A stretch of DNA of 64,000 nt from contig OZ025874.1 of NCBI GenBank assembly GCA_964019415.1, positions 3,578,696 to 3,642,695 on the forward strand, in the 5' to 3' direction. Source of the DNA: Ianthella basta (taxonomy: Eukaryota; Porifera; Demospongiae; Verongiida; Ianthellidae). The position numbers and the translations under genes were made by a program. The notes under the pieces are model-generated. The model ran no database searches, was not told the DNA's origin, and was given only the letters and a program-made list of their open reading frames with translations. This document shows positions 1-64,000 of this stretch, one piece after another (within the stretch, counting starts at the first letter, position 1; each line of letters begins with the position of its first letter).

Positions 1-198
1 TACACTTGCCCTCCCAACCATATATTATTGTATGCCTAAATGATTCTGTTACCAGCCACAGATCCAAGTAAGGGATGTGACACATGTGAGACAGATGTGT
101 GATACCATAACAGAAGGAAAGATGCACATAAAGCCAGACACCAGTACATTAACTTTACATCATTCTCACAAACTCACACACATCCTTCCCAAACTTAC
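1..198 (-). other. Start of copy A intron 12
   Basis: Non-coding. The sequence runs collinear with B intron 12 on both sides of the insertion at 24206-25320, and A lacks that insertion. The empty site is near 85-105. Confidence 0.7.
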
Positions 199-1189
199 GC
201 TTTAATGAATTGTGCTTCAGGCACAGAAGTGAGTCGGGGAATGACATATTGGAATAGAACACTGCCAAATACGTCTGTGCCATCAATGTTGACAACAACA
301 AAGCGAAAGGTAACTTGTTCATTCTCCTCAAGAGGACTTGTCATACCAGAGACTGCACTGGAATTCAGGATCCTGAAGAACAATTAAGGAAGATGCAGCA
401 CCTAGAACCAGCACCAACATACTCAACGAATTCATACACAAAGTCAGTACCAGGACAGGTGATTTTGGGTGCATGGAAAGTGGTGAGAACCCACAAAGAA
501 GCAATCAACTTACTGAACAGCAGTAAAATTTCGTCTCAAATCATTCAAGTTAACGACACTAGGAACAGTATACCCTGTTGTCCTCTCTGTGTTCCCAATG
601 TCCAGATTCTCTCCACTGATCACCACAGCAGTGCCTCCAGATGGTGTGCCTTTGTTAGGAGTGATGCTAAAAATCACTGGAGCAGCATATCGGAAAGTAC
701 TTATGTTCTGTGGAGATTCCCCACTCCTGCTCAAAGTCACTCCAGCACTACCGACTGCCACTGCAGATGGTACCACACACACCAGACTGGTTCCAGAGAT
801 GGTTCTCTCTCCATCAATCACACACTCCTTCCTTCCTATGAGGATGCTAATGTTCTCCCTTGGATAAGCACCCAGGTTGGTGCCATTGATGGTGAGCAGA
901 GTGCTTCCAGCAACAGGACCAGCAGAAGGGGAGGTCTGAAATGAAGACGGTGATTAGAAACAACTCAGTCAGACATGAATAAAAAACACTTCGCACCATT
1001 CCCTCACTTCAGTCACAGTGAAGTCACCACACTGCTCGAAGTTTGGTGCCTGGATGAGGCTATTCCCAGCACAGGCCAAGCTGTTCAGGTTGCAGTCTGG
1101 TTGGCAGTAGCCACAGTTGTAGTCAGCACTCAGACCAAGACAGCCTGAGCAGTCATCTCCGCTGAGGCCACCACAGTTGTACAGGACAA
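199..1189 (-). CDS. Copy A exons 10-12: PSI3 and IPT domains
   Basis: Exon 10 (1189-1008) encodes PSI3, with DDCSGCLGLSADYNCGYC as its core. Exon 11 (935-514, 422 nt) encodes two TIG/IPT domains; the signature of the second is ITPNKGTPSGGTAVVISGEN, typical of plexin IPT domains (I-x-P-x-x-G then SGGT). Exon 12 (372-199) finishes that domain. The last codon is split (phase 2), so the gene must continue left of the window. Confidence 0.85.
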
Positions 1190-4100
1190 CTGAGTGGGAA
1201 AGAGAACAATGAAGATTATGAAGCAGGAGATACACACAGTAGGTGAGTAAGTATATATCATATGGGCTGTATTACAGTACATAGCAAAATGTTCACTGGA
1301 AACTGACAGTGAACAGTTAGTGATTTCCAGGTATTAATGTATTCAATGAACCGTCAACTGTTTGCATCTCACGAAATTTACATGTATAAATAAACGTTAG
1401 CCACTGTGGGTGTGGTCAGCCATTTGGAAAAGATGGTTCTGACAGTCTATTGTAAACAGCACATTATTGCATAGACTAGTATAGACACACAATTCTATGT
1501 TCAAATTTGAGACTTGTACCAATGTACCTCAACGATCGATTGCTCTCATACTTGATAAGAGCCTTCTCCACAATATGCTGAATACCTGCAATGACCTGCG
1601 CATCTGCAACAATAATTGCGCAAACTTAAATTATCTTCCAGAAATTCTGACATAATTGGGGTAAGCCCCACACTGATCGATTTGTCTGTATCTGTCGTAT
1701 GTCTGTTCGGGCCACATGCAGTGCTGTATTTATATTTGCCGCCAAAAAATGGCTGTTGTTCTCGAACTTCTAGAATATTTACTGGGGAAAACTTTCTATG
1801 CCAGTTTAAGCAAACAAAGCAAGGCAGATTACCTAACTACTATCCAGTCAATGACCACTGGCACCCACAATCCCTCACACGACTCCTCTACTGCAGGCTT
1901 TCAACTACATATGCTTAGAGATGCTGCCGGCAGGCGTGGACTAGCTATGGAGATCCAGCACAACCACACGGGCAGATTCCTTTTCTGATTTAATAGCAAC
2001 AAGAGCTGAAACCAGCCTCAACAACAATGGCACAACAGGAGTGCTGATTGCACCCTTGCTACCCATCGCATATAGGCCCACTGCAAAAAATGCCATACTA
2101 GATAAATATACTATTCTCTGCGTTGTGCAGCCTCAGAACCACTATGGATCCACAGAAAGTTGCAGGACTTTCGATCTCGCTTAGGCTTGCCCCCATGATG
2201 ATGATCATCTGTCTAGTATTACATTACTTAACAATGACTGACCATCTATGTTATTGGTCAACTGTCCTGTAAACTTTGTGAGAATTTCTGGTTACCATTT
2301 TAGTGTGACGCTTTAGGGACACCAATTTACAGTTTTATGTATTTGTAAGGATTCATGTTCATAATGATGAACATGTATACTTCTGTCATTGCAAATGGCA
2401 ACACTCAAGTTGTTCTATCAAAGCTCAAAATCATTTTCATTGGCGTCTCTATCTACCTATCAAATGAAATGTGTTCTGAGACATGCCAATCTTTGAATTA
2501 CCACGTAGGGTAGCCTTTACAGCCATCAGCATACTCCTCCACTTACAAAGTGCCATCCATATCCACGTTCAGAATGGAATGCCAATAAGTAAAACAGTCA
2601 GCAAAGCATTTGACAGTTTGGTAAGTGTTTTTTCACTGGAGACTGTAGAGCATTTACTCATACACTGTATGTGATTGACTTCACACTGAACACTCACTGA
2701 GTTGTTCCATACTGCTAGTCTCAATGGTAAATGTGCTGTTACTGTTCCTCCACTGCAACTCCACCCTTGTCACCCTCTCAGGTTCTGTAATGCTAATACC
2801 ATCACTAGGGAGCTGACAGGTGACTGAGCTGTTGGTATCCACTGTGGCCATCAGCTCACTACCAGTGCTGGAGATGACACAGCTGTAAGAGTAGCCAGAA
2901 GTCTGGAGGAATGGATGAAGAGAGATGCAGTGGTGGAGTTGAATCTCAAAGTGAATCTCATTAACTCACTGGCATCAGCAGGTTCTCTCCCTTCAGTACA
3001 AGTGACTCATCCTGTGGTCCCAGCCCTTCATGAAGGTAGTACCTGCCATCACTAGTCAGGTCAGGCAGGAGACGGGGGCAGGAGGCTGAGGTGGACTGAA
3101 GGGGAGGAGGGTGGATAAGAGATCTAGATGATGGTCCAATAAGGAGGTGGAGATAATCATGAGTACAGTCTACATGTAGTTACAGGTGCAGAAGAGGTGA
3201 TACTGTATCAGAGCAGTTTGGACACTCACTATTGGACTCTGGCTGCAGTCTGCTCCACTAGTTCTACACTGAAACTCAACTGGACACCAGTTGCAGTTGA
3301 ATCGACTTGTACAAGATGAGCAGCTGAAATTGGCACACATCAGTATTATATTTTGTTGTGAATAATGAAATAGCTTAGAAAAGCATACATACACACCACT
3401 GTTTGCTATGTACATTGTAATTAGACTGACTCACCTCTTTGACACAAGGCAGTCATAAAAGATGACTCCATTCTGAACAAGTCCAAAGTCAACACCATGT
3501 AATGAAGACCGCAGTGTGAAGTTGATGGTCTGAGACACTGTACACAGGTATACAGAATGCATGTATGTGTAGCATATACGTATTATACATGTACTTGTGT
3601 ACATCATATGTGCATCATATGCAAGAACACTAACCCACCTTCTTACAGTGCTATACAGTGCAACAGGATCTGAACCAAGTAGTGACCTCTAGCTGATGGT
3701 TCTTTTCTATCTCCCATAATAATCCAAATTCATTTGATAGGGTGATCTCCATCAATACAAACAATTCAGTTCATTTTGTTTGTTTGAGTATTTGTTCGTT
3801 TGCAATGCAGACAAAAACTACAATACATTACGTCGCCTAACCCTCAGTGGTTACAAAGAATGGGCCGGTCCTCTAAAAGTCAAAATCATCCGTCTTACTA
3901 TACTCAGTGAGTTATCCTTTGACTCAAGTTTCCTTCGTATGTAGTTGGCTACTATTCTAGTTGGGTAAGTATCCTGCACAGTTGCAGTGGAAGCAGTCAA
4001 TGGCTTAAAACCAAATGCAATTACACAGCAGCTACGTACTTGTATGTGTGACATGTAGCCCTGACAAGTTGACAGTGTGAAATCATTGTCAGGAGTGTTA

Positions 4101-7100
4101 AGGAAAGAAACATGTGGGAACATTCATGCATGGATGGATACGTACATAAAAGGAGGTCCATGGGAGGAGGAGATGGAGTGGGAGATATATAGTAAGTGCA
4201 TCTGAGTCAGAAGGGCATGCACATACAGTATGTGACAACGTAACGTTAATGTTTCATTATATTCTGTTCTGTTAATACAGTAAGTTTAAAACATTTTATG
4301 GACCATAGAACAGTCCATCCATTTTGTTTATTTGTTCCGTTATAGAACAAAATGAGTACAGAGCGAAATGAACAGAGGATCGACACGAAACAATTAGGCA
4401 CAGTCCGAAGGGATTTGTTTGCACTACGTTTGAAATTGTGCCTCACTCCTGAATCCAGCTGCTCATAGTCACTTTATTCACCGGGAGCTGAATCATCTCA
4501 ATCGTCTTACTCAGTCCTAAATGTATGTATAAATGGTTTTATTTGCCCGTAAAACAATTCTAAAGGTCGTTCCATGCTTCAAGTGATATTTACAAATAAG
4601 ACATTAATGTTATCCTGGTATCACATGCATGTGCATGAACACCAATAGCAACAAAAGGCTGGCTCAAAGTACACATTATCTTCTTGCCCCAATACAGACA
4701 TTCCTGCTGCTATAGTACCTCACCTTCATTTTGGAGTAGTGGTATCTGTGGTACTTCACACACGTATGAGTTTCCACTCTGGGCAGTCAAATTCCCACTT
4801 CCAAATGTATCATAAACACACTCAAACAACTCTGAATCACTCAAAAGTGGAATCGGAAGATTGTTGATAGTGATGTTCTAGGAGAAGAGAAACCAACAGT
4901 TCAACCACAACAGAGTCAAGGGAAAAACAAACAACGATGAGGGTTCCTGGTCCCATGTGTATATACATATCTACAAAGCTCTAACACAATTCACACCAAA
5001 GGAGCACTCAACATACATGTTACTATCCACTTCTTACCGTACGCACAACATGCCATCGAGAATCTCAAGTGAAGCTATGGTGTCTAGGTGATGACAGTGG
5101 ATGGCTATTGCCAGAATGGTTCAATTGACATCTTCATCAGTTGATAACTATAAAACTGAACTGCAACTGAACACACTGGGTATCTTAATTGGTATTGAAT
5201 ATTGAATGAAAAGACAAATTTACAGGGGCTGTATAAATAAATTATTTGTTGCCGAGCGGCGAGCGTAAGCGAGCGAAGTGAGGCCATTGATTGCTGTCTA
5301 TTCGAGCCTCGGCGATATATATCCAATATTTGTATCGCACGACACGTGACTGCGCATGTGACTCCGTTACGTGACGGCTCGTCTTTTCCAGGTGTGCTTC
5401 TGCTCCTGTTCGGCCGCTCACATTTGCCGGCATGCTCCCGTGGAAGAGGGGCACAGAAGGAGATCAGATGGGAATGGCAACGACGCGGATGCGTTCAGCA
5501 CACCGAGAGAGCCACGATGCAAGACGGTGCGCGCGACTTGATACTGAGACAGCGGGGCAAAGATAGGCCAGACTAGAAGTGAATGCGGCAGAATGGCGCA
5601 AGGCTACTGGCGTCGGCGACGGACGAGCAGCGGCAGTCCAGGCTTGAGGTGCTTTGGCAGTAACAAACAAGGCACTTGGCTACTAAGACAGCTCCAGTCT
5701 GTAACATCACATTACACTTGTCTACTGGCCACATAGTATTCATGCTGCGAGGCAATTCTTATGTGCTTAGCGCATACCTAGTTTACTTAGTGTCGTATCA
5801 TAGAGGTGTAAACAATTGAATAATACATTTTAGCTTCAGTTGTGCTAGTGTATTGGAGCAACAAATTAGGCCTGAGATTAGTGCAGAGAAGCTGGGGGGT
5901 GACCAATATTGGGGCAAATTTGCAGAATGGTAACAGAGATTGAAGCAACATTTCTGTGTTACTGCGAAATGTAGCAACCACAATACAATGTATATACTGT
6001 CGGACGTCGGCAAGGATAATAATGGGGCAATTCTTATTGTTTATGTTTTTAGCAATCACACAATATCTGGAGTGCAATTAACGCTATGTATATATCTAAC
6101 GCTTGAACTGGAAGTGGCATACCGCATGCGCTTAAATTTTTGCGGGTTTAATGCACACGTTTTTGCAGATCAGCAGCTGTCCCCGAATGTTGAAACATCT
6201 CCACATACAGAAAACCATCAATAGTGACGTCATGATTGCAAAAATGGCGGTGACTACCTTACTGTTCTTTGATCGCATTATAGCTTCATTGTCCTCGGAC
6301 ACCATGATCTCGCTGGATGCGAAGCACACCTATTCCTGATCTCTGAACGTGGCAGCGTGCCAGATGTGGTTGAAGTGTTCCTCCGTCAATGTTAAGTTGT
6401 TGTAATTAGAAGAAATAGACAGCATGCACGTGCAGCAAAATGTAGTGGCGGCTTCCCAGGAACGAGAGAAGAACCTCTTGTGACAATCTGACACTCTCAG
6501 CGCAGGAGAAGGCAAAGATAGCCAGGAGCACCAGTGCAAAAGGCACTGAACTATACAAATCTGCACATCCGTGAATGCTTCACCTGTGAATATTTCAACA
6601 CTACTTGCTCCAGCATAAACCTTGCAAAAAAGCGTATATCCCATAGTATAATACTTAGAAAACACTCAAATATGAATCACACTTGAAAGAGGGATAACTG
6701 TGTGATACATGCCAATTCAACCCCAGCAATGCTCAACTTACAATGGTGGTTGTCTCTCTTGGGTAGGCTGTCTGTTCTCCTGAGATGCTCACAGCTGATG
6801 CAATGCCCACTGTCAGACACCTGTCAGTTCTCTGGACCCACCTCAGTCCATCAGAACTGTTGCTGTTGGCACACTCTGGTCTCCTGGAGCACTTGTTCTC
6901 CACACTGCACCAGCCACACAGCAGGCCTCCCTCAGTGATGCAGGTACTGCAGTCAGTGAAGTTGGAGCACTCCTCTACTGGGAGACGGTGGACCTGGGGA
7001 AAGGGACAGGGACATGTACAGAATGGGGACAATTCAAGGAGTACTAGTGTTGCTTGTGAAACTATAATGGTTGTAGCTACAGTCAGATGGAACCTATTCA

Positions 7101-8624
7101 CTTACCATATCTTCAGTGAGTGCATACACATAGTCAGATCCACTAGCATGAGACAGAGCCTTCACTTCCTTAGAGGACAGGGACCAAGTGTGCTCTGGAG
7201 CTGGGTTGGTGTTCATGTCTGAGAACTGACTTGTAGCATACTGAGGTGATAGAAGTAGACGTATTCTAAATGTACTAAGTGACAACATGCAAAGCACATA
7301 GGACCTATATACCTCTCACATGCAGCTGTAGATACGTACCTTACTGACTTGACCACTGGAGTACCCTACAAAGATGACCACCACTCCATCCACTACAAAC
7401 ACTTCCGAAGAGGAGGCCCGACTTGACAGGCTAAGAAATGGCTGGGAGTTCATGATGGCCCCAAAACCAGGTAATGGACTAGCCAGTTCAAGAGGTTGAG
7501 TGGCCAGCCTTACCGGACCACGCTCAACTATGCCGAGGTCCACCAACAAGTCACACTCTGTTAAACCTGCCTGAAGAGGACAAAACGTAAACTCATTTCA
7601 ACCAGGTGAAATGTATGCATGCATTTATCTAACTTACTGTGGAGGAGCATGGTCCAGTGTTCGTCCATGGAAATTGGAGCTGCACATCGTTGGTGGCACA
7701 AGAGTTGGACATGTTTCCTGCTGAGGCATCAATCATAGACAAAGGAACAGTACAGAAGGATAACAATCTTGCATCAGTAAAGGCTGACACAACCAAGAGT
7801 GGCTCTTCTGCTCCATCGCTGGGGAAGAGGAAGTCTGCACTGATCAGTTCGTTATCAAAATCTGCCAAGCTTCCCTGAGTTGCGCCACAAATCACCTGAA
7901 TCTCGTACCAGCTATCCCACACTGTGTCTACATTACTTGGTTCAACGTTACACACTCGGACCACTCTCACCACTGCAGTGCGACCTCCGATATTGGTACT
8001 CTCGATAGTGGTAACAGCAAAGTACGAGAAGTTCCCTGCAGTTGCCCCACTCAGGTATCTTCTGTCCGCTATATCCATGTCGATGAAGGTTGGTGTCTCA
8101 GAGGCCCGAGCACCGTCAGGAATGCGATACTCGCGGTGGTACAGATTACTGTCACCCACTGACATGACGTAGAACGTTTCTCCTTCATCCTCAACAAAGC
8201 CCTGACTCACCAAGTACGGGTTACCGCGAGCGGCGCCTACTGCAATGCTATCACTAGGGACAGTCTGCAGTGTTTGGAGTAGGTCGGTTGAGTTGTACAC
8301 TACACAGGGAGCGTCACTGAAGGAGTCACCGGCCAACAGCATAAAGGATGCCCAGCACACAATCAGCTTGTCCTCTTGCTTGGAGAGCGTCATTCCCTCT
8401 GGTGTCTGCCCCGCCGTACGACTGACATTGCTCGTCACCTCGCTCAGATCTCCGGGAAGGAGGTAGACGGTGTCTTGGTCTGCGAGAAACACGTCACCAG
8501 TCGACCTGGACACCACTATCCTGCTGAGAGAGGAGGAGGATAGGACGGGTTTCGAATTGGGCTGGCCGCAGACTGCTTGCGTCAGAAACACAAGAACACT
8601 CAACAAGAGTATTCCTCCAGCCAT
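199..8624 (-). CDS. Plexin-like receptor, copy A (exons 1-12, 3' end outside window)
   Basis: Twelve exons, all with GT-AG borders and matching phases, give an open frame of 1021 codons: 8624-7638, 7570-7340, 7240-7106, 6993-6742, 4877-4724, 3537-3435, 3323-3230, 3095-2970, 2902-2698, 1189-1008, 935-514, 372-199. Order of modules: signal peptide, sema, PSI1, IPT1, PSI2, IPT2, PSI3, IPT3, IPT4. This is the plexin ectodomain plan; MET-type receptors have one PSI. The start at 8624 is chosen because it opens a typical signal peptide (MAGGILLLSVLVFLTQ), while the frame upstream is not hydrophobic. Exon lengths match copy B exactly except for one codon in exon 1. Exon 13 should lie just left of position 1, since the sequence at 1-120 matches the intron that precedes exon 13 in B. 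Role by family knowledge: cell-surface semaphorin-type receptor. The ligand is unknown, and the tail of this copy cannot be seen. Confidence 0.86.
1655..2235. repeat. TIR-like repeat in copy A intron 9 (also at ~30035-30845)
   Basis: The sequence from the GGGGTAAGCCCC start to the GCTTAGGCTTGCCCCC end resembles 30035-30845. Shared blocks include the segment around ATTACCTAACTACTATCCAG. The two ends are roughly inverted copies of a G/C-rich GGGGCGAGCCTGAGC-like motif, seen more clearly in the second copy, so a non-autonomous DNA transposon is likely. No coding capacity is seen. The rest of the intron (1190-1654, 2236-2697) shows nothing recognisable. Confidence 0.55.
2698..4877 (-). CDS. Copy A exons 5-9: IPT1, PSI2, IPT2
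   Basis: Five exons (4877-4724, 3537-3435, 3323-3230, 3095-2970, 2902-2698) follow PSI1. Exons 5-6 encode an IPT-like beta-sandwich (NITINNLP... ending in NGVIFYDC). Exon 7 encodes PSI2 (SCSSCTSRFNCNWCPVEFQC). Exons 8-9 encode a second IPT-like domain with SCPRLLPDLTSDG and GRYYLHEGLGPQ. Exon lengths 154, 103, 94, 126 and 205 nt are the same in A, B, C and D, so the structure was fixed before duplication. No stops or splice lesions are visible. Confidence 0.84.
3538..4723. repeat. Copy A intron 5, sequence shared with introns 5 of C and D
   Basis: The block around 3700-4100 resembles 46020-46280 in C and 61985-62260 in D when read on the coding strand. Shared text includes a run around GATCACCCTATC and GGCCCATTCTTTGTAACC. 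B intron 5 is only 285 bp and lacks it. The block marks an old insertion or ancestral intron. It also gives the pre-insertion site of the LINE in copy C, at about 3941-3950. Confidence 0.6.
4878..6741. other. Copy A intron 4
   Basis: A 1.9 kb intron. At ~5240-5700 it holds a GC-richer block (GCCGAGCGGCGAGCGTAAG) typical of dispersed repeats. An AAAATGGCGGTGAC motif near 6240 looks like a YY1-type site. No coding exon, RNA gene or clear TIR pair was found. Short open frames on both strands lack family features. Confidence 0.5.
6742..6993 (-). CDS. Copy A exon 4: first PSI domain
   Basis: This 252-nt, phase-0 exon encodes a cysteine-rich PSI (plexin-semaphorin-integrin) module. It begins LPVEECSNFTDCSTC and continues with GGLLCGWCSVENKC and a final CLTVG, giving the C-x5-C-x2-C plus GWC pattern of the family. 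In plexins this knot follows the propeller and positions it on the stalk. The exon is intact here and in B and D, but carries a stop codon in C. Confidence 0.88.
7106..8624 (-). CDS. Copy A exons 1-3: signal peptide and sema domain
   Basis: Exon 1 is 987 nt and encodes the signal peptide plus most of the sema beta-propeller; exons 2 (231 nt) and 3 (135 nt) finish it, about 451 residues in all. Sema hallmarks visible are the VVRVCN segment followed by WYEIQVICG, and LLSFCTVPLSMID near the end of exon 1. All cysteines line up with copy B. Mature exon 1 differs from B at only about a dozen of ~305 residues, so the two are recent duplicates or homogenised by gene conversion. The signal peptides are unrelated in sequence. 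No frame damage is seen. Confidence 0.87.
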
Positions 8625-8746
8625 CTTCTCCGGATAAGTGTCGACGTCACAAATGAGTATCATCATCTTGGGCAACACAAGTCCTGACGCCAAATTGCGT
8701 AGCCCGCTAGAACACGTCACTTAATTTCTCTTCCGGTAAGTACATT

Positions 8747-8785
8747 CATAGATACTCGACCCTAGTTTAGGGTCGAGTATCTATG
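8747..8785. repeat. Perfect 17-bp-arm hairpin upstream of copy A
   Basis: Arms at 8747-8763 and 8769-8785 are exact reverse complements (CATAGATACTCGACCCT) around a 5-nt loop. It lies about 125-160 bp upstream of the copy A start codon, so it could be in the promoter or 5' leader. A tiny foldback relic is the simplest reading; a regulatory role is not shown. Confidence 0.8.
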
Positions 8786-9337
8786 GTACATTGTACATGT
8801 TTCCGACGGGTCATAATGTTTGCAAATGATTATTTATACCACAAAAATCATAGCCAGACTGCTATTTACTGTGACTCTGCCTCCACAAAGATGCCTTGTG
8901 GAGCTATTAGCTGCAGGTATACATTCACATACAGCTACGCAAATGGCAGCACATCATGCACCAACCAATATATTACCTACAATCTCTTGACCACTGGTAT
9001 CGTTGACATGAGCCACTGTGTATCAAGCATAACCATAGCATAATGCATGACGCATTTATACAGATACATAGTGTAGTATTAGTTGAAATATAGATGTAAG
9101 CAGATTATCACGAAACTTACATGGCCATGCAGGTAGTCCACCAGTCTATGTCTTTTGCAGCATTTTATAATTAGTGCCAGAATGCTGAATATACAGAGCA
9201 AAAATCAAATAATGACATCCAATTAGCAGGAATGTGTCACCTTTGCATTAGCCAAGGCCCACACAGTCTACTGTGGTTGCTTAACAATCCAAAGTTCTAG
9301 GTTCAAATCCCACTACAGCCACTTTTTACCTTTTCTT

Positions 9338-9420
9338 TTTTGGGGCGCCGAAGGCGCCCCTATATTGTTTTCCGATTTAGGTCTTCGTATGGCTTCATGT
9401 TCGTATATATATATATATAT

Positions 9421-9451
<31 letters not shown>

Positions 9452-9465
9452 CATACATACATACA
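9338..9465. repeat. GGGGCGCC hairpin plus AT/GTAT microsatellite
   Basis: GGGGCGCCGAAGGCGCCCC forms a short hairpin, followed by a ~60-bp unique block and then a (TA)n/(CATA)n tract. The hairpin and block recur in reverse complement at ~35930-36000. This appears to be the terminus of a dispersed element abutting the retroelement remnant at 9466-11343. Confidence 0.65.
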
Positions 9466-11343
9466 TAGCAGAGCTGTCCTGGAGCGTATGGGATCGCTAT
9501 TGGCACCACTCCAGCTAGGATTCGGAACGTCCTTGGGAGCAGAAGCAGCAGTCCACTCCGCAAGGGTCTATCTCCACCACCTCCTCCCGGACCATGTCCT
9601 CCTCAAGCTCGACTTTAGGAATGCATTCAATAGCATTAGAAGAGATAAGGTGTTGGAAGCAGCAAGGGAAAGCATTCCTGAGCTTTTCCACTATGTCTTC
9701 TCCTGTTACTCCGCCCCATCTACCCTTTTCCTGCATGGGACAACCCTGCAATCTGCTGAGGGGGTTCAGCAAGGAGACCCTCTGGGACCCCTCCTCTTTT
9801 GCCTGACCATTCACCCTCTCATCACACCCCTGAAATCAGAATTCAGGGTTTTCTATCTGGATGATGGCACAATTGGAGGTGCCGAGGAAGAGGTGTTACG
9901 AGACCTACAGTACATTGAATGCCAGGCTGCCCACTTAGGTCTATTTCTGAACCATGCGAAGACAGAGCTCATTTGTGAAGAACCAGCTGGTGATCTTTTG
10001 CTGCAAGCAGCTCCAGACTTGTGTCAGGTGAAGCCTGAGAATGCCACCCTCCTTGGGGCCCCCATTGGTCAGCTGAAGTCCATCAATTCAGCAATTTCTA
10101 GTCGGCTGCAGGCCCTAAAGACCATGGGTTCCAGGTTGCCCCACTTCCACAGGCAGGATGCGCTTCTGCTGCTTAGGCAATCCTTCGCCATTCCTAAGAT
10201 CCTGTACACCCTCAGAACTGCCCCATGCTGCATTTCACCGGTACTGGCCTCTTTTGACCAGGAGCTACGATCGATCCTCACTAGCATCTTGAATGTCAGC
10301 CTGGACGACCACTCAGCCTGGATACAAGCCACTCTTCCTGTTGGGGCTGGAGGTTTGGGGATCCGAAGGGCCACCCAGCTTGCCCCCTCCGCCTTTTTGG
10401 CATCTGCTGCTGGGTGCAAGGATCTTCTGAACCAGATCATCCCTAACAGGTTGAAAGGCACGCCCCCCCCCCCCCATACACCCTGGAGGTTCGTAATGAG
10501 TGGCAGCAGGGTCACCAGCACACACCACCTCCCACCCCAGTGAAGCAGCAGCAGAAAGAGTGGGACAAGCCCCACATTGAGGCGACTCAGCAAGGGCTGC
10601 TGGACTCTGCTGCAGACCCCAGGACGAGAGCTAGACTTTTGGCAGTTCAGGCTAAGGAGTCTGGTGCATGGCTGAATGCACTGCCTGTTCCATCCCTGGG
10701 GCTCCGCCTTGATGATGAAGTGGTGCGCATCGCTGCCGGTCTTCGTCTCGGTGTTCCCCTCTGCCGTCCCCACGTGTGCAGTCAGTGTGGAGGCCATGTG
10801 GACAAGCTGGGCATACATGGGCTCAGCTGCAAGTTCAGTGCAGGGCGTCTTCCGCGGCACACGGCAATCAACACTATTGTCAAGACGTCCCTAGCCAGAG
10901 CGCAGTTTCCATCTACGCTGGAGCCCTCTGGCCTCAGCCGGTCAGACGGCAAACGCCCAGATGGGGTTACCATCACTCCATGGCAAGCAGGTCGCACCCT
11001 CGTTTGGGATGTGACCTGCCCCGACACCTATGCAGTCTCCCATATGGTGTTGTCAACAAGAGAGGCAGGAGCGGTGGCGGCTGCAGCCGAGGCCAAGAAG
11101 ACTGTAAAATACGCGGAGCTGGCTAGGACTCACCATGTGGCCCCACTGGCGGTCGAGACATCTGGTGTGTTTGGCTCAGGGGCTCGCGAATTCTTCACTG
11201 AACTGGGCAGGCGGTTGATTCGAGTCACAGGGGATTTGATGTCCCGGTGCCACATGATCCAGCAGATATCAGTTGCCCTACAAAGAGGCAACGCTGCCTC
11301 GGTGCTGGGCACCATGGAACAATGTAATTTACTTGACAATTAA
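9466..11343 (+). mobile_element. 5'-truncated non-LTR-type retroelement with RT and RLE-like nuclease (frameshifted)
   Basis: One frame to ~10463 encodes reverse transcriptase: motif A LLKLDFRNAFNSI, motif B EGVQQGDPLGPLLF, motif C FYLDDGT (LDD in place of the more usual ADD). A second frame, open from the C-run to 11343, encodes a zinc-knuckle-like segment (CSQCGGHVDKLGIHGLSC) and a PD-(D/E)xK-like nuclease with KRPDG and VWDVTCPDTYA. The two frames meet at a run of 13 C (10463-10475), so a one-base indel in that run explains the break. The N-terminus is missing. It is probably a relic of an element using a C-terminal restriction-like endonuclease; the clade is not assigned. It lies between the divergent copies A and B. 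Confidence 0.83.
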
Positions 11344-12800
11344 TTACTATTCAGACATTGCATAGGTGGTGCTGTGCACTGCCTATTAATTACTTTGACT
11401 CTGTTATTAGTCATCACATCATTACAATATAATATGCATATTAATTATAAGAATGAAAAAAAAAAGTTTAACATATGTAAAAAAAACAAAAAAAACAACA
11501 AAAAAAAACAGTTGTTGCTTTGCTATAATTATAAGAATTATTTGATGTCATAATCCCAAAAATGCACTTTCCATGCACTTCAAAACCAGCTGTAATATTT
11601 GAATGCCATGCATTTGACCTTATAGTAGCTACCCTTTTAATTCCTCTTTTTCTTTTAATATTATGGTCACTACAGTAATTATTGTCTGCACTATTGTAAT
11701 TAGTGTGCATTTATATTGCATGTGTGTGTAATTGTTATCATCTCATTAAGTTCAAATTTTGCATGCATAGAAAATCTAGCTAAAGAGTATATTACACATA
11801 AAGCTATGTACGTGCGGTATCTGCCATATTAAGTGATCATATAATTGCATGTGATCATGACTTATAACGTGTATCACCAAACATAATGCATTGGCGTGTG
11901 TTTGCAAGTGTGTGTGCGTGTGTTTGTGCGTGTGCGTGTGTATTCACATATGCATGCATGGGTGTGGATATTTGAGATTGCATGCAAGAGTGACACATGC
12001 AAGTGCACGTAGTATGTCAGCTGCAGGACCAGAGGGCAAAGGGCTATGCTACCTGGAAAGCTGCTGTAGAACGAGGCTAGACAGGCCATCATTTTAATGA
12101 TTGATAAAGAAGGTAGGGTTCCATCATACTTCTGCAGCCAGCATTCTAAACATTATCAACATTAGCATATTAATGAGAAAGAAGATGCATGGAATCAGCT
12201 GCTGGTCCTCAAATGGAAAATTATCCACGGCACTCACACACAGATGCATATGCACAATGCTGTGCATGTTGAGACAGACACCCTCACATCCAGTACCACC
12301 CATGCACTTCACAATTTCACCTAACTCTAGCTCCAATCTGTTGCATTGTTCCATCCATATGTCTTCCGAATACCAGGTACCTTCTAAAAGGACCACAAGA
12401 TATAAGGCCCTGGTGTCACAGAGTGGGGCGTCCCCACTACAGTTTGTCCCCCAGTACAGTATTCACTAGTGAATACTGTCCCACGGCCCTTACTCTGTAC
12501 AACAGTCACATGCAACTGGACGACTGACACCACTTCATCACTTTGATTGATCAGGCATATGCATTCCAAATAGTTTATGTGTAAACATGAGGTAACTGCT
12601 TGTGGGGTCCAATACCAACATTATAATTTTAAGGCAAAGCAAAGTTACTGATTCCCATTCTCTCTCCAATTTGCTGCAGGTTATGCTCATATCTCAACAA
12701 ATATGTAGCTACATAGGGTTCAGTTTCAGCCTTTTTCTCATCAGATACAGAAGGAATCTCAACTAAACCGTGCACAGACATCGAATTGATACCAGGCGTA
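11344..12800. other. Intergenic, no gene seen
   Basis: AT-rich spacer with an A-rich tract (11455-11512) and a GT-rich tract (~11893-11945). No gene-like frame, RNA gene or transposon end was recognised. Confidence 0.5.
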
Positions 12801-12804
12801 TGTG

Positions 12805-13290
12805 CATTAGTCTAACAACTAGCTAAGCCTGCTTCGTACATTCTGTTGACAGCAAGAAAATGGCTATCACTGGCGACACGTAATCGCCCAATAGCGCACT
12901 TCTGCCAGTTTTCCAGCCATTTTCCTGTGTATCGAAGGAAAGTCAAGGTAGTGCACGTCGTTGTCCTGTATAGCTTGTTCTACTGCCCGGTTCGTACTTC
13001 GCGTTTCGAACTACTTTATTACAACTGTACCCCGCCATACTATAGCATAGGATTATAGTAGGGCGAAGTACAGTGCTAGTAAAGTCGTTCGAAACTTGAA
13101 GTACGAGCCGGGCAGTAGAACAAGCTATACAGGACAATGTTCTGCACTACTTCAACTTACCTTCGATACCCAGTACACCGGCTGGAAAACTGGGAGAAGT
13201 GTGCTATTGGGCGATTATTTGCCACAAGTTAAAGCCATTATCTTGCTGCCTAGACAACACAAAGCAGGCTTATTGGACTATAGCACACTT
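12805..13290. mobile_element. Long foldback element (arms ~240 bp)
   Basis: The left arm (about 12805-13043) is complementary to the right arm (about 13049-13290) over nearly its whole length. Matched blocks include GTCCTGTATAGCTTGTTC with its complement GAACAAGCTATACAGGAC, and AATCGCCCAATAGC with its partner. The centre is near 13044. There is no coding capacity; it is a MITE-like or foldback element. Its RNA would form a very long hairpin. Confidence 0.85.
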
Positions 13291-13483
13291 GCCTGTTATC
13301 TGTTCTACGTACCTTCCAAGTTAATTGCCCCTTGTTCAAGTGTAGGAAGAGAAAAAGGCTAAAACGTCTTGAAAGTCCATTTACTCGAGAATCACCAATT
13401 ACCTCGTTCTGGTTTCCAAACCAAACTAAGTTGCCGCCATTTGTATTATGCGAAACAGCCGTATGACATGATATTGTGCGAAA

Positions 13484-14180
13484 CAGCCGTGCGTGTACGC
13501 CTAACGTCAAACGTGAAAACGTCACGAAACGTCACCAAAATATCACGTGATCCCACGCGTTAGCTCACGTATCCGTGCCACGTTTTTAACTGCTAGACCC
13601 CCTTGCTAGCCGTAAGGATTTTGGTCGCCGTGCTTTTCGCTCTTCTTTGTTTGTTTGCCGTTTTGTGAGTTGAATTGTGTACAATAACATCTTGTGCAGC
13701 TATTCGAATGCCATTTACGTGGGATCCGAACTCTTTCGCAGAGTAAAACTGCGTTATATGAGAGATGGTAAGTCTTGCGCTAACTACGTTGTCCTAGCCT
13801 TTTTCTCTGCAGGATTTCGCACTGGATGCCTTCAATCAGGTGGCCAGTGCCTTGGCAATACGTTGCTAATTGTCCAGCAAAAGGTTAAAGTCGTTTTCGT
13901 CGCTGTTGACTCAAGAGTCGGGGCTGCTGCTTTCGTACGTGGTCTCTTCCAGACTTCCTTGGAATGGAAAGACGAATGTGTGTCACTTTTAACAGTGCAG
14001 TCTACGGCTGAACAAACCTGAGTTTTGCCTCCATCCCAACTTTTGGACCCTGTAATCTCGTCGTACGTACGTACTTCATTACACGCCAATCTAAAGTTAC
14101 TTTTCTTCCACGCCTATGTGTACGTGAACGTGTAACGTGGTGACGTCACACGGACGTTTGAGGTTAGGCGTATACGGCAA
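13484..14180. mobile_element. TIR-bounded element (~700 bp) upstream of copy B
   Basis: The left end CGTGTACGCCTAACGTCAAA is mirrored on the right by TTTGAGGTTAGGCGTATACG near 14157-14176. The interior holds an open frame (13677-14021, 114 codons) with no recognisable domain. A non-autonomous DNA transposon is the likely reading. It sits within 150 bp of the copy B start, so it may supply promoter sequence. Confidence 0.65.
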
Positions 14181-14211
14181 TCTTATACTCTCTAATGACA
14201 CTTCGACTTGT

Positions 14212-14297
14212 AGTCTCGTTCCCAGACCCAACTCCGCCGTTCCGCCATTTTTAACTAGAAGGAGAACGGCGGAGGTGGATCTGGGAACAAGACTACC
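14212..14297. repeat. Hairpin (MITE-like) just upstream of the copy B start codon
   Basis: AGTCTCGTTCCCAGACCC at the left end pairs with the right end ATCTGGGAACAAGACT. Inner CCGCCGTTC also pairs with GAACGGCGG. The element ends about 25 bp before the ATG of copy B, so it is probably in the 5' UTR or core promoter. Confidence 0.75.
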
Positions 14298-14322
14298 AGA
14301 CTTGTAGCTGGTTGATTACATT

Positions 14323-15847
14323 ATGCGTATGACGATCCTACCAATAATATTCTTCGTCTATTCTTCTGGAGGGGCTGCATCCCAGCCCAATTCGAGGCCC
14401 GTCCTATCCTCCTCTTCCCTCAGCAGGATGGTGGTGTCCAGGTCGACTGGTGACGTGTTCCTCGCAGACCAAGACACCGTCTACCTCCTTCCCGGAGATC
14501 TGGGCGAGGTAACGAGCAATGTCAGTCGTACGGCGGGGCAGACACCAGAGGGAATGACACTCTCCAAGCAAGAGGACAAGCTAATTGTGTGCTGGGCATC
14601 CTTTATGCTGTTGGCCGGTGACTCCTTCAGTGACGCCCCCTGTGTAGTGTACAATTCGACCAACCTCCAAACACTGCAGACTATCACCAGTGATAGCATT
14701 GCAGTAGGTGCCGCTCGAGGTAACCCGTACTTGGTGAGTCAGGGCTTTGTTGAGGATGAAGGAGAAACGTTCTACGTCATGTCAGTGGGTGACAGTAACC
14801 TGTACCACCGCGAGTATCGCATTCCTGACGGTGCTCGGGCCTCTGAGACACCAACCTTCATCGACATGGATATAGCGGACAGAAGATACCTGAGTGGGGC
14901 AACTGCAGGGAACTTCTCATACTTTGCTGTTACCACTATCGAGAGTACCAATATTGGGGGTCGTACTGCAGCAGTGAGAATGGTCCGAGTGTGTAACGTT
15001 GAACCAAGTAATGTAGACACAGTGTGGGATAGCTGGTACGAGATTCAGGTGATTTGTGGCGCAACTCAGGGAAGCTTGGCAGATTTTGATAACGAACTGA
15101 TCAGTGCAAACTTCCTCTACCCCAGCGATGGAGCAGAAGAGCCACTCTTGGTTGTGTCAGCCTTTACTGATGCAAGATTGTTATCCTTCTGTACTGTTCC
15201 TTTGTCTATGATTGATGCCTCAGCAGGAAACATGTCCAACTCTTGTGCCACCAACGATGTGCAGCTCCAGTTTCCATGGACAAACACTGGACCATGCTCC
15301 TCCACAGTAAGTTAGATAAATGCATGCATACATTTCACCTGGTTGAAATGAGTTTACGTTTTGTCCTCTTCAGGCAGGTTTAACAGAGTGTGACTTGTTG
15401 GTGGACCTCGGCATAGTTGAGCGTGGTCCGGTAAGGCTGGCCACTCAACCTCTTGAACTGGCTAGTCCATTACCTGGTTTTGGGGCCATCATGAACTCCC
15501 AGCCATTTCTTAGCCTGTCAAGTCGGGCCTCCTCTTCGGAAGTGTTTGTAGTGGATGGAGTGGTGGTCATCATTGTAGGATACTCCAGTGGTCAAGTCAG
15601 GAAGGTATGTATCTACATATTTACAGCTGTGTGTGCGAGGTGTGTAGGTCCTATATGTGCTTTACATGTTGTCACTTAGTACAGTTGGAGTTACTTCTAT
15701 TTTGTACCTCAGTATGCTACGAGGCGCTTTTCAGACACGAACACCAACCCAGCCCCAGAGCGCACTTGGTCCCTGTCCTCTAAGGAAGTGAAAGCTCTGT
15801 CTCACGCTAGTGGATCTGACTTTGTATACGCACTCACTGAAGATGAG
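14323..15847 (+). CDS. Copy B exons 1-3: signal peptide and sema domain
   Basis: The ATG at 14323 opens MRMTILPIIFFVYSSGGAAS, a short hydrophobic leader. Sema follows across exon 1 (984 nt), exon 2 (231 nt) and exon 3 (135 nt), with VRVCN, WYEIQVICG and SFCTVPLSMID. It is the intact reference against which the deletions in C and D can be read. Homology to A, C and D starts abruptly at the end of the signal peptide. Confidence 0.87.
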
Positions 15848-18800
15848 GTATATATGTGGATGAGTTTAATCTTATTGCTGCCGATACTTTCACAAACAGC
15901 ACCTCATATGTATATACACTTGCCCCCATTCCCCTCCCAGGTCCGCTGTCTCCCAGTAGAGGAGTGCTCCAACTTCACTGACTGCAGTGCCTGCATCACT
16001 GAGGGAGGCCTGCTGTGTGGCTGGTGTAGTGTGGAGAACAAGTGCTCCAGAAGACCAGAGTGTGCCAACAGCAACAGTTCTGATGGACTGAGGTGGGTCC
16101 AGAGAACTGACAGGTGTCTGACAGTGGACATTGCATCAGCTGTGAGCATTTCAGGAGAACAGACAGCCTACCCAAGAGAGACAACCAGCATTGTAAGTTT
16201 AGCACAGATGTGTTCGTTGGTTGTATTTTGATGTGGATTTATTAGTATTAGTTATACCACGGCGCTGAGGTGTATGTGGATTTTAGGCGCACGATGCCCG
16301 AGGGCGCGAAGCGCCCGAGGGCGAGTGCGTCTAAAATCCATATACACCTCAGCGCCGTGGTATAAGTGATATATACCCCGTCTAGCGCGTCTAGGCTCTT
16401 ATTCGAAAGGCGGGCTTCTTCCAGGATGGCAGCTCTGAAGAGCGCCTGTCAAGTTTTGTTGAATTCGCAAGTGCTGTGAAGTTTTTGCCTTTTGTTAAGC
16501 CACTGGAGCAACACTCTAAAGAAGCCAGTGAAGTGATTGAGGCATCTGCGACGTTTTCGGCCTTCGAGGGTTCTTTGCGCTCGCTGTTCGTATTTCTGTT
16601 CTCCGTAAAACAGTGCGTTCCCACTGCTGCAGTGAGTTTGGGTACCTTTGCGTACGAATTAGTGCACGAGCTTGCTGTTTCTCATTTGTGCACTGTGCGG
16701 GTCGCGTACATGGTTTATCTAGCTCGGCTACGAACCGCTTTACATTTTTGGCTTGCGTGCATTGGTTGCAGCATGGTGGAGTGAGGTAATCTCCTTTTCA
16801 ATGCTTTGTGGACTCTCCCGGAGCCACGCAAAGTTGAAGCTGACTGCAAATTGCTGCATTTCTGTGTGTGCTTTGGTGTGATTTGACACCTTCGTTATCA
16901 AAAACAATTTCTTGTTATCTTTCACACCTTCCATATTTGGGCTGGGATATAACAGGATTTAAGCGCCCCTGTGCATATATGTGCTTCTTAGCTCCTGTTA
17001 TATCCCGGCTGGCTTGTTTACGCGATATATTTTCGCGCGGTTGCCATGGCAACGGGGTATATCATGTAATAGTCATCCTCTGTCAGGTGTAATTCACAGT
17101 GATCGTGTTATCAGAAGTCACATTCGCGACGTCTATTTAGGAATGTGCCCGGTTCAATATGGCGTCTTCTATCTTAATGTATTAGGGGGCTTCAGCGAAA
17201 CTTGCCAAACAGCAGTGGCAAAGAATAATTAAAGGCCATGGATAGGCTTCTTTTGATGTATTGACGACGGCAGCATGCCCAAAGGATACCTGGAGTGCAT
17301 GTACGTAAGAGAAAAGCATCATAGGCTGCTCGTACCCCATTTTGTCTTTTCCTCAGTCTTTTTTGTTGAAAACGTCATAATTATGACTGACACATACACC
17401 ATGCGTACAAATATACATGGGGCATGGAAGAAACTCAGACACAGGCGTATACCCAGACCAGCATTCAGCTGGGAAGGAATGCCTGGCAAGCTTGTGAGCA
17501 AATACAAGGTAGAGATGAAGAGCTTATGAACTAAGATAAAATGAGTTAATTATTAAATAGTTTGGTGACAGAGATATATGACTGTTAAGTGGACGCTGAC
17601 ATGAAAGGATGGATTAGAGGAGTATTTGGGTTCCAATCGATACTACATCTTGCTTGGAAGATGTGGGCTGAGCATGCTACTGCGGTCTTGCTTAATTTGA
17701 ATAAGAGATTTGAGATTGATTGTTTGGTCTGTGTTGGGAGGATGGTTTGAATGGTGGTGATTGCCTCCTTGGTAAAATGACCAAGAGAGCCTATTTCCAG
17801 GGTATCCAGGACCAAGGGAAACCTGCAGCCTCAAGATCGTTTGTGAGGGCGATGTAGTTTTGCTTGGATTGTTTTCTCATCCAGGCATTTGTGATGTGTG
17901 CCTCTGTGTTTGCTGGTACTGTGAGCTCCAGCAGTTTGATAGCCTTGTCCTGGATGATGACGATGTCTGGGCGGGCAGTGGTCGGGACAATGGATAGGGG
18001 CACAGCTGATGGAGGGTTGTCCAATGCCCTGTGGCCTGGCAGGTCTGTGTACAATGTAGGTGGGACCTCAAGATGTCCACAGTGTGGGCCAAAACAGAGT
18101 TGTGACGTCATGTGTAGCGATCCTGCATCAGTCGGACAACAGTTTAGAATGTGGTTGACTGTGCATGGCCGTGAGCAACACAGGGGGCAGGAGTGGTTGG
18201 ATTGTAGCCTCCATTGGCAGAGGTTCACTGGTGTGGGTAGACAGTAAATACCAGCTCGGATCATGAAGGACATCTGTCCAGCTGATAGGGTGAACAGTCC
18301 CAAGTCGTGTATGAGGACTTTTGTACCTAGATCAAGGACTAGGATCTGAGTGCCAGTGGCAATCCGATAAGTACAGCGCTGGAGCGGGCAGGAAATTTGT
18401 CCTTGTCGTGTTTTAAAGATACCCCAATGCCGCCATTTTATTGCGCTGGTATACTGTACAGTACACAGCAGCCGCTTCATCTAAAGTGGCATAACTGTTG
18501 TCGATGCTCTGCACAATCTTCAGCTAATTTAAGGAAGGGGTATTAGTCAACGATGGTTTCAATCTGATGTAACCATAGTCCTTTCCATATGCAAAAACTG
18601 TACAAACAAGTGTATAAAATTCCATTAGAATTAAAAGGGATTTAGGAATGGCCAGCAGAAAAGCATAGAAACAAGCAACAGTAACTCAACACCATGATGA
18701 ACCACATTGCCATAACGTTTTTATGCATTCCTAATTTCTTTGTAGCTACATGGGACTAGCTAGCTAGACATTTGGGTCCATGTAGCTGTACAAGGAATGA

Positions 18801-21800
18801 ATAGCGAACTTCATGGCAATGTGGTTCATCATGGTGTTGAGTTACTGTTGCTTGTTTCTATGCTTTTTCTGCTGTCCATTCCTAAATCCCTTTTAATTCT
18901 AAAGGAATTTTTTATACACTAGTTTGTACGGTTTTTGCATATCCAGAGGACTATGGTTACATCAGATTGATACCAACGCTGACTAATACCCCTTCCTTAA
19001 ATTAGTTGAAGATTGTGCAGACAATCAAGCACAGTTATGCCACTTAAAGTCTTTAGATGAAGCAGCTGCCGTGTACAGTACGGTAAACTGGAGCAACAAA
19101 ATGGCGGCATTCGGGTATCTTTAATACATGGTGAGGACAAACTTCTCACCCACTTGAGTGCTGTATTGGATTGCCACCGCAGCTCGGATATTTTCCCTTC
19201 ACGTCCATACGTAAGTCCTCGTACATGACTTGGGTCTGTAGGTGCCTTGTGTCGTGCTCTAGGAGCGTGCAAAAATTCGGTGGGAAGGAGAACAAGAATA
19301 ATATGAAAAGACAAAATGGGGTACGAGCAGCCTATGACGCTTTTCTCTTACATGCACTCCAGGTTGCCTTTGGGTACGCTGCCATTGTCAATACATTAAA
19401 AGAAGCCTACTCATGGCCTTTAATTCTTCTTTGCCACTGCTGTTTGGCTAGTTTCACTGAAGCGCTCTAATACATCAAGATAGGGACGCCATTTTGAACC
19501 GGGCACATTCCTAAATAGATGTCACGAGCGTGACGTCGGATACTGAGGACGACAACGCATCACGATTACTTGCCTCATATTTCGGTTCAACAATCAAGCT
19601 CAAGTGTACGATGCAACATTAACACTCCAGATATCAACTGGTTGCATAATAACATGACGCCATGTTATGCATGCAGTCCTCGTGAGTGTGTACATATCCT
19701 GGTATCATGGCACAGCTGTGAGTCTGTCTTTGCTACCCTTCTGTGTCTCCCAAACTCTGTAGGTGCATCCAGCTGTCCCTCTGTCAATTTTGGTATCTTA
19801 GCTACTCACCACTAATCTCAATCACTTTGCACTGCAGTGCAGTTAGGATGGTTGCTGAGCGACGTGACATGATATAACATGATCGAATGCCTTCCTTTTC
19901 CAAAATGCTTGCAAACAAGTATCTACGTAATATGTGCGTATAACCCTTGTAGATTTGTCTTGTCATAAATCCTAGATCATGGACCCCTGTAGATTCGTCT
20001 TATCATATAATATACTAAACAAAGTAAGGCACCGGCTGTGTTCAGTTGCCATTCAGTTTTATGATGAACAGCTGATGAAGAAGTCAAGCAAACCATTCTG
20101 GTAATAAACATTCACCGTAATCACATAGACACTGTGGCTTCATTCATTTAATGACATTAATTTTTATGTACAGTAATATGGAGGGCAATGACCATCTTAA
20201 TTGTTAGATGGTCATTGCCGTCCATCACATATCTACGTAGATCAGTTAGATATGTGCATAAGGCAGATTTGCAGGACAAGTAACCGTGATCATTGTTTGT
20301 TTTCCTCTTGAATTATATAGTTGTAATTATTGTAGTTTTGTTTTCCTCTCCTAGAACATCATAATCAACAATCTTCCAACTCCACTTTTGAGTGATTCAG
20401 AGTTATTTGAATGTGTTTTGGGGACATTTGGAAGTGGGAATTTGACTGCCCAGAGTGGAAACACATACAGATGTGATGTGCCACACATACCACCATTTCA
20501 AAATGAAGGTAAGGTACTAGCAGCAGGTACAGCTGTATGGGGACTGGAAAAGGCAATTAGTAGTTTAATGGAGCCATCCTTTAATTACTGCTGATTTGGC
20601 ATTCATGCACATGTGCTGTTCTGTTTCGCATGCTCTTACTAGATGTCACCTACTCCATCTCCTTCTCCCATGGACCTCCTTTATGTACCTGTATCTTCTG
20701 TTTTCCATCCTTCTATGAACGTCATCACATCCTACTCATACTCATGACATTACACTGTGATCATCTCAACTTGTCACGGCTATATGCATGCAGTGTCTCA
20801 GACCGTCAACTTCACACTACGGTCCTCATTACATGGTGTTGACTTTGGACTTGTTCAAAATGGAGTCATCTTTTATGACTGCCTATTGTCAGAAAGGTGA
20901 GCCATTATATTTGTGCTGACAATCCAATGTAGCCTTTTTTCACATCTTTGTTGTCGTGTGCCAATTTCAGCTGTTCATCTTGTACAAGTCGATTCAACTG
21001 CAACTGGTGTCCAATTGAGTTTCAGTGTAGAACTAGTGGAGCAGACTGCAGCCAGAGTCCAGTGGTGAGTGTGCAAACTTCTCTGATACAGTGTCACACA
21101 TGCACCTGTAACTACACCTTACTTAGACTCTAGTCAGAATTTTGTACCCTCTTTCAGCATCACCTAGACCCTTTTACTACCCTCCTCCTCTTCAGTCCAC
21201 CTCTGCCTCCTGCCCCCGTCTCCTGCCTGACCTGACTAGTGATGGCAGGTACTACCTTCATGAAGGACTGGGGCCACAGGATGAGTCACTTGTACTGAGG
21301 GGAGAGAACCTGCTGATGCCAGTGAGTTGATGAGAACTGCTGTGAGACTTCAACTCCACCACTACATCATTTATCTGCTCCTCCAGACCGCTGGCTACTT
21401 CTACAGTTGTGTCATCTCCAGCACTGGTAGTGAGCTGATGGCCACAGTGGATGCCAACAGCTCAGTCACCTGTCAGCTCCCTAATGGTGGTATTACAGTC
21501 ACTGAACTTGAGAGGGTCACAAAGGTGGAGTTGCAGTGGAGGAAGAGTAACAACACCTTTACCATTGAGACTAGCAGTATGGAACAACTCAGTGAGTGTT
21601 CAGTGTTAGATCATTCACATACAGTGTATTAAGTGTGAGTAAATGCTCTATCAGACGTCACGTTCATGACATCTATTTAGGAATGTGCCCGGTTCAAAAT
21701 GGCATCTCCTATCTTAACGTATTAGCGTGCTTCGGTGAAATTAGCCAAACGGTGGCGATAAAGAACAATTAAAGGCCCTGGATAGGCTTCTTTGGATGTA

Positions 21801-24800
21801 TTGAAGTCGGCAGCGCACCCAAAGGTAACCTGGAGTTCACAGAGGAAAAATGCGTCATAGGCTGCTCATACCCCATTTGTTCTTTTCATATTATTCTTAA
21901 AACTAGCTGAATGCCCGCCCTTCAGGCGAGTTCCCAGTCTGCAGTTGGTAATTTGAGTGTTGAACCAATCAAAACTGTCCATTTGATTGGTAGCATTCCG
22001 TAGACTCACTCCGTAAAACTCCGTGCGTACAGAATTTACTTATGTTAATCCATTTCGAGTAAAGGAGTTCAGTGCCGAAGGCGCTAACCACCTTAGGTCA
22101 CCTCCGTATTGCCATGATATGATCTTCCAAGTTTGGCGAAGATTGGTGAAAAATTGAAGGAGTTTCTGGACAACGAAACACGATCTTTTTCCTATCTCTT
22201 AGATATGGCGGCGACCATAAAAGTGGCGAGAACTCGGATGGAACGACCTTAAACCAAATTTCAGCTCGGAGAGGTTACTCACAGTACACCCTTTCATAAT
22301 CCTACCACGTTTCGTGAAGTTCAGTCCAGAATTAAAGGAGAATCTCCCGGACAACGAAAATGTGTGTTACGTTTATTATAATAAGATTATTCTCCTTCCC
22401 ACAGAATTTTTACACGCGACACAGGGCACCTATTGACCCCATTTTCTAAGATGACATACATGCATACATGGAGGACTAGGATCTGAGTGCCAGTGGCAAT
22501 CTGATAAGTACAGTGCTAGAGCAGGTAAGAATAACTTGTCCTCCCCGTGTATTAAGATACCCCGATGCCGCCATTTTGTTGCGTTACCGTATTATCTAAA
22601 CTACGCACAGCAGCCGGTTCATCTGGAGTGGCAACTGTGCTAGATCTTCTGCGCAATCTTCATCTACTTTAAGGAAGGGGTATTAGTCAGCTGAAGTACT
22701 AATCCGATGTAGCCATAGTCCATTAGATATGCAAAAATTTTACAAACTAGTTTACAAAAATTCTTTTAGAATTAAAAGGGATTTAGAAATGGCCAGCAGA
22801 AGAAGCATAGAAACAAGCAACAATACCTCAACACCATGATGAACCACGTTTCCGTGATGTTGACTCTGCATTCCTAATTTCCTTGTGGATGCATGGACCC
22901 AAATGTCTGGCTTATTAGTCCCATGTAGCTGCACAAGTATGGGTGGGTGTGTCATTGGTGTCAAAGGTTTGGCGGGAGGTGAGGTAATGGGTGCATCTGA
23001 TTATCAGCACAAGACAGCAGTAAAGAAAGATGACCCCAAGAATGGTATTGCAGTGCACTCCTGAATGATATGTACTTACTCACCTACTGTATGTATCTCC
23101 TGCTCCATAGTCTTCATTGCTTCCTTAATTCCCTACTCAGTTGTCCTGTACAACTGTAGTGGCCTCAGTGGAGATGACTGCTCAGGCTGTCTTGGTCTGA
23201 GTGCTGACTACAACTGTGGCTACTGCCAACCAGAATGCAACCTAAACAGCTTGGCCTGTGCTGGGAGTAACCTCATCCAAGCACCAGACTTCGACCAGTG
23301 TGGTGCCTTCACTGTGGCTGAAGTGAGTGAATTGTGCAAAGTGTCTTTTTTATGTCTATAACCAACTACTTTCTCATTACCATCTCCATTTCAGACCTCC
23401 CCATCTGCTGGTCCTGTTGCTGGAAGCACCCTACTCACCATCAGTGGCACCAACCTGGGTGCTTATCCAAGGGAGAACATCAGCATCCTCATAGGAAGGA
23501 AGGAGTGTGTGATTGATGGAGAGAGAACCATCTCTGGAACCAGTCTGGTGTGTGTGGTACCATCTGCAATGGCAGTTTGTAGTGCCGGGGTGACGTTGAG
23601 CAGGAGTGGGGAATCTCCACAGAACATAAGTACTTTCCGATATGCTGCACCAGTGATTTTTAGTATCACTCCTAACAAAGGCACTCCATCTGGAGGCACT
23701 GCTGTGGTGATCAGTGGAGAAAACCTGGACATTGGCAACACAGAGAGGACAACAGGCTATACTGTGCCCAGTGTTGTTGACTTGAATGATTTGAGACGAA
23801 ATTTTACTAGTGTTGAGTAAGTTGATTGCTTCTTTGTGTGTTCTCACCACTTTCCACCCAAAATCACCTGTCCTGGTACTGACTCTGTGTATGAGTTCTA
23901 GGTGTTGCATCTTCCTTGTTCTTCAGGATCCTGAACTCCAGTGCAGTCTCTGGTATGACAAGTCCCCTTGAGGAGAATGAACAAGTTACATTTCGCTTTG
24001 TTGTTGTCAACATTGATGGCATAGATGTATTCGGCAGCGTTCTTTTCCAATATGTCATCCCCCGACTCACATCAGTGCCTGAAAAGCTATTCATTAAAGC
24101 GTAAGTTTGGGAAGGATGTGTGTGAGTTTGGGAAGGTGTTGTAAAGTTAATGCACTGGTGTCTGGCTTTATGTGCATCTTTGTTTCCTTATGGTGGTGGC
24201 ACATCCAGGGGCGTAGCCAGGAATTTTATAAGAGGGTTCCTGTTTATTTGGCCTAATAATATACCAGCTTATGACGTCATAGTGCATCACCAAAATGGCT
24301 GCCAAAAGCAAAGTGAAATGGGAATCAGTATGTTCACCAATGTTGAAGTACGGAAGTAGGACGCACGTGACTAGATGTTGTGCAAGCACTCTTCGACGTA
24401 GACGGGGTGGGCAAAATCTCGGAGATCTGATGCTGTGACGTCAGAGCGGCTGTGCCGTCATGGACAGTGTAGGGCAAACAAATGCCTGTATGAATCCATG
24501 GCCTAGGTATACCAGGCTTTCCATATAGGATGACTAAATGTATAGAAGAGACTAAAAATAAAACCAGCCATAACCCTAACCCTAACGCTAAAATCCAAGC
24601 ATGCTAAGCACATTGGCCGAGTATGCTAAGCACATTGGCCAAGCGAGCTAACCCCAGTGGCTGAGCGAACTAACCCCAGTGGCCGAGCGAGCTAACCCCA
24701 GTGGCCGAGCGAGCTAACCCCAGTGGCCGAGCAGCTAACCCCAGTGGCCGAGCGAGCTAACCCATGTGGGGGCAAGCCAGATGAGCAGATTCCAAGCGAG

Positions 24801-27800
24801 CCACCGGCGAGGACAGCGAACGGTAACGGTAATGGTACCACCAAACTCAACTGTTCCCGTACTACTCTACTGCAACAACGTAGCTAAACAAGCCAGAAAA
24901 AGCAGCAAGCAGTCGACCAAACGAACCACCAGAACGAACTGCCAAAACCAACCAGCCACTGTGAGCAACAGTATTTTATACTAGTTACTTAGGGACTGAG
25001 TAAGTAATGGAATTTATACAGTTTAGAATATAGTCATGTCACGTGCATCCTAAAATTACTTCCGTACTTCAACATTGGTGAACATAGTTAATCCCAAAGT
25101 GAAATTTTGGTCACTAGAATCATGGGAAAACAATGAAAGAGGCGAACAGTTACTATCTATTACAGTGCAGCAGCAGCAGAAAAGGCCAGTAGCAATGCTA
25201 ACTCATCCTCAAGGTCGTTGCTCTCAAATATTTCTCTTTAATTTTTTCTTGTCATTGTATGGCTAGCTGCTTGAAAGGGGGTTTCCTGAAACCCCTGGAA
25301 CCCACCTCCCTACACCCCTGCACATCTGTCTCACATGTGTGACATGCCTTGCTTGGATCTGTGGCTGGTCAAAGATTCATGTAGGCATATTAATATTATG
25401 TTTGGGAGGGCAAGTGTAGTGTCTTACATACAATGCAGGGCTATCTGTAGTTGACAGCAACAAACTCGGTACTATTAGTTTTGACACATATCTGTCTGTT
25501 CTGTGCAGTGGTGGAGTGTCAGTGACCATCATTGGTGTTGACGTTGATGCTGCTGTCCAACCAGTGATCACATTGTTTAACAATAAAAGCATTTCAATGG
25601 GATCAGGAGTGAGTGTGACATGGCACAGGTTTGGTTATGAGTTGGTGCTTCATTTGATATACATAAAGTGTGCTAAACCTTAATAAATATTGTAATTAGC
25701 TTTCACCTTTCTCCCTTTCCAATAGAACTGCACCGTCCAGTCACTCACTTCCATCTCATGTAGAGTGCCCTCCCTGCCTGATGATGTTGGAGTTGGTGTC
25801 CAGTACAACTTCACTATCACCTTTGACCGGTACATCCTCAACAGCACTGAGGAGGCACTGGCACAGTCCTATCTGGAGACTACAGGAAACCCAACATTAG
25901 AATCCTTTGATGAGATCTACACATTTGACAGTGGAAGAACCATAACCATAGCTGTGAGTTGTAATCGCATAATTATATAATGTATGTATTACATGACTGG
26001 TATGAATGATGACCTGCGGTCGCCATGTAGTGTGTAAAGGGAGCCCTGCATGTGTACTATGGCTTTAAGTGTGGGTACATATACAGTATACTACTGGTGC
26101 AGTATTAGGTGTGTATCACTAAATTCAATTTCCAATGAGATTCCTGGGCATGGCATATAGACTCTTCAGAGATGTGATAGATCTAATTTATTAAAAGTTT
26201 ATAAAATGTGGAGCTGATGTGAATTGTATGATGCAGTAATTACATGCAGTGATGTTTCGGTTACTTAGGGCACCAACTTGCACCGTGTTCCTGACAGTGA
26301 CTACTCTGTCACTGTTGGAGGCCAGCCCTGTACAGAACTGGATGTCAACAAGGCAGGAACAGCCATCACCTGTCTTCCTCCACAGTCTGTGTCAGTGTCT
26401 GGTCTGTTAGATCTGGCTGTCAATGTGAGTATATCATTAGTATGTGGAATTGAAGCACACCAATTTTAAAATAAATGATAATTTGTTACAACCTGTGTGG
26501 TAGTCAAGATTTGAATCCTAACATTGTACCATTTGTCCAAAGTCAGGATTTGACATTTTCATGCAGAAGAACTCTTATATACAGCCCATTTACACTAGTG
26601 GTACGATTCCATAACCGGTTATGAGAACTGTTCTATGGATCGGTTTTCATCGGTTCAGCCGCCGTTTACACTAGTTTCAGCGAAACAGGTTCGAGTAATG
26701 CAGATGAAGTGCAGAAAAGGACTATAGCAGTCTCCAACAGATGATTTCCATTGCATAGGTGCTGAATTTCTGAACGAATGGCGGAGTTATCGGTAATTGC
26801 CGCCTGAGCGGCCCTCTCCCATACACAAAGAAGCACCTCTGTGTCACTCCAGACACCAACCATTGCTTTTTACCTGCTTAGAGCACGATACAGACCGCTA
26901 CTGTAGAAGTGAACTACTGAAGCTTCTCTGTGCTCTCAAACTACCCGGTTACGCGCGAGACAAGTGGTGTGAACAGCCGCTTACAAGTGGTATTGTTTTC
27001 ACTAGCAAACGGAACGGTTCTGGACCGGTTTGGACCACCTACCCGAGGTGGTACCGTTCCGCGTAGAACAGTTCGCTTTAGAATCATTCCACGCCCGTTT
27101 ACACTACAGTAAAGTATCATTCTGGAATCGTTCCAGAACTGTTCCACCGCATAGTGTAAATGGGCTGTTAGACGATATTTTTTATCAATAGCAAAAAGTG
27201 AAAAGAAATTGCTTTATATACACATGGTATGCAGCACACAGAAGTCATTGAAGGTACATAAAAGAACCTGTATGCTGTCCACAACTTTGAACACACTGAT
27301 GTGGTACACAGATGACAACCTGTGGAGTTGTTCCATGAATGAGTGACAGCTAGTGCTAATGTCAAAACGATTCTACAGTGTATTCAGATGAAAGCCGAGA
27401 GTTGAAATACCATTTTTGTAGTCTCCCCCTTGAGGTACCACCTGAGTGCATATATTGCTTCTGCCTAAGTGTTTGTGGTGAATTCTTTTAGCAGTGAATC
27501 TCTACTATTTTCTTGTGTCTACGTATAGGTGTATATTGGTGATAATCTGATGGAGCATGTGGGCACACTGCATTATGACCTCAACATCATTCTCACTGGA
27601 CTACAAGACAGGGAATTTAGTGGAGGAAGAATCAGCATCACAGTTAGTTTCGAAATGAATAGTGTTTGTTGTACCTATCAGTGCGCAAACATTTTTTGGA
27701 AATTTTGTTATGTTGCATTATAGTGTCTTTGCTCACCTCTTAGTGTCTTTCTGTTGGAATCAAATACATGACTGTATTACTGACATTATGCACAGTGTGT

Positions 27801-30800
27801 ATTTATGTCCATTAAGGGTGTAACACTGTATCATTGCTTCTTTGCTCACCTTCCCTTATGTCAGAGTCCATGTTGTTACAGGCTGCATTCACAACTGTGT
27901 ATATATACACCTATATATGTCCATTTTAGGGTGTCAACCTGCAACGTGTTCCTGACAGTGACTACTCTGTCACTGTTGGAGGCCAGCCCTGTACTGATCT
28001 GAATGTCAACGATGTAGGGACAGCCATCACTTGCCTTCCTCCTGTTGTGGCACAAGTCAATGCACCAACTGTTGTGAGTGGTTAAACCTCATTACTTTCA
28101 TCATTTTAGCTGTGAATATATACCATCTGCAGTTTGGTTCCAAATATTTTATAAGGATAAATTACATGCAGTGATCAGTTATACTCCTAATATTCCTGAG
28201 TGTGCTACACATGACAGTACAGTGTCACACTTTGTAGTAGCTAGTATGGCTATAATTGGGGGTTCAGACTACATGTATTGCTATGCATAGCAACTTGAAG
28301 ATGATTAATTATTATTGTGGAGTGTGCACTGTGGAGACTGATGTTGATATTGTATTCGTTCACTTTCTCAGAACAATTTTGACTGCCTATATTTTGTTTT
28401 CGTGCCGGAACAGTACAACATCACAGGCAGCAGGCACACAATCACAGATCTACTGCGAAGAGGCTTAAATGTTCCTTGCATGTTGAAGAATTCGTGGGCA
28501 AGACAAAGAAATGAAACAAGTATTTCGAGTTAAAAAACTCGTGGGGTGCCGACTCAAACTACTTGCTAACAACTTCCCTGTGTATGTTCAATAGTTCACA
28601 TAGTTGGGTATGCAGCATTGCTGCTGGTGTGAAAGATGCATCACAATGCCATAGACTGGGGCTGCAAGAGTTTCAAGTCTCCAGACCAGGAAGTCATCCA
28701 GTGAAAGCACCCCTACCAAACTGTCAAAATGCTTCGCTGATGCTTTTTGTTCTACATAACATTCTGAATGAGGATGTACATGTTTATTAGTGCCTGGAGT
28801 AGGAGTGTGCTGGCTAAAACCGCTACCCTAAGTGGTAACACCATGATTCGATTTGTCTCTCATTCGACCTCAGTTGTATTTGGGGCTGTACCTCGCAGGA
28901 GAATAGTTAGATAAGCTTTCTTCTACAATAGTATTACTTAAACATGTTCTAGAAAGAGTTTGCGTACCTTGGGTACACGGCGAAATACGAAGAATGACCA
29001 TTATGAGCCTAGCAAATAGAGAGCGTCGAGCGCGGCCATTTTACAATGTCTGCCAGTGATAATTGGAGCTCTTTCTCGCAGAAGAGACATTCCTTAGGCT
29101 TTTTATTAGTATCACTCTATTAACACATGTTCATGACCACATTTCATTCGATTCAAAGACAGAGAAACGCCAATGGAGATGATTTTAAGCTTTGTAAAGA
29201 TTGATGTGAGTGCCGCCATTTGCAAAATGACCGAAATATATATATATACTAGCGGACAGACCTGCCCGAAGGGCTGGTCTGTCCGCTTGCTCGGCGTATG
29301 CCAGCTGGTTGGACACAGGCTGGTAATGCCATTGCTACTCAGGCCCCAGCTAGTAATGCACTGGCTGGTCATGCATGCTCTGGCAAAGCATAGTCCAGGC
29401 TGGCCTGGTGATGTCAGTGTGGCTGACCTACCATGAGTGCATGCAATTTACATGAAAGATCACTGTAGACAAACAACGGTTAGCTGATGGTTTCTGTGTG
29501 TGAAATGGCCCCCTTTCCTTTTTTCCGCTTCGGCATCGTGCTAGCTTGGGTGTAATCCTCGCACCTGCGCGCGAACGCCAAGGATATGGCAGACTTTCTT
29601 CCAAGATCCAAGATGGCCAATCGTCGGTTCATCCTGGGTTTTCACCACGCGCTCCTCAGCAGCAGCATATGTTAGCACGTCTACCACCTTATATTGATGT
29701 GAGGTACAGTGTGCCACGGATGGGAACGTTTGGGCACGTTTCGTCGACGTTTGCGGGAGGAGTTCGCGAACAACGGTTGGGATTCTTCTTTTGTATTGGC
29801 AGCATAGGAGCGTGCACGGAAAACCGTATATTTTCTCCGTAAATCCAAGATGGCGGACGGTTGTTTGGAGGTTTTTCGCCGCACACTCCTCGGCAGGGGT
29901 TTCTTCATGCACATCGCCCCCCTTAGATCAAGACCGGGTGTGGTGTCCATAATCTGGGAAAGTTTGGTGTCGATGCGCCGTTGCTCGCGGGAGGACTTTG
30001 CTAACAACCGTTCTGCTCAATCCCTCTTTATTGGGGCGAGCCTGAGCGAGCCCCACACTGATCAGTTGTACGGCAGCCGTGTCTGTATATATATATGTAT
30101 CGTACGTCTTACCGGAAATCTCTATTTGTGGCCGAGAAAATGGCTGCCGTTTGTGAACTTCTGGATTATTCGCCACGGGAAAGGGCTAACGTCGGTGTAC
30201 ACGAACGATAAGAGCGCGAATTACCTAACTACTATCCAGTTGACGCCCAATGCTCCACATAAGCTGTAACACAACTCCTTCGGCTTCAGACTTTCATCCA
30301 TGCTTAGAGATGACGCCTCCGAGCGACCATCCACAAGGGCCACAGCGGTTTCAGCAAACACAAGCGCCCGACTTAACTACCTTATTAACTACCATCCATT
30401 CACAGACTGCATCAACAATCTCGCTACCTTAGTAACTACCATCCATTCACGGACTGCAGCCACAATCTCGGCGTCAGAAGAGATACAGAGCTCTGCACGG
30501 CCATGACCTGGGCAAACTGAAATTGGTCTACAACTTTGGAGTGCACACCAGCGGGAAAAGCTGCCCGACATGTACTAGCAACAGCCCGGAGGGAGGATGC
30601 TGCAGTTACCAACTAGCTTCTACACATGGCCTGACGCCCACCACCTTGGAGCCTCTCCACAACAGTGTGCAGGTGCAACCTGCTCCTTCACACTTGTGCA
30701 CGCACAACGGGATGCGGAACTCAATGGGTCAGCTGTACTGTACTGTGTGTAGCTAGCTGCGCCTGCCCAGCTTCACTACTCTCTGCTATTGCCCGGCATG

Positions 30801-33800
30801 TGCTTCACACCACACTTCCACTCGCTCAGGCTCGCCCCCACGATGTTAAACATCTGCCTAGTATATATAGACTAGCGGACAGACCCGCCCTTCGGGCAGG
30901 TCTCTACGTGTGCTCAGCGTATGCCAGCTGGTCAGACACAGGCTGGTAATGCCATTGCTACTCAGGCCCCAGCTAGTAATGCACTGGCTGGTCATGCATG
31001 CTCTGGCAAAGGATAGTCCAGGCTGGCCTGGTGATGTCAGTGTGACTGACCTACCATGTCCATGCAGACTTTCTGCAATAGAAAGCTATATAATGTACAA
31101 AGGAATGCTATAATTATATGTACAAAGATAATCTCTATGTGTACAAAGACATCAATAGATGTTACTGTGTAGCTACATGCTGATGTTTATAGCTATAGTA
31201 CTTCTCTATAAACAACATTCCTGGTCTTACCACCAGGTACATAAATAAAAAGATTATTAGGATAGCCAACTCTTGAGCAACCCACGTGGAATTGACCATG
31301 AGCAAAGCAGGGTGGTTCAAGGTATAGGCCAGCGACTATCAAATTTTGGCCTTGGGCTTTGTTGATCAACATGGCAAAACAATGTGAACGCCTAGGATAC
31401 GGCATACTTTCTTCCAAGATCCAAGATGGCCGACCGTTGGTTCATCCTGGGTTTTCGCTGCGCGCTCCTCGGCAGCAGCTTATTTTAGCACCTCTACCAC
31501 TTTATGTTGAGATGGGGTACAGCGTGCGACAGCTGAGAACGTTTGGGCGCGTTTTGTCGAGGTTCGCGGGAGGAGTTCGCGAACAACGATTGGGGCTCCT
31601 CTTTTGTATTGGCAGCATAGGAGCGTGCCCGGGAAATCGTATTTTTTCTTCGTAAATCCACGATGGCGGATGGTCGTTCAGAGGTTTTTCACCGCGCGCT
31701 CCTTGACAGGAGCTTATTCGCGCAAGTCACCCCCCTTAGATCGAGACCGGGTGTGGCGTCCATAATCTGGGAAAGTTTGGTCTCAATTGGTGGCCGCTCG
31801 CAGGAGCACTTCGCGGACAACCATTCTGCTCAATCCCTCTTTATATATATACTAGCTGCAAGGCCCCCGCCTTCGACAAGCCCTGTAGGAGGGTCCAGTG
31901 TATACTGTAAAGTGGTCGAGTGCTTCCTGTAGGGGGGTCTAGTGCGTCCTGTAGAGGGGTCCTGTACGTTTATCGCAGATCCAAGATGACCGACAGTTGG
32001 TTCATCCTGGGTTTTCGCCCCGCGCTCCTCGGCAGCAGCTTATTTTAGCATGTCTACCACCTTATATTGATGTGAGGTACAGTGTACGACGGCTGGGAAC
32101 GTTTGGGCGCTTTTCGTCGATGTTCGCGGGAGGAGTTCGCGAACAACGGTTGGGGTTCTTCTTTTGTATTGGCAGCATAGGAGCATGCGCGGAAAACCGT
32201 ATATTTTCTCTGTAAATCCAAGATGGCGGACGTTCATTTTGAGGTTTTTCGCCATGCGCTCCTTGGCAGGGGCTTCTTCGCGCACGTCGCCCCCCTTAGA
32301 TCGAGACCGGGTGTAGCGTCCGTAATCTGGGAAAGTTTGGTGTCCATGCGCCATTGCTCGCGGGAGCACTTCACGGACAACCGTTCTAAAGGCTCCCCAG
32401 TCTAAATAATGATCCCCTGACCCTGACCCTGACCCTGACCCTGCTCAATCCTTCTTTATATATATAGCTATATACACTAGCTGCAAGGCCCCCGCCTTCG
32501 GCAGGCCCTGTAGGAGGGTAAACTGTAAAGTGGTCGAGTGCTTCCTGCAAGGGGTCTAGTGTGTCCTGTAAAGGGTCCTGTACGTTTTTCGCAGATCCAA
32601 AATGGCCGACGGTCGGTTCATCCTGGGTTTTAGCCGCGCGCTCCTCGGCATTAGCTTATTTTAGCACGTCTACCACCTTATATTCAATTCAATTCAATCA
32701 TTATTAGAGTGCACCGCACCAAATGGTGCTAGGACACAAAAGGTCCAATGTAGCACTAACATAAGAACACAAGCATAAAGACTAGTTCAACATATTGATG
32801 TGAGGTACAGTGTACGACGGCTGGGAACGTTTGGGTGGATTTCGTCGACGTTCGCGGGAGGAGTTCGCGAACAACGGTTGGGGTTCTTCTTTTGTATTGG
32901 CAGCATAGGAGCATGCGCAGAAAACCGTATATTTTCTCCGTAAATCCAAGATGGCGGACGGTCGTTTTGAGGTTTTTCACCGCGCGCTCCTCGGCAGGGG
33001 CCTCTTCGCGCACGTCACCCCCTTTAGATCGAGACCGGGTATGGCGTCAGTAATCTGGGAAAGTTTGGTGTTGTTGCGTCGTTGCTCGCGGGAAGACTTT
33101 GCGGACAACCGTTCTGCTCAATCCCTCTTTATATATATAGACTAGCAGACAGACACGCCCTACGGGCGGGTCTCTCCGCGTGGTCAATGTATGCCAGCTG
33201 GTCGGACACAGGCTGGTAATGCCATTGCTACTCAGGCCCCAGCTAGTAATGCACTGGCTGGTCATGCATGCTCTGGCAAAGGATAGTCCAGGCTGGCCTG
33301 GTGATGTCAGTGTGACTGACCTGCCATGTGTGCATGCAATTTACATGGAAGATCACCGTAGACGGATAGTTGTAAGAAGCTGATGGTTTCTGTGTGTGAG
33401 ACAACCCACTTTCCTTTTTCCCCGCGTTGGCATCGCGCTAGCTTGGGTGTAATCCTCGCACCTGCACGCGAACGCCTAGGATACGGCATACTTTCTTCCA
33501 AGATTCAAAATGGCCGACAGTCGGTTCATCCTGGTTTTTTGCCGCACGCTCCTCGGCAGCAGCTTATTTTAGCACGTCTACCACTTTATATTGATGTGAC
33601 GTACAGCGTGCGACAGCTGGAAACGTTTGGGCGCTTTTCGTCGACGTTCGCGGGAGGAGTTCGTGAACAACGGTTTGGGTTCTTCTTTTGTATTGGCAGC
33701 ATAAGAGCATGCGCGGAAAAACGTATATTTTATCCGTAAATCCAATATGGCGGACGTTCGTTTGGAGGTTTTTCGCCGTGCGCTCCTCGGCAGGGGCTTC

Positions 33801-36800
33801 TTCGCGCACGTTGCCCCCTTAGATCGAGACCGGGTGTGGCGTCTGTAATCTGGGAAAGTTTGGTGTCGATGCGTCGTTGCTCGCAGGAGGACTTCGCGAA
33901 CAACCGTTCTGCTCAATCCCTCTTTATATATACTAGTGTACAAAAATTTCTTTAGAAAAAGCATAGAAACAAACGACAGTACGATACGGTACAGGTTCAT
34001 TACTGCGTGTTCACGATGCAGGGGGAAATTAATGAGCTTCGAGCGCAGTACTGACTTCAGTGGGATACAAGACGTTTCGATCCGTAGATCTTCATCAGTT
34101 GTAATACAAAACTTAGGGAAGCGCGACATTAAATAAGGGTGTGTGTGTCATTGAGTGTCAAAAGTTGGCGGGGGGTGATGTAATGGGTGCATCTAAGTTT
34201 TGTATTACAACTGATGAAGATCTACGGATCGAAACGTCTTGTATCCCACTGAAGTCAGTACTGCGCGCGAAGCTCATTAATTTCTCCCTGCAAACAACAG
34301 TACCTCAACACCACGATGAACCACATTTCCGTGAAGTTCACTCTGCATTCCTAATTTCCTTGCAGCTAGATGGGACTAATTAGCTAGCCATTTGGGTCCA
34401 TGCCACAAGGAAATTAGGAATGCAGAGTGAACATCACGGAAATGTGGTTCATCGTGGTGTTGAATTGAATTGAGCGATTGTAACTTGCCTAAGGGCATGC
34501 CATTGAATTGAGAGTGCATGGGAGGAAATTCAATGGCATGCCCTTAGGCAAGTTACAATTGCTTGCTGCAGCGTGCACTCCAATGGCAATGGTGCAGGTT
34601 CTGACCGGCTGTAACTTGCATGTGCTGGCCCGGAGCCACTGTAACTTGCACTGGTGGTCTTTTTCAATGACCAACTAGCGCAGATACTCTACTGGCACAT
34701 GTGGTGGTGGCTACTGTAACTTGCACTGGTGGTTGTTTTCTATGACCAACTAGCACAGATACTCTACTGGCACATGTGGTGGTAGCTACTGTAACTTGCA
34801 CTGGTGGTCTTTTTCTATGACCAACTGACGCAGATACTCTACTGGCACAGGTGGTGGTGGCTGCGATATTGTTGCACTGTGTGGTGGTGGTGGTGGTGGT
34901 GCTTTTTCTAGAGCAATGGTGCATATACTGAATGCATGCATTGAAACATGCACAGTGTGGTGGTGGTGGCGGTCGTTTCATCTAGAAATGCATGTGGTGG
35001 CCATAATATTGTAACTTGCACTGTGTGGTGGTGGTAGTAGTATATGGTAGCAGCACCTGATGTGCATGGTGGTCTGTTTTCTTGCAGCTGTAGCACATAA
35101 TATACTGCTCATTGCAACTTCCACTGTGGTGGTGATGGTAGTTGTATTTATCTATTGGTAGTATAGTAGCTGAATATTGTGGCTGGATAGTTGTGAGCAA
35201 GTGTACATGTGGGTGCTGCTCTGCTCCAGCATAGCAGCAAATGCCTACAAATTGGTGTCAAAATGTGATTGTTCAAAACATCGCCTCCATTTTGTGACTA
35301 ATTAAGCAATCCTGCTAATGTCATGAGCAAATGGGCCATCTAACTATGTCCACTTAGTATCAAGACTTAGCGGGGCGGGGTAGGTGGGATATGCATTGAA
35401 CCTCACTTTTCTCGGCCATTTTGCGACTAATTAAGAAATCCTGTTGATGACATGAACAGGCGGATTATCTGGCTAGGTCCACCAAGTGTCATGACTGAGC
35501 GGGCCTGGCTGATTGAATAAATCATACACCTAACATATGTCGGCCATTTTGAGGCTAATTAATAAATCCTGCTAATAACATAAGAAGGTTGACCACTTGG
35601 ACGTGTCCACCAAGTTTCACGCCTCAACAAGCTCAGTTGCATTAATATAAATGCGCCATACATTAAGTGCTCTCCTATGTGCATTTATATTAGCATTTTG
35701 CAGGCTGCTTGTAGAAGAATGAAGACTTAATTCCGTCTCATTTAAAAGTCTCAAAATCTCCCATACTTCAAAGCCATACCTAGCACATGTTCATGAGGGC
35801 CGCCAAACCCCCTGGGAATTATTTATTTATTTATATTATATTATTTATTTACTTTAGATTAGTGGTGTATATTGTAACTTGCACTGTATTTAGATTAGTG
35901 GTGTATATTGTAACTTGCACTGTATATAGATATACGAACATGAAGCCATACGAATACCTAAATCTGAAAACAATATAGGGGCGCATTTGGCGCCCCAATA
36001 AAAATGCTTGTTTGGTCTGAAACAATGACTGGTGTACTCCTCAGTCACGCTCATTCTATAAGTATATAGCTCTGCCCATTCCGGGATTAGCCATTTGCTA
36101 TGAATATCATTAAGGCTTTCCAACCGCCAAAGTTAATTCCATCAAATGCCATAATTTCAGCAATCTGCCATAGTAAAATCCCACCAAATGTCTGGCCATA
36201 CAATAGGTATTGTCAAGGCATGCAGCAGCATGCAGTATGATACTCTGCAATTCTGTAGGTTCACATTGGAACCTTAATGACAGTGGATGTTGGCAGTCTG
36301 AGCTATGCTGGTGTTATCTTTGGAAGTTTATTGTCTGCCATTTCTCTATTGCTTGTGTTGGCAGCGATTGCATTCTTCATAGTCATTAGTTGTAAGCTGT
36401 ACAAGAAGAGGCTGTCTCGTGAAAAGGCTCACAACAAACAACTTGAGCAGGAGGTGCTCAACATGAAGTCACAGGTCACCATGATACATGGACAGATGAA
36501 AGGTTTAGTGTTTATACACTCATAACATATAATACATTCACATGCAGTTGAGGAATATATGTTTGAATTGAGATTATGCATCTCATGCAGCCCTAAACGG
36601 CAAATTTATAAACTCAAAATACCAGATCCACATACTGTATATTTATTAACAGCTAGTGTACTCAATTTAGTAAACGCTCATTGCTACATCATATGCCTTG
36701 AAATAGGGGATTCTCATATGCAATTCAAAAAGTAGAAAGTTGAAAAATTACAAGGTTTGGCAGTTGAGCAACGAGGCCTTCTCTGCTGCTAGATGTGCAA

Positions 36801-38383
36801 GTTGCAACCCAAAGCCAGAGGGTTATCACTGGATAGTATGCCTACCAGCCTCCAGAGACACTTTGGTGTAGAAGGCTAGTAGGCGTGAAATCCAGTGATT
36901 ACCCCTTGTTCAACCTAGCCTGGTCTGGCCGTTGCGGTGGCTTACTGCAATGAACTGACCTCTCAACAATCTCATGCAAGTCAAGTACACTCATGACTTA
37001 GCCTTCCCCCATTAATATTCACTCTTGTTGAAACCACAAGTATTTCACCGGTGGTGGATGCAAGAGTAGCTGGTCATCCTGCATTCCATCAGTATGCCAC
37101 ACTGATGAGCCCCAATCAGCGCGAAACAGCTGTCTGTGGCTCTTCCATTTTTGTAGGATGATTAGCAGGGGAAGGCGATCACTGGTTGCCATCAATAGGG
37201 CTCTTGCCCCCCAGCCTCCTGAGACACTTTGGTGTAGAAGGCTGGTAGACGTAATATCGAGTGATTAGCTCTTGTTCAAAGTACATGTATAGATGAAGGA
37301 AGGAAAATTCAACACCCGAAGTATCAAACCTAAGATCTAGAACTACAAGGTGGAGTGGAGTCTCAGCCACCTAGCCAAAACAGCCTGTGTGACCATTTAC
37401 CTACCCCCTGAAGTCATGACTCCTTCAATCAGTGAAATGGTATTCTACATACCTAATCACAAGTCAGCTATATTCTCCTGAAAGGGTAACACTTATACAC
37501 GGATATAATTACATAAAGTTAGCTTGCAGAGTCAGACTGCTCTCCTTCATTTAATTAAACTGTTAATGCGCCTTATTATAGTAAGTCGCATTAAGGTCTG
37601 TTGGAAGTCTATGGAAATATACTATAGTAAGGCGCATTAAGGCAAGACAAGTGCAGTTAGTCATTTACTATAGTAATTGGCTAACTGCACTTGTGTTGCT
37701 ATGTATGTACATTTGCTAGCCTCATGCAGCTTGTGCGCATGATACCTATAGCATAGGATCCATCATGTGTGTGTATTGGTTCATTAAACATACCACTTCT
37801 ATTTGCTGTGTTCACAGAAATGGCTGGAGGAAAGCAGCCTCAAGGTTCTGGCAAGATTTACTCTGAAATTGATGATGAACCGTATGATGCTGTATTGGGA
37901 GCAGATTCCATTGTAGCTCAGCAAAACCCTGCTTATATCCCAGTCTCTAGATCTCAGCCAAGCAGTTCCCCCAACCCCAGTACAAATGCACCTATCCCTG
38001 TCTCTCACATCTATGTGAATGAGGGGGCAGACAACTACAACATTACTATAAACAGCAGAGATGAGGAGGAAGGCACAGAGAGGGTGAAGAGTAGGATGGA
38101 TGAGGAGGGAGAAGATGACACCTACTATACACCCATGGATGGCGGGTCCAGAGAGGTGGAGGAAGTGGGGAAGCCAGTGCCGAGTAGGGCTGCTTTGAAG
38201 GAGGCACAGAAGCAGAGTAAGGCAGAAGAGGAAGGCACCCTTGATTGGGAAATGATTGCTGGTGCTACCACTTTGGGTGAAGTTGATGGTACAAGTGGGA
38301 GTAATTGGAGAGAGAGTGGGAGTGGTGTTGCCACGGAAACAGCACCACATGAAGTGATCGACACGGAAACTACAAGTTTGTAA
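14323..38383 (+). CDS. Plexin-like receptor, copy B, complete, with tyrosine-motif tail
   Basis: Nineteen exons: 14323-15306, 15374-15604, 15713-15847, 15941-16192, 20355-20508, 20794-20896, 20971-21064, 21196-21321, 21387-21591, 23141-23322, 23395-23816, 23927-24100, 25509-25608, 25726-25953, 26269-26424, 27529-27642, 27930-28073, 36259-36502, 37818-38383. The total is 4614 nt, divisible by three, 1537 residues, no internal stop, all GT-AG. Layout: signal peptide 1-20, sema to ~450, PSI1 451-534, IPT1 to ~619, PSI2 ~620-651, IPT2 to ~761, PSI3 to 822, IPT series to ~1268, TM ~1285-1311, juxtamembrane helix to ~1349, tail 1350-1537. The plexin RasGAP region is absent; the tail is a short acidic segment with YxxI, NPAY, YVNE and YTPM motifs. 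By analogy it is a surface receptor that could recruit SH2/PTB adaptors (inference). Confidence 0.86.
15941..16192 (+). CDS. Copy B exon 4: first PSI domain
   Basis: This 252-nt phase-0 exon with ECSNFTDCSACITEGGLLCG and the WCSVENKC core is a PSI cysteine knot. It is intact and nearly identical to the exons of A and D. The acceptor is CCCCTCCCAG at 15931-15940 and the donor is GTAAGT at 16193. Confidence 0.88.
16253..16366. repeat. Perfect-type hairpin repeat in copy B intron 4
   Basis: TTATACCACGGCGCTGAGGT at the left end is mirrored by ACCTCAGCGCCGTGGTATAA at the right end. The GC-rich loop region contains GAGGGCGCGAAGCGCCC, itself a smaller palindrome. It is MITE-like with no coding content. 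The following ~700 bp (16370-17080) has an open frame of 102 codons (16476-16784) with no recognisable features. Confidence 0.8.
17110..19540. mobile_element. Large foldback element in copy B intron 4 with nested retroelement fragment
   Basis: The left end (GTCTATTTAGGAATGTGCCC, ~17130) is the reverse complement of the right end near 19500. The arms pair through ~17345, resume at ~18330 and meet near 18760. Between ~17350 and 18330 the left arm is interrupted by sequence with retroelement coding capacity. Related copies, in pieces, lie at 21655-21900 plus 22470-22960 and at ~34300-34450. No transposase is visible. Confidence 0.75.
17791..18310 (-). mobile_element. C-terminal fragment of a retroelement polyprotein (zinc knuckle and RLE-like nuclease)
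   Basis: On the minus strand the frame reads LPTPVNLCQWRLQ, then CPLCCSRPCTVNHILNCC (a CCHC-like knuckle) and later ARPDIVII...KLLELTVP, the PD...(E)LT arrangement of restriction-like endonucleases at the end of RLE-type non-LTR elements. The RT domain is absent. The open frame extends to 18480, but its first ~55 codons lie in the host foldback arm and are not part of the protein family. Dead fragment. Confidence 0.68.
20355..21591 (+). CDS. Copy B exons 5-9: IPT1, PSI2, IPT2
   Basis: Exons 20355-20508, 20794-20896, 20971-21064, 21196-21321 and 21387-21591 have the same lengths as in A, C and D. Exons 5-6 form an IPT-like domain ending YDC. Exon 7 is PSI2 (SCSSCTSRFNCNWCPIEFQC). Exons 8-9 form a second IPT with VISSTGSELMATVDANSSVT. 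Phases 1, 2, 0, 0, 1 join without gaps or stops. Confidence 0.85.
21655..22970. mobile_element. Second foldback-family copy in copy B intron 9, itself interrupted
   Basis: The block at 21655-21900 matches the outer arm, and 22470-22960 matches the inner arm, of the element at 17110-19540 (same order and orientation as the left arm). The gap is filled by a separate ~485-bp insertion (21901-22384). The mirrored arm is missing, so this is a half element. Confidence 0.7.
21901..22384. mobile_element. ~485-bp insertion with 8-bp target duplication
   Basis: It starts near AACTAGCTGAATGCCCGCC and ends in TTATTATAATAAG, flanked on both sides by ATTATTCT. The uninterrupted site ATATTATTCTTG is preserved in the mirrored arm at ~19290-19300. 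The 5' signature ACTAGCTG...CCCGCC resembles the starts of repeats at ~29250, 30872, 31853, 32478 and 33143. The class is unknown. Confidence 0.65.
23141..24100 (+). CDS. Copy B exons 10-12: PSI3 and IPT domains
   Basis: Exon 10 (182 nt) is PSI3. Exon 11 (422 nt) carries two IPT domains, the first with TISGTNLG and the second with ITPNKGTPSGGT. Exon 12 (174 nt) completes the second. The donor after exon 12 is a normal GTAAGT; the same site is mutated to AT in copy C. Confidence 0.86.
24206..25320. mobile_element. hAT-like non-autonomous element in copy B intron 12
   Basis: It begins CAGGGGCGTAGCCAGG and ends CCTACACCCCTG (inverted match CAGGGGTGTAGG). The direct repeat CACATC flanks it at 24200-24205 and 25321-25326. 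The orthologous place in copy A (near 85-105) lacks the insert, so it arrived after the A/B split or was never in A. CAGGG-type termini point to the hAT group. The interior carries minisatellite and telomere-like repeats and no transposase. Confidence 0.8.
24570..24765. repeat. CCCTAA repeats and ~22-bp minisatellite
   Basis: A short TAACCCTAACCCTAAC run is followed by about eight copies of a unit close to GCTAACCCCAGTGGCCGAGC. Units vary by single bases and one has a 2-bp deletion. All of this lies inside the hAT-like element. Confidence 0.85.
25509..28073 (+). CDS. Copy B exons 13-17: membrane-proximal IPT region with extra IPT half-exon
   Basis: Exons 13-15 (25509-25608, 25726-25953, 26269-26424) match C exons 13-15. 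Exon 16 (27529-27642) starts like the C membrane exon (VYIGDNLM...) but its helix is replaced by 19 polar residues (from IILTGLQD) and it splices out in phase 0. Exon 17 (27930-28073) repeats the motif of exon 15 (RVPDSDYSVTVGGQPC), so it is a duplicated IPT segment. This looks like a junction where a 3' module from another paralogue was added to a C-like gene. Exons 16-17 are the least certain part of the model. Confidence 0.72.
26581..27168. mobile_element. TIR element in copy B intron 15
   Basis: Termini ACAGCCCATTTACACTA and TAGTGTAAATGGGCTGT are exact inverted repeats of 17 bp. Subterminal sequence is also partly inverted (GAACTGTTC, CGGTTC-type motifs). No coding frame is recognisable and the target duplication is unclear. 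Confidence 0.78.
29570..33925 (+). repeat. Nested tandem repeat family, ~450-bp units (about five copies)
   Basis: Copies at about 29570-30025, 31380-31845, 31975-32395, 32585-33125 and 33470-33925. Each unit holds two half-units that resemble each other, both opening near ATCCAAGATGGC and continuing to CGCGCTCCTCGGCAG. The second half of each carries a short open frame beginning MADGRF or a close variant. Copy four is interrupted by a LINE 3' tail (32685-32793). Confidence 0.75.
32685..32793 (-). mobile_element. LINE 3'-end fragment with (TTGAA)n tail
   Basis: An ATTCAATTCAATTCAAT run is followed by ~95 bp of unique sequence, interrupting a tandem unit exactly where its neighbours read continuously (ACCTTATAT / TATTGATG). 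A related arrangement, with (AATC)n, lies at 59576-59680. Microsatellite-like 3' tails are usual for CR1/L2-type LINEs (family knowledge). Confidence 0.5.
34066..34103 (-). ncRNA. Hammerhead-like ribozyme core, minus strand
   Basis: Read on the minus strand: stem I TACAA/TTGTA, core CTGATGA, one extra A, stem II GATC-TACG-GATC, GAAA, then ACGT followed by C at the expected cleavage position. This matches a type I hammerhead with a 2-bp stem III, apart from the extra A. It is the mirror of the motif at 34206-34243. Confidence 0.5.
34206..34243 (+). ncRNA. Hammerhead-like ribozyme core, plus strand
   Basis: Stem I TACAA (34206-34210) pairs with TTGTA (34239-34243). CTGATGA is at 34211-34217 and GAAA at 34231-34234. 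Stem II is GATC/GATC closed by a TACG loop. CGTC precedes the predicted cut after 34238. One extra A lies between CTGATGA and stem II, so activity is uncertain. Confidence 0.52.
34490..35210. repeat. GTAACTTGCACTGGTGGT-type satellite
   Basis: Three ~90-bp direct copies at ~34640-34860 share GACCAACTAGCGCAGATACT-like text, followed by GTG-rich variants. The complementary family recurs at 56890-57190. The 34496-34560 stretch is a separate palindrome (GGCATGCCATTGAATT-type arms). Open frames rich in T and P are translation of the repeat. Confidence 0.7.
36259..36502 (+). CDS. Copy B exon 18: transmembrane and juxtamembrane helix
   Basis: The acceptor CTGTAG precedes VHIGTLMTVDVGSLS, followed by the membrane helix AGVIFGSLLSAISLLLVLAA and onward to VISCK. 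Basic residues KKRLSREK mark the cytoplasmic side. The exon ends with a likely coiled-coil helix (KQLEQEVLNMKSQVTMIHGQ), shared almost exactly with C and with fragment E. A similar leucine/glutamate-rich helix sits at this place in true plexins (family knowledge). The phase-1 donor joins the tail exon. Confidence 0.85.
36503..37817. repeat. Copy B intron 18 with direct repeats, ribozyme-like motif and palindromes
   Basis: Two ~95-bp direct repeats (36822-36914 and 37175-37279, sharing GACACTTTGGTGTAGAAGGC) flank the hammerhead-like motif at 37096-37140. Further on, 37562-37640 and 37656-37703 are two palindromes (arms TTAATGCGCCTTA and ACAAGTGCAGTTAG with their complements). They interrupt sequence that is shorter in fragment E. 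Confidence 0.65.
37096..37140 (+). ncRNA. Hammerhead-like ribozyme motif with palindromic stem III
   Basis: Stem I GCCACA (37096-37101) pairs fully with TGTGGC (37135-37140). The core is CTGATGA (37102-37108), stem II lies in 37109-37122 (G-C, C-G, one C-C mismatch, C-G), GAAA is at 37123-37126, then stem III ACAG/CTGT without a loop and C at the cleavage position 37134. The geometry is type I. A loopless palindromic stem III is known from hammerheads of Penelope-like elements, which can act as dimers (family knowledge). Imperfect stem II may mean decay. Confidence 0.62.
37818..38383 (+). CDS. Copy B exon 19: tyrosine-motif cytoplasmic tail
   Basis: The terminal exon encodes 188 residues to the TAA at 38381-38383. 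Motifs in order: IYSEIDDEPYDAV (two YxxI/V motifs), QQNPAYIPV (NPxY), IYVNEG (YxN), DTYYTPMDGG (YxxM). The C-terminal half is rich in E, K, S and T. There is no RasGAP, Rho-binding or kinase sequence, and 188 residues is far below the ~600 of plexin cytoplasmic regions. NPxY and YxxM are classical PTB and PI3K-p85 SH2 ligands, and YxN is a Grb2-type SH2 ligand. Phosphorylation itself cannot be seen here. Confidence 0.85.
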
Positions 38384-39521
38384 TCTTTCTTGCTATGGCG
38401 TGATTATAAGCAGTACAAGTAAATATGACATAATAAGTTGGCTTAGGATTTTGTTGTGCACTGCACGCTAGTTTGACATTGTTTTATACGTTTGGAAATA
38501 TACAGCCATTATGGTAGCCAGTAAAGTTGTGTGGTTTGCTATATAATAACTGTTAGTATTAAAATATCTGTACAATAGTGAATCAATTTTGTAATGAAAT
38601 TGGCATTAATTAAATGTCCAATTCTGTACAGCACACGGATTATAAAGTTGCATCAGGTTCATGTTCATTAATGATTATGCATGACTATTATATGTCAGTT
38701 ATCAGAACAAACATATATACAGCAGTACTTCCTTTGTAATTCTACCACAGAAGGCTATATAAAGCTCACTGCTCTATTATTAAAAGTTATGTGTCAATTT
38801 ACAGCTAACATGTTATCACCATGCACATTTGACACTGAGTTATGATCAAAAACATCTTGATCATAACTCAGTGGCAACTGTGACCCGTAAGGGTCAATAC
38901 GTAAGCGATGCCCGACTAGTCATGCTTCAATAGGCACAAGCACTGTGCATGCATGTCTATTATTGTATTAAGACGCCAGCAATAATTGCAGTGGCACAGC
39001 ATGTACACTGGGCCAGGTTGTGGGGATATGCAGCACTATATATATAACTAGAACAAGGGAATATGTCTATTTGTGGCATCCAGTATATACTTAAGCAGGG
39101 TGTTAAGCCGTCATGGCAGAGTGGATCACCCCTACCTAGAATGGCACACTGCACCACCAGTGATAGAACACATCTTGAGCTGCATGGGATGGAGAGGTAC
39201 TGGGTTTGGAGCCAGAGTACGGCTACTCGAGTTTGCATGAGCAAGTTGCAGACCTTGGACCCACTGTCTTGTACCAATTTTGATAGCTGTGTATGCAACA
39301 GGACTGTGTATTGTGTCAGGAAACGTTGTATTCTTGACTTGCATGGCTTTGAACTATTGTTGACCCTGTATACATGCATGCCCACTCTCGACGTTGTAAT
39401 ATTTAATGTTCCGCCAGGGAATTTGATAATGACACATCCGTAAATTTCACTCATATCCGCACTTCCTGATTCTCTTGCAGTTCCTACCGTCTCGTCCCCA
39501 AAGCATTCCCTCGTAAATCTG
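38384..39521. other. Spacer between copies B and C
   Basis: The 3' UTR of B and the promoter of C must lie here. A hairpin with 17-bp arms (CACTGAGTTATGATCAA) is at 38834-38874. ATTAAA at ~38610 could serve as a poly(A) signal. No other gene is supported; the long minus-strand frame at 38960-39676 mostly mirrors spacer and copy C exon 1. Confidence 0.5.
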
Positions 39522-40838
39522 ATGGCTTTTCTAGATCTGCAGTTAATCATCTTCCTCTGCCTGATTGGAGGTACTGCATCCCAGCCCAATTCGAGGCCCG
39601 TCCTATCCTCCTCCTCCCTCAGCAGGATGGTGGTGTCCAGGTCGACTGGTGACGTGTTCCTCGCAGACCAAGACACCGTCTACCTCCTTCCCGGACATCT
39701 GAGCGAGGTGACCAGCAGTGTCAGCCGTACGGCGGGGCAGACATCAGAGGGAATGACGCTCTCCAAGCAAGAGGACAAGCTGATTGTGTGCTGGGCGTCC
39801 TTTGTACAGTCGGCCGGTGACTCCTTCAGTGAAGCCACTGTCGCATTCCTGAGGGTGCTCGGACGTCTGAGACACCGAGGTACAGTAATATAGCGGACAG
39901 AAGATATGTGAGTGGAGCAACTGCAGGGAACTTCGCGTACTTTGCTACTACCAACATCGAGAGTACCTATATCGGGGGTCGCACTGCAGTTGTTCGAGTG
40001 GTCCGAGTGTGTAACGTTGAACCAAGTACTTTGGACAGTGTGTGGGACAGCTGGTACGAGATTCAAGTGATTTGTGATACAAGTCAGGGCAGCTTGGCAG
40101 ATTTTGATAACGAACTGATCAGTGCAAACTTCCTCTTTCCGGGCGAAGGAGCAGAAGAGCCACTCTTGGTTGTGTCAACATTTAATGATGCAGTGTTGTT
40201 ATCTTTCTGTACTGTTCCTTTGTCTATGATTGATGCCTCGGCAGGAAACATGTCCCACTCTTGTGCCACTAACGATGTGACACTCCAATTTCCATGGACC
40301 AACACTGGGTCACGCACCACTACGGTAAGTTATTTTAAGTGCATGTGTGCATTAATTTTCATCTTGTCTACCATAATATATACTTTCTGCATGTCATTTA
40401 CAGGTATCTGTCACAGAGTGTGACTTGTTGGTAAACCTTGGCATAATTGAGCGTGGTCCAGTAAGGCTGGCCACTCAACCTCCTCAACATAACCTATTAC
40501 CTGGTTTTGGAGCTATCGTGAATTCACTACCATTTCTTAGCCTGTCAAGTCGTGCCTCCTCCTCGGAAGTGTTTGTTGTGGATGGAGTGGTGGTCAACTT
40601 TGTAGGGTATTCCCGTGGACAAATCAAGAAGGTTTGAGAGATGTATAATTATACATATCATCAATTACTGCATTTAGAATGTATCTACTTTCTGTCTCTT
40701 CAGTTTGTGACCAGACAATTCTCAGACATGAACACCAACCCTGCCCCAGAGTGCACTTGGTCCCTGTCCTCTAAGGAAGTGAAGGCTCTGTCTCATGCTA
40801 GTGGATCTGACTATGTGTATGCACTTAATGAAGATGAG
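39522..40838 (+). pseudogene. Copy C exons 1-3: sema domain with internal deletion and frameshift
   Basis: The leader MAFLDLQLIIFLCLIGG is followed by normal sema sequence to ~39835. The text then jumps to the part corresponding to ~14818 in B, losing about 180 bp, and the reading frame changes. The first frame ends at a TAG at 39891-39893; sema resumes in another frame (VRVVRVCNVEPSTLD...). Exon 2 is one codon shorter than in B and uses the unusual donor GTTTGA. Several propeller strands are missing, so the domain should not fold normally. Confidence 0.82.
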
Positions 40839-40944
40839 GTGAGTGGATAGATTTAATTTGTAATCTTACTGTTGTCATTACAATCACAATCAACACCCCT
40901 ATATTGTACATTTGCCCCGGCCCATTCTGTTCCTTCCTCCCCAG

Positions 40945-41196
40945 GTCCACCGTCTCCCACTAGAGGAGTGCTCCAACTTCACTGACTGCAGTACCTGCAT
41001 CTCTGAGGGAGGTCTGCTGTGTGGCTGGTGCAGTGTGGAGAACAAGTGCTCCAGGAGACCACAGTGTGCCAACAGCAACAGTTCTGATGGACTGAGGTGG
41101 GTCCAGAGAACTGACAGGTGTCTGACAGTGGGCATTGCATCAGCTGTGAGCATTTCGCGATAAGAGACAGCCTACCCAAAAGAAACAACCAGCATT
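40945..41196 (+). pseudogene. Copy C exon 4: PSI1 with premature stop
   Basis: The exon keeps all PSI cysteines but reads ISR then TAA (41160-41162) where B reads ISGEQTAYP. Exon length (252 nt) is unchanged, so these are point changes. Splice sites are normal. Confidence 0.85.
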
Positions 41197-41941
41197 GTAA
41201 GTTGAGCATGGCTGGGGTTGGATTGGTTTCGTTACATGTATCAGTTGTCCCTCATCTGACACACTGCCACATTCAGAGACGAAGAATAGGTGTGCTTTGC
41301 ATACATCAAGATCAGTGTATTCAAGTGCATAGGAACTATAATGTGTTGAAAGAACAGTAAGCTAGTCGCTGCCATTTTTGCAATCATTTTGTCACTATTG
41401 GTGGCATTCTTTATGTAGAGATTTATTAAAAATATTTGCTAATGCAGCTGAATTGCTTTGTATAAGGAAAAATCATTTTAATGTGCACTTGGGCCTCAGT
41501 TACTTCATGTTGTAGCGCTGTTGGGATGGTTGCTGCAAGCAGCATGACACAATACTGTGTGGAATGTCTTCAAAATTGATCTTAATGATAAACAAGTATC
41601 TTATTCATACAACACCTGTAAATTTGTCTGAATGTTCAGTTGCAGTTCAGTTTTATATTTATCAGCTGATGAAGATGTCAATTGAAACATTCTGGCAATA
41701 GCCATTCACTGGAATTGCCTAGACACTGTGGTTTCACTTGAAATTCTCAAAGACCTGTTGTGTGTACAGTAAGGAGTGGATATTAACAACTATGTTGTGG
41801 GTGCTCCATTGGTGTGAATTGTGTTAGAGCTTTGTAGATATGTATGTACAAATGATGGATATGCAGAACCAGGAACCCTCACCATTGTTTGTTTTCCCCT
41901 TGATTCTGTTGTGGTTGTACTGTTGTTTTTTACTCTCCTAG

Positions 41942-44900
41942 AACATCACAATCAGCAATCTTCCAACTCCACTTTTGAGTGATTCTAAGTTGTTTGAGTG
42001 TGTTTTTGGGACATTTGGAAATGAGATTTTGACTGCCCAGAGTAGAAACACATACTTGTGTGAAGTACCACAGATACCACTATTCCAAAATGAAGGTGAG
42101 GTACTATAGCAGCAGGAATGTCTGTATTGGGGCAAGAAGATAATGTGTACTTTGAGCCAGCCTTTTGTTGCTATCGATGTTCATGCACATGCATGTGGTA
42201 TGTGACAGAATTATTTCATTTGTAATGCTGGAAGCATGGAATGACCTTTTATGTACATTGTACGGATAAACGACAAAATAGATGAACAGGTCTAGAATGG
42301 TTTTGCGGTCTAATACAACCATTTATACGTACATTTAGTACTGAGAAAATGATTGAGATGATTCAGCTCCCAGTGGAGGAAGTGACTACAAGCAGCTGGG
42401 TGCAGGCATGAGACACAATTTCAAACAGTTGGCTGTTGCTTTTTTTACGTAGTGCAAGCAAATCCCTTTGGACTGTGCCTATTCGTCACATGGTGATCTT
42501 CTGTTGGTTTCGTTCTGCACCCGTTTTGTTCTAAAATGGAACAAATTCAACAAAATGGATTAACTGTTCTATGGTCTATAAAATGTTTCAACCTTTTTGT
42601 GTTAACAGGACAGAAATAACGAACATTAATGTTATGCAGTCACATGCTGTATGTGAACGCCCTTCTGACACTATATATCTTCCATTCCATCTCCTCCTTC
42701 AATGGACCTCCTTTAACGTATCTGTTCATGTATGAACATCCCCACATGTTTCTTTCCTTCACACTCCTGACAATGATTCCACACTGTGACCATCTCAACT
42801 TGTCACGGTTACATGTCACACATACAAGTACGTAGCTGATGTGTAATCGCATTTGGTTTTACACCATTAAATAACTGCTTTCACTGCAACTGTGCCGGCT
42901 ACTTTCCTAATTAGAATGGTAGCCACTTTTTATTCTTTTTTTTTATATACGATAATGCAAACCATTACAAGGGGTGAGCTGATGATAAGGACAGAAACAT
43001 ACAAAAGTCTAGTTCATAATACAATAACTGCATGAATGTAATAGTGATTGGGAGAATATAGAGTTAAGCAAGAAAATAGACAAAGTACATAGTCAGTTTA
43101 TTTACTTATTTCTCTTTGTAATTGTCTCCTACAAGCTACCCAGTCCGGTTTGTCATCTTTAAGGCTATCTGAATTCATCTTATTCCATATTTCAGGAATT
43201 CTTCCTCGGTAGCTTCTTTTAAAAACCTCTAATGATTTCGTAGTGATATGGGATTGTAGTTGATGGTTGTGAGACTTCGTTGGGGCTACTATGGCTGATC
43301 TGCGTGGCTTCACTTTGCTGGGGTCTTCGAATTCAGGGGTAAGTGATTTCAGTGGTGTCTTGGTGTCTCCATGCAAAAGTTTGCATGTAAGACCTACTGC
43401 AGCCGCTTGTCTTCTCTGCTCCAATGAACTGATGGGGAGTTGACCAAACATGTTGTGTGCCTGCTCTTGGACTCTGTCCAATTTGTCCAGATTGGTCTTT
43501 GCTGCACTCCAGTACACAAGGTTCCCATACTCTAGCTTTGGGCGCACAAATGCTGTGTAAGCTGTGTGGAGGCCACTATCATCAAGGTACCTTCTCGCTC
43601 GTCTTATGGCTCCTAGTCTTTGCCTTGCCTCAGTTGCAATTCTGTCGACATGAGGTGACCATGTTCCTTTGCTGTCCAAGGTAAAACCGAGAACATCCAA
43701 TGTCTCATTCTCACAGATCACTTCTCCTTCCATAACCAGAGGCACATTCACTACATCCCTCTTTTTGCTGATGGTGATTGCTTTTGTCTTCTTCGCTTCG
43801 AATTCAAGGAGCCATTTCTTACTAAACTTCAAAATCCTTTCAATATCCGAATTCAGCAATGCAGCACTTGTCTCTCTTCCACCTGTTGGTATTCGCATTA
43901 CGAGGGTAACATCATCAGCATAACATAGCATTGCTGCATGCTGGGCTTCCTCAGGCAATCTTCGGATAAACAGATCAAAAAACAGTGGTGACCATATTCC
44001 CCCTTGTGGAACACCTGAGCGGATTTGACAAACCTCAGACTCCTCTCCATTGGTGGCGACCAAAAAAGAGCGATCTGAAAGGTAGCTCTTCAGAAGAGCA
44101 AGTGCTCTTCCTCTAATGCCTATTGACTGCAAGTGTGCCAGTAGACCTCTCCACCATACGCGGTCAAATGCACCTCTGATGTCAAGTGCTACTACTCGGA
44201 GTTCTTCACGTGCTTCAAGTGCAGTAGCAACCTCATCAGCAATGATGACTCCAACATCAGCAGTTCCTGTTCCTGGTACAAATCCAAATTGCTCATCTGG
44301 GATGTACGGCAGGAGACAACTTCTTAGTTGAGGAAGGAGGACCCTTTCAAATGTTGTTGAGAGGGTGGGCAGCACTGATATTGGTCTATAGTTGGAAGGC
44401 AATGTTGATGGCCCCTTCTTATGGATCGGGGTGACACGAGCAATTTTCCAGGATTTTGGAAAGATCCCGGTCCTCACGATCTTCTGAAATAGTCGAGTGA
44501 TGGGCTTTGAGAGTGGGCCGGCACATTGCTTAAGCACTATAGGGCTTATACCGTCCAATCCAACTGATTTACTTTCATCCAGCTTCTTCAAAACAGTCCG
44601 GATTTGATTCTGCTTCACTCTGAATGTCCTCAGCACAGATTCAAATTCTTCGTCAGGCAGATCTGGCAGCTCAGCAGATTCTTCATCAGGTATGCAAAAT
44701 TTCTCAGTGAAGAACTTGGCAAGGGCGTCTGCTTTGGGGGTCACTGTTTGCTTCTTAGGTGCAAAGCCTGTGATGTCTTTTGTCATCTGCCACCAGTGCT
44801 TGGAGTTGGTGCCTTTTGCCAGTTTCTTCCTGATTCGATTCTGGTGTTGGCAAAGAGCTTTGTTGTACACATGCGTGGCTTTTTTGCTCAATTTTGCATA

Positions 44901-47194
44901 GCTGGCCATGTCATTCCTTCTCCACGCTGCTTCTTTCTTTGACCATGCTTCCTGGCATCGTCTGTCCCACCAAGGAAAGGGCCTAGTCATCATTGTGCTG
45001 GATCTTGGGACAAACTTGTTGATAGCAGACACTATCTTTTCAGTAACAAATGCCACTGCTTCCTCAGTTCCGCTTGGAAGGTCCCAACTAGTTGATCTAA
45101 ACTCCCCAATCATGCGATTCCAGTTGGCCTGCTTCCAGTGGTAAACGGTTCTTTTTGGAGCTGCAATGGGCAATTCTAGGATTCTGGTCAAGTTCACCAG
45201 CAGAGTCTGGTCATCGGATGAGCCACAATGTGGAAGGTGGATGACTGAACCATCATATGGGCCAATGACCAGATCTAGGATTGCCTCACCTCGGGTAGGC
45301 CTCGTTACCAGTTGGAGCAAGCCCCTGGCCTCACAAAACTCACGTGTAGCCTTGCCAGTAGCATCAGTTTTGGTTGATTTCAGCCATTCCTCCTCGTGTG
45401 CATTAAAGTCTCCAATCATCAGTACTTGTTGCTTTTTGTCTTTAGGGATTTCGTCATACAGTAATCCTAGTTGTTGAATCAGGGTTGTGTCGGAGGCAGA
45501 GGGTTGGGTGTAGACACAAACTAGCGTTGTTGGACTGTCACCCGGGATGGTTACCGCGCACATTCCAGCCTTTTCGCGTACATAGTACTTTGATGGGTAG
45601 TCGTCACACAAGATGTCTTCTCGCGCCATGATGATGACTCCTCCACCGTGCTTGGTGCGATCTACCCTCGCCTTGACAGTATATCCTGTAGGTGCGATGC
45701 TGGCGTCTGGTTCTGTGTCTAGGTGAGTTTCCGTCAGGCACAAGAAGTGGGGTCTGCCGCGTTCAACCGCCATAGCTCCCAGCTCCCCACGTCCCTGGCG
45801 AAGGCCTCGAATGTTGGTTGTAAGAATCGTCAGCTCATCTCCTAGCATAGTTTGCCGTCCTCGATCCGGTCTATCTCCTCCAGACTCGCCAAACTGAGCG
45901 CTGACGTTGCTGGGATCCTCGGTAGGTACGGTGGAGGAGCGCGATTCCGCCATCTTGACGATGACGAAACCATCAACTACACCCACTACTTATGTATGAA
46001 GGAAACTGGAGTCAATAGATAGCTCCCTGAGAATAGTAAGATGGATGATTTCAACCTTTGCAGGACCGGCCCAGCCATTTTTGTAACTACTGAGGTTTAG
46101 GCAATGTTATGTATTGTAGTTTTTGTCTGCGTTGCAAACAAATGCACAAACAAACAAAATGAACTTAATTGTTTATATATTGATGGAGATCACCCTATCA
46201 AATGTATTTGGATAATTACGAGACATAGAAAAGAACCATCAGTTAGAGTCACTACTACGTAGGTTACTATCCATCAGATCCTGTTCCACTGTAGCACTGT
46301 AAGAAAGTGGGCTAGTGTTCTTGCATGTACTGCACAAATAATGTATGCTAGAACATGTATACATATGCTACACATACATGCATTATGTGTACTTGCATAC
46401 AGTGTCTCAGATTATCAACTTCACCCTGCGCTCCTCGTTACATGGTGTTGACTTTGGACTTGTTCAGAATGGAGTCATCTTTTATGACTGCCTAGTATCA
46501 GAGAAGTGAGCCATTCCTACTACATGCATGTATGCAACACCAATGCTATGTATTCTTTGCTGTGCTATTTCGCTTCACTACTGATGCATTGCCATGTGGC
46601 ACTTTCAGCTGCTCATCTTGTACAAGTCGATTCAACTGCAACTGGTGTCCAGTTGAGTTTCAGTGTAGAACTAGTGGAGCAGACTGCAGCCAGAGTCCAG
46701 TGGTGAGTGTGCAGGAACATGTCTGAGTAAAGATGACTTCACACACATGCAATCCTACACATTTTTTGCCTTTTACCTATCCCCTCCTCCTCTTCAGTCT
46801 ACCTCTGCCTCCTGCCCCCGTCTCCTGCCTGACCTGACTAGTGATGGCAGGTACTACCTTCATGAAGGACTGGGACCACAAGATGAGTCACTTGTACTGA
46901 GGGGAGAGAACCTGCTGATACCAGTGAGTTAAATAATGAGATTTAGTCTCCCATGCAGTGACTACATCTCTCTTCATTCACTCCTCCAGACTGCTGGCTA
47001 CTCTTACAGCTGTGTCATCTCTAGCACTGGTAGTGAGCTGATGGCCACAGTGGATGCCAACAGCTCAGTCACCTGTCAGCTCCCTAGTGGTGGTATTGCC
47101 ATCACTGAGGCTGAGAGGGCCACTACAGTGGAGCTACAGTGGAGGAACAGTAACAACACGTTTTCCATTGAGACTGGTAGCATGGAACAACTCA
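41942..47194 (+). pseudogene. Copy C exons 5-9: IPT1, PSI2, IPT2
   Basis: Exons 41942-42095, 46403-46505, 46609-46702, 46798-46923 and 46990-47194 are open, with the usual lengths 154, 103, 94, 126 and 205 nt and GT-AG borders. PSI2 reads SCSSCTSRFNCNWCPVEFQC as in A. Exon 5 is separated from exon 6 by 4.3 kb because a LINE lies in the intron. Confidence 0.78.
42928..45982 (-). mobile_element. LINE (EEN + RT, CR1/Jockey-like) in copy C intron 5
   Basis: The minus-strand frame from the ATG at 45953-45951 to 43098 gives ~951 residues with no stop. It has an AP-type endonuclease (TTNIRGLRQG, TETHLD, GDFNAHEEEW), then RT with the motif B segment SGVPQGGIWSPLFFDLF, YADD at 43911-43922 and a CR1-like thumb (RPKLEYGNLVYWSA). 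Catalytic motifs look complete apart from SDD at the usual SDH of the endonuclease. The 3' end has a short A-rich tail and CCACT flanks it on both sides (42923-42927, 45983-45987). Copy A shows the empty site near 3941-3950. No ORF1 and only ~30 nt before the ATG, so 5'-truncated or a single-ORF element. Confidence 0.9.
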
Positions 47195-47791
47195 GTGAGT
47201 GTGTGTAGGTCAAGGTCAAGCCATACAACATGCAAATATTGTATGACTTGACTTGATCAAGATCAAGACATATGCAAATGTTCTAGTAAATGGATGAGTC
47301 ATGAAGTGAGTGCTCTGTCCTGCATACATACGTCTCATGAATCTGTGATCGTGTGATCATGAGTATTCAGAGTGAGGTCAAGCATGTATATACAGTGCTA
47401 CTATATAGGCATGCTGAGTTCAATTCTGATATTGTATAGACTGCTACTTTAGCCATTTGAGCTAGGACACCCAGTCACTTAGTAAGTAGGCAGCAACATT
47501 TCACACCTCACATGCAGACTTTGTTGAACTGATTTGTATGCCTGCATGTCAAAGCCCTAATTACTAAAAGACTTGGTGTGCTCGATTGTCCCAAAGAACT
47601 ATCTAGCTACTTTCAGAATCATGTACAGTATTCTATAGTAAGTTGCCTATCTGAACATTGGTGTCATGTTTGCTGCAATACATCGCATGAACAACAGTAT
47701 GTACCTAATAGTTATGGACTTATCTGCATTGTACCTTCCCCACTCACTGTATGTACCTCCTGCTTCATAACATTGTCCCTACTGCACTCAG
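47195..47791. other. Copy C intron 9
   Basis: About 600 bp. Contains a local palindrome (TAGGTCAAGGTCAAG... with TTGATCAAGATCAAG) near 47206-47265. Nothing else recognised. Confidence 0.45.
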
Positions 47792-48960
47792 TTGTCCTAT
47801 ACAACTGTGGTGGCCTCAGTGGAGATGACTGCTCAGGCTGTCTTGGACTGAGTGCTGACTACAACTGTGGCTACTGCCAACCAGACTGCAACCTGAACAG
47901 CTTGACCTGTGCTGGGAGTTGCCTCATCCAGGCTCCAGACTTCGAGCAGTGTGGTGACTTCACTGTGATCAAAGTACATACTGTATAGTCCCTAGTTTAA
48001 ATTCTAGCTGTTAGCTAGGGTGATAATTGGTAAGCTAGAAAGCTAAGCTAAGCCAGTTATGTCTAGGACCCATGCACTGTCTTAACAGTAATGGAACAAT
48101 TAGTTAATAGCCTAATGTATAGTTAGCCACTAGATCTTAGACGCAACAACATTGGAGCTATAATGTAATGGCAGGTTCTCCTGTGATGCATGTAGCACTT
48201 ACACATGTTTAAGTGTCCTGTGACTGATGTAAGCCATATTGCTATTGCACTTGGTGGCACCTTGTACACCATCAATGGCACAAACCTGGGTGTATATCCA
48301 AGGGAGAACGTTGTCGTTCTTGTAGGAGGAACAGAGTGTATGATTGATGCAGAAAGAACCATCTCTGGAACCAGTGTAGTGTGTGTGGTACCATCTGCAA
48401 TGGCAGCTGGTAGTGCTGGGGTGACTTTGAGCAGGAGTGGGGAATCCCTACAGAACATAAGTACTTTCCGATATGCTGCTCCAATGATTTTTAGTGTCAC
48501 TCCCAACAAAGGCACTACATCTGGAGGCACTGCTGTGGTGATCAGTGGGGAGAACCTGGACATTGGGAACACAGAGAGGACAACAGTGTATACTGTGCCT
48601 AGTGTCGTTGACTTGAGTAACTTGAGACAAAACTTTACTAGTGTTGAGTAAGTTCTTTCATGGCAATGAAGCAGAGGACCTTTGCAAGATGTGGGACCAG
48701 ATACTAATTATGCTTCTGCTTGACATGTTATTTTAGCTTCAGGAACATTTTCATTCATATCATGAATTTTGTTTTTGCTTTCTTAGGATCCTGAATTCCA
48801 CAGCAGTTTCTGGTGTGACTAGTTCTCTTGAAGAAAATGAAGTGGCTACTTTTCACTTTGTTGTAGTTAACATTGATAGTGCGAACATCATTGGTGGGGT
48901 ATTTTTCCAGTATGTCATCCCCCGACTCACATCTGTGCCTGATAACCAAATCATTGAAGC
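47792..48960 (+). pseudogene. Copy C exons 10-12: PSI3 and IPT domains, donor lost after exon 12
   Basis: Exon 10 (47792-47973) is an open PSI3. Exon 11 (48214-48647) is 12 nt longer than in B because its 5' border has moved; the text before GTLYTINGTN is unrelated to the paralogues, so the acceptor was replaced. Exon 12 (48787-48960) ends GAAGC|ATAAGTG; A and B have C|GTAAGT there. Read-through gives a stop within two codons. Confidence 0.8.
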
Positions 48961-49076
48961 ATAAGTGTGTGGATTGTGCAATCACACAATGTACTGTACA
49001 ATAATTGCAAAACAAAGGTCTACTTTGAATAGAATATTAACTTATTTCTGTTGTTTCAAATCCATCTGACAAGCAG

Positions 49077-50014
49077 TGGTGGAGTGTCAGTGATCATTCT
49101 TGGTGTTGACGTTGATGCTGCTGTCCGACCTGTGATCACACTGTTTGATGGAAGCAATTCAACAGGATCAGGAGTGAGTGTGGCGTTACTTCCATAGTCT
49201 GCCTTGTACATACAACCTAAACATTATTCATCCTTACTTGTTTCTTATATCCACTCAACAGGCCTGCACTGTCCAATCAGTCTCTTCCCTCTCATGTCGG
49301 GTGCCCTCCCTACCTGATGGTGTGGGAGTGGGTGTTCAGTACAACTTCACCATCACCTTTGATCAGTACACTCTATCCAGTCAACTCGAGCAGGCACTGA
49401 TTGGCACACAGTCCTATCTGGAGACTACAGGAAACCCAACACTAGAGGACTTTGATGAGACCTACACCAGTGGCAGTGGAAGAACCATCAGTATAGCTGT
49501 GAGCACAGTTTTAAATACCGAATTGAGAGATAATCAATTGATGTGTGGGATGATCTGTGGGATTCAATTTAATGTGGACCTGTCATGTGTATTATGCATA
49601 AAACAGGGGATATTGCCTCATACAAGCTCTGTAGGTTAACCACAAAATGTAACATAGTATGTAGGTACATATTAGCTGTTCAAAATTTGTATATAAACAG
49701 TTGCAGATAAGGTACTCTGCAAACAACATTCTCCTCATGCACATTTCATGCAACAAGTGTGTGTGGGGGGGGGGGGGGGGGGACACATACCGTAGGGCTG
49801 TACCAGACATTTGAGGTTTCACATTGTTGCAACTGTATACCTCATGGCTATTATATAGGGCACCAACTTGCACCTTGTTCCTGAGAGTGACTACTGTGTC
49901 ACTGTTGGAGGCCAGCCCTGTACTGATCTGAATGTCAATGAGGCAGGAACAGCCATTACCTATCTTCCCCCTCAGTCTGTGTCAGTTGCTGGTCTAGACA
50001 ATTTGGAAATCATC
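49077..50014 (+). pseudogene. Copy C exons 13-15: membrane-proximal IPT region
   Basis: Exons 49077-49173, 49262-49498 and 49859-50014 are open with standard borders. Exon 15 has TYLPPQ where B has TCLPPQ, losing a cysteine, and gains one at SDYCVTV. Intron 14 carries a run of 18 G (49765-49782). Confidence 0.75.
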
Positions 50015-50217
50015 GTGAGCATGCATGTTAATAGATTGTTATAGTTTACTGCCACTTGCTCATGTTGTAGCATGTCACTTGGGCACCACTGTTCATGCCT
50101 GCATGTACACAGATATTTATACAATTGTGCTACATGCTACTTAGGTAGATATACAAAGCACTGAGTAAAGCATTCTCAACTTTGAGTAAAGCCTAGCTTA
50201 CTTTTGTGCACATGCAG

Positions 50218-50500
50218 GTGTACATCGGTGATAATCTGATGAAGACTGTGGGTGTGCTGCGCTACGAACTCAACATCACTGTCGTTGTTGTGCCTGTGGT
50301 GGTCGCAGTGGTCATCATTATTGCAGTCTTAGTGTTTTTCATCACCTGCCGTGTGTACATGTGGTTCAAGAAGAGGGCAACAGAGAAGGAGGAGGCATAC
50401 AGAAGGAGATTGTCTCTTGAGCAAGCTGAGAATAAACAACTTGAGCGGGAGGTTCGTAACATGAAGTCACAGGTCACCATGATACATGGACAGATGAAAG
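50218..50500 (+). pseudogene. Copy C exon 16: transmembrane and juxtamembrane helix
   Basis: VYIGDNLMKTVGVLRYELNI leads straight into a valine/isoleucine-rich membrane helix (VVVAVVIIIAVLVFFITC) and the basic stop-transfer MWFKKR. The following helix ends KQLEREVRNMKSQVTMIHGQ, nearly the same as in B, although the membrane part is unlike B. So C and B have different membrane exons with the same juxtamembrane end. The exon itself is undamaged. Confidence 0.8.
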
Positions 50501-50807
50501 GTAATTAATATACCATCACATGCATGTAATACATATAATAGAGACCAAGACCAGACCACAGTACAGACTATTTACATCTATTTACACATACTGACCAGAT
50601 CAAGCCCATGATGTCATTTTCATAAAGTTGATCAGTGGTTGACAAAACTTATAAGTTATGGAGTAACTGGATAATGCAGGATATTCATCAGCATGATTTA
50701 GCAAAATAGACCAAACAGCCATAATTATTATACAGCATTAACAGAACTAGTTGTACTATCAATTCTTGTATGTTATGCATATCACTGTGCTTGTGTTTGT
50801 CTACATT

Positions 50808-51325
50808 GTATATGTTCCACATGGTTGCACAACCGTTCCCCTGTTGCGCAACCACTCCCCTGTTGTGCAACCAGTTGCATAGTTAGTGTTGGGTTGCATA
50901 GTGGGCAAGCATACCAACTCTGTTTTTGTACTGTTTCAAATTGTCAATTTAATTCGCTAGCAACCAAATGCGCTACAAGAGCTACCCGGTAACAGATGAT
51001 GAGCTAGCTATTTAGTAAGGCAACCGGACACTACGAGAGCTAGGTGGCTGCACAACCACATGGTATCAGATAGCCCATTTAACAACACCACAACCTGAAA
51101 GCCTATTATAGCTCTGTATGGCCTGGTTGGCCAACAGGGCAGCTCTATTTTGCCCGGTTGTCCAACTGAGTAGTTGTATCTATCATCCAGTTATGCAACC
51201 TGGTAGTTACTCTTCCGAGGTTATGTATTGAGACACTCGGTTATGCAACCAGTTGCCCAATTGCATTACCAGGGTCCGGTTTCATAACCGGGAAAGTTAA
51301 GCAACCGTATGGAACATATACACCA
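50808..51325. mobile_element. TIR element rich in GGTTGC motifs in copy C intron 16
   Basis: The left end GTATATGTTCCACATGGTTG and the right end CAACCGTATGGAACATATAC are inverted repeats with two mismatches. The interior repeats variants of GCAACCxGTTGCATA on both strands (at least ten). MITE-like with no coding frame. Confidence 0.72.
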
Positions 51326-51392
51326 ACCGATGTACTTGTTATTGCATGACTTGACAATTTAACGTATGGCTTGTGTCTCTTCCCAAACATAG

Positions 51393-51883
51393 AGATGGTA
51401 CAAGGAAAACAGTCACAAGGTGCCAGCAATATGTACACTGAAATTGATGGAACTACAGTTGAGGGAGAAACTGCTCTTGACTCAGCTGTCCTTGAGCAAA
51501 ACCCAGCTTACCTCTTAGAATCATCCAACACCGAAGTTTATGCGAACGAGGGAGCCAATGTAACCTACTATACACCCATGGATGGAGCAGACTTGGAGGG
51601 AGAGGAGGACGGAATGAGACGTGAAGAGGACAGAACAGACGTCACCTACTACTCACCCATGGATGAGGGTGGGGAGCTGGATGAGGAGGAGGGTCAGCTG
51701 GTGGGAGGGAGGGTGGAGTTGATTGTGGCAGGAGGGAGGACAGCAGATGGGCAGGATATGCCAAATAGAGAGCTGAGTGAAGGAGCTGCCATTGGAGAAT
51801 GTGGTGGGAGCAATGGGGAACATGATGTAGCCAATGAAACTGCCCCAGATGAAGATGACAGCGCCTATACTCCATACATATAA
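51393..51883 (+). pseudogene. Copy C exon 17: tyrosine-motif cytoplasmic tail (open)
   Basis: It encodes 163 residues with no break. Motifs in order: MYTEIDG, EQNPAYLL, VYANEG, TYYTPMDG, TYYSPMDE, SAYTPYI at the C-terminus. Compared with B the order YxEI, NPAY, YxNE, YxPM is kept while spacing and filler differ strongly, which argues for past selection on the motifs. C has a second YxPM that B lacks. No catalytic domain is seen. Confidence 0.82.
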
Positions 51884-52881
51884 CATCTCCCATTAATTAT
51901 ACCAGTAGTTAACACAGTAGTGAGTTGCTATTTGGTAGTTCCAGTGTTGTGTGTGCAGTAGTTGAATTACATTTTATACACTTGATCATGAATTACCCAT
52001 TGTTCTTTATAGCAGCTATCAGTCAGTGGTGTTTGCATAAATGAATTCATAATTATATCTCACTTCAAATTCACTATACACCTGCTTCTCCTTTGGTTGC
52101 CTCTGCCATGGACTGGTGCAGTTTTGATCTTGGTTGCTGATCATTATGTGACAGATCAGACCATCCTATTAATTTTGCTATACGCATTACCTTCCAATTT
52201 TACTGTATATACTCAGCTTGCAGTATATGTATGGCCATACATGCAAGAGGTGTGCACGTGGGTGTAATAATTATACTGACTAGTTTTTAAGCTATTGTCT
52301 ATGAATGCATACTATAAAGTTGTATGATGTTTTTATACTGATAGCATATTATAATATTGGAATAATTTCATGAAATACAAATTGTACAGTGCATGTACAT
52401 TGTCATACATACATGCCAGATTAAGCCATATCATCACTATAGCTCTCTCATCCTCAAAGAAAGTGCAGTTTACAGTGACCAACAACAACCATCGAGGTTG
52501 AAAAGTCCGTTAATGCTTTTTTGCTATGTACATGATTGCTCAACAAAGAACCCAACTCTGCACTGTACAGTGCAAAATTCATTTCATAAAATGAACTCCG
52601 TAAATGGGATGTTCGAGTAATCAATGCATGCTCCACCAACTGATTACGTTAATTCACAAAATCAACTTTTCCACCTACATGACACAGAATCAGAGTCACA
52701 CTTAACACTTAATGGAAGTACAGATATAAATAAGGTATAACAGTATTAGGTCTTCTTGTATATATGTATTTACGAATATATAATATGAGAGGCCATACAG
52801 GTTCAGCTGCTAACATTAGGCCAGTCAAATCTGTCATTCCGCAGCAACTCTGCCAACTTGACGTTAAAGGGATGAAAGAAA
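51884..52881. other. Spacer after copy C, no gene seen
   Basis: AT-rich. Presumed 3' UTR of copy C at the left and 3' flank of the sulfotransferase pseudogene at the right. No RNA gene or repeat end recognised. Confidence 0.45.
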
Positions 52882-54105
52882 TCATACAGTAGCTGAGCTG
52901 TTTTGGGATACATCGATCATGTCACTGCTGATGGACTTGTGAAGACTTTCCTGCTCTTTGTACTTATTGATGGACTCCTGTTCCTCTAGTTCTTTGATGT
53001 TTAAAGGAGAAAGGCCCAAAGATCCATACAACGATGCCGCCACACCCTTCTGGTCAGCTTCCAGGTCTTCAGTGCGAAGAATGAGAACATGTTCTCTTGG
53101 AAAGTACTGGAGCCACTGGGACAGAGTGAAATAATACATCGTAGCCTCCAAGCGTAATTGATTGCAAGGTGATTCTGGCTCAATCCAGTTTCTGTACGAA
53201 TACATACAGAATATTTCTGTCGCTCATACACGCTCTGAAACCATTCAAATGATTTATCACAGTTCTGTGAAGTCCTGCATAGTGCTTTGACTTCTGTGTC
53301 ATTAACTTTGCAGTGATGGGTAATGAAGTAGTAATACTCAGAGCGAATGCAATAGATGGGGTTCCTCACAACAGCAATGAGTCTTGCTTGTGGATGGATA
53401 GAATGGATCAGGAAGGGTTGCACGTCAGCAAATGTAGTGCTCAAGTTGGAATGCAGAAGATGCGCTGCAGTCACCAATGATAACATTCTTTGGATCCTTC
53501 CTGATAGCATATCTTGAAGTAACCAAAATAAATCAAGATGTCATTCTTTTTGATGGGAAACTCATGCTTAGTCTCCACCACTGAATCTCTTTCTTCACTG
53601 GTGCAAACTGTGGGTGATTATAAAGCAATCGGCTTACAGTTGTTGTGCCACATTTTGCATACCCCAAAAGAATATACATACAGCAGACAACGAAGTACTC
53701 CTTCTTTATGCACTTTGATTGTTGCCTTACTCCAGTGGAGTTTCTTGCATTCTTTCCATCCTGTAATCCTCGTTGATCTCCCTCATCAGCAAACCAGCAT
53801 GGATAATTGAAACCTGGTAGAAATGTTTCTGGCAGAAGCTTTGTCACATTTGCCACAATGGTGTTCAGTGTCTGCATCTTCAACTTCACATCGTCTTCTT
53901 CCAAAGCAGATCCTTCAGTACTGAATGAATACTTTGCCAGTGGGTTGACACGGAATTAGATACCTCTGTACTGGATGCAATGAGGGGTACCATTGCACTT
54001 GATAGATTCATTTCCACCAATAAAGAATGAGCCACATGGTAGGAGCACAAAACATACAAAGGCAGACCAAGCAATTAAGTATCTCTTGTGTGCACATTTC
54101 ATCAT
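52882..54105 (-). pseudogene. Intronless carbohydrate sulfotransferase pseudogene (CHST15-like)
   Basis: The minus strand begins MMKCAHKRYLIAWSAFVCF, a signal-anchor as in Golgi type II enzymes. Then come an in-frame TAA, a stem region, GYAKCGTTTVSRLLYNHP (5'-PAPS binding loop, near 53641-53664) and KEIQWW. After single-base shifts there follow KNVIIGDCSASSAF, FLIHSIHPQARLIAVVRNPI (3'-PAPS site) and FPREHVLILRTEDLEAD. At least one stop and about four frameshifts break it. The order fits the sulfotransferase family of CHST15 type. No introns are seen, so it is an old retrocopy or a single-exon gene that died. Confidence 0.75.
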
Positions 54106-54282
54106 CACACTGTTGTTTCAAAGATTGGGATGAAGCTTGACTATTGCACAATTTAAGGTGGTCCTGCAATAGTCCCAGGAATAAAACAACATTTTGCAAT
54201 AAGTGTGCTTTATAAGGCAAGGAAAGCAAAATACACTGCATGCATACCCTAACCCAACACTGTACAATGTCATATATATGTA

Positions 54283-56475
54283 TTATCATTGCTTCTTTGC
54301 TCAGCTTAAGGGATGTTGGAATCCATGGTATTAGAGGCTGTATTCGTATCTATGTCTATTTTAGGGTGTCAACCTTTAGCTCATTCCAAAGAGTTACTAC
54401 TCTGTCACTGTTGGAGCCAGACTTGTAATGAACTGGATATTAATGATGCAGGATACTCGAGTGTGCTACACACGAAAGTACAATGTCACACTTTGTTGTA
54501 GCTAGAATGGCTACTACAAAGGTTCAGACTACATGTATTGCTATGCATAGCATCTTGACAGAGGATGATAGAATAATAGAGTATTCCCATGAAATTAATT
54601 GATTGTATGCATGTTTGCTATGTATATTGTCAAGGCATGCAGCAGCATGCAGTATGACACTCTCTGATTCTGTAGTTCATGTTGGAGATTTAATGACAGT
54701 GGATGTTGGCACTCTGAGCTATGCTGGTGTTATCTTTGGAAGTTCAATGCCTGTCATTTCTCTATTGCTTGTGTTGGCAGCAATTTAAATTCTTCGAAAT
54801 TATAATCATTAGTTGGAGGCTGCATGTACAAGAAGAGGCTGTCTCGTGAAAAGGCTCACAATGAACAACTTCAGCAGGAGGTGTTTAACATGAAGTCACA
54901 GGTCACCATGATACATGGACAGATGAAAGGTTTAGAATTTAAATAAATTATGTTATACTCATAACATATAATACATTCGTATGATGTTGAGGAATATCTG
55001 TTAGGATTGAGACCATGCACCTCATGCAGCACTAAGCAGCGAATTAGTATGCTCAAAATGCCAGATCCACATATTGTTATTGATTATAACAGTGTACTGA
55101 ATTTTGTAGAAACTCATTGCTGCATCATATGCTCTGAAATATGGGATTCTTTCATGTTATCCACATAGTAAAAACTCGAAGAAGGTATGATCTTGTGGTT
55201 TGCAGCGTGCAATTGGGTTGCTAAATTGTTGGAACCCCTAAATTTCTTGACCTATAATGTATATACATACATGCACATTTTTACATTGCTGGCAGCAAAC
55301 AATGGCTGCACGGGGTTGTCATCTTGCACACAACAGTTGTATAGTGACAGTTGTGAAGAGTACACCAATACAGTGGATCTGACCACTATTCTAGAACCAG
55401 GGGTTCAGTGCTACATGACTTCTTCAGCCAGTGAATTATAATGGTAGATTACGTACCAACTCAGAAGTCAGCCATATCCTCTTGAAGGTGTAATACATAC
55501 AATCTGCAAAAAAAATTTTTTATGAATACAATTATAAACTGCGTAATTTTTTTTCTTTTTTCCATATGTAATTGTATAATAATAGGCACACATGCGCACT
55601 GCCTGAGCTATAAACTGAGTAAAAGAAAAATAGAATAAAAGAAAACTATGCAGTCAGATGAGGGGGGTGCCCCCTCAAAAATAACATAAAGTTAGCTTGC
55701 AGAGTCAAACTGGTCTTCTTTATGCTTTGAATCCATAATATTATCATGACATCTTAAAGCACCCGTACTAGTACAAGGCTAACTGCACTTGCCTTGCTAT
55801 CTACATGTGCTAACCTCAACATGTGCACATGCTGCCTATAACATGGGAGCTATCATGTGTCTGTGTATTGGTTCACTATACACATTACTTCTATGCTACT
55901 GTGCTCACAGAAATGGTAGGAGGAAAGCAGCCTCAATGTTCTGGCAGCACCTACTCTAAAAATGATGATGACCTTTATGACACTGTAGCAGTAGTGGATC
56001 CATTGATGCTCAGCAAAACCCTGCATATATACTAGACTCTGAGAAAAACCTTTCTCCCAACCTCAGTATGAAAGCACCCTTCCCGCCTCATATCCAAGTG
56101 AATGAGGGGGTGGTCATCCACAACGTTCCAATACACAGCAGAGTTGAGAATGAACAAACAGAGAGGGCAAAGAGCAGGGTGGAGGAGGATGGAGAGGATG
56201 TCGTCTACTATGCATGGACGGTGGATCCTGAGAGGTGGAGACAGTGAGTAATCCAGTGTCAAGTATGGCTGTCATGAAGGAGGCGCAGATGCAGAGTAGC
56301 ACAGAAAGATCTGACAAAGGCACCCTTGATTGGGAAATGATTACTGGTGCTACCACTTTGAGTGAAGTTGATGGTATATACAAATGGGAGTAATTGGAGA
56401 GAGAGGGGGAGTAGTGTTGCCAATTAAGGAAACAGCACCACATGAAGTGCTCAACACTGAACTACAAGTTTGTAA
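54283..56475 (+). pseudogene. Fragment E: dead 3' end of a B-type plexin-like receptor
   Basis: Collinear with B exons 17-19 and the introns between. The IPT half-exon (from 54365) has a TAG in codon 5. The TM exon (~54676-54929) has lost a base at the acceptor and has TAA inside the helix. The tail exon (55911-56475) has a 1-bp deletion before the NPAY codons and loses the YTPM site. No matching exons 1-16 lie upstream; the sulfotransferase pseudogene is there instead. It gives an outgroup for dating insertions in B introns 17 and 18. Confidence 0.85.
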
Positions 56476-56884
56476 TCTTTCATGCTGTAACTTGATATTA
56501 AGTGGTACACACGTATACATATATAACGTAGATGACTTTGGATTTTGTTGAGCACTATATAAACTGTTATTTCAATATGATACAAACACGTTTGTATCAG
56601 ATGCATGGGTTTGGAGAAGGTATCGTATCCAGCTGTGTTTGCTGTAATAAATGTAAACCCTTGCAAAAAATGTATGACAGTGTACTCTACTATTCTTTGA
56701 ATCGACTGTAATTGATTTTGACTGAATTGATTTTTATAATAATGAAAGTGACCTATACTGAATTGTCTATACCTGTCCAAATTTGTACAATAGATTAGTT
56801 GCTCATTTCATTTTATGCATGATCAATGTCTAAACTCTTCTTTATTGCAATAATCATAATTATGCATGACCCAGCTTGTTAGGC

Positions 56885-57195
56885 ATGTGTACATAAACCA
56901 CCACCACCACCACACAGTACAAGTTACAAAATGCGCCTCCAGTATGTGCCAGTGCCACAGGACAACACCCACCAGTGCAGCCACCACCACCACCTCCATC
57001 TCCACCACCAGCACCACTGCCACCACCATGCACCACCATACAGTCCAGGTTACAATCGCTGTAGCCTGTATATGCGGCAGAACATACTAGAAAAACACCA
57101 CCAGTACAAGTTACACAGGGTCACCACCACCAGTGCATGTAGAGTAGTTGGGAACATTGCTGGAAGACCACCACCACCAGTGCATGTTGCTCATG
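56885..57195. repeat. CAC-rich satellite related to 34490-35210
   Basis: Repeated CACCACCAC tracts separated by AGTACAAGTTAC-like text, the complement of the GTAACTTGCACT family in copy B intron 17. Confidence 0.7.
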
Positions 57196-57272
57196 GACCA
57201 TTGGAGAGCGTCATGTGGCAAGCAAATGGGTACAAGTGATCATTGTATTTACTATCATCATCAGGTATATTT

Positions 57273-57461
57273 ACAGTGAAACCTGTATAAGATGGTTACT
57301 GAGTTAAGCAGCCATGTGCACCTCTCTAAAACATGCAGCCAGCCACCCTGGCCTCAAATAGCACTAAAACGTTACAATCTACCACTGTAAAGCAGCCACC
57401 TCAATAAAGGTCAATTAGAACTACCCCACAGGCAATTGTCATTGACAGGTTCCACTGCATT
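57273..57461. mobile_element. Short Tc1/pogo-like MITE upstream of copy D
   Basis: The left end CAGTGAAACCTGTATAA and the right end ACAGGTTCCACTG form a TIR of about 13 bp with one mismatch, next to TA on the left. This TIR type is common in mariner/pogo-derived MITEs. About 290 bp before the copy D start. Confidence 0.6.
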
Positions 57462-57748
57462 TGTAGCCACGAACAAATCAACCTTATGTATAGATTTAAT
57501 GTTAGATACATTCTCGGTGGTAGCTGGATTCGAAACTGTGGAGGGATCCTCGACAATCGTATCTGCGAGCGAGTATTCGCCTATTTCGCAACTTTATACA
57601 TACATATTATTACGTGTGTATTACTGGGTACGAGGGGTAAACAGGGCTCATAATCATTTCTGCACTTCCTGATGTTCCCCTTGCATAATGCATGCCCATA
57701 GACGACTTCTATAACTCGACAAGGCTCTAGATAGCTATACCCTGTGTG

Positions 57749-59014
57749 ATGGCCATCTTGCTGGTCACAGTCTTGTTTCACTTGCTTGGAGGGGCTGAAG
57801 GTCAGCTAAATTCGAGGGCCGTCCTGTCTTCTTCCTCCCTCAGCAGGATGGTGGTCTCCAGGTCGACTGGTGACGTGTTCCTCGCAGACCAAGATACCGT
57901 CTACCTCCTTCCCGGAGATCTGAGCGAGGTGACCAGCAATGTCAGCCGTACGGCGGGGCAGACACCAGAGGGAATGACGCTCTCCAAACAAGAAGACAAG
58001 CTGATTGTGTGCTGGGCGTCCTTCTTGCAATTGGCCGGAGACTCCTTCAGTGACGCCCCTTGTGTAGTGTACAACTCGACCAACCTCCTCCAAACGCTGC
58101 AGACTGTCCTCAGCAGTAGTAACTTTTCAAGAGGACAAGCTGGTTGTGTGCTGGACAACGTGCTAACGTTGAACCAAGTACTTTGGACAGTGTGTGGGAC
58201 AGTTGGTACGAGATTCAGGTGATTTGTGGCGCAACTCGGCGCAGGGATGCAGATTTTGATAACGAACTGATCAGTGCGAGCTTCCTCTTCCCCAGCGATG
58301 GAGCAGAAGAGCCACTCTTGGTTGTGTCAGCATTTACTGATGCAGGATTGTTATCCTTCTGTACTGTTCCTTTGTCTATGATTGATGCCTCAGCAGGAAA
58401 CATGTCCCACTCTTGTGCCACCAACGATGTGCAGCTCCGATTTCCATGGACGAACACAGGAGTATGCTCCACCACAGTAAGTTAGTTAAGTGCATGTGCA
58501 CATTTCATTTGGTCTAAATGAGTTTATAATTTTTGTCCTCTGCAGGCAGGTTTAACAGAGTGTGACTTGTTGGTGGACCTTGGCATAATTGAACGTGGTC
58601 CAGTAAGGCTGGCCACTCAACCTCCTCAACTGATTAATCCATTACCTGGTTTTGCTGTCATCGTGAACTCACGGCCATTTCTTAGCCTGTCAAGTCGGGT
58701 CTCCTCCTCAGAAGTGTTTGTTGTGGATGGAGTAGTGGTCATCTTTGTAGGGTACTCCAGTGGTCAAGTCAGTAAGGTACGTATCTACAGCTGTGTGTGA
58801 AAGGTGTGTAGGTCCTATGTACTTTACTTGTTGTCACTTATGTCGTATATTTAGAATGCGTCTACTTCTATCACCTCAGTATGCTACAAGACGCTTCTCA
58901 GACAATACCACCAACCCAACCCCAGAGCGCACTTGGTCCCTGTCCTCTAAGGAAGTGAATGCTCTGTCTCACGCTATTGGATCTGACTATGTGTATGCAC
59001 TCACTGAAAATGAA
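57749..59014 (+). pseudogene. Copy D exons 1-3: sema domain with ~300-bp deletion
   Basis: The first ~115 codons match B. After TLQTV the text reads SSSNFSRGQAGCVLDN, then the homologous frame resumes as NVEPSTLDSVWDSWYEIQVI in another phase. The deletion is not the one in C. Exons 2 and 3 are intact (231 and 135 nt). Confidence 0.82.
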
Positions 59015-59114
59015 GTAAGTGAATAGGTTCAATCTGACTATAGCATACTGACAACCATTAGTTTCACAAGCAGCACTCCTTGATTTGACCCTATTCTGTC
59101 CCTTCCCCACCCAG

Positions 59115-59366
59115 GTACACCGTCTCCCAGTAGAGGAGTGTTCCAACTTCACTGACTGCAGTACCTGCATCACTGAGGGAGGTCTGCTGTGTGGCTGGTG
59201 CAGTGTGGAGAACAAGTGCTCCAGGAGACCACAGTGTGCCAACAGCAACAGTTCTGATGGACTGAGGTGGGTACAGAGAACTGACAGGTGTCTGACAGTG
59301 GACATTGCATCAGCTGTGAGCATTTCAGGAGAACAGACGGCCTACCCAAGAGAGACAACCAGAATT
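59115..59366 (+). CDS. Copy D exon 4: first PSI domain, intact
   Basis: 252 nt, phase 0, with ECSNFTDCSTC and GLLCGWCSVENKC. No stop, unlike copy C. Confidence 0.8.
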
Positions 59367-59573
59367 GTAAGTTGAGTATGGATGAGTTAGAGATGGATTA
59401 GTTACATGTACTGGCTATACCACACTAAAGTGTGATTCTTAGCTATTCAAGTGTGGTACAGTGTAATTAATGTATTGTGAGGGCCAATCTGTAGTTATTC
59501 ATATTTGCTCAGTAGAATGGAGTAAAGTGAAATTAAACAAATTCACAGTGGTTTCCCGTTGCCTCTCACATAT

Positions 59574-59604
<31 letters not shown>

Positions 59605-60056
59605 TTTGAGTGCATCATGCCATACAGCACTAGGGCCCAGGCTGGCCCAAAGCAGCACTATATATACAAACATTTACACAAAACTGTTTAGATGATGTCC
59701 TTCACATATACAATATACAAATCAGTTAAGGGCCTGCAGGGTATAGGGAATTCATTCTGGCCTATGTGCCAAAACGCGCCTTCCACATGGTGTGGATATC
59801 TGCTGCTATCTTGTGGTTGTGGTTATATTTATGCGTATATGCGTGGCAATGTGTGGGCAATTGTGAAAGTGAATTACACATCACACAGCTTTGTGCTGGC
59901 AGAGCACTATCTGTATATGCTGCAGCTGTGAAGCTGCTCTGCAGTTTCTGCTGCCTTTCCATTCCACATCACTTCTTTGACTTAAATTTGTGCTCCACTG
60001 CTGTACAAACCTGCTCCTTACTTTCTGCCTGGTAGTTGGCAACGTGCGCGCGCACG

Positions 60057-60094
<38 letters not shown>

Positions 60095-61620
60095 CACACA
60101 CCTTTGCCTTTGTATGCCATATGTTGCGTTAGACTGTGTCAGTCTCTGCTGCCCTCTCACATTGCTTATACCTGGTTGGGATCATCCAGCTGTTGCTTGG
60201 TGTCTCAGCTTCCTTCACTGAGCAGGTCATATTGTGTTCCAGTACTAATTTAGCATGCATGCAACTTGTTTCAGTTGTATGGCTAGAGTACTCATAGAGT
60301 ACATACCCCGCGCAGGATAGGTAGCTATCTAGTGCTATAGAAGCAAAAGTGTGAACAAGGTGATAGGGATGAAAGCATTAAATGCATAATAATATATGAC
60401 ATGTTATGAAACATAGACACTGGGTTGCATACTGTATATATAGTATATGGGAGAGAGCCAACAAAGTGGAAGTGGCAGAGCAGGTTAGCTCGTATCCCCA
60501 TATAATTTCCCTTACGCAACGTGCATGACATAATAATGTTATAGCTAAAATGTCTTCCATACGATTTTCTTGAGACATTCACTAATGAAGAACTGGTGGA
60601 GGTGGGTGAGGAGAGGGGAGAGGGGAAGGTAGAAGATAGCAGAATAGAGATGTACATCTTACTTGTACATGCACCATACTGTGAACTCCTGTGGTGTAAT
60701 GTGTCCTTTACCTTACTTGTGACAAGCCCGGTCTACCACTCAGGACAAACAGTTGCCACAATGGCACATAGGCTGGGTACATCTCTTTATACCAGTTTAT
60801 CTGCAGAATGTCTTTCTTAGCCAGCTCGGTATATATATGTCACGCGCATACCTCCAACCTTTATATACTGTCTACTGTAGTGCGAGTGGTGTATTTCTGT
60901 TTTGTAGCTATGTTGGGAAAAACAGTTAATGACCATACAGTGTGGAACAGTACCAAGAAGTAGTATTGCTGCCTACGAAGTATCCATTGTGCATAGGTAT
61001 ATAGCTACGTACTATTTGGGAGCGCCTTTTTACATTCCTGGTAAAAATGGTGGCCTACAGAAAGCATCACTTAGTTGGCAAATGCTGCAAACACCAGTGG
61101 TCTTGAATCAATTTGAAGGAGCTGGAGCCAGTTTTTCACCAGTGGCAACCCCTACGTGGTGCTTACAAGCAGCGCAGGTGCCTTGATGTTGAGATATGCC
61201 AAAATTTGTGTCAACGGCAACGACAACAACGACAACAACAACAACGACAGAACCAATCACTTTTTTACTCCTTGCACAATTACGCGGGGTAACAATGACA
61301 ACGATGACAGAACTGATCACTTTAGCCCTTGTACAATCACACGGGGTAATTACAAGCTTATGGAGATGTCAGTCAAAACATTCCTGTAACAACTATTCAT
61401 TGTGTTCATGCACCTTGACAAGTGTTTTCATGTGGGATTCTATTTCATTCAATGACAATAATGGATGGACATAGTGTATAGCCCATATGTTTTGATTTGC
61501 TCCTTTAGCGTGAATTGTGTTGGAGTTAGATATGCACATAATGCAGGTATGCAGGACAAGCAACTCTGACCATTGCTTGCTATTCCTATGAATGAGTTGT
61601 GATTCTGTTGTTTCTTCTAG
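59367..61620. other. Copy D intron 4
   Basis: 2.25 kb with simple repeats: (AATC)n at ~59576-59602 followed by a LINE-tail-like segment to ~59680, (CA)n at ~60056-60091, and AAC/ACG repeats at ~61210-61250. A GRE-like gene or RNA was not found. Confidence 0.5.
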
Positions 61621-63451
61621 AATGTCACAATCAGCAATCTTCCAACTCCACGTTTGAGTGATTCAGAGTCGTTTGAGTGTGTTTTTGGGACGTTTGGAAG
61701 TGGGAATTTGACTGCTCTGACTGGAAACACATACAGATGTGATCTACCACAGATACCACTGTTCCAAAATGAAGGTGAGGTACTAGCAGCAGTAATGTCT
61801 GTATACGGACAAGAAAAGACAGTATACTTTGAGCTCTCCTTAATTTAGTTGCTGCTACTAATTTGGCAGTTATGTAGGCACATGCATGTGCTTTTCTGAC
61901 TCACATGCATCTCCTACTCCATCTCCTCATCCCATGGCCAGGAATAAATTTTAGGCACCTGTATCTACCTCTTATGCCATCCTTTCACATGAGCATCCCC
62001 ACAGTAAACAGGTAGTAAGAATAAATTCCTGAGAATATTAAGACTGACAATTTCAGCCAGTGGAAGACTATTCCTGGCCCATTCTTTGTAACCCCTGAGC
62101 CTTATAGGTAGCATTGAATATTGTAGTTTATGAATGTCTGAACCACAAGCAAACAATTGCACAAACAACGAACAAAGGGAAATATTTAATGATGAGATCA
62201 CCCTATGAAGGGAATTTAGATATGGGACATTCGAAGAACTGTCAATTAGCAGTGTGGTAACTGCACTGTTGCTTTGCATTGCACTGTATGCTTTTGGTTG
62301 TGTTATCTGTTTTGTATTTGAGTATGATGTAATGCACGTGACATAACCTTTGTACTTACCTTATGTGGTCTTATCTGCATGGGCACGTGTTTGCCACCAC
62401 ATGGTTGATTCTTTCTTTGATTTGTTGAGTTGAACACCGAACCATTGGAGCGCTATCCGCGATATCACAAGCAGCACTATTAATGATCTGTTCAATAGAA
62501 AGGGTGCTGCATGGTTACTTTCCATTTTATCTCTACAAAAGCAGCTAATGCTAATGTACTATGTACATATGCATGGTACTACATATGTACAATATGTGTA
62601 TTGTCCTCATGTACATTCTGTGAGCCTGCAGTGTCTCAGACCATCAATTTCACCCTGCGCTCCTCATTACATGGTGTTGGCTTTGGACTTGTTCAGAATG
62701 GAGTCATCTTTTATGACTGCCGAGCGTCAGAGAGGTGAGCCATTGTATTTGTGTAGACAGTCCTAATAGTCTTTAAGTTATTTCACATCTTTGCTGATGT
62801 GTGTCACTTTCAGCTGCTCATCTTGTACAAGTCAGTTCAACTGCAACTGGTGTCCAGTTGAGTTTCAGTGTAGAACTAGTGGAGCAGACTGCAGCCAAAG
62901 TCCAGTGGTGAGTGTGCTAACTTCTCTGACAGTGTCACACATTGTGCTCTTGTAACTACACCTAAGCTGCACCCATGAATATCCCCCCTCCTCCATTTGG
63001 AGTGTATTTCACCTGGACCCCATATCTATATCTGTCCCTCCTCCTCTTCAGTCCACCTCTGCCTCCTGCCCCCATCTCCTGCCTGACCTGACTAGTGATG
63101 GCAGGTACTACCTTCATGAAGGACTGGGACCACAGGATGAGTCACTTGTACTGAGGGGAGAGAACCTACTAATGCCTGTGAGTTAATGAGAACTGCTGTG
63201 AATCTTCAGTCCACCACTATAATTTATCTCTCTTCTATTCCTCCAGACTGCTGGCTACTCTTACAGCTGTGTCATCTCCAGCACTGGTAGTGAGCTGATG
63301 GCCACAGTGGATGCCAACAGCTCAGTCACCTGTCAGCTCCCTAGTGGTGGTATTGTCATCACTGAAGCTAAAAATGTGGCTACAGTGGAGTTGCAGTGGA
63401 GGAACAGTAACAGCACCTTTACCATTGAGACTAGCAGTATGAAACAACTCA
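61621..63451 (+). CDS. Copy D exons 5-9: IPT1, PSI2, IPT2, intact
   Basis: Exons 61621-61774, 62632-62734, 62814-62907, 63052-63177 and 63247-63451 have the family lengths 154, 103, 94, 126 and 205 nt, with GT-AG borders and matched phases. PSI2 reads SCSSCTSQFNCNWCPVEFQC. The retention of frame in all five exons contrasts with the broken exon 1. Confidence 0.8.
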
Positions 63452-64000
63452 GTGAGTGTCTGTACTTCAAGTCAATCCATATAAACATGCAGTGTGTATA
63501 GTGAGAAAAGTGAACTAGAGTGCTCTATATTATCAATATCAGTATCTACATGTGTACATCTCATATCATTCTGCTTAATTCATATATATATATAATTGCC
63601 TATGGGCTAGAAAATTTTGCAATTTAATCAGGATGACATTGTGTCATGCTTCCAGTGATGTACAAGTCACTTGTGCACATGTTTATGTTACTTAAACTTG
63701 CATGCATGCCAAAACGTGGACTATAAGTGCTGTGTGTGAGTATTACTTGAAATGTATAATTATGGTCTTAAAGCTGAGTGCTTCACCTCACAACACAACC
63801 TCCTGAAGTTCATTACTGCCATAACTCATGCACAACACTCATAGTCCACTTCGAATGATATAGTCTAAGAGTGCATTGTGTGCAATAGCTGTTGGCTCTT
63901 CTGGTTTGTTCGGCATCTAGCAATCTAATTGGCTTTCCTCCACTTTGCAATTCTATCATCTGCAAACAATTGGCTGATTTTATTCACACTTGTTGCTTAT
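63452..64000. other. Start of copy D intron 9
   Basis: Non-coding to the window edge; exon 10 (PSI3) has not begun. No repeat recognised. Confidence 0.5.

What the first reader, a model, noticed from the sequence alone, without database searches (positions are those of the whole stretch)
36259..38383. Plexin-type ectodomain joined to a short phosphotyrosine-docking tail with no GAP domain
Seen: a continuous 1537-codon model (copy B) with sema, three PSI and several IPT modules, one TM helix, then 188 tail residues with YSEI, YDAV, NPAY, YVNE and YTPM. Known: plexins signal through a large cytoplasmic RasGAP-like region, while NPxY, YxN and YxxM bind PTB domains, Grb2-type SH2 and p85-type SH2. 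Inference: this is a semaphorin-type receptor rewired to adaptor recruitment, a receptor class I do not recognise as described.
Basis: partly seen in the sequence, partly recalled or inferred. Interest (0 to 1): 0.88.

Follow-up and report, generated by a model that had tools for sequence, protein, structure and literature searches.

The report
Plexin-like receptor with tyrosine-motif tail
This gene model joins a plexin-like cell-surface receptor to a short tail with conserved tyrosine motifs in place of the usual internal signalling enzyme, so the receptor probably acts by recruiting other proteins; sponge plexins without that enzyme were already in print, but I found no description of this tail family.

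Summary
Copy B is a 19-exon, GT-AG, in-frame model of 1,537 codons: plexin ectodomain, one TM helix, no RasGAP or RBD. The cytoplasmic regions of five plexins find nothing in the window; their ectodomains do. The nearest relative found, P0001, shares the ectodomain (525 of 1,212 identical) and has GAP and RBD.

The tail is conserved. A profile search gave 24 ORFs; 21 carry the tail, 19 of them not the window's own, in three types. YxxM is kept in 21 of 21, NPxY in 19, Y[ST][EKD][IV] in 19, YxN in 12. Motif columns are better conserved between types than the rest (12 of 20 against 16 of 103). B and C tails have dN/dS 0.42.

Two corrections. GAP-less plexins are in print: four of six in the sponge Amphimedon have short intracellular parts without conserved domains (PMC6374515, passages). 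And the same tyrosines also fit endocytic YxxPhi/NPxY signals. Adaptor docking is plausible, not shown. No transcript was available and the organism was not identified.

The parts
14323..28073 (+). Copy B exons 1-17: signal peptide, Sema region, three PSI, several IPT
   Evidence: Exon model; Pfam; PDB plexin matches; P0001 alignment
36259..36502 (+). Copy B exon 18: end of an IPT domain, TM helix, juxtamembrane helix
   Evidence: profile match of the IPT strand; paralogues
37818..38383 (+). Copy B exon 19: tail with YSEI, YDAV, NPAY, YVNE, YTPM, ending ETTSL and stop
   Evidence: 21 tails; motif counts
50218..50500 (+). Copy C TM exon
51393..51883 (+). Copy C tail exon (Y[ST]EI, NPAY, YANE, two YxxM), ending YTPYI
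   Evidence: P0014
39513..49999 (+). Copy C ectodomain exons; exon 1 frameshifted and partly deleted, stop at 41161-41163 in exon 4
54284..56556 (+). Decayed duplicate of B exons 17-19 with stops and frameshifts
201..8624 (-). Copy A, ectodomain exons 1-12 seen; cut by the window start, tail not visible
57749..63450 (+). Copy D, exons 1-9 seen; exon 1 damaged; cut by the window end, tail not visible

Best explanation
Copy B is a plexin-derived single-pass receptor without the RasGAP/RBD region; a short exon-encoded tail from a multi-copy family stands in its place. Shown: gene model, plexin ectodomain, no GAP in the window, conserved tail family. Inferred mechanism: a semaphorin-like ligand clusters the ectodomain; a separate tyrosine kinase phosphorylates the tail; SH2 and PTB proteins dock (YxxM p85-type, NPxY PTB, Y[ST]EI Src-type SH2, YxN Grb2-type where present; these assignments are recalled consensus knowledge). 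Unphosphorylated, the same sites may bind endocytic adaptors. It would work like Met's docking tail, with the kinase supplied in trans.
For: In-frame model; no cytoplasmic plexin domain in B or window; GAP-bearing sister P0001; 21 tails in three types with YxxM 21, NPxY 19, Y[ST][EKD][IV] 19 of 21; motif columns 12 of 20 highly conserved against 16 of 103; tail dN/dS 0.42 over 163 codons; motif combination rare in shuffles.
Against: No phosphorylation, binding or expression evidence. YxN is in only 12 of 21 tails and the YDAV and YxN tyrosines are poorly kept between types (0.25 and 0.41). All tails also have two or more YxxPhi sites. The juxtamembrane likeness to plexins is weak: the local profile alignment did not include it and shuffle support fades when the hydrophobic pattern is kept (up to 2,643 of 20,000). 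Sema is not recognised by Pfam.
Confidence: 0.5

Rival explanations
1. Clearance or decoy receptor: the tail is mainly an endocytic sorting tail (NPxY plus YxxPhi signals) that removes ligand from the surface without signalling.
For: Each of the 21 tails has at least two YxxPhi sites and 19 have NPxY; the motif that is not YxxPhi (YxN) is the one lost in 9 of 10 third-type tails. That these are AP-2 and adaptor signals is recalled.
Against: YxN is kept in 11 of 11 B- and C-type tails, and in C-type the YxxM unit is doubled; neither is needed for endocytosis.
Confidence: 0.3
2. The tail exon is an alternative end: other transcripts of the same gene join exon 18 to GAP exons outside the window, so B is an ordinary plexin with a short isoform.
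For: The nearest relative P0001 has a GAP; no transcript was examined; sequence beyond the window could not be searched (genome search did not complete).
Against: No GAP in the window although the next gene copy starts about 1.1 kb after the stop; copy C repeats the arrangement.
Confidence: 0.07
3. Degenerate leftovers: truncated plexin copies drifting without function.
For: Copies C and D and the 54284-56556 duplicate are damaged; tail linkers vary much.
Against: dN/dS 0.42 for the tail and 0.27, 0.28, 0.32 for the compared ectodomain exons of A, C, D; motifs kept across three tail types.
Confidence: 0.08

Closest known systems
Amphimedon queenslandica Plexin-A1 to -A4 (PMC6374515, passages seen)
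   Same: Plexin ectodomain with a short intracellular part lacking conserved domains
Canonical plexins, e.g. P0001 and P0003
   Same: Ectodomain order and sequence (P0001 525 of 1,212 identical)
   Different: They have Plexin_cytopl and Plexin_RBD (P0001; others by the precomputed domains); B has neither
Met and Met-LP receptor kinases (PMC5344233 and PMC6374515, passages seen)
   Same: Sema-PSI-IPT ectodomain and a tail with a YVN-type docking site
   Different: They have a tyrosine kinase domain; B has none
Kinase-less docking receptors such as CD19 or SIRP-alpha (recalled, no call)
   Same: Tail tyrosines phosphorylated by a kinase in trans
   Different: Immunoglobulin-type ectodomains; no homology claimed

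Membership tests
Plexin | N-terminal Sema domain | tested here: inconclusive
   Pfam Sema no hit; alignment to plexin structures from about residue 163-186; AlphaFold model of exon 1 too poor to use, pLDDT 38.5
Plexin | PSI and IPT repeats in plexin order, single TM | tested here: met
   third PSI sub-threshold in Pfam
Plexin | Cytoplasmic RasGAP domain | tested here: not met
   None in B or by tblastn in the window
Plexin | Cytoplasmic RhoGTPase-binding domain | tested here: not met
   No Plexin_RBD in B
Met / Met-LP receptor kinase | Tyrosine kinase domain | tested here: not met
   No kinase family in Pfam scan of B
Met / Met-LP receptor kinase | Phosphotyrosine docking tail in use | not testable with these tools
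   Motifs present; phosphorylation and binding need experiment
GAP-less plexins of A. queenslandica | Short intracellular part without conserved domains | tested here: met
   Pfam on B and on the 24 ORFs: no convincing domain
GAP-less plexins of A. queenslandica | Homologous tail | not tested

The most novel reading that the evidence does not exclude
A multi-copy branch of plexins swapped its GAP for a modular docking tail. Distinct old tail types are kept while near-identical ectodomains are shared between copies, so one kind of ligand-binding head is plugged into different adaptor-recruiting outputs: Met-like docking signalling reached from plexins without a kinase, perhaps used in recognition or immunity (a plexin-group gene is LPS-induced in the sponge Halichondria panicea, PMC8242945, passages).
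Probability: 0.35. Interest if true: 0.75.

Novelty: new variant of a known kind. Interest (0 to 1): 0.52.

Why it matters
Plexin signalling is usually explained by the GAP domain. A conserved, multi-copy plexin branch that signals or traffics through tyrosine motifs would show that the ectodomain was uncoupled from the GAP without gaining a kinase, and would give the published 'truncated' sponge plexins a testable function. The motifs make direct predictions for peptide binding.

Tried and rejected
Splice to a GAP inside the window: no support. Full-length proteins with the same tail: none among 3,002 candidates. Relatives of the TM+tail profile in viral contigs (61 pattern matches) and in bacterial/archaeal genomes (109): none confirmed. 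A known domain in the tail ORFs: Pfam gave only scattered weak matches in 1 to 3 of 24 members (best 0.0024, one member), PDB none. Diversifying selection on the ectodomain: not seen; totals 0.27, 0.28, 0.32, single exons up to 0.71. Structure of exon 1: pLDDT 38.5, not used further. Juxtamembrane homology to plexins: suggestive only; the P0002 row was anchored one residue off and should be ignored, P0008 was printed but not scored; one search uses the right anchors. Own genome: the genome search did not complete, so copies outside the window and GAP plexins of the same genome stay unexamined. Paper searches: none of the listed papers appeared to describe these tails; I read passages of five papers (PMC6374515, PMC6792448, PMC3787391, PMC8242945, PMC5344233), none in full, and only open-licence papers are held.

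Full report
Observation. Exon 18 (36259-36502) holds the end of an IPT domain, the TM helix and a juxtamembrane helix. Exon 19 (37818-38383) holds the tail with YSEI, YDAV, NPAY, YVNE and YTPM. Pfam on the whole protein gives TIG (five stretches) and PSI (two, a third at E 0.15) and no cytoplasmic plexin or kinase domain. Pfam's Sema model does not hit, but the protein aligns to Plexin-A4 (residues 182-1153) and fly Plexin A (163-649) among 22 matched PDB sequences, and a profile of the N-terminal part matches Plexin-A4 weakly (E about 1e-3). A structure prediction of exon 1 failed to give a usable model (pLDDT 38.5).

Does the tail belong to the ectodomain? Several lines say yes, none of them a transcript. 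The TM exon opens with the last strand of an IPT domain, matched to plexins by profile (18 columns, E 1.7e-7), so exon 17 needs it. A decayed duplicate at 54284-56556 aligns to B's exon 17, TM exon, tail exon and flanks in the same order, without most of B's intron 17. Copy C (50218-50500 and 51393-51883) has the same pairing in the same phase. One database ORF, P0021, runs from TM exon sequence straight into tail sequence, with a stretch between them missing.

Is a GAP hidden nearby? The cytoplasmic parts of five plexins (P0001, P0002, P0003, P0007, P0008) give no tblastn hit at E up to 1e-3 in the window (best 0.095), while the five ectodomains give 7 to 35 such hits each. The nearest relative found, P0001, shares the ectodomain (525 of 1,212 identical) and has GAP and RBD. 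Sequence beyond the window could not be searched.

Is the tail under constraint? A profile search with B and C found 24 ORFs among 7,996 scored candidates; P0010 and P0014 are the window's own. Three are TM-exon ORFs only (P0023, P0025, P0027); 21 carry the tail. They fall into three types: B-type (6, ending ETTSL), C-type (5, ending YTPYI) and a third type (10 with P0021, ending LQAF[QH]GLG). Counts over the 21: YxxM 21, NPxY 19 (missing in P0018, P0021), Y[ST][EKD][IV] 19 (missing in P0013, P0021), YxN 12 (missing in all third-type tails but P0022). In an alignment of 20 tails (P0021 and the three TM ORFs left out), 123 columns are filled in all three types, with mean between-type identity 0.405. 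The seven tyrosine columns average 0.698 (0.89, 0.25, 1.0, 0.41, 0.33, 1.0, 1.0; permutation p 0.016). B versus C: tail dN/dS 0.42 (163 codons, dS 1.3), TM exon 0.20 (79 codons, dS 2.0, near saturation).

Array and tail age. Equal contig lengths suggest that P0010, P0011, P0014, P0018 and P0019 lie on one 1,252,638-base contig, and P0012, P0013, P0016 and P0017 on another of 497,733 (inference from length). For the ectodomain exons compared, B differs from A, D and C by dS 0.159, 0.196 and 0.306, with dN/dS 0.27, 0.32 and 0.28 (12, 8 and 10 exons). The B and C tail and TM exons are several times more diverged at silent sites; exon 12 is intermediate (0.765). The simplest reading is sharing of ectodomain sequence, by conversion or recombination, between genes with older, distinct tails (inference). 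Copies C and D have damaged exon 1, C also a stop in exon 4.

How it may work. In plexins, semaphorin-induced dimerisation acts through the juxtamembrane helix to switch on the GAP (PMC3787391, passages). Here ligand clustering could instead expose tail tyrosines to a kinase in trans, as Met's tail recruits GRB2, p85 and others at Y1356VNV (PMC5344233, passages). Which SH2 and PTB types fit these motifs is recalled, not computed. The strongest counter-reading is endocytosis: YSEI, YDAV, YTPM, YKPI and NPxY can also be sorting signals (recalled), and each of the 21 tails has at least two YxxPhi sites. Both can hold in one receptor. Whether the juxtamembrane helix is that of plexins is open: it lines up in register by eye and in MAFFT, but support is modest.

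Known or new. Junqueira Alves et al. 2019 report six plexins in A. [quoted passage not shown] The terms SH2, phospho and docking do not occur in its main text; its supplements were not seen. So the GAP-less plexin is known; the conserved tail family and its motif set appear undescribed within the searches made. No call identified the organism of this window; 'sponge' remains a guess.

Noticed in passing
43098-45989 (-): LINE-type ORF with endonuclease and reverse transcriptase domains (RVT_1 3.4e-33) in an intron of copy C, open over 963 codons.
   Followed up: partly
9227-10543 (+): Second, different reverse transcriptase ORF (RVT_1 5.2e-19) between copies A and B.
   Followed up: partly
53004-53540 (-): Weak sulfotransferase match (E 0.0026, below the curated cut-off) on the opposite strand between copy C and the decayed duplicate.
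   Followed up: no
29240-33930 (+): Several near-copies of a repeat of about 1 kb or more fill much of intron 17 of B, seen by eye and not measured; the decayed duplicate lacks this stretch.
   Followed up: no
38366-38380 (+): B-type tails end in ETTSL in 6 of 6, which resembles a class I PDZ ligand (recalled consensus); C-type and third-type tails do not end so.
   Followed up: no
P0010-P0020, copies B and C: Tail and TM exons of B and C are far more diverged at silent sites than most of their ectodomain exons, as if ectodomains were exchanged between genes with old tails.
   Followed up: partly
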